From: a virus
Strand: one strand, 5' to 3'
Virus record (IMG/VR): IMGVR_UViG_3300045740_000181
Coordinates: 1 to 22,253 of that record
Length of the DNA: 22,253 bases
The translations under genes were made by a program, and so were the position numbers. Each line of letters begins with the position of its first letter. Positions within the stretch are counted from its first letter, which is position 1. The notes under the pieces were generated by a model. It was not told where the DNA came from. It saw only the letters and a program-made list of their open reading frames with translations, and did no database searches. Positions 1-22,253 of the stretch are shown piece by piece.

Positions 1-1689
1 AGTTGTTGCCGCATCCCCGTTAATCAGGATGTCCAGCCCCGCACTCCATAACGGCTTGCCCTTGGCTTTTAAGATCGTATTGGGGGCATAGGATTCGGAT
101 GCAATTGATTGTGCTGGCGCAAAGCTCCCATCATTGGACTCTGCCGTAGTTTTACCTCTCGGATGCTGGGATTCATTCCACTTTGCAATTGCGTTCAGGA
201 AGGTGTCCCGTTCATGCTTTTCAATTGCCTGCCATGACAAATTTTCATGAAACACTATGCGGTTACTTTCAGCCCACATGCGTAGCATGGCCCGGTGGTC
301 GTGGCTGGACCGTTCCTCATAAGTTGGGACCAGAAGTTCTTTAGCATTGCTCAATATGGCCGGACGGATTTTCCTGTCCAGCACATAACTTTTATCCGGC
401 AACTCCAGAATGTCGTAGGTTCCAGAAGAAGTTAGTAACCCTATACGTCGCACACCTCTTGGGGCCCAGCTACTTAACCACGCCTCAATATCCCCGTAAC
501 TGAATGTCGGGTCTCCTATGGCGACATCGGAGTGGGGGGCCATGTGAGAATGGAATAACGTCGTGCCCTTGGGCACTTTGGCTTCCTTCCACACGTCCTT
601 CCATGATTTAACAGAGCCATCAGGAAGAACGAAGAATGCGTTCTTGGTGGTGTCTCCATGATTACGCCTGTCGGGATTCTCTAACAGCGCGGCTCGTATT
701 CCGGCAATTTCCACATCATCTTTGGGAGCGAATTCACCCCCCTTTTCATCCCCTGCGGGGTGCCGCGGATGCTGGGACTCATCCCACTTTGCAATGGAAT
801 GCAGCCATTCTATTGTGGAGGCCCGGCCTCTTTTTTCTTGTTGCCAGACTTCCCCTTCTTCTTTTTGGATGGCTTGGAATCGCGCGGCATACCGATCCCG
901 AATCCCCCACCATCCGTGGTCGCGTCCTCCCAGCCCTCCATAGTGCTTTTGGTCGTACTCGTTGAGGACTCGTTCGTAAGCGGCGGCTCCTTCTTCTCGG
1001 GAGGTCCAGCTGCCGAAGACTTCTCCGCTGCCACGCCAGAACTTTTTTCCAGTCCCAGCCAGCTTCTGACTCGCTTGATTAACGGCATTGGCCACCTCTT
1101 GTTCCGTACCCGGAGAAAATACGTAAACCTCGACCCCCCGCCCCCGCTGTACCAGCGTATGAAATTCCACGCCGCTCGCCAGCAGGCTGCGATGGGTTTC
1201 TTCCATGGACGTGTCGGTCTCGAACCGATACATTGTATCAGGCCCAGCCGCATCGTTTGTGAAATGAACGACGGCTTTTTGCTGGGCTAACAGGCCCTTC
1301 AGAGCCATGCTGGCCTTGATTGCCTCAGTATCGCCCGTCACATACTGCACAACCAGCGACTGCTCGGCCCCATCAGACCATGCCCCAACCCCCACATGAT
1401 TGACGGTCTTGACCCCGTAATAAGAATCAATCTCGGCAGCAGCCTGCCGCAACAACTGAGTGCGGTCGCTGTGTACCCGCCGCGCGGCTTCGTTGAAATC
1501 CACCTGTTCGTCGATATTAGGGCTGACAAAACCTGCCCCTTTCGGAGCGAATTCCCCCCCTTTTTCTGATCCGGCAGGATGCCGCGGGTGCTGGGACTCG
1601 TCCCATACCGTGTGTAACTTCTTCAGCAGGGTAACTTCAGGTTCCGTGCAATTGACTTGCACTAGGTGTTGTCTTCGATCCGTGCCCAT
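1..1689 (-). CDS. Multi-domain protein with three HPR/GGEF tag motifs and a JAB-like domain (partial)
   Basis: A single open frame of 563 codons runs off the left edge, so the C-terminus is missing. I place the start at ATG 1689, preceded by GAGGGG with an 8-nt spacer and overlapping the upstream gene by 28 nt; GTG 1662, which overlaps the upstream TAG, is the alternative. The protein carries three copies of a WxESQHPR...F(A)P motif, at residues 29-50, 302-323 and 504-526. Between copies 1 and 2 lies about 250 residues of unrecognised sequence. Between copies 2 and 3 is a domain with HSH (380-382) followed by SYGD (397-400), resembling the HxH...SxxD metal site of JAB/MPN domains found in phage head polyproteins, though the gap between the halves is long. 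It lies last in the run that includes the XkdF-like protease. I infer a modular, perhaps proteolysed, capsid-associated protein. No function is proven. The frame is real because the tag motifs stay in frame over 1.5 kb. Confidence 0.8.
   Translation of the reverse strand, partial: MGTDRRQHLVQVNCTEPEVTLLKKLHTVWDESQHPRHPAGSEKGGEFAPKGAGFVSPNIDEQVDFNEAARRVHSDRTQLLRQAAAEIDSYYGVKTVNHVGVGAWSDGAEQSLVVQYVTGDTEAIKASMALKGLLAQQKAVVHFTNDAAGPDTMYRFETDTSMEETHRSLLASGVEFHTLVQRGRGVEVYVFSPGTEQEVANAVNQASQKLAGTGKKFWRGSGEVFGSWTSREEGAAAYERVLNEYDQKHYGGLGGRDHGWWGIRDRYAARFQAIQKEEGEVWQQEKRGRASTIEWLHSIAKWDESQHPRHPAGDEKGGEFAPKDDVEIAGIRAALLENPDRRNHGDTTKNAFFVLPDGSVKSWKDVWKEAKVPKGTTLFHSHMAPHSDVAIGDPTFSYGDIEAWLSSWAPRGVRRIGLLTSSGTYDILELPDKSYVLDRKIRPAILSNAKELLVPTYEERSSHDHRAMLRMWAESNRIVFHENLSWQAIEKHERDTFLNAIAKWNESQHPRGKTTAESNDGSFAPAQSIASESYAPNTILKAKGKPLWSAGLDILINGDAATT
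112..180 (-). repeat. Tag motif copy 3 of the left-end protein
   Basis: Encodes 23 residues starting WNESQHPRGKTTAES and ending GSFAPA. It is preceded by the residues IAK, as in copy 2. It is a mixed form: its first half matches the WDESQHPR type and its GKTTAES section matches the genes at 5048 and 5834. Confidence 0.85.
721..786 (-). repeat. Tag motif copy 2 of the left-end protein
   Basis: Encodes 22 residues starting WDESQHPRHPAGDE and ending KGGEFAPK, internal to the protein (residues 302-323). It is nearly identical to the motifs at 1540-1605 and 7001-7066, and the DNA is similar too, so recent duplication or recombination between copies is possible. Confidence 0.9.
1540..1605 (-). repeat. 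Tag motif copy 1 of the left-end protein
   Basis: Encodes 22 residues starting WDESQHPRHPAGSE and ending KGGEFAPK, close to the N-terminus (residues 29-50). This is the same relative position the motif has in the separate proteins encoded at 6530-7132, 5834-6520 and 5048-5830. Confidence 0.9.
1646..1662 (-). repeat. Inverted-repeat motif GTGCA-N7-TGCAC, copy 1
   Basis: On the minus strand this reads GTGCAAGTCAATTGCAC, with six-base inverted arms (GTGCAA/TTGCAC). It starts at the stop codon of the preceding gene. Related copies lie at 4173-4189, 7701-7713, 12855-12867 and 20245-20261. Confidence 0.55.
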
Positions 1690-1883
1690 TTATCGGTCCC
1701 CTCAAAATAATCGGGCAGGATGTCCAGCAGGTCCAGTCCTTCCAGTTGCAGGGAATTTTCAATTTGCAGAATGCGGTCCGCAAGATACTTCGTAGGTACC
1801 GTAACTCCTTCTACCCGGTAAGCGCCGCGTTCCCAACTTACGGTCCCAAGAATCGACTCCCCGGTCCCGATGATGACTTTCAT
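1662..1883 (-). CDS. Small protein, paralogue of the preceding gene
   Basis: 73 residues, function unknown. The ATG at 1883 overlaps the upstream stop as ATGA, which decides it over a GTG four codons earlier that lacks a ribosome binding site. The N-terminus, MKVIIGTGESILGTVSWE, lines up with MKAWVGVSESVLGSVEWD of the adjacent upstream gene, so the two are tandem paralogues sharing an MKxxxGxxESxLGxVxW signature; after about residue 30 they diverge. Its TAG stop overlaps a possible GTG start of the next gene by one base and lies in an inverted repeat (1646-1662). It is probably translated by coupling. No membrane segment or signal peptide is visible. Confidence 0.8.
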   Translation of the reverse strand: MKVIIGTGESILGTVSWERGAYRVEGVTVPTKYLADRILQIENSLQLEGLDLLDILPDYFEGTDKWARIEDNT

Positions 1884-2125
1884 GTTTTTAGCCACTCAAG
1901 AAATTCCGCCGGATCCCGATACCAGACCCAGTGTGCAACGCTCGTAAACTCGTTTCCCAGTGCCAACAGGGCTTCGTCACCATGCCGCCCGGACTTCTCC
2001 AGATTCGCAACCGCAGACTTCAATCTGCCCACGTCTTCTTTGTCACCGCCCTCAAAAACGTACTGACGCCCATCCCATTCCACACTGCCCAGCACAGATT
2101 CAGATACGCCTACCCACGCTTTCAT
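1880..2125 (-). CDS. Small protein, first of two tandem paralogues
   Basis: 81 residues, function unknown. The start is ATG 2125, preceded by AAGGAGAG at good spacing; the open frame extends upstream to 2182, but the extra codons overlap the end of the kinase-like gene and have no ribosome binding site. The N-terminal MKAWVGVSESVLGSVEWDG matches the start of the next gene, indicating a tandem duplication. The remainder is mixed charged and hydrophobic with an aromatic-rich tail (VAHWVWYRDPAEFLEWL). The ATGA overlap with the next gene suggests coupled translation. It sits between the kinase-like gene and the three-tag protein, so it may take part in the same head-associated module, but that rests only on position. 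Confidence 0.8.
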   Translation of the reverse strand: MKAWVGVSESVLGSVEWDGRQYVFEGGDKEDVGRLKSAVANLEKSGRHGDEALLALGNEFTSVAHWVWYRDPAEFLEWLKT

Positions 2126-2135
2126 AGGTCTCTCC

Positions 2136-3389
2136 TTAGTCACCGAATTGCATTGCCTTTTCAAACTTAAAGAACGAAACATCCCCCAGCTCGAACTGCG
2201 TTTTCAGGTGGTCCAACCTTCTGTCAAGTTTAGTAAATACATCTGAATCAAAATAACGATCCCCAAAATAAGCCCCGTCAGAACGCTTGTTCATGTGGGC
2301 CCCTAACAGCCGCTTGGTGTTCGACGCTGCACTATCTAAAAAGGACAGCATGTCTTCCTTGTGCAGGGGAGCCTGCAAAATCTTGTTATCGTGTATTTTG
2401 TCGTAAAAGGTGTTGGAAAACCCTTGATACATGAGCATCCGACCATGATCTATTGGAGTTAAATGACCGTCGTCGGTAATCAGGTAGTTTCTATAGTGCC
2501 GGTCGGGATCCCCAGCCAAATAAGACACTGCCAGCATTTTGGCAACAGAATCCACGCCCGTCTTAACGACTGCCTGCTTCAACTGCTCCTTAGTTGCATT
2601 TTTTACTTCAAACCCCTTGATCCAAGACGACAGGAGGAACTCCCCTTTGTCAGTCTTGAAATACTGCGTGTCAGGAACCTTCACATTCTTGATACCAAGC
2701 TCCGTGAACAACTGAGACGCTAAATGCTCAATTAAAGCTCCGCCACCTGCTCTATCATCAACCTCCTTCAGCATGAATTTTTCGCCATTTCGATCCTTGA
2801 TCACGACGTTTGACCAGTTAATGCCGTGGGCACTGTTTTCCTTTACGTCGAATCCCGCCTCTGTCAACTTTTCAACAAGGGAATTAAACCCCTTTGCATT
2901 GGACAGGCTATCGGAAACCACCCGTCCCACAGCCTCAAAGGAAGGAGACCGACGGCCCCCCTCTGCTACAGGAACCACATACCCCGCTTCAAACCCACTG
3001 CTCAATGGATTCATGGAATGCAGGGACAAGGGAGGTTGGTTACTGGATACGGCCCCGCCGGGAGCCACCGCAGCCGCCGGGGTGCCCATAGCTTGCATGG
3101 CTTCAGCCAAGGGCATGTTGCTCTCGCTCACCCCACGCATCTGATTAAGGGCTTGGTCTATCCGATCTGATAACTTCTGTGCACGCAGACGACGGATCTT
3201 GAACCGGGCCCCCTCCGCATAGGCCCCGACCCACGCCGGATCCGGGGTCATCTTTCCATCGTGATACCCGGATCGCGGGCGCACGAACATCACAGCCCGG
3301 TCTGCCGTAGTGAACCGGCCTATCTCATCGTGATAGGGATTCGAACAAATTACTCGCTCCCGCCTCAGCATCCGGGTCCAAAAACTCAT
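2136..3389 (-). CDS. Kinase-like protein with N-terminal MSFW/NPYHDEIGRF tag
   Basis: 417 residues starting at ATG 3389 (MSFWTRML), which overlaps the HNH stop codon as ATGA; the three extra upstream codons are not needed. Residues 17-30 (NPYHDEIGRFTTAD) resemble the NPxHDExGRF motif seen in phage head-associated proteins and are a distant form of the HPR...GGEF motif in neighbouring genes. The C-terminal half looks like a protein/lipid kinase fold: FMLKEV with K208, a conserved Glu in ALIEHLA (about residue 221), a hinge-like LLSSWIKGFE, a catalytic loop GDPDRHYRN (D296, H298, N301) and an IDHG metal-binding motif (D314). HipA-like and PI3K-like families share this order, and similar domains are known in phage head proteins. 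Substrate unknown. I infer a phage effector that may be packaged with the capsid. Kinase fold fairly likely, activity untested. Confidence 0.75.
   Translation of the reverse strand: MSFWTRMLRRERVICSNPYHDEIGRFTTADRAVMFVRPRSGYHDGKMTPDPAWVGAYAEGARFKIRRLRAQKLSDRIDQALNQMRGVSESNMPLAEAMQAMGTPAAAVAPGGAVSSNQPPLSLHSMNPLSSGFEAGYVVPVAEGGRRSPSFEAVGRVVSDSLSNAKGFNSLVEKLTEAGFDVKENSAHGINWSNVVIKDRNGEKFMLKEVDDRAGGGALIEHLASQLFTELGIKNVKVPDTQYFKTDKGEFLLSSWIKGFEVKNATKEQLKQAVVKTGVDSVAKMLAVSYLAGDPDRHYRNYLITDDGHLTPIDHGRMLMYQGFSNTFYDKIHDNKILQAPLHKEDMLSFLDSAASNTKRLLGAHMNKRSDGAYFGDRYFDSDVFTKLDRRLDHLKTQFELGDVSFFKFEKAMQFGD
3365..3389 (-). repeat. 25-bp direct repeat, downstream copy (start of kinase-like gene)
   Basis: Identical to 3890-3914. 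It encodes the first eight residues (MSFWTRML) of the kinase-like gene. The two copies flank the HNH endonuclease gene exactly and lie 525 bp apart, as expected if the insertion duplicated its target. Confidence 0.9.
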
Positions 3390-3874
3390 AGCGTGCAACC
3401 TTGATGGTGTTGCCGTTTCGCGGACAAGTAAGCAGCGTGCGCCTCTTTAGGCGTCTGATACGTACCGAGATTGCGGGTGCGCCCGTCTATCCGCAGGTAC
3501 GCAACATAAGAATTCCCCCTCGGCTCATGGCACACGCCCAAGTACCCGGTCTTGGAATTCCGCTTCGCCTTCCTGTAGTTCTGAGTATTTTCTTGGTTCG
3601 ACACTTCCCGCAGGTTGGCAATGCGGTTATCCAGCTTGTCGCCATTAATATGGTCAAGCTGGTCCGCTGGCCAATCACCTGTAACCATGAACCACGCCAG
3701 TCGATGAGCCAAGTACCCCCGCTTAAGAATGCGAACGCTTAGATACCCGCGACAGTGGGGTGTGCCTGCCACGGACCCGGCAGCTTGTCTGCCCTGCCCC
3801 ACGCGCCACCGAAGCACGCCCGTATTTGGGTCATAGCTTAGTAGCTCTCGCACTCTGTCTACCGACAGGCCCAT
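3386..3874 (-). CDS. HNH homing-type endonuclease with AP2 DNA-binding domain
   Basis: 162 residues. The N-terminal region (LLSYDPNTGVLRWR, then YLAHRLAWFMVTGDWPADQLDH) followed by INGDKLDNRIANLREVSNQEN is the HNH_3-type nuclease domain seen in free-standing phage homing endonucleases, with the D-H-I-N-G-D...N core at about residues 74-91. Residues from about 108 to the end (SKTGYLGVCHEPRGNSYVAYL...LGTYQTPKEAHAAY) form an AP2-like DNA-binding domain, the usual partner. Such enzymes cut specific DNA and spread their own gene to related phages. A 25-bp direct repeat flanks it (3365-3389 and 3890-3914), and its stop overlaps the ATG of the kinase-like gene as ATGA, so the insertion left its neighbours intact. 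The start at ATG 3874 lies one base after a short remnant frame. Confidence is high for the family; the target site is inferred. Confidence 0.92.
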   Translation of the reverse strand: MGLSVDRVRELLSYDPNTGVLRWRVGQGRQAAGSVAGTPHCRGYLSVRILKRGYLAHRLAWFMVTGDWPADQLDHINGDKLDNRIANLREVSNQENTQNYRKAKRNSKTGYLGVCHEPRGNSYVAYLRIDGRTRNLGTYQTPKEAHAAYLSAKRQHHQGCTL

Positions 3875-3875
3875 A

Positions 3876-3914
3876 TCAGGCTTCCTTGATCAGCATCCGG
3901 GTCCAAAAACTCAT
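3876..3914 (-). pseudogene. Truncated duplicate of the kinase-like gene start (MSFWTRMLIKEA)
   Basis: A 12-codon frame begins at ATG 3914, overlapping the stop of the acidic small protein as ATGA, and repeats the first eight codons of the kinase-like gene before stopping at 3878-3876. It is best read as the original start of that gene, cut off when the HNH gene arrived. It may now act as a translational relay to the HNH ATG one base further on. Confidence 0.75.
3890..3914 (-). repeat. 25-bp direct repeat, upstream copy
   Basis: Identical to 3365-3389. The match ends at 3889 and 3915, where the two copies differ. Confidence 0.9.
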
Positions 3915-4093
3915 GAATCGTCCTCGTCCTCATCCTCGTCTTCGTACTCCAGCAGACACCGGCCCATGGCCCGGCAGGCATCCGGGGTATCGCACTCGGG
4001 GCACAGGCTTTCATCCTGCCCCCCCTCTGATTCAGGAAGGTCGGCCGCACTCATGTCATCTTTGACCACAGGCCAACGGTTGAAATAGCTCAT
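3911..4093 (-). CDS. Small acidic protein with MSYFNRW start and cysteine cluster
   Basis: 60 residues, function unknown. It starts at ATG 4093 with AAGGTGA upstream. The first residues, MSYFNRWPVVK, match the MSFF(L/Q)R(Y/W) starts of the proteins at 5048, 5834 and 6530, but the full HPR...GGEF motif is absent; only ESEGGQDES recalls it. The middle holds CPEC...C...C (about residues 31, 34, 40 and 46), possibly metal binding. The C-terminus is almost entirely acidic (EYEDEDEDEDDS). It lies directly downstream of the prohead protease gene and overlaps the next start by ATGA. An acidic tail would fit a small scaffold-like or DNA-mimic role, but that is speculation. Confidence 0.75.
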   Translation of the reverse strand: MSYFNRWPVVKDDMSAADLPESEGGQDESLCPECDTPDACRAMGRCLLEYEDEDEDEDDS

Positions 4094-4172
4094 AACAGTT
4101 TCACCTTGATTCTATTGGCTTTTCCCGCCAAACAGAGGCCCCGGATCCCGTCCTCGCTGTCCCATGAAAGCC

Positions 4173-4189
4173 GTGCAATTGACTTGCAA
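4173..4189 (-). repeat. Inverted-repeat motif, copy 2
   Basis: Minus strand TTGCAAGTCAATTGCAC, immediately after the TGA stop of the XkdF-like gene. The last 15 bases are identical to copy 1. The remaining 79 bases before the next start show a weak stem (TTGGC/GCCAA) but no convincing promoter. Confidence 0.5.
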
Positions 4190-5002
4190 TCAGCACGCCT
4201 TCTTCTTCCCTTTGCGCCGCTTCTCCATCCATTCTTTTTGCACTTCGGAATAAATGTTTTCGGATTTCATCAAGGCATCCAACAGGCTGAAACGGTGGTT
4301 GTGGCCCTCCACGGTATCAGTCGCGGTCCCCTTGGAAATTTGATGGGAATGCCCGCCAACACTATCGGTCTCGCCCCCCGTAAATTGCCCGGACTCATCA
4401 AAATCCAGAGCGAACACATGAACATGGTGGGGATCCGTGGTATTGGCCGCGGTCTTGCCGAAAACCATGCCATCGTCCGGAATTTCCAACTCCACGGTGC
4501 GCTTTTCCCGCCGACCCGTGCCGTACATGCTGAAACCGTTGATTTCACCCCGCTTGATCAGGCTCCACGTCTCTTTGCTGGGGATATGGACCCCCAGTAC
4601 CCATGATCCTTCAAGAAATTCCGGATCGCCCTTCCGGGCAATAAAAGACTCGACCACATACGAACCATTGCGCTTCTGGCTGTGCTCGGTGTCGATGGCG
4701 CTCACGGCTCCTTTCTTGATAAAGCCATGAGCAATTCGCTCAATTTCCTCGGGGGTCATGAAGTCCCCCTGCGAGTCGGGCATGTAAGGAACGTAGACCT
4801 CGCCATAAACCAACTGCTTCTCGTTGTCGAATTTGGTGAAAGTTATATGGGCTTCCGATTTATTGACCCCGCGATATTGCCGGTAGCAGACTGCCGCCCG
4901 CTGGGCGTTATCGGGGAATTTTTCGTTTAGGTGGGCGTTGCCCATGCAGCGGGAAATGAAATCACGCTCAGACTCATCAGCATCTGGAGTGGGTAATGGC
5001 AT
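4190..5002 (-). CDS. XkdF-like phage prohead serine protease
   Basis: 270 residues from ATG 5002, with GAGGAAA upstream. Residues 1-45 hold a short domain seen at the start of phage head proteins (ESERDFISRCMGN...FPDNAQRAAVC). The core that follows (ITFTKFDNEKQLVYGEVYVP, DSQGDFMTPEEIERIAHGF) matches the XkdF-type putative serine protease family. Candidate catalytic residues are H107 (IDTEHSQ) and S158 (NGFSMYGTG), in the usual order for prohead proteases. The C-terminus is rich in histidine (DPHHVHVF, GGHSHQISKGT, EGHNHRFS), a pattern known from other phage structural proteins, and ends in a lysine-rich tail. These enzymes process scaffold and head proteins during capsid maturation, so the tagged proteins encoded around it are plausible substrates or cargo. 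No major capsid protein is seen in the window. Confidence 0.85.
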   Translation of the reverse strand: MPLPTPDADESERDFISRCMGNAHLNEKFPDNAQRAAVCYRQYRGVNKSEAHITFTKFDNEKQLVYGEVYVPYMPDSQGDFMTPEEIERIAHGFIKKGAVSAIDTEHSQKRNGSYVVESFIARKGDPEFLEGSWVLGVHIPSKETWSLIKRGEINGFSMYGTGRREKRTVELEIPDDGMVFGKTAANTTDPHHVHVFALDFDESGQFTGGETDSVGGHSHQISKGTATDTVEGHNHRFSLLDALMKSENIYSEVQKEWMEKRRKGKKKAC

Positions 5003-5047
5003 GGAAATTTCCTCAAAGTAATCTCTTCAGTTCTGCTTTTGTCAGCC

Positions 5048-5830
5048 TCAAGACTTGATTTTAAAATGCCACAGACCTTTTGAACCTTTACCACCAATTG
5101 CATTTCTTCCCATAGGGGTAATAGCCCCCCGCTTATCCAGCAACCCGCGTGCAATTAGTGCCTCTTTGGCAGAGAGATAATCTGCTGCTGCGATGCCTGT
5201 CTCTTTCATTGCCTCAGACATCCGGAAATCCTTAATCCCTCCATAAGAGGATTTCAGTCCAGCCGTAGCGTGCAACACGATTTCTTCAAATTGAGACACG
5301 TTGGTGGAAGATTTCTTGGGGAGTACACGGGCTGCATCAGCAGGATGCACATACCCTGTCATCCCCATGTCCTTGCCCATAAATATATGATGCTCAACTA
5401 AAGCCATACCCGGCTGAAGCACCACGGTCTTACCTTCAATCCCATTATCGAATGGGCCAAAATGTCCCCCTTCTCTACCGGGAGCAAAATGATCACGCAA
5501 CTCTAAGCGCCCCCCATCCAATGTAGTAAGACTGTAGGTAGACACAGTGCCACCGCTTGCCATGGTGTCACTAAGAGTCACCTTATCTCGCACGGCTATC
5601 TCATATTTTTTCTTACCTTGACGAGACAACCAACTGGGAGCCTGATCTGGAGTCAAATGTATGGTATCCCCAACCTTGTACCCACTCTCAGGATTGGTCG
5701 GCTTTCCTCCCGCCCCGCCACCTGCTGGCTTAAATGACCCCCCGCGTGATTCAGGAGTCGTTTTTCCACGCGGATGCAATTCTTCTGACCATGCCTTGAT
5801 TACGTGCGCGTAACGTAGAAAGAAACTCAT
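5048..5830 (-). CDS. Tagged protein: MSFF start, HPR/GGSF motif, C-terminal winged-helix-like region
   Basis: 260 residues from ATG 5830. The first 36 residues, MSFFLRYAHVIKAWSEELHPR and onward to GGSFKPA, are nearly the same as in the gene just upstream, whereas the rest is unrelated. Motif copy at 5723-5791 (residues 14-36). The middle (about 47-170) contains VGDTIHLTPDQAPSWL and VEHHIFMGKDMGMTGYVHP, the latter resembling a small domain found in phage and plasmid proteins. The last 80 residues (FEEIVLHAT...MSEAMKETGIAAADYLSAK...GLLDKRGAITPMG) read like a winged helix. This looks like domain shuffling behind a constant N-terminal tag. The pairing of a tag with a DNA-binding-like domain would suit a protein delivered with, or bound to, phage DNA; that is inference. 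Confidence 0.82.
   Translation of the reverse strand: MSFFLRYAHVIKAWSEELHPRGKTTPESRGGSFKPAGGGAGGKPTNPESGYKVGDTIHLTPDQAPSWLSRQGKKKYEIAVRDKVTLSDTMASGGTVSTYSLTTLDGGRLELRDHFAPGREGGHFGPFDNGIEGKTVVLQPGMALVEHHIFMGKDMGMTGYVHPADAARVLPKKSSTNVSQFEEIVLHATAGLKSSYGGIKDFRMSEAMKETGIAAADYLSAKEALIARGLLDKRGAITPMGRNAIGGKGSKGLWHFKIKS
5723..5791 (-). repeat. Tag motif in the 260-residue protein
   Basis: Encodes 23 residues starting WSEELHPRGKTTPES and ending GGSFKPA. It differs from the copy at 6413-6481 at only two residues. Confidence 0.9.
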
Positions 5831-5833
5831 AAT

Positions 5834-6520
5834 TTAATCCCACCATAAACGTAGAACAGGCTCATCGAAAACCTTCAGGTCTTCCCAAGAATCAGGCCTT
5901 ACAGGATCGGGCTTACGTGGCTTCTCATAATCCTTCACGCGATACCCTGCATCATGCAAATTAACCTCGTCTGCTTTAAGCGCCTTTAATTTCTGCAAAT
6001 GTTGTAATTGCTCCACTGGCCCAGTGATAAACATTGCAGGTGACCCACTTCTCCCCATCCAGATTTTGACATCTGGAGCAACCTCCAAAATTTTGTTTGT
6101 CACCTTTTTAGGGTTAAACTCGTTGTATTGGCCTATTGCTTTTGGCAGCACATGAACAGCCTCAAGAGCACTTAAGGCGGATGACGCAATAAAATTCAGG
6201 TTACGCTGTGCATAGGCTTCTTCAGTCGGCGTCTGACCTCCCGGTCTAGCATCTGCATACGCTTGAGAGACTTCTTCCCCAACCTTAAGAGCGTTTGCTG
6301 AAATTTCTGCCTGAGTTTTATTTGGTGACTTTCCACTCCGCTTCCGGTTGTCCACGTATCCTGCGGGAGTACGCCCCGCATAAATGTCATCACTACCAGC
6401 ACCAGAAGCATGTGCCGGTTTGAAAGAGCCTCCCCGCGATTCGGGGGAGGTCTTACCGCGAGGATGAAGTTCTTCCCGCCATTCTTTAATAATGTCGGCA
6501 TACCGTAGAAAGAAACTCAT
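5834..6520 (-). CDS. Tagged protein: MSFF start, HPR/GGSF motif, unknown C-terminal domain
   Basis: 228 residues from ATG 6520, with GAGGAA upstream. It opens with MSFFLRYADIIKEWREELHPR and GGSFKPA, the same tag as the next gene. After a flexible stretch (residues 37-75, rich in Gly, Ser, Asp and Lys) comes a mainly helical region (AEISANALKVGEEVSQAYADA; NLNFIASSALSALEAVHVLP) and a section with KIWMGRSGSPAMFITGPVEQ. The C-terminus is rich in proline and aspartate and ends in LRLWWD. I do not recognise a family for the main domain. It is separated by 3 bases from the following gene and 9 from the preceding one, so the three MSFF genes form one transcription unit upstream of the protease. Confidence 0.82.
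   Translation of the reverse strand: MSFFLRYADIIKEWREELHPRGKTSPESRGGSFKPAHASGAGSDDIYAGRTPAGYVDNRKRSGKSPNKTQAEISANALKVGEEVSQAYADARPGGQTPTEEAYAQRNLNFIASSALSALEAVHVLPKAIGQYNEFNPKKVTNKILEVAPDVKIWMGRSGSPAMFITGPVEQLQHLQKLKALKADEVNLHDAGYRVKDYEKPRKPDPVRPDSWEDLKVFDEPVLRLWWD
6413..6481 (-). repeat. Tag motif in the 228-residue protein
   Basis: Encodes 23 residues starting WREELHPRGKTSPES and ending GGSFKPA, preceded by DIIKE. Confidence 0.9.
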
Positions 6521-6529
6521 GTTGGTTCC

Positions 6530-7132
6530 TCAGTGTCCATAGCCAAATGCGGTTTGATGTTTGGGCTTGCCATCCCACAAATGGGCATTGGCATAACTGG
6601 CTATCCTGACTCGTTCTCCGCTCTTGATCCGCTTCACCATGGTATGCCCCTTGCCCTTCAGGTCCTTGGGGTCTGGCGTCACGTTGTCACTGCCCGCTCC
6701 AGCAGAAACCACAGACTGCGCCATGGGGCGGATCAGGGCAGACTTGCCAGAGGGAGTCAGGCCCACCACTTCGTAGAAATCCACGTTGGTTTGGTCATAG
6801 CCCCAACTGGTGTAGAGGATGGCACCGGGTTCGATCTTGTCGCGGACTTTGTACCAAGACGTGTCTTGCTCGTTGCCCCCAGCCCTCTCAGCGATATTTG
6901 TTCTCCCAAGGGACCCAGCCGGATACACGATGTCTCTTTCCGATGGCTGCCTCGCGTTTGGCCAAGGCTTCGGACCTTTGTATTCCGTTGCTTTGTAGGG
7001 CTTGGGGGCAAACTCCCCGCCCTTGTCGGATCCGGCAGGGTGGCGCGGGTGCTGGGATTCATCCCATCCCTCGCGCAGTTGCCTGTAAGTCTTGTATCCC
7101 TTGATCAGCGCCCAGCGTTGAAAAAAGCTCAT
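6530..7132 (-). CDS. Tagged protein: MSFF start, HPR/GGEF motif, small conserved domain
   Basis: 200 residues. ATG 7132 is chosen because GCAGGAG lies upstream; a longer frame to 7150 adds six residues that would include the ribosome binding site. The N-terminus MSFFQRWALIKGYKTYRQLREG leads into WDESQHPRHPAGSD...KGGEFAPK (residues 23-44), almost identical to motifs 1 and 2 of the left-end protein. The central part has GAILYTSWGYDQTNVDFYEVV followed by GKSALIRPM, a small beta-rich domain I have seen in phage and plasmid hypothetical proteins. The C-terminus (VKRIKSGERVRIASYANAHLWDG) is basic. It is the first tagged gene in transcription order. Function unknown; grouping with the other tagged proteins is secure. 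Confidence 0.82.
   Translation of the reverse strand: MSFFQRWALIKGYKTYRQLREGWDESQHPRHPAGSDKGGEFAPKPYKATEYKGPKPWPNARQPSERDIVYPAGSLGRTNIAERAGGNEQDTSWYKVRDKIEPGAILYTSWGYDQTNVDFYEVVGLTPSGKSALIRPMAQSVVSAGAGSDNVTPDPKDLKGKGHTMVKRIKSGERVRIASYANAHLWDGKPKHQTAFGYGH
7001..7066 (-). repeat. Tag motif in the 200-residue protein
   Basis: Encodes 22 residues starting WDESQHPRHPAGSD and ending KGGEFAPK; one residue different from copy 1 of the left-end protein. Confidence 0.9.
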
Positions 7133-7162
7133 GAAAAGGGACTCCTGCAAGACATGCCATGC

Positions 7163-7178
7163 GCCTTCTAAAGAAGGC
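7163..7178. other. Short perfect inverted repeat between genes
   Basis: GCCTTCT and AGAAGGC are separated by two bases, within the 83-bp gap between the genes ending at 7216 and starting at 7132. There is no T run after it on the minus strand, so I do not call it a terminator. Confidence 0.3.
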
Positions 7179-7215
7179 TCATCGGAACAATGCTACGGGG
7201 TTCAAACTACGAACA

Positions 7216-7638
7216 TCACACTGGACGTTCTGGCAGTGAAACCTGCTCTGTTCCCCATGGCGGGCCACTGAAATAATGCTTACTGAATGCTGTCAGTAAG
7301 GTTTCCCAGTCGGAGCCGCCAATTTTTGCCAAAGCACGTAATTTATTGATGGCCCGCTCGCCCGCCAGCCACACTCCGTGGTCGTCACTCATGGCGTAAT
7401 ACCAATCATGTGCGTGCAGCTGATCCCAGTAATCGGCCAGCGTCATGGGACGCATAGCCTTGACCGCATAGGTGGCAGTCTTGCCATTCACCACGTAGGC
7501 TGGGGGGGCTGGGTAAGCAAAGGAAAACCAGTCCTTGAAAGCCGCGACGGCCCCCGCCTCATCCTCAGCCTGCACGGCGTGCCATGTCTGATACGTGCCG
7601 TAGTGATGGATCACGAATTCGATAACGAAATTCTTCAT
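7216..7638 (-). CDS. Conserved hypothetical protein of the accessory type
   Basis: 140 residues from ATG 7638, with AAGGAGGGC seven bases upstream and its own promoter (7667-7695). The N-terminal half (VIEFVIHHYGTYQTWHAVQAEDEAGAVAAFKDW) looks like a small alpha/beta domain. The second half, DWYYAMSDDHGVWLAGE and HYFSGPPWGTEQ, matches a pattern I recall from short phage and plasmid proteins with no assigned role. The promoter and leader are nearly the same as those of the genes at 9793-10701 and 11439-11654, so these genes probably share expression timing. No membrane or signal segment. Confidence 0.82.
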   Translation of the reverse strand: MKNFVIEFVIHHYGTYQTWHAVQAEDEAGAVAAFKDWFSFAYPAPPAYVVNGKTATYAVKAMRPMTLADYWDQLHAHDWYYAMSDDHGVWLAGERAINKLRALAKIGGSDWETLLTAFSKHYFSGPPWGTEQVSLPERPV

Positions 7639-7666
7639 CTGCTGCCCTCCTTGAAATCTCAGCTAC

Positions 7667-7695
7667 AGGATACCCCCTCCTGTGGTGTTTGGCAA
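7667..7695 (-). promoter_or_regulatory. Sigma70-like promoter for the 7216-7638 gene
   Basis: Minus strand TTGCCA (7695-7690), 17-nt spacer, TATCCT (7672-7667), then a TCAAGGAGGGC leader. Nearly identical in the spacer and leader to the promoters at 10731-10759 and 11683-11711. Confidence 0.7.
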
Positions 7696-7700
7696 ATCAT

Positions 7701-7713
7701 GTGCAATTGACTT
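7701..7713 (-). repeat. AATTGCAC motif, copy 3
   Basis: Minus strand AAGTCAATTGCAC, starting at the last base of the TGA stop. It shares the right arm with copies 1 and 2 but not the left arm. It also lies just upstream of the -35 box at 7690-7695. Confidence 0.45.
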
Positions 7714-7904
7714 CAGAACGAAGGTCCACCGGCATGCTGTAAATGCTGCCAATAGGTCTCCAATTCCGTTTTTGCTTTCTTAAAGCCGTGCTGCAAAAGT
7801 TTCTCGTAATCCGCATCGGAAAACTGATCCAGCACAAGCTGGCCACCTTCAGCGGCGTGACTTGCCACAAACGCTTTCAAATCAGCGATTTGGCTTTTCT
7901 TCAC
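7713..7904 (-). CDS. Small hypothetical protein
   Basis: 63 residues from GTG 7904, with AAGGAGG four bases upstream of the start. The sequence (MKKSQIADLKAFVASHAAEGG, then FSDADYEKLLQHGFKKAKTELE) is mostly helical and charged. No known family recognised. It follows the head morphogenesis gene, but a hairpin and a TTGACA promoter lie between the two, so it is probably expressed separately. The GTGCAATT motif (minus AATTGCAC) begins inside its stop region at 7701-7713. Confidence 0.7.
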   Translation of the reverse strand: MKKSQIADLKAFVASHAAEGGQLVLDQFSDADYEKLLQHGFKKAKTELETYWQHLQHAGGPSF

Positions 7905-7922
7905 ATTTCCTCCTTGCTATCT

Positions 7923-7951
7923 ACCTAATTGAATAGTAACACATTTGTCAA
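7923..7951 (-). promoter_or_regulatory. Possible sigma70-like promoter for the 63-residue gene
   Basis: Minus strand TTGACA (7951-7946) is a perfect -35 box. The -10 box is weak: TTAGGT at a 17-nt spacing. The position, directly before the AAGGAGG leader, matches the other promoters in this window. Confidence 0.5.
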
Positions 7952-7953
7952 AG

Positions 7954-7989
7954 AAAAAACATACTTTTTTCGCCGCCATGGTGGCGGCG
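7954..7989 (-). terminator. Possible terminator hairpin after the head morphogenesis gene
   Basis: A GC-rich perfect stem, CGCCGCCA/TGGCGGCG (7971-7978 and 7982-7989) with a three-base loop, lies 20 bases after the head gene stop. On the minus strand it is followed by six A, then GTATG, then six T (7959-7954). The T run is 11 bases from the stem, so this is not a standard intrinsic terminator, but its place between a stop codon and a promoter fits. Confidence 0.45.
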
Positions 7990-8009
7990 GGTGTCGCGGG
8001 TCTAACGAG

Positions 8010-9209
8010 TCACCCCTCGGGATCCTCGGTTTCTTCGTCTTCGTCCACCCCCTCCACGTCCGGAGTCACCCCCCTTGCCTGACTGGACAACAGACCCCCC
8101 AGACCCAGCCATGCCAGCAGAGACGCCCATACCCGCCGGGACGGGGCAGGCAAGGGCTGCCCTTCGGGTTCCACGACCGCACGAACCGCTTGGTCGATAG
8201 CCCCGCCCAGCTCAGTCGGTTCCGCCGGGGCGGGCTGTGCCAGCTCAGAAACAGCCGGGACAGTGGCCGGGGGCAAATCCGGCGTGATCCGGAATAACTC
8301 CTGTGTCATGAGCACCGGATCGTCATGACCAAATAAGGCCGCATGAGCCATGGCCACACGATCCGTCGCATCGGATGGATGAACCTGCGCCACTTCATCC
8401 GTCTTGGTCAGGATACAGCGGCATAAAAAATGAAATGGGGGCAGGAGCAATCCCTGCTCTATCAAGTCATCCGTGCTGTAGAGTTTCAGCTGCGCCACAC
8501 TAATTTTGTCTTGCGCGTAAAACGGCGCAATGGATTGCAATTCCGACGGATTCTGCACATCCAGAATCATGTTTGCATGAGCAAACCCAGCCTCCACCGG
8601 GAACACCTTGCCATCCAACTCTTTGCAGACCGGGCACGTCCTGTCGTCCAGCACCGCATCAATCCGGTAATGTTCCAGTCCACGTTCAACTGCCTTGGCC
8701 AGAAACCCAAAAGCTGACAGTCGCGACACCTGCAAACTGGCCGCCAAGGCAAAATAGGATTTGCCCTTATGGGTCAGCTTAACCCGCAGATAGCTACGAT
8801 CATCCTCCAGCTTTTGAACCTCTTCACCACGCTTCTGCAACAAGGCATGGCCAGCCTGTCGCAACGCATCCGTCGCATTCCCTCCTACCATGTACCCCAG
8901 TTGCTGCATGGACCTGTCAATCATCAACCAATCTGAATCACGCAAGCGCAACTTGCGAGTATTGGATAGGCGAGACTGTCCCAGAAAAAAGCTGGAAATT
9001 GACAGGGTTTCTAAGGCTTTTTTATTCTTCTCAATGACAGCAATCGTATCCAGCTGCTCGACCAGTCGATGTGCAGTCTCAAAATCATTACAGGCTACTG
9101 CATGATCTACCGCTTGCAGTAACGATGACGACTCCCGCGCCCATGTTCTATTGAGCATGTCAGACACCGCTTCTTCGAGGTCTAAAAAAGCCTCATGCCT
9201 GATACTCAT
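8010..9209 (-). CDS. Phage head morphogenesis protein (Mu gpF / SPP1 gp7-like)
   Basis: 399 residues from ATG 9209, with GGAG upstream. The diagnostic region is DAVLDDRTCPVCKELDGKVF (C192, C195) followed about 60 residues later by PPFHFLCRCIL (H260, C263, C265), the paired metal-binding-like motif of the minor head protein family (PF04233). These proteins sit at or near the portal in the prohead and are needed for head assembly. The first 180 residues are helical. The C-terminal third is proline- and alanine-rich, with a hydrophobic stretch (VWASLLAWLGLGGLLSS, about 359-375) and a very acidic end. That hydrophobic segment is unusual for the family. The gene lies 3.7 kb from the portal gene, its usual neighbour, because the accessory island sits between them. 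An intrinsic terminator lies directly upstream, so its promoter is unclear. Confidence 0.88.
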   Translation of the reverse strand: MSIRHEAFLDLEEAVSDMLNRTWARESSSLLQAVDHAVACNDFETAHRLVEQLDTIAVIEKNKKALETLSISSFFLGQSRLSNTRKLRLRDSDWLMIDRSMQQLGYMVGGNATDALRQAGHALLQKRGEEVQKLEDDRSYLRVKLTHKGKSYFALAASLQVSRLSAFGFLAKAVERGLEHYRIDAVLDDRTCPVCKELDGKVFPVEAGFAHANMILDVQNPSELQSIAPFYAQDKISVAQLKLYSTDDLIEQGLLLPPFHFLCRCILTKTDEVAQVHPSDATDRVAMAHAALFGHDDPVLMTQELFRITPDLPPATVPAVSELAQPAPAEPTELGGAIDQAVRAVVEPEGQPLPAPSRRVWASLLAWLGLGGLLSSQARGVTPDVEGVDEDEETEDPEG

Positions 9210-9218
9210 GTGGACTCC

Positions 9219-9248
9219 AAAAAAACAAAGCCCGTATAAGATACGGGC
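9219..9248 (-). terminator. Intrinsic terminator closing the accessory island
   Basis: Stem GCCCGTAT/ATACGGGC (9230-9237 and 9241-9248) with a three-base loop, followed on the minus strand by TTTGTTTTTTT (9229-9219). It lies after the DUF2958-like gene and only 10 bases before the head morphogenesis start. Confidence 0.88.
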
Positions 9249-9285
9249 AGCAAGATAAATGATCTAGGAACTTTTTACGCTTCTT

Positions 9286-9648
9286 TCACGCAGATTCCTT
9301 CTTCATGACATCAGCCAACGTGCCACTAAACCACTCGTCCCGCTCCAGCGGCAGACCGAAACGACCCTTGTAGGCCCGCATTTCATTCAAGTCCATGTAA
9401 CCCAGTTCGCCACCGTGGCCCAGATCGGCCCAGCCAAAGGCTTCGCCGGTTTCCAGATTGGCTTCGGTGATATACCAGCTACCCGCGCCCTGCGGATTGA
9501 ACAACTTAAAAGCAATTCTGACCTGCTCGGGTTTCAAGTGTTCCGTAGTGCCGATGCAGGGCAGCGCCGCTGCAATGGACTTGGTGATCCACTTGTGCTT
9601 GCCACCACGATTCCACTTCTCGTAAAACTGGACAGCGTGCTTGCTCAT
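9286..9648 (-). CDS. DUF2958-like protein
   Basis: 120 residues from ATG 9648, overlapping the stop of the small membrane protein as ATGA. The central block matches the DUF2958 pattern: VRIAFKLFNPQGAGSWYITE, GEAFGWADLG, GELGYMDLNEMR and GRFGLPLERDEWF. Members are common on plasmids, integrative elements and some phages of Proteobacteria, often within clusters of small accessory genes like this one, and have no established biochemical role. It is the last gene of the island and is followed by a strong terminator. It is soluble, with no cysteines apart from one near residue 31. Confidence 0.85.
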   Translation of the reverse strand: MSKHAVQFYEKWNRGGKHKWITKSIAAALPCIGTTEHLKPEQVRIAFKLFNPQGAGSWYITEANLETGEAFGWADLGHGGELGYMDLNEMRAYKGRFGLPLERDEWFSGTLADVMKKESA

Positions 9649-9758
9649 GTTCCCGCCTTGAACCGCAGGGGTTCAAACATCCCCAGAACCGCCAGCGCGG
9701 GAACCGTCGCCAGTACCGTTGCCAGCACCATCGCTAGAACCTGAAAGAAACCCAACAT
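9645..9758 (-). CDS. 37-residue predicted membrane protein
   Basis: Starts at ATG 9758 after TTGACTCAAGGAGGGC, a leader shared with the gene at 11116-11421, and ends in an ATGA overlap with the DUF2958-like gene. Residues 1-27 (MLGFFQVLAMVLATVLATVP and ALAVLGM) form one hydrophobic membrane-spanning helix, with a short basic tail (FEPLRFKAG). A longer frame upstream to 9860 exists but overlaps the DUF6011-like gene and lacks a ribosome binding site. The strong leader and coupling argue that it is translated. Small phage membrane proteins can be holin-like, exclusion or toxin peptides; nothing here picks one. Confidence 0.72.
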   Translation of the reverse strand: MLGFFQVLAMVLATVLATVPALAVLGMFEPLRFKAGT

Positions 9759-9792
9759 TTTTTGCCCTCCTTGAGTCAAGGACCAGTTGCCG

Positions 9793-10701
9793 TTACGCAA
9801 CCGAAGTTTCGATAACCTCGCCCCACGGCAGTGAGAAGTTATCCGCGCAAACAGGACCATACCCCACCTTCACGCTCCGGGGATCTGTCAGCTTGAGCCG
9901 ACAGAAGGCGCAATTTCCGGTTATGAAACCATGGTTCGCAGCAGCCGTGACAGGATCCTGCGAGAAACCGTTGATTGCCCGGACATCCCCCTCGGTCATG
10001 CTGCCAGACCGGGTTAGCTCGCCCGTGGGAGAAACCTTGCCGAGATACATCCCGTTCCGTTTCACGTACAGGAAGCCCGGATTCGCACTCTTTTCGCCTG
10101 CCAGCGAGAACGTGTAATTCTCACCGTTAGTCAGCAGCACCGTGATCTTGGGCCACTTGACCTTGACACTGGCCTTCTTGAACATGGCCGCCAGTGCCGA
10201 CAAGTCGCCTTCCAGCTTTTCTGGACCTTCTTCCAATTCCTTGATGATCCGCGCAGCCACTTCATACTGCCGATCAGTCAGGCCGCCCCACTGATCCACC
10301 GACTGGACCATGCTCGCCAAGAATTTGACTTTCTTGCCGTACTCAACCAGCTTGTCATACAGCCCGGGATGCGCGGCATCGAACGCTGCCCGCTTGGCTG
10401 CCCGCTGGGCTGCCCACTGGGCCTTTCGCGCCTCTTCCCGCGCCTTCCGCTTGGCCTCCCGCTGTTCCTTGAGGAACTCCGACCTGACGTGGTAGAAGCC
10501 GCTGATCAACTGGTGACCGCCGGTCTTCGCGACACAATCAGAACCGACGTAGAACGTCGATCCGTCGGCACCGGCAATGTAAAACCTGTAGCGGATCGGG
10601 GTGCCGCAAAACTGGCAAGCCGACCACGCATCCGTTACGCCAGTGCAGTGGAACGGGGCCTTGCCCAGTCCGGCTTTTTCAAACGGGTGGAGATTCGTCA
10701 T
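9793..10701 (-). CDS. Zinc-binding accessory protein with C-terminal DUF6011-like domain
   Basis: 302 residues from ATG 10701, with AAGGAGGGC upstream and its own promoter (10731-10759). The N-terminus has WSACQFCGTPIRYRF (C29, C32) and FYVGSDCVAKT (C56), a likely zinc site. Residues about 76-112 are an Arg/Lys/Ala/Glu-rich helix (EQREAKRKAREEARKAQWAA) that could form a coiled coil. The C-terminus, CAFCRLKLTDPRSVKVGYG then PVCADNF, fits the DUF6011 pattern, where cysteines likely bind zinc. Proteins of this build are found on plasmids and phages; their role is unknown, though nucleic-acid binding is a reasonable guess from the zinc sites and basic helix. Largest gene of the island. Confidence 0.85.
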   Translation of the reverse strand: MTNLHPFEKAGLGKAPFHCTGVTDAWSACQFCGTPIRYRFYIAGADGSTFYVGSDCVAKTGGHQLISGFYHVRSEFLKEQREAKRKAREEARKAQWAAQRAAKRAAFDAAHPGLYDKLVEYGKKVKFLASMVQSVDQWGGLTDRQYEVAARIIKELEEGPEKLEGDLSALAAMFKKASVKVKWPKITVLLTNGENYTFSLAGEKSANPGFLYVKRNGMYLGKVSPTGELTRSGSMTEGDVRAINGFSQDPVTAAANHGFITGNCAFCRLKLTDPRSVKVGYGPVCADNFSLPWGEVIETSVA

Positions 10702-10730
10702 CCTTTTGCCCTCCTTGAAACCTCAGCTAC

Positions 10731-10759
10731 AGGGTACTCCATTCTGTGGCGTTTGGCAA
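10731..10759 (-). promoter_or_regulatory. Sigma70-like promoter for the DUF6011-like gene
   Basis: Minus strand TTGCCA (10759-10754), 17-nt spacer, TACCCT (10736-10731). From the -35 to CTGAGG the sequence is nearly identical to the promoter at 11683-11711. Confidence 0.72.
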
Positions 10760-10760
10760 G

Positions 10761-11099
10761 TTACATTGAATGGTATCTCTCGGTCGCCGGATCGCAGCAG
10801 CCGCCCTTCTGGTCCCGACTGATCGGGAACTCCCCCGCTGCCGGGTTCAGGATATTGTGGGTCATGACCGGCTCTTTGCCCCAGACGTTGGCGACCCAGT
10901 TGACCGCATTGCCGAATCCGAGCTTCATCTGCTTGAACTCACCATTAACCGTGATCTGCCACCACTTGGTAGGCTTGATCCCCACAAACTCCCGCTTCAC
11001 GTCCACCACGTCCCCCCACCACTTCAACTGGTAGTGGCCAGCAGCAACCTTCTGGAAGTACCCCATCATCCCGTAGACGTTTTTACCGAACTTCGCCAT
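10761..11099 (-). CDS. Hypothetical accessory protein
   Basis: 112 residues from ATG 11099, preceded by GGGAGGGC. The open frame continues upstream to 11366 but that part overlaps the previous gene in another frame, so the longer version is rejected. Aromatic-rich N-terminal half (YGMMGYFQKVAAGHYQLKWW, GIKPTKWWQITVNGEFKQ), with a GFGNAVNWVANVWG segment in the middle; the C-terminus has GGCCDPATERYH. I do not recognise a family. Seventeen bases separate it from the upstream gene, and it is followed directly by the promoter at 10731-10759. Confidence 0.78.
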   Translation of the reverse strand: MAKFGKNVYGMMGYFQKVAAGHYQLKWWGDVVDVKREFVGIKPTKWWQITVNGEFKQMKLGFGNAVNWVANVWGKEPVMTHNILNPAAGEFPISRDQKGGCCDPATERYHSM

Positions 11100-11115
11100 C
11101 ACTTGCCCTCCCTGA

Positions 11116-11421
11116 TTACCAAACCGCTTCAAAGCCGCAGCTTTTGACCATGAACCCAACACCGTTGACTTCAAGAACATCGCCCACTGAAACGCTGTGC
11201 ATCCGCGCATACCGGGTGATTTTTTCTTCCGGACCGATGTTGCCGACCTCGAAAGCGTAGTCGAGGTCCGCTGTGTCGATGTCCGCCACATGCGAGTAAT
11301 ACTGCTTGCCGGGGAACTCGTTGCACATGGCACTGGAATAAGCGGCGTAAGCCGTGACCTTCTCATTCTTGTTGACAGCCGCCACGTCCGCGTCCGACAA
11401 CTGAATCTGGAACACCTTCAT
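11116..11421 (-). CDS. Accessory protein of a plasmid/phage-type family (MHSVSVGDVL motif)
   Basis: 101 residues from ATG 11421 after TTGACTCAAGGAGGGC; a longer frame to 11526 overlaps the previous gene and is rejected. The sequence MKVFQIQLSDADVAAVN, then YYSHVADIDTADLDYAFEVG, then ITRYARMHSVSVGDVLEV and FMVKSCGFEAV matches a family I recall from proteobacterial plasmids and integrative elements, where the HSxSVGD...SCGFE segment is the most constant part. No function is known. Located in the middle of the island between two unrelated small genes. Confidence 0.8.
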   Translation of the reverse strand: MKVFQIQLSDADVAAVNKNEKVTAYAAYSSAMCNEFPGKQYYSHVADIDTADLDYAFEVGNIGPEEKITRYARMHSVSVGDVLEVNGVGFMVKSCGFEAVW

Positions 11422-11438
11422 CACATGCCCTCCTTGAG

Positions 11439-11654
11439 TCAAAGACCCGCCGCCCGCCGCTCTTGGTTTACCTCGTTCATCAGTTTCTTGACCATGGCTT
11501 TCGCCTGACTGGACATCGGCCACCACTCACCGGCAACAGCCGTCTTGTCCGTGAACATCCAAACGCACTTCCACCGAACGTATCCACCGTTTGGGCCGTC
11601 TTTGAAGGACAACACCGCGTCGTTGACTTTGGGGGACAACCACAACTTCTTCAC
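11439..11654 (-). CDS. Small hypothetical accessory protein
   Basis: 71 residues from GTG 11654, with AAGGAGGGC upstream and a clear promoter at 11683-11711. It begins MKKLWLSPKVNDAVLSF and contains GGYVRWKCVWMFTDKTAV and EWWPMSSQAKAMVKKLM, with a basic C-terminus (NQERRAAG). Tryptophan-rich (W5, W28, W32, W44, W45 approximately). No family recognised. The TGA stop runs straight into the TCAAGGAGGGC leader of the following gene, so the two are co-transcribed. Confidence 0.76.
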   Translation of the reverse strand: MKKLWLSPKVNDAVLSFKDGPNGGYVRWKCVWMFTDKTAVAGEWWPMSSQAKAMVKKLMNEVNQERRAAGL

Positions 11655-11682
11655 CTTTCGCCCTCCTTGATTCCTCAGCTAC

Positions 11683-11711
11683 AGGGTACTCCATTCTGTG
11701 GCGTTTGGCAA
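11683..11711 (-). promoter_or_regulatory. Sigma70-like promoter inside the island
   Basis: Minus strand TTGCCA (11711-11706), 17-nt spacer, TACCCT (11688-11683). It lies immediately at the end of the zinc-ribbon gene (stop at 11713). Confidence 0.72.
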
Positions 11712-11712
11712 A

Positions 11713-11946
11713 TTACACGATCTTGACAATATCCCCCAGCCGGACCACCTTCCATTCCTCGGGGATCCCGACCCCTTCGGGCGGGGCCTCTAGGCAGTCA
11801 TGGCAGTTGGCGTCCATGGGGCGTTTCCATGAGCACCCCGCGCACCGGCTGTAGACCGCACCCCAGTGATTGGTCCCGATCAGGGACTCATGCCCGCAGT
11901 GACGGCACTTGTAACGCTTGACCGAATACCTGCCTGTGGTCTTCAT
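11713..11946 (-). CDS. Small triple-CxxC zinc-finger protein
   Basis: 77 residues from ATG 11946, overlapping the upstream stop as ATGA. Three CxxC pairs, C14/C17, C35/C38 and C48/C51, in the contexts YKCRHCGHE, SRCAGCSWK and NCHDCLE, imply a zinc-ribbon fold. The first six residues, MKTTGR, and 20 bp of DNA around the start are identical to those of the gene immediately upstream, although the rest of the two proteins is unrelated. Likely nucleic-acid or protein binding, by analogy with other ribbons; function unknown. Confidence 0.8.
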   Translation of the reverse strand: MKTTGRYSVKRYKCRHCGHESLIGTNHWGAVYSRCAGCSWKRPMDANCHDCLEAPPEGVGIPEEWKVVRLGDIVKIV

Positions 11947-11947
11947 A
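11928..11947 (-). repeat. 20-bp direct repeat at a gene start, copy 1
   Basis: Identical to 12203-12222. It covers the ATG and first six codons (MKTTGR) of the zinc-finger gene and the overlapping stop of the gene before it. Confidence 0.85.
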
Positions 11948-12221
11948 GAACTTTGATTTTGTTGATGCTGAAGATGACGTCCACATCCTCGTCATTCAAT
12001 TCCCAAATCGTATTACTGAGCCGGGACCAAGTGCAATTGCTCACGGCGACATCGTTATCCAGCATTGCATTATAGAATGCCAAAGAACCAGCAGCCTTAG
12101 CATCCTTCAATGTCTTGAACAATTCACCGGCACGCAGCGCAACACCTGCCGGGAAATCACTTTCAGTCTTCCGCAGATAACTGCGGAGTTGGTAAATGTA
12201 AGACCTGCCTGTGGTCTTCAT
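11943..12221 (-). CDS. Small hypothetical accessory protein
   Basis: 92 residues from ATG 12221, with GGGGAGG upstream and an ATGA overlap with the preceding gene. It starts MKTTGRSYIYQLRSYLRKTE and goes on through ALRAGELFKTLKDAKAAGSL, NAMLDNDVAVSNCTWSRLSN and ELNDEDVDVIFSINKIKV. The layout is a helical first part and a beta-like second part. No family recognised. Its ATG region is duplicated at the next gene. Confidence 0.77.
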   Translation of the reverse strand: MKTTGRSYIYQLRSYLRKTESDFPAGVALRAGELFKTLKDAKAAGSLAFYNAMLDNDVAVSNCTWSRLSNTIWELNDEDVDVIFSINKIKVL

Positions 12222-12222
12222 A
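12203..12222 (-). repeat. 20-bp direct repeat at a gene start, copy 2
   Basis: Identical to 11928-11947, exactly 275 bp apart, spanning the ATG of the 92-residue gene. Confidence 0.85.
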
Positions 12223-12721
12223 AAACCTCCCCAAGGTGCCTACGCGAAAGTCGGTAAATCATGCCCGGATACCCCGTATCCCGACCCCGCAGAGGCTTGA
12301 GACAAGTCAGCTGGACCGCTTGTGGGTAGCGCACCCCCTTCAAAGCCCACACCTGACCCACTGCCAGCTTCTGGGCAGGCTTTTTCTTGGCATGGTGCTC
12401 ACGCACTGCCGCGCGCCATGAGGTCGCGAACTCATTGCGGGACTTTCCATTGTTTTCGCTTTTGTCGAGGTAACTGAGTGGGCAACTGTAGTAATTCGGC
12501 CCCATGGACTCGTCCATGTCCTTATAGCCCCATTCACCGTCGTAGGCCCCTAGCAGGTCCAGTCCGATCCAGCGCGTACCATCCTCAGACTCAATCAGCT
12601 GCCACAGGCAGTTACCACGGAGACAGCTGGACAGCAGCTTGTGATGCTGGCCAAGCCTCTCCGAACTCTGGAGATAGCGGACCAGATTCTTCTTGCTTGA
12701 CCATCCGTATGACCAACCCAT
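12218..12721 (-). CDS. Accessory protein of the 'MGW...YKDMDESMG' family
   Basis: 167 residues from ATG 12721, with AAGGAGG upstream. The open frame reaches GTG 12760, but that codon lies next to the -10 box, so the shorter start is correct. The order MGWSYGWSSKKNLVRYLQSS, LRGNCLWQLIE, IGLDLLGAYDGEWGYKDMDE and SMGPNYYSCPLSYLD matches a family I recall from plasmids and phages (possibly the one listed as DUF6927; name uncertain). A lysine-rich linker (HHAKKKPAQK) leads to a small C-terminal domain (LAVGQVWALKGVRYPQAVQL). No biochemical role known. First gene of the island and headed by its own TTGACA promoter. Confidence 0.8.
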   Translation of the reverse strand: MGWSYGWSSKKNLVRYLQSSERLGQHHKLLSSCLRGNCLWQLIESEDGTRWIGLDLLGAYDGEWGYKDMDESMGPNYYSCPLSYLDKSENNGKSRNEFATSWRAAVREHHAKKKPAQKLAVGQVWALKGVRYPQAVQLTCLKPLRGRDTGYPGMIYRLSRRHLGEVL

Positions 12722-12760
12722 GATTCCCTCCTTGTTCGCCCTGTCTAAACCTTCAGCCAC

Positions 12761-12789
12761 ACATTAAGAAATAGTGTAGCGTTTGTCAA
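12761..12789 (-). promoter_or_regulatory. Sigma70-like promoter opening the accessory island
   Basis: Minus strand TTGACA (12789-12784), 17-nt spacer, TAATGT (12766-12761). A perfect -35. The 77 bases between it and the portal stop hold the AATTGCAC motif and no clear terminator. Confidence 0.75.
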
Positions 12790-12854
12790 TACTTAAAAAC
12801 CCCCCCTATTTCCAACAAAATCAGTCAGTTACGCCTGTGGCACCTGTGGGACGT

Positions 12855-12867
12855 GTGCAATTGAAAT
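12855..12867 (-). repeat. AATTGCAC motif, copy 4
   Basis: Minus strand ATTTCAATTGCAC, starting at the last base of the portal TGA stop. Same position relative to a stop codon as copies 1 to 3. Confidence 0.45.
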
Positions 12868-14879
12868 CAAGACCCCGCAGCCCCCTCGGAAGCGGGGGGG
12901 TCAAACTGCTTGGCCGCCGCAGCATCCCCCGCACAGGCCAACAGGTCAGCTACCCCATCCGGATCGTACTGGGCATGTGGGACCATCCGCAGCCCCACAT
13001 ACGCATTGAACAGTTTCCGAGTTGTCGGATTAAACGATTCAATCGTGCGCTTCATGATCCGCACGGACGAATCCTCAAAGGCTTTTGCCCCAGTCAAAAA
13101 ATCTGTCCAATCCGTCGCCAGATTCACTAGAAAACCATCACCCTCCGCCTTGGCAACCTGCGGTTTCGGAGGCTGCCCCGGAGTCCGGGCCTCACCCGGC
13201 GGGGGTACATCAAATTGACCGTACTCCTGCTGTGCGGGCTCCTGTCCCGGAGAGCCGCCCTCCATGCCGGGCGGCAACATCGGTGGCGGCGGTTCCTCAA
13301 ACGTCAGATTCAGGCCCGCAATCTCATTGACCTCATCAACAAATTCTTCCTTGTTGGTAAAGTCCTTAACCAACCCCAACGCACTCAATTGCACATTTAC
13401 ATCGTGCACCGTTAGAGGCAAAGAACGAAAGAAATACTCCGGGGCCAGTTCCTGCATAACAGTGGCATTGATGATTTCATCAAACCCCAATCGCTCAGGC
13501 TTGAAAACCTGAGCCTCACTTGTCAGGTAAGAGGCGTATGCCGTAGCGAAGGAATAGTCATTGGCGTGCCCGGTAAACAGAGGCGGCAGTCTAAAACTGG
13601 CTCGTACCCGCGAAGCACATTTGTCATCGTAGTTTTCAAACAGGGCATCGGCTTGCCTGTCCGAACCAAACCTCTCCACCATGACTTTTACGTTTCCAGC
13701 TGAAGACAGGTCACCCGCGGTACTGAAAACCTCGCTTATGACCCCTCGCACCTTGGATTTTGCCGCCCCGCCAAGATACTTGTTCAATTGGTCGCGGGAT
13801 CCAGAAGTGAGCTGCCCGCCTAAAATAAACATGATAACTGGAGGCAGCCCACCATGCCGGAAATACTCCAGATTCAATTCTTCTGCTTCCCGGCTACCCA
13901 GCACCGACGGCACATTGTTTACCCAACGTGGCACTCCATACGGGGTCACAATATCCGGTTTCAGCCGGAACCAAATTACCTCGTTGGCAAACTCGACAGG
14001 AGTACCATCGGCCCCAACTTTGTCGGGCTTGCCTTCGCGCTTCTCCACTCCTGTGGGTATGCTCCCAACCTTATCAGTCACGTTTTCTGGCTTGTCTCCC
14101 GGTTTAGCCTTGGCAGGCTTAACGGTCGGTGGCGGCGCTTTCTTTGGGACCTCATCAATCCATTCCCCCGTCAAAGCATTCAAATGCCGGGAACTATCGT
14201 ACTCACGAAAATACCGTACTTGTGACCCGACAATCTGCACAAACCGTCGTTCGCGCGTATAGAGTCTCACAGTTACCTGTTTACCATTCCGTGTAAGGGT
14301 CTTGTCCACCGCAACAGGATCGTCCAGCCGTACTACACGAGTCAGATTCGCCTCAAGACGGCCCAGCAACGTAATGCTTCCGGTGTTATCCCGGATAACC
14401 TCCATATACGCATTGCCTGTGGTTTCCAGATCGCGCCGCAGCTCACGACGCACAGTTATGAAACTCTTGCCGGGATATACGTTGTCGAAGAAATCGAACA
14501 TATACCCAATCTCTTGCTTTTTTTCTTCGTCAGACTTGGGCTTCCCGTCCCGACGCTCAAAATCATACCCCGTACCATCTACATTGATTTCCATGGCATC
14601 CACCAGCGGAGCCAGCGTATTGTTCTGATACACCAGCCCACTCAATACCACTGGATCATAGGTCGGAGTGATAATCTGACCCTTACGCTCCTTGGGGAGT
14701 TTTGCCCATGGATCGTCCTCGATAGTTAGCGCCTTGCTTTCCACCATCATTTTTTCGGCTTTGGAAAGCTGACGGTCATCGCTCTTGATAACCGTGGAAA
14801 TAACCCCCAGCGCATTATCTGTATCAGTCCCTTTCTGTTCGAGACCAATACGCTGGCGAGTCTTATCAGACATGGACAT
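12867..14879 (-). CDS. Phage portal protein (PBSX-type)
   Basis: 670 residues from ATG 14879; a second ATG two codons on is possible. Portal proteins form the dodecameric channel at one capsid vertex through which DNA is packaged and ejected. Diagnostic segments: ITVRRELRRDLETTGNAYME (142-160), IWFRLKPDIVTPYGVPRW (302-319) and LEYFRHGGLPPVIMFILGG (337-355), typical of PBSX/HK97-type portals. It is longer than the usual 450-550 residues. The extra length comes from a Pro/Lys-rich insert (about 247-292) between the two parts of the core, and from a C-terminal extension with a Pro/Gly-rich linker (about 535-580) and a final helical domain (FLTGAKAFEDSSVRIMKRTI...) of unknown role. It lies directly after the polymerase gene, an uncommon arrangement; the terminase that usually precedes it is not in the window. 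Confidence 0.93.
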   Translation of the reverse strand: MSMSDKTRQRIGLEQKGTDTDNALGVISTVIKSDDRQLSKAEKMMVESKALTIEDDPWAKLPKERKGQIITPTYDPVVLSGLVYQNNTLAPLVDAMEINVDGTGYDFERRDGKPKSDEEKKQEIGYMFDFFDNVYPGKSFITVRRELRRDLETTGNAYMEVIRDNTGSITLLGRLEANLTRVVRLDDPVAVDKTLTRNGKQVTVRLYTRERRFVQIVGSQVRYFREYDSSRHLNALTGEWIDEVPKKAPPPTVKPAKAKPGDKPENVTDKVGSIPTGVEKREGKPDKVGADGTPVEFANEVIWFRLKPDIVTPYGVPRWVNNVPSVLGSREAEELNLEYFRHGGLPPVIMFILGGQLTSGSRDQLNKYLGGAAKSKVRGVISEVFSTAGDLSSAGNVKVMVERFGSDRQADALFENYDDKCASRVRASFRLPPLFTGHANDYSFATAYASYLTSEAQVFKPERLGFDEIINATVMQELAPEYFFRSLPLTVHDVNVQLSALGLVKDFTNKEEFVDEVNEIAGLNLTFEEPPPPMLPPGMEGGSPGQEPAQQEYGQFDVPPPGEARTPGQPPKPQVAKAEGDGFLVNLATDWTDFLTGAKAFEDSSVRIMKRTIESFNPTTRKLFNAYVGLRMVPHAQYDPDGVADLLACAGDAAAAKQFDPPASEGAAGS

Positions 14880-14926
14880 GGGGCTACCTCACAAATAGTT
14901 GCCACTCATGGTACAAGAGCCAAACT

Positions 14927-14977
14927 CTAGGTGTTAACTGCTAAAGACTCTGCCGCCTTCAGGGCTAACAGACTCAT
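14927..14977 (-). other. Possible 16-codon leader peptide between polymerase and portal
   Basis: An ATG overlapping the polymerase stop (ATGA) opens a frame for MSLLALKAAESLAVNT, ending 47 bases before the portal ATG. The overlap is the style used by real genes here, but the frame is short and has no independent support, so it may be chance. Confidence 0.25.
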
Positions 14978-17274
14978 AATTTCAGCTTTTTTACCTCGGC
15001 CAAATTACCAATACCCCCCTCCACATCTACCACAAAACGGACTTGGGGGGCCCAGTCAAACGCCCCAAACGGCAAATTCTCCAAAACCTCCTTAACACGA
15101 CGGGCCCACCCCAAAAGATCGTCTTCCGGGACATACATTTCCAGAGAGTCATGGGTCATCCCGAATAGCCACAAGTCAGGATAATGCCGATCCAATTCAA
15201 CCATACCCAGCAGCATTACATCGGATAAACAACTCTGTACTGGTGAGTTAACGCATTGCCGTTCCTGCCTGTAACGAATTCCCGGATCAGGTGAATTTAT
15301 CAAAGGCAAATGCCGAAGCCTCCCCAAAGGATTTCTAATCCTGCCGTGTTTTCTGGCAACCGCTATATACCTCTCATGCCATGTACCAAGAGCCGAATAC
15401 AACGAAAAAAACCGATCCCGATACTTAGTAGCTTCTTCCAAAGTCAGGGTCACTCCATACGCAGTCCGGCTGTACTCCTGTAGCCCTTCCGGACGCATAA
15501 GATAAATGAGCCCAAAATTGACAGCCTTAGCCGCCTGCCGCAGCTGCGCCTGTGTTGCAGAATCCAATGTCAGTATCTGTGTCAGAGTCCTGTTAGTAAC
15601 CTCCGCGGCAGTCAGCAAATGAAGGTCTACCCCATCACGGTAGGCCCGGATCATGGTGGGCTCGTCAGCGAGGCAAGCCGCAATCCGCAATTCTCCCTGC
15701 GAATAATCGACCTTGAGAATTCCATGCCCAGCAGGAGGTACATACACCGAACGCAGCCTCTTGGCCCACGCCGTTCTCTGGGGAATTGTCTGATAGGCCG
15801 GATCGGTAGCGGATGTGCGACCAGTGACTGTGCCCCCTTCCGGGGAGTCCACTGACCCTCCGCGAGCCAATCTAAAATTGGGATGGAATTTTCCATCAGA
15901 CCGTATGTGCTGCATGAACCCGATGATGTAGGTAGTCAGAGTCTTCCGGGCCACCGAATACTGGCGCATCAGATCCACGAATTTTTTCGCCGGTTCCACG
16001 TCAGAAAACATCTGAAAATGTTCTAGCGATGTAGAAGGAGTGTTTTTCTTGACCGTAGTCATTTTTGGTTTCAGGTTCAGGCCCAAGGAACTGAACATGA
16101 AATCAGACAGGATTACGCTACGGTTTAGGGACAGATCATCTTTATACTTGGCCTTGAGGCGTCCGGGCATGAGCTTGAAAATTTCAACTTCCAGCCTGTC
16201 CATTTCTGCCTCGCACTCCTGTTGCAATTCGACATAGCGAGCACGATTAACCAAGATCCCACGATGCTCCAACTTGGTAAACGTATCCGATGCAGGCTGT
16301 AACAGGCGAACGTAAAATCTCCGTAACCTGCGATCCATGGACAGCATGGTGCGAAACACGTTGGCAACACGATAGGCAGCATCTGTATCCCCCCCGGCGT
16401 AAGGCAGCAAATCCTCCTTTGGCACCAAATCCATACGCGACTTGTCATAGCGACGATTCAGCGGATCGTCATAGCCGCCCAATGGCGTAAATAACTTGGC
16501 GTGCATGTTGAGAGAATTCCCGCGATTTTCATCTAGCAGGGAACCAACCAGTACCGTATCAAGTTTGTGATTCGTGATACGGATCCCCCAGTGATGCCAC
16601 AACCAAAGGGCATCAAACTTCAGATTCGCGCCCACCATCTTGATACGAGGCGAAGTGCACAAGGCATTCAAGGAATGCCAATCTGGCCCCGTCAACGTGC
16701 CAAATGGCAGCACGTATAAAACCTTGGATTCTCCGGGGGAGACGGTTAAGGAAACGGACACTATTTTGGCTTCCGGCGCGAATGGGTCCAGACCAATTGT
16801 TTCGAGGTCCAGAGCCACCTGTTGTATCGCGCCTGATTCCCCCGCCAGCAATGGGTTTATGGTGGGGCCCAAGGAACTGACATATTCATAATGCCCAATT
16901 GCTGGATTCAAAGTCCCGGTTATTGCCAGCCGCGCAGCCAATTGCAAATCCCACTGCATTTCAGGCAAGCGTTCCGCCTCCCGCAACAGCAGCAAAGGAT
17001 CGAACGTCACCATGAACCGGACTTCTTGCCACTGGTACACTTGCCCGCGACTGGAAGTCAAAGTTAAATTTTTCTTTATCAGCCCCAGATTCTTCAAAGC
17101 GTTTAACACGCCGGTCCCAAATGCCAGCGCAACTGCCCCCTCCGGTAATTTAGGCAGCTCGCCTTCAACGCGAAGAACCCGATAACCACACTGGATATTT
17201 GTAGTGATAAGAAAGTCAGTAAGGGCCCGGACACTCTTTACCGGGACCAAAAACAGCAGGGGGGCCGTAGTCAT
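14974..17274 (-). CDS. Family A DNA polymerase with 3'-5' exonuclease domain
   Basis: 766 residues from ATG 17274, overlapping the upstream stop as ATGA. It replicates phage DNA. The exonuclease domain is intact: ExoI ALDLETIGLD (D156, E158), ExoII GANLKFDALW (D221), ExoIII LLPYAGGDTDAAY (Y292, D296). The polymerase motifs are A, LKVDYSQGELRIAA (D523, E528); B, RQAAKAVNFGLIYLM (R579, K583, F587, Y591); and C, GMTHDSLEMY (H708, D709). Two features are unusual: motif C has HDS rather than HDE, and motif B has Leu after the Tyr, where Gly is usual. Position 762 of E. coli Pol I is Phe here. No 5'-3' exonuclease domain. The first 140 residues are an unrecognised N-terminal extension. Both catalytic aspartates are present, so it should be active. 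It lies between small unknown genes and the portal gene. Confidence 0.95.
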   Translation of the reverse strand: MTTAPLLFLVPVKSVRALTDFLITTNIQCGYRVLRVEGELPKLPEGAVALAFGTGVLNALKNLGLIKKNLTLTSSRGQVYQWQEVRFMVTFDPLLLLREAERLPEMQWDLQLAARLAITGTLNPAIGHYEYVSSLGPTINPLLAGESGAIQQVALDLETIGLDPFAPEAKIVSVSLTVSPGESKVLYVLPFGTLTGPDWHSLNALCTSPRIKMVGANLKFDALWLWHHWGIRITNHKLDTVLVGSLLDENRGNSLNMHAKLFTPLGGYDDPLNRRYDKSRMDLVPKEDLLPYAGGDTDAAYRVANVFRTMLSMDRRLRRFYVRLLQPASDTFTKLEHRGILVNRARYVELQQECEAEMDRLEVEIFKLMPGRLKAKYKDDLSLNRSVILSDFMFSSLGLNLKPKMTTVKKNTPSTSLEHFQMFSDVEPAKKFVDLMRQYSVARKTLTTYIIGFMQHIRSDGKFHPNFRLARGGSVDSPEGGTVTGRTSATDPAYQTIPQRTAWAKRLRSVYVPPAGHGILKVDYSQGELRIAACLADEPTMIRAYRDGVDLHLLTAAEVTNRTLTQILTLDSATQAQLRQAAKAVNFGLIYLMRPEGLQEYSRTAYGVTLTLEEATKYRDRFFSLYSALGTWHERYIAVARKHGRIRNPLGRLRHLPLINSPDPGIRYRQERQCVNSPVQSCLSDVMLLGMVELDRHYPDLWLFGMTHDSLEMYVPEDDLLGWARRVKEVLENLPFGAFDWAPQVRFVVDVEGGIGNLAEVKKLKL

Positions 17275-17756
17275 TGCAACTGTAAATTAGATTTAGGCCC
17301 AGCAGGTAGTATCGAACTGCACTTAACCCAAGCCCCAATGTCGTCCTTCTCGTATGCCATCATGACAGCAGGTTCAATGGCTTCCAAGAAATCATCACGA
17401 TTCCATACAGCCTTAAACAACGGAAGAACCGTATTCATCGCACCTTCTTCGTGAGGCAATTTATGACCATCCAGCAAAACTACCTGCGCCCGTTTATCGG
17501 GATCAAAATCAACCAGCACCAGCAAGTGCAGTGGTCCAAATGAGAACTTGACCAATACGCCCACTAAGGTCGGGTAAACATGAGACTGCACAATACGTGT
17601 GTCCCATGTAATCGGAAGACCCTCTAAAAATATCGACGTGCGAGTCTTTTTACCTTGCAGAGATTTTCCATTTGACGCTACCTTCAAATCCATTTGTAAA
17701 ATGTCGGCAAGAGTTTCAAGCCCCCATTGCTCTGAGTTTGCTCTTTTTCCATTCAT
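17271..17756 (-). CDS. Hypothetical protein upstream of the polymerase
   Basis: 161 residues from ATG 17756, with AAGGAGGG upstream; the frame reaches TTG 17777 but that lies before the ribosome binding site. The sequence includes NSEQWGLETLADILQMDLKV, a beta-rich middle (TSIFLEGLPITWDTR, VGVLVKFSFGPLHLLVLVDF, RAQVVLLDGHKLPHE) and a helical C-terminus (FKAVWNRDDFLEAIEPAVMM). No family recognised. The TGA overlaps the polymerase ATG as ATGA, so the two are translationally coupled and it may be a replication accessory protein; that is inferred from position only. Confidence 0.78.
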   Translation of the reverse strand: MNGKRANSEQWGLETLADILQMDLKVASNGKSLQGKKTRTSIFLEGLPITWDTRIVQSHVYPTLVGVLVKFSFGPLHLLVLVDFDPDKRAQVVLLDGHKLPHEEGAMNTVLPLFKAVWNRDDFLEAIEPAVMMAYEKDDIGAWVKCSSILPAGPKSNLQLQ

Positions 17757-17988
17757 AACTTCCCTCCTTGTCAACATTAAGTTCCCCGACGCATACCAGC
17801 ACGTCTAACAAATACCCATGAATGATAAGCCGCTGAGTACCATCATCCTTCTTGACCCGTTCCAGCAAGTACCAGTCAATCAGCAAATCAGGATCAAGAG
17901 ACTTGAACGGAGCCCCATACGAAAACAGGTCCCCTTCGTTCATCTTGTCAAACAATTCAGCCTGCTTTTTTATGGATAACAATGACAT
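17716..17988 (-). CDS. Small hypothetical protein
   Basis: 90 residues from ATG 17988, overlapping the upstream stop as TAATG. It reads MSLLSIKKQAELFDKMNEGD, then DPDLLIDWYLLERVKKDDGT and RLIIHGYLLDVLVCVGELN, with a charged tail. An alternation of helix and strand is likely. No family recognised. It overlaps the next gene's start by 41 bases, and the ribosome binding site of that gene lies inside its 3' end. Confidence 0.74.
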   Translation of the reverse strand: MSLLSIKKQAELFDKMNEGDLFSYGAPFKSLDPDLLIDWYLLERVKKDDGTQRLIIHGYLLDVLVCVGELNVDKEGSYEWKKSKLRAMGA

Positions 17989-18383
17989 TACGTCCCCTTC
18001 CCGACTATACCAGTCAAGTCTGTTGCCAATCCCAAATAATAATTAGTGTTCAAGGAAAACAAAAATGCACCGGTTGTCTTGATCGCAGCTTTGACGGAGG
18101 AACAAGCAACATGCAGTGAATAATGGCTAATCTCACCATCCTTGTTATCGTGACGCTGTGCCCCAGCTTCCGTAAGTAGATCATTGTATTTGGCAAGATC
18201 ACCCTCAACACGAATCGACAGTGCCCCAGCCGGGGTAATACGAGCGGCAACATTAAAGTCCTTTGCAATTGCAATACAGTGATAGATTGAACCTTTATTC
18301 GTACCATAAACCTGCTGAAACAACTTTGCCACATGCAATGGAACAGGCGACAACTCCGAGACCACATGCAAACCGCTATCCAT
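17988..18383 (-). CDS. Hypothetical protein
   Basis: 131 residues from ATG 18383 with TAAGGAGAT upstream. The sequence (GLHVVSELSPVPLHVAKLFQ, YHCIAIAKDFNVAARITPAG, LSIRVEGDLAKYNDLLTEAG, SHYSLHVACSSVKAAIKTTG) suggests an alpha/beta domain with a conserved-looking GALSIRVEGD strand. No catalytic motif or zinc site is visible. It lies 11 bases after the phosphatase-like gene and is probably expressed with it from the promoter at 20202-20230. Confidence 0.76.
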   Translation of the reverse strand: MDSGLHVVSELSPVPLHVAKLFQQVYGTNKGSIYHCIAIAKDFNVAARITPAGALSIRVEGDLAKYNDLLTEAGAQRHDNKDGEISHYSLHVACSSVKAAIKTTGAFLFSLNTNYYLGLATDLTGIVGKGT

Positions 18384-18394
18384 GTTCTATCTCC

Positions 18395-19159
18395 TTATTC
18401 CCAGATATTCCAATGATTGTTTACTGCTACGATCCTGTCTTCATACTTACTACCAGCCGACGAAAACCCTTTCGTTGAATTGAAGGACGAATAACTGCCG
18501 CCCTGTTTAGTCGCAGCAACTTTTTCAATACCAAAATGAGTATGCAAAAAATTCACCTGCGCCACAGATTCAATCGCATGTTTGCAATACTCTTTTCTAA
18601 CCCACTCAGCGGCCTTCAAATCGTCTGTAACCTGTCTCACTAACGCAGCGAGCACCATACCAGTACGTCCGTGTCCGCCCAAACAACCTACATGAACCCG
18701 CTTACCCAGAACCAACTGCTGTTGCAGCCATGTAATCATTTCCTTGAAATTAGATATGTCTGACGGCACAGACATATCAGTTATCGGAAAATAAACCTCA
18801 ATAGGTCCTTGACTGTTTACCTTTGACCAAGGATAAACCTCAGCTCGCTTCATGCCGTAATCCAACCCAACGTAAATATCAAACCCCTTTAACGGCTTCA
18901 CACAGGAACCACCAGCAAAAACTCCGCCGCCAAGGTGCAACGGAGCATGTTTCTCGTAACAAGGAACATACGGAGTCAAGTAACTCTGGGGTGTGGCGAT
19001 GCTGCCTATTTTAGTAGTGCCTATGTACGTCACACTAGACGAAGGCGCACAAAAATCTACGGGATCAGAAGACGCAAATCCAAAAATGGCAGCGGACTTG
19101 TTCCACTTTTCCTTTTTTTCCTTCTTCTTCTTTTTTCCCGACTTTAATGACTTACTCAT
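18395..19159 (-). CDS. Tyrosine/dual-specificity phosphatase-like protein
   Basis: 254 residues from ATG 19159, overlapping the upstream stop as ATGA; a longer frame to 19339 overlaps the preceding gene and is rejected. The loop RVHVGCLGGHGRTGMVLAAL contains the CX5R signature of cysteine phosphatases (C159, R165), with D128 in FPITDMSVPSD as candidate general acid about 30 residues before, the expected spacing. The usual VHC is VGC here, a form known in phage and bacterial members. The N-terminus is strongly basic (MSKSLKSGKKKKKEKKEKWN), perhaps for nucleic-acid or membrane contact. It should remove phosphate from a phosphotyrosine, phosphoserine/threonine or other phospho-substrate; the target is unknown. 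It is co-transcribed with the conserved hypothetical upstream. The kinase-like gene of this window lies 15 kb away. Confidence 0.85.
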   Translation of the reverse strand: MSKSLKSGKKKKKEKKEKWNKSAAIFGFASSDPVDFCAPSSSVTYIGTTKIGSIATPQSYLTPYVPCYEKHAPLHLGGGVFAGGSCVKPLKGFDIYVGLDYGMKRAEVYPWSKVNSQGPIEVYFPITDMSVPSDISNFKEMITWLQQQLVLGKRVHVGCLGGHGRTGMVLAALVRQVTDDLKAAEWVRKEYCKHAIESVAQVNFLHTHFGIEKVAATKQGGSYSSFNSTKGFSSAGSKYEDRIVAVNNHWNIWE

Positions 19160-20175
19160 TTTCTCACCACGTTGGTTTTTACCACGACCCCAATGTAAGG
19201 GGCTAGGTCGGTGTATATCTGTCCCTTTATTTTCGGCTTCACCGTGCCCACAGTTTTCTTTTTCTTCTTCGGCTTGAGCAAAGAATTTACTGAAGGCTTT
19301 CCAGAACCATGCACCCCGAGTTTTTTGAACTGATCCCATTTAACTTCCCCCCGACCAAAATCAGGAAACACTTTGCGGACTTCTTTCAGGAAAGCAACAT
19401 GCTTAACGTCTATAGAAGTGCTGCCTAACGTGCCCACCAGCTGCGGAATAAACCCGGCCCGCTGCACGTCCAAAATTTTCTTGATTTCCCCAGAATCAAA
19501 ATTCGTAAAGAGCATACCCTTATTGAATATGGGACCGTTGTTATGGCAGAGAGTAAAAGCCGTATCCAGTAATACCTCAGCACTGATTTCTCCATACACA
19601 AAAGAACTCAGCACCTTGGCAATATCAGCCCACGCCTGACCACCATAACCATGATTAAAGCCACCACTGGCAAATGAAAACCGCAGCATGTCAACGTATG
19701 ACCCCACGGTAGAATCAGGCGTAAAATTACTCAGTAACGACAATACAGATTTAGAGGATTCGCCGCGCAATGAGACCAAGAAATTAAGATTGTTGGCCCC
19801 GTACCGTTCCTCTATAAGACTCCGGGAAGACTCGGACCAATGCTTATGCCGTGACTCGCGAGTGCAGATCAACAGCATGTAATAGAACATACGCAATGCA
19901 CCGGGACGAATCACATTGTGATAATGATCCACAATGAATTCCAACGAATCCAACGGCTGTTCCAGATACACAGCCTGTCTTACCTGAGCATAGGCAGCAT
20001 TGGCCAAATAGAACGTAAGGGCCTCCCTCTCTGGCTTTTCCTGCTGGGGAAACTGATGACTCTGGAAATACGCCTCTAGCTCAGAACGCCCCGCAACAAT
20101 TTTTGCCATCGGGACGTGCGCGAAACTCTGTGCCCGCAGAGCGGGACGACGACAATGCTGTAATAGTGTTGCCAC
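19156..20175 (-). CDS. Conserved phage hypothetical with lysine-rich tail
   Basis: 339 residues if started at GTG 20175, which follows AAGGAGGGC; the open frame extends to GTG 20196 but that lies before the ribosome binding site. The start is not certain, since the spacing is only about 4 bases; ATG at residue 22 is another option. The best-conserved part looks like GGFNHGYGGQAWADIAKVLS followed by FVYGEISAEVLLDTAFTLCH and NNGPIFNKGMLF, a pattern I recall from phage proteins with no known role. Before it are helical stretches (ALTFYLANAAYAQVRQAVYL). The tail is lysine-rich (LLKPKKKKKTVGTVKPKIKG). It heads a two-gene unit with the phosphatase, with its own TTGACA promoter and the shared leader, so the pair likely acts together. 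Confidence 0.8.
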   Translation of the reverse strand: MATLLQHCRRPALRAQSFAHVPMAKIVAGRSELEAYFQSHQFPQQEKPEREALTFYLANAAYAQVRQAVYLEQPLDSLEFIVDHYHNVIRPGALRMFYYMLLICTRESRHKHWSESSRSLIEERYGANNLNFLVSLRGESSKSVLSLLSNFTPDSTVGSYVDMLRFSFASGGFNHGYGGQAWADIAKVLSSFVYGEISAEVLLDTAFTLCHNNGPIFNKGMLFTNFDSGEIKKILDVQRAGFIPQLVGTLGSTSIDVKHVAFLKEVRKVFPDFGRGEVKWDQFKKLGVHGSGKPSVNSLLKPKKKKKTVGTVKPKIKGQIYTDLAPYIGVVVKTNVVRK

Positions 20176-20201
20176 AAGCCCTCCTTGAATCCTCACCCGC
20201 T

Positions 20202-20230
20202 ACGGTACCAAAACCCCCTCAATTTGTCAA
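20202..20230 (-). promoter_or_regulatory. Sigma70-like promoter for the hypothetical-phosphatase unit
   Basis: Minus strand TTGACA (20230-20225), 17-nt spacer, TACCGT (20207-20202), then a TTCAAGGAGGGC leader as in the accessory island. Confidence 0.7.
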
Positions 20231-20583
20231 ACTGAAAAAGCAGAGTGCAATTCAACTGCACAGGCCGCACAAGGCACCCTGACCCAGCGGGATTCTATTG
20301 AATCGTACTGATCATGCTTACCCGTCCCAAAACAGTCCGAGCACACTGCAAAACCGTAATCATCGTACTGGTAGACGCCACGAATAACACCCGTACTGAG
20401 GTCAATATCAAGCACGTAACCGCCATACCTACGATTCCCGTGGGGATGCGTAACCAAGGCAGCCCTCTCGCTGAAAAACTGCAACAGACTGGCGACCTTG
20501 CCCCGATCCCCCGGCAAGCCCAACGCGAATCCTTGGTCTATTGCCCGCTCAGTTACCCGCGGTAAATGAGAATGCTTGGCCAT
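20227..20583 (-). CDS. Small protein with two CxxC pairs
   Basis: 118 residues from ATG 20583, six bases after the stop of the CsrA-like gene, with no strong ribosome binding site, so it may depend on coupling. The C-terminal half has VCSDCFGTGKH (C81, C84) and VPCAACA (C105, C108). CxxCxGxG is the repeat of the DnaJ zinc-finger, so this may be a single zinc knuckle of that sort. The N-terminal part (LPRVTERAIDQGFALGLPGD) includes a possible helix-turn-helix-like stretch, but I would not rely on it. Function unknown. Its end overlaps the -35 box of the next promoter. Confidence 0.75.
   Translation of the reverse strand: MAKHSHLPRVTERAIDQGFALGLPGDRGKVASLLQFFSERAALVTHPHGNRRYGGYVLDIDLSTGVIRGVYQYDDYGFAVCSDCFGTGKHDQYDSIESRWVRVPCAACAVELHSAFSV
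20245..20261 (-). repeat. Inverted-repeat motif, copy 5
   Basis: Minus strand GTGCAGTTGAATTGCAC: arms GTGCA/TGCAC with a seven-base centre, 14 of 17 bases as in copy 1. Unlike copies 1-4 it lies inside a gene, near its 3' end and 15 bases before a -35 box. Confidence 0.4.
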
Positions 20584-20589
20584 GTTTAG

Positions 20590-20871
20590 TCACTGTCTTG
20601 CGTTATACAGTCTTTCACGCAGGATCACGGTATTCGGTGCGGCCTCAAAGGCGATTTTGACAACCTGTAGGTTTCCCCCCGTACCAGCCTGAGCGTACAC
20701 GTTAGGCAAAATCTGCGTTCGCTCGCTATCGGTCAACTCAAACACGTTATCCATGTGGGGCCCTTCGACCCGTATCATGAACCGAAAGGGAGAATGGATT
20801 TTCTCCAGCACCACACGCCGGTCACCAATGTAAACGGACTGTCCTTCTTCAACCCCTAATACTAACGCCAT
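20590..20871 (-). CDS. CsrA-like RNA-binding regulator with an insertion
   Basis: 93 residues from ATG 20871, with GGGAG upstream; GTG 20880 is too close to the same site. CsrA binds GGA motifs in mRNA leaders and represses or stabilises transcripts, shifting carbon metabolism and behaviour. The N-terminus, MALVLGVEEGQSVYIGD, fits CsrA strand 1 and turn (compare MLILTRRVGETLMIGD). The C-terminus, LQVVKIAFEAAPNTVILRER then LYNAR, fits strands 4-5 and the helix (compare [20 protein letters not shown]), with the key Arg of the LRE triplet retained. Between them lie about 30 extra residues (37-66), so the protein is half as long again as the usual 60. A phage CsrA could redirect host translation or compete for host CsrA targets. 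The family call rests on motif order and is fairly strong. Confidence 0.72.
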   Translation of the reverse strand: MALVLGVEEGQSVYIGDRRVVLEKIHSPFRFMIRVEGPHMDNVFELTDSERTQILPNVYAQAGTGGNLQVVKIAFEAAPNTVILRERLYNARQ

Positions 20872-21298
20872 AGCTCTCACTCCCTTTAGTTATGGAAGAC
20901 GGACGCATCAAGGCTACAGCGGGCGCTGCCAACTTCCAGACTGAACCACCTATTAGACCGCGGCGCATTTCTAACCGTTCCACTAATCCGCGGCCACAAA
21001 GAACCACCAACAAAGCTGCTGTTTCTTTCCCTGTCAAAATTGCGTGGCGGGCTATTTCTAAAGTGACAATTGTCCCCGGCCAACATTCCGCAACCGCAGA
21101 TAGACACCGATATATTTTTGTATCTCGCGCCGGAAGTCGAATCTCGTTTCGTTGCGGTGCTGAAATATGTGTTGCCCCATCCGATCCACAAGTCACAAAC
21201 CGAAACAAGCCACACAAGCATCGCTGAACTAGACCCGCGTCGTACCATTCGGTCCACGATACGCCGTTGCACTTCGGGCAACGAAGCCGTTCTTGCAG
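20849..21298 (-). CDS. Zinc-ribbon and winged-helix protein, no ATG/GTG start
   Basis: About 149 residues if it starts at CTG 21298, which has AGGAG six bases upstream. The frame is open to 21334 but contains no ATG, GTG or TTG before the zinc ribbon; ATT 21334 is the other candidate. The N-terminus RLRCPKCNGVSWTEW...LVQRCLCG (C7, C10, C27, C29) is a clear zinc ribbon. Residues about 75-125 (TIVTLEIARHAILTGKETAA, LLVVLCGRGLVERLEMRRG, GGSVWKLAAP) look like a winged helix with a recognition helix and wing. That build suggests a DNA-binding regulator. Because the ribbon precedes the first usual start codon (TTG 21217), a start there would delete it. The gene overlaps the CsrA-like start by 23 bases. 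A competing 155-residue frame in the same place is rejected. Confidence 0.65.
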   Translation of the reverse strand: MQERLRCPKCNGVSWTEWYDAGLVQRCLCGLFRFVTCGSDGATHISAPQRNEIRLPARDTKIYRCLSAVAECWPGTIVTLEIARHAILTGKETAALLVVLCGRGLVERLEMRRGLIGGSVWKLAAPAVALMRPSSITKGSESYGVSIRG

Positions 21299-21349
21299 AG
21301 CAGGCTCCTGTTGACATTTCGATGGAAACGGAATTTAGCATAGCGTTTA

Positions 21350-22253
21350 TCACGTTCCAAGCACTTCATCAGGAGCGTCTTCCGACAGAATAAGCCCCGG
21401 CATCGGACGCAGCCCCCGACCAGCCCGCTCAAACATCTGATACAACTCAGGCAGATTGACCTTATCCTGCTGCAATTGGGCCATAAACTGTGAATCAAAC
21501 CGCACAATTCCCCGAGCCATGACAAGATCCGCCAGAGACCGTACCTCGCGAACTACTGACCAGCCGGAAGCACTCACAATTGAAATTGTGTCTTCTGTCA
21601 CACTTGACGGCAGGTGCACAACCCACCGCTTACGTAACTTGCGCGGCAGAGTTTTCATCTGCAACGCAGTAACAAGACGACTCACAGCCGCATCTGGAAT
21701 TTCAGTCACTATATCCGAGTCTACCTCCAGACCAAAAAACGACACATACTCCCGATCCTCTGAATCCAGAATAATCTTTTGCTTGGCGGCTTCGAGCCCG
21801 ATGATTCCATACAGAGCCGAATTCTGACCGAGCTTTTTAAACACGGCTCGTATGCCCTTGGCGGATTCGACGTGACGCAGATTCAGATAGAATCTCCCAT
21901 CGCTCGGCAAAGAGTCACCACGAACCGTGAATTCTTTAATGAGGTTCCGCGTTTCCAGCGCCCAGTCCAAAATTTCATCCACAAACCCCGGCACCGCTCC
22001 CCCCGAAACCGGAACTTCACCACCCCACACTCTCCCGGTAGATCCGTCGATGGAAATAACGTCCCCTTCATTCAATATGGACAAGACCCCATTAAGGTCT
22101 GTAAACGAGACATACTGAGACTCGTTAAACTTCAGATCAGTTACCCCGACAACCGCAGCCTTATTCAGACTCCGCGCCACAACCGCAGCATGGCAAGTCA
22201 TGCCCCCAGTCGAAGTCAGGATCCCCACGGAATTGAGCATTGCAGGAAAATCA
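21350..22253 (-). CDS. PEP-utilising (PPDK-type) swivelling-domain protein, C-terminal part
   Basis: The frame is open to the right edge (codons for DFPAM precede the first visible ATG, 22240), so the start is outside the window. The visible 300 residues begin with GILTSTGGMTCHAAVVARSL and go on to VVGV and DVISIDGSTGRVWGGEV, the phosphohistidine domain of pyruvate phosphate dikinase and PEP synthase, with the catalytic His in TCHAAV. In PPDK a nucleotide-binding part precedes this and a PEP-binding barrel follows. Here a linker resembling PPDK (DEILDWALETRNLIKEFTVR) follows, but the barrel signature (GIGLCRTE) is absent, and the next 220 residues do not match. This may be a shortened or remodelled dikinase, perhaps acting on something other than pyruvate. 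Such a gene in a phage would affect PEP/pyruvate flux or act as a phosphotransferase. The His-domain call is strong, the reaction open. Confidence 0.82.
   Translation of the reverse strand, partial: DFPAMLNSVGILTSTGGMTCHAAVVARSLNKAAVVGVTDLKFNESQYVSFTDLNGVLSILNEGDVISIDGSTGRVWGGEVPVSGGAVPGFVDEILDWALETRNLIKEFTVRGDSLPSDGRFYLNLRHVESAKGIRAVFKKLGQNSALYGIIGLEAAKQKIILDSEDREYVSFFGLEVDSDIVTEIPDAAVSRLVTALQMKTLPRKLRKRWVVHLPSSVTEDTISIVSASGWSVVREVRSLADLVMARGIVRFDSQFMAQLQQDKVNLPELYQMFERAGRGLRPMPGLILSEDAPDEVLGT

Follow-up and report, generated by a model that had tools for sequence, protein, structure and literature searches.

The window analysed here is an entire virus record of IMG/VR (IMGVR_UViG_3300045740_000181), 22,253 bases long. 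A minus-strand gene lies at its beginning and is open at the edge: the first-pass annotation had it continuing past the window, and the frame (1..1689) indeed contains no stop up to the window's first base. It had also placed copies of a motif, hereafter called the tag, at residues 29-50, 302-323 and 504-526, which we confirmed in the translated ORF, with HPR at aa 34, 307 and 509 (Table 1). Tags 1 and 2 are identical at 20 of 22 residues (D30-G51 versus D303-D324) and belong to a first flavour (HPRHPAG..KGGEFAPK), also found in gene A; tag 3, NESQHPRGKTTAESNDGSFAPA, is of a second flavour (HPRGKTTAESNDGSFAPA), common to genes B and C. The three copies scored 60, 60 and 34 bits with a tag HMM built with these copies, and the tag DNA was the top direct-repeat family of the window (77-81% over 69 nt). 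A chance origin is excluded. Whole-protein searches found no relatives of the three-tag protein as a whole. It contains a conserved uncharacterised domain (segment 1) and an unrelated segment.

Table 1. Positions of the three-tag gene, its parts and the neighbouring genes in the window
Feature	Position (nt)	Strand	Details
Three-tag protein ORF	1..1689	minus	563 aa shown; ATG start; stop-free to window base 1
Tag 3, aa 504-526 (W504-P526)	112..180	minus	WNESQHPRGKTTAESNDGSFAPA; second flavour
Segment 2, aa 326-500	190..714	minus	JAB/MPN-like by motif only (HSH-x14-SYGD)
Tag 2, aa 302-323 (W302-K323)	721..786	minus	WDESQHPRHPAGDEKGGEFAPK
Segment 1, aa 53-262	904..1533	minus	undescribed domain; SPN..GAWxDGAExS..QKAV..HTL..GEFIGS
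Tag 1, aa 29-50 (W29-K50)	1540..1605	minus	WDESQHPRHPAGSEKGGEFAPK
PI3/4-kinase-like gene	2136..3398	minus	PF00454, E 1.3e-7
XkdF-type prohead protease (Peptidase_S78_2)	4190..5002	minus	PF14550, E 1.1e-28
Gene C, free-standing, single tag	5048..5830 (tag 5723-5791)	minus	tag profile
Gene B, free-standing, single tag	5834..6520 (tag 6413-6481)	minus	tag profile
Gene A, free-standing, single tag	6530..7150 (tag 7001-7066)	minus	tag found; body matches phrog_37844 (function unknown)
MuF / SPP1 gp7-like minor head protein	8010..9209	minus	PF04233, E 2.1e-7
Portal protein	12867..14879	minus	phrog_12, E 2.4e-20

Three free-standing genes near the three-tag gene (A, B and C) carry one tag each. The N-terminal parts of genes B and C, with the leader MSFFLRYA..IK.W, are identical at 31 of 40 residues, and their bodies are unrelated. 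Near the N-terminus of the PI3/4-kinase-like gene we found a degenerate tag, NPYHDEIGRFTTAD, of a form that also heads a stand-alone segment-1 gene in another contig (L129). The tagged genes, portal, MuF and XkdF protease form one same-strand cluster. An HNH_3/AP2 homing-endonuclease-like gene (3386-3874, minus) adjoins the kinase-like gene. The minus strand further encodes a dual-specificity-phosphatase-like protein (18395-19339; match to the polymorphic-toxin phosphatase family Tc-R-P, E 2e-6) and a PPDK-like PEP-utilising mobile domain (21350-22252, cut by the right edge), which is unusual for a phage. A 64-nt element occurs in copies 80-94% identical at 7638-7701, 10702-10765 and 11654-11717, with shorter copies at 9744-9774, 11085-11115 and 11407-11437; it lies directly upstream of several small minus-strand genes and is likely a shared promoter or leader.

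We compared the codons used in near-identical tags of the window (19-20 of 22 residues). The same codon was used at 25-55% of the identical residues, the share expected at synonymous saturation being 37%; the tags of genes B and C, for instance, share 20 of 22 residues and 5 of 20 codons. Tag 2, which is internal, matches the tag of gene A at 19 of 22 residues with synonymous sites saturated, and is thus conserved as well as the tag of a free-standing gene. The codons have diverged while the peptide was kept; therefore the copies are old and selection acts on the peptide, including internal tag 2. A recent tandem duplication was also rejected as the source of the tags. With the peptide conserved and synonymous sites close to saturation, the tags are functional peptides.

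Segment 1 was not matched by any family of Pfam, PHROGs or NCBIfam, a profile search of its domain against the PDB gave nothing credible, and its single-sequence AlphaFold model was poor (pLDDT 41-42). Segment 2 gave neither a profile match nor a homologue in profile and sequence searches, its single-sequence model was likewise too poor to use (pLDDT 41), and its putative JAB-like identity comes from the motif listed in Table 1. The segment-1 domain (about 200 aa, FVSPNV..GAWxDGAENS..QKAV..HTLVP..GEFIGS) is common in very large proteins of environmental phages, up to 2270 aa.

Relatives of segment 1 were sought independently of the tag, by scanning viral contigs for the motif GxWxDGAExS. This yielded 68 further ORFs with the domain, and an alignment of 16 rows contained 16 invariant columns. 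A strict tag started 15-50 aa upstream of the domain in 22 of 58 non-redundant proteins, whereas placing it at random within those proteins gave an expectation of 1.9 and, over 2000 trials, never more than 8; with a broader tag definition and a distance of up to 60 aa, the count rose to 32 of 58, against 3.9 expected (maximum 9). The architectures were varied. The domain follows portal and tag in L104; in L107 the order is head protease (DUF2213), tag, segment-1 domain, tag, further sequence and tag; in L067 it is tag, a JAB-like HNHP..SMGD segment, tag, segment-1 domain and a C-module, and in L109 the C-module precedes the segment-1 domain. L072 has the segment-1 domain, a tag and a PI3/4-kinase, so that what are two genes in the window are one protein there. 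The first-pass annotation had counted a lack of homologues with separate segments against its idea of a fusion; such homologues do exist for segment 1, because we found both a stand-alone gene (L129:4433-5194, 253 aa, headed by a degenerate tag) and tag-headed modules in many larger proteins.

A degenerate DNA pattern located the tag in 24 stretches, which come from about 20 contigs of viruses and a single contig of a bacterial MAG. The tag profile identified 43 tagged ORFs in the window and about 20 other viral contigs, 13 of them with at least two tags; the sequence set was retrieved via the tag, and the multi-tag rates are therefore not population estimates. The longest chains, counted by eye, had about 8 tags in L044 (1948 aa) and 7 in L045. 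The modules that Pfam identified in tagged proteins were effector-like (ART exotoxin, zeta toxin, PI3/4-kinase, topoisomerase IB, ParB-like nuclease, cysteine dioxygenase (CDO), GNAT, InPase, LPD1 and, weakly, Tox-REase-2) or belonged to head proteins (portal, MuF and protease). Many single-tag genes had the tag near the N-terminus, often behind a short hydrophobic leader, and in some stand-alone proteins it was already at residue 3. L029:4924-7770 is a Mu-type portal protein followed by a tag and a C-terminal topoisomerase IB. In L107:4126-8301, the head-protease domain DUF2213 is fused to a three-tag chain, and the tagged protein L040:10891-13455 showed a weak, sub-cut-off match to the Mu I-like protease (Mu-like_Pro). 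The tag was practically missing from sequenced isolate phages and from 294 genomes of one phylum, and so was the segment-1 domain.

Comparison of close relatives showed modules changing place at tags. Two adjacent modules of 565-575 nt, one GNAT-like and one with HExxH, are present in L044 and L045 with 94-96% DNA identity and in reversed order, and the junctions of the swap fall in tag DNA. An ART-like module (named from its sequence; without a Pfam match) closes a long ORF in L045, whereas in L044 it has an ORF of its own that overlaps the preceding stop by 4 bases. L010 and L046 are 93.7% identical upstream, diverge shortly before the first post-portal tag and become identical again where the following tag starts the next module. 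Of their first inter-tag segments, one measures 62 aa; the other has about 290 aa and matches M91 weakly. The claim that the three-tag protein was made from formerly separate tagged units is thus supported by modules that changed order or were replaced at tags, or that are joined in one relative and separate in the other. Such an origin of the gene is well supported, and the pattern general.

That exchange junctions lie in tag DNA, and that Gly and Pro abound in the tag's C-terminal half, would also suit tags that are flexible linkers and blocks of homology for recombination, with no role in binding or processing. However, the H-P-R, G and F columns are fixed, the aromatic residue is conserved, the peptide is kept though codons differ, and the residues preceding the tag are phage-specific (see below), all of which is unexpected of a linker or a DNA block. 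We rejected a pure linker reading, and we regard the combined linker and homology role as quite improbable.

The six residues before the W/F of the tag resembled each other within a phage (mean BLOSUM62 0.66) and differed between phages (-0.58), a contrast that was reached in 0 of 2000 label permutations; with random 6-mers from the same proteins, the within-between difference was 0.02 +/- 0.10. Examples are xxAAG in G006, KKxE in G002 and IAK, IKA or IKE in the phage of the window. Such residues fit recognition by a phage-specific protease or capsid/head partner, but the within-genome likeness could instead reflect shared descent or copying of tags. We searched G002 and G006 by motif, no capsid protein being identified in them; the pre-tag motif turned up at tags and nowhere else, which gives no visible sign that the tags have a protease site in common with a major capsid protein or with further proteins of the head.

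That the pre-tag residues are phage-specific speaks for the proposal that the tags are cleavage sites of the prohead protease, in which case the protein would be a true polyprotein, cut at every tag during head maturation, with cutting as the main role of the tag. An XkdF-type protease gene is indeed present in the same cluster, and a protease is found in cis with tagged modules in L107 (DUF2213) and probably in L040. Tags also stand between portal or MuF and the enzymes appended to them, where targeting is already assured, and internal tag 2 has not decayed. The proposal accounts less easily for the stand-alone proteins with a tag at residue 3, where nothing lies upstream to be released, for the absence of the pre-tag motif from other proteins of two phages, and for the different protease families of tagged phages. 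Of 23 tagged records, only 3 had XkdF; others had Mu I-like proteases, and many fragments showed no protease. This made us reject, as a general rule, that the tag tracks the XkdF protease. Cleavage as the main role is a real possibility, though we lean slightly against it, and we judge in much the same way the narrower suggestion that an XkdF-type prohead protease may also cut at tags, freeing the modules. By analogy with the capsid-targeting sequence (CTS) of T4, a signal that is first used for loading and then clipped would agree with the majority of the facts.

Alternatively, the tags could be capsid-targeting signals only, as in T4 and P1, with internal copies that merely travel with their modules and a fused protein that acts uncut. 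The N-terminal position of the tag in many stand-alone proteins, often after a hydrophobic leader, and the clustering of tagged genes with portal and MuF would be in keeping with this, as is the finding that the first 30 residues of P1 DarB suffice for capsid targeting (PMC9024508). Redundant internal copies, however, would be expected to decay, contrary to what was observed for tag 2, and portal and MuF proteins carry tags without needing such a signal. We consider targeting as the sole function rather unlikely.

On balance, we favour the view that the three-tag gene probably encodes a virion-associated effector of the polyvalent type, made of tag-headed modules joined end to end, with the tag as a head-loading signal. 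Each unit consists of a short hydrophobic or amphipathic stretch, a W/F-(D/N)-x-x-x-HPR-x-P-x-G-x(3)-GGEF-AP tag and an effector domain, and units of these kinds also exist as stand-alone genes. Units would be joined probably via recombination in or near tag DNA. The tag and the residues before it may act as a portable signal by which proteins encoded next to portal, MuF and protease are loaded into the head; the three-tag protein would be enclosed in the procapsid and its modules would act in the newly infected cell. Since in other phages such modules stand alone, are reordered or are attached to the portal, head or protease protein, the tag marks a plug-in unit, which is probably carried inside the virus particle. 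We suggest tentatively, and with more doubt than conviction, that a phage's prohead protease or a capsid partner recognises the phage-specific residues ahead of the peptide, and that this one element both loads and frees whatever effector follows it; the proteins would then be true cleaved effector polyproteins.

For want of any shared sequence, injected phage proteins are difficult to recognise. A tag that recurs at the head of each module offers a handle for spotting candidate virion-carried effectors from sequence alone, including toxins, ARTs, kinases, nucleases and possibly anti-defence enzymes, and the loading and release of internal proteins would become testable via one short peptide. 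Effector genes are here seen rebuilt as cassettes between close relatives. If the element does both load and free effectors, phages could string injected effectors together, change their order, separate them or trade them, and could attach them to portal, MuF or protease proteins.

The open-licence literature searched (on polyvalent proteins, MuF proteins and capsid targeting), as far as its text was covered, does not describe the tag, which may be described beyond it; a text search for the HPR tag in Iyer et al. 2017 (PMC5512222) likewise found nothing. MuF toxins and capsid-targeting sequences are partial parallels (PMC5576092, PMC9503650, PMC9024508, PMC5694885). The loading signals of T4 internal proteins, the CTS of P1 DarB and the propeptides of SPN3US ejection proteins are likewise short N-terminal signals for entry into the head, which in T4 are removed by the prohead protease (PMC5694885, PMC9024508). 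The N-terminal position of the tag in many single-tag genes fits a targeting sequence of the T4/P1 type, and a prohead protease is encoded near the three-tag gene; the known signals, however, are single, N-terminal and of other sequence, whereas the tag is repeated inside the protein. MuF polymorphic toxins (Jamet et al. 2017, PMC5576092) are alike in having toxin domains on MuF proteins whose gene adjoins the portal gene. They are described as MuF plus toxin domains, in contrast with the tag-headed modules found here, which occur several to a protein and are not tied to MuF: the three-tag protein has no MuF domain, MuF being encoded by a separate gene.

Polyvalent proteins of phages and conjugative elements (Iyer et al. 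2017, PMC5512222) resemble the tagged relatives in carrying many effector-like domains per polypeptide, in being encoded beside virion genes, in their LPD1, InPase and ART-PolyVal domains and in their fusions to MuF and portal. In the window, the genes that set the context for phage-type polyvalent proteins (portal, MuF and XkdF) lie in the same strand cluster. Pfam identified no named polyvalent-associated domain in the 563 aa of the three-tag protein; LPD1, InPase or ART-PolyVal are present in its relatives, and tagged relatives clearly have at least two distinct effector-like domains per polypeptide. Together with the portal and MuF fusions, the domain types and the argument made for polyvalent proteins (PMC5512222), this gene context suggests that the tagged units are virion-carried effectors. 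Internal metallopeptidase domains were proposed to split polyvalent proteins (PMC5512222), whereas here the modules are marked by a short repeated peptide. Thus, as far as these sources go, the closest known kind is that of polyvalent proteins and MuF- or portal-fused effectors, and the repeated boundary tag is a new feature.
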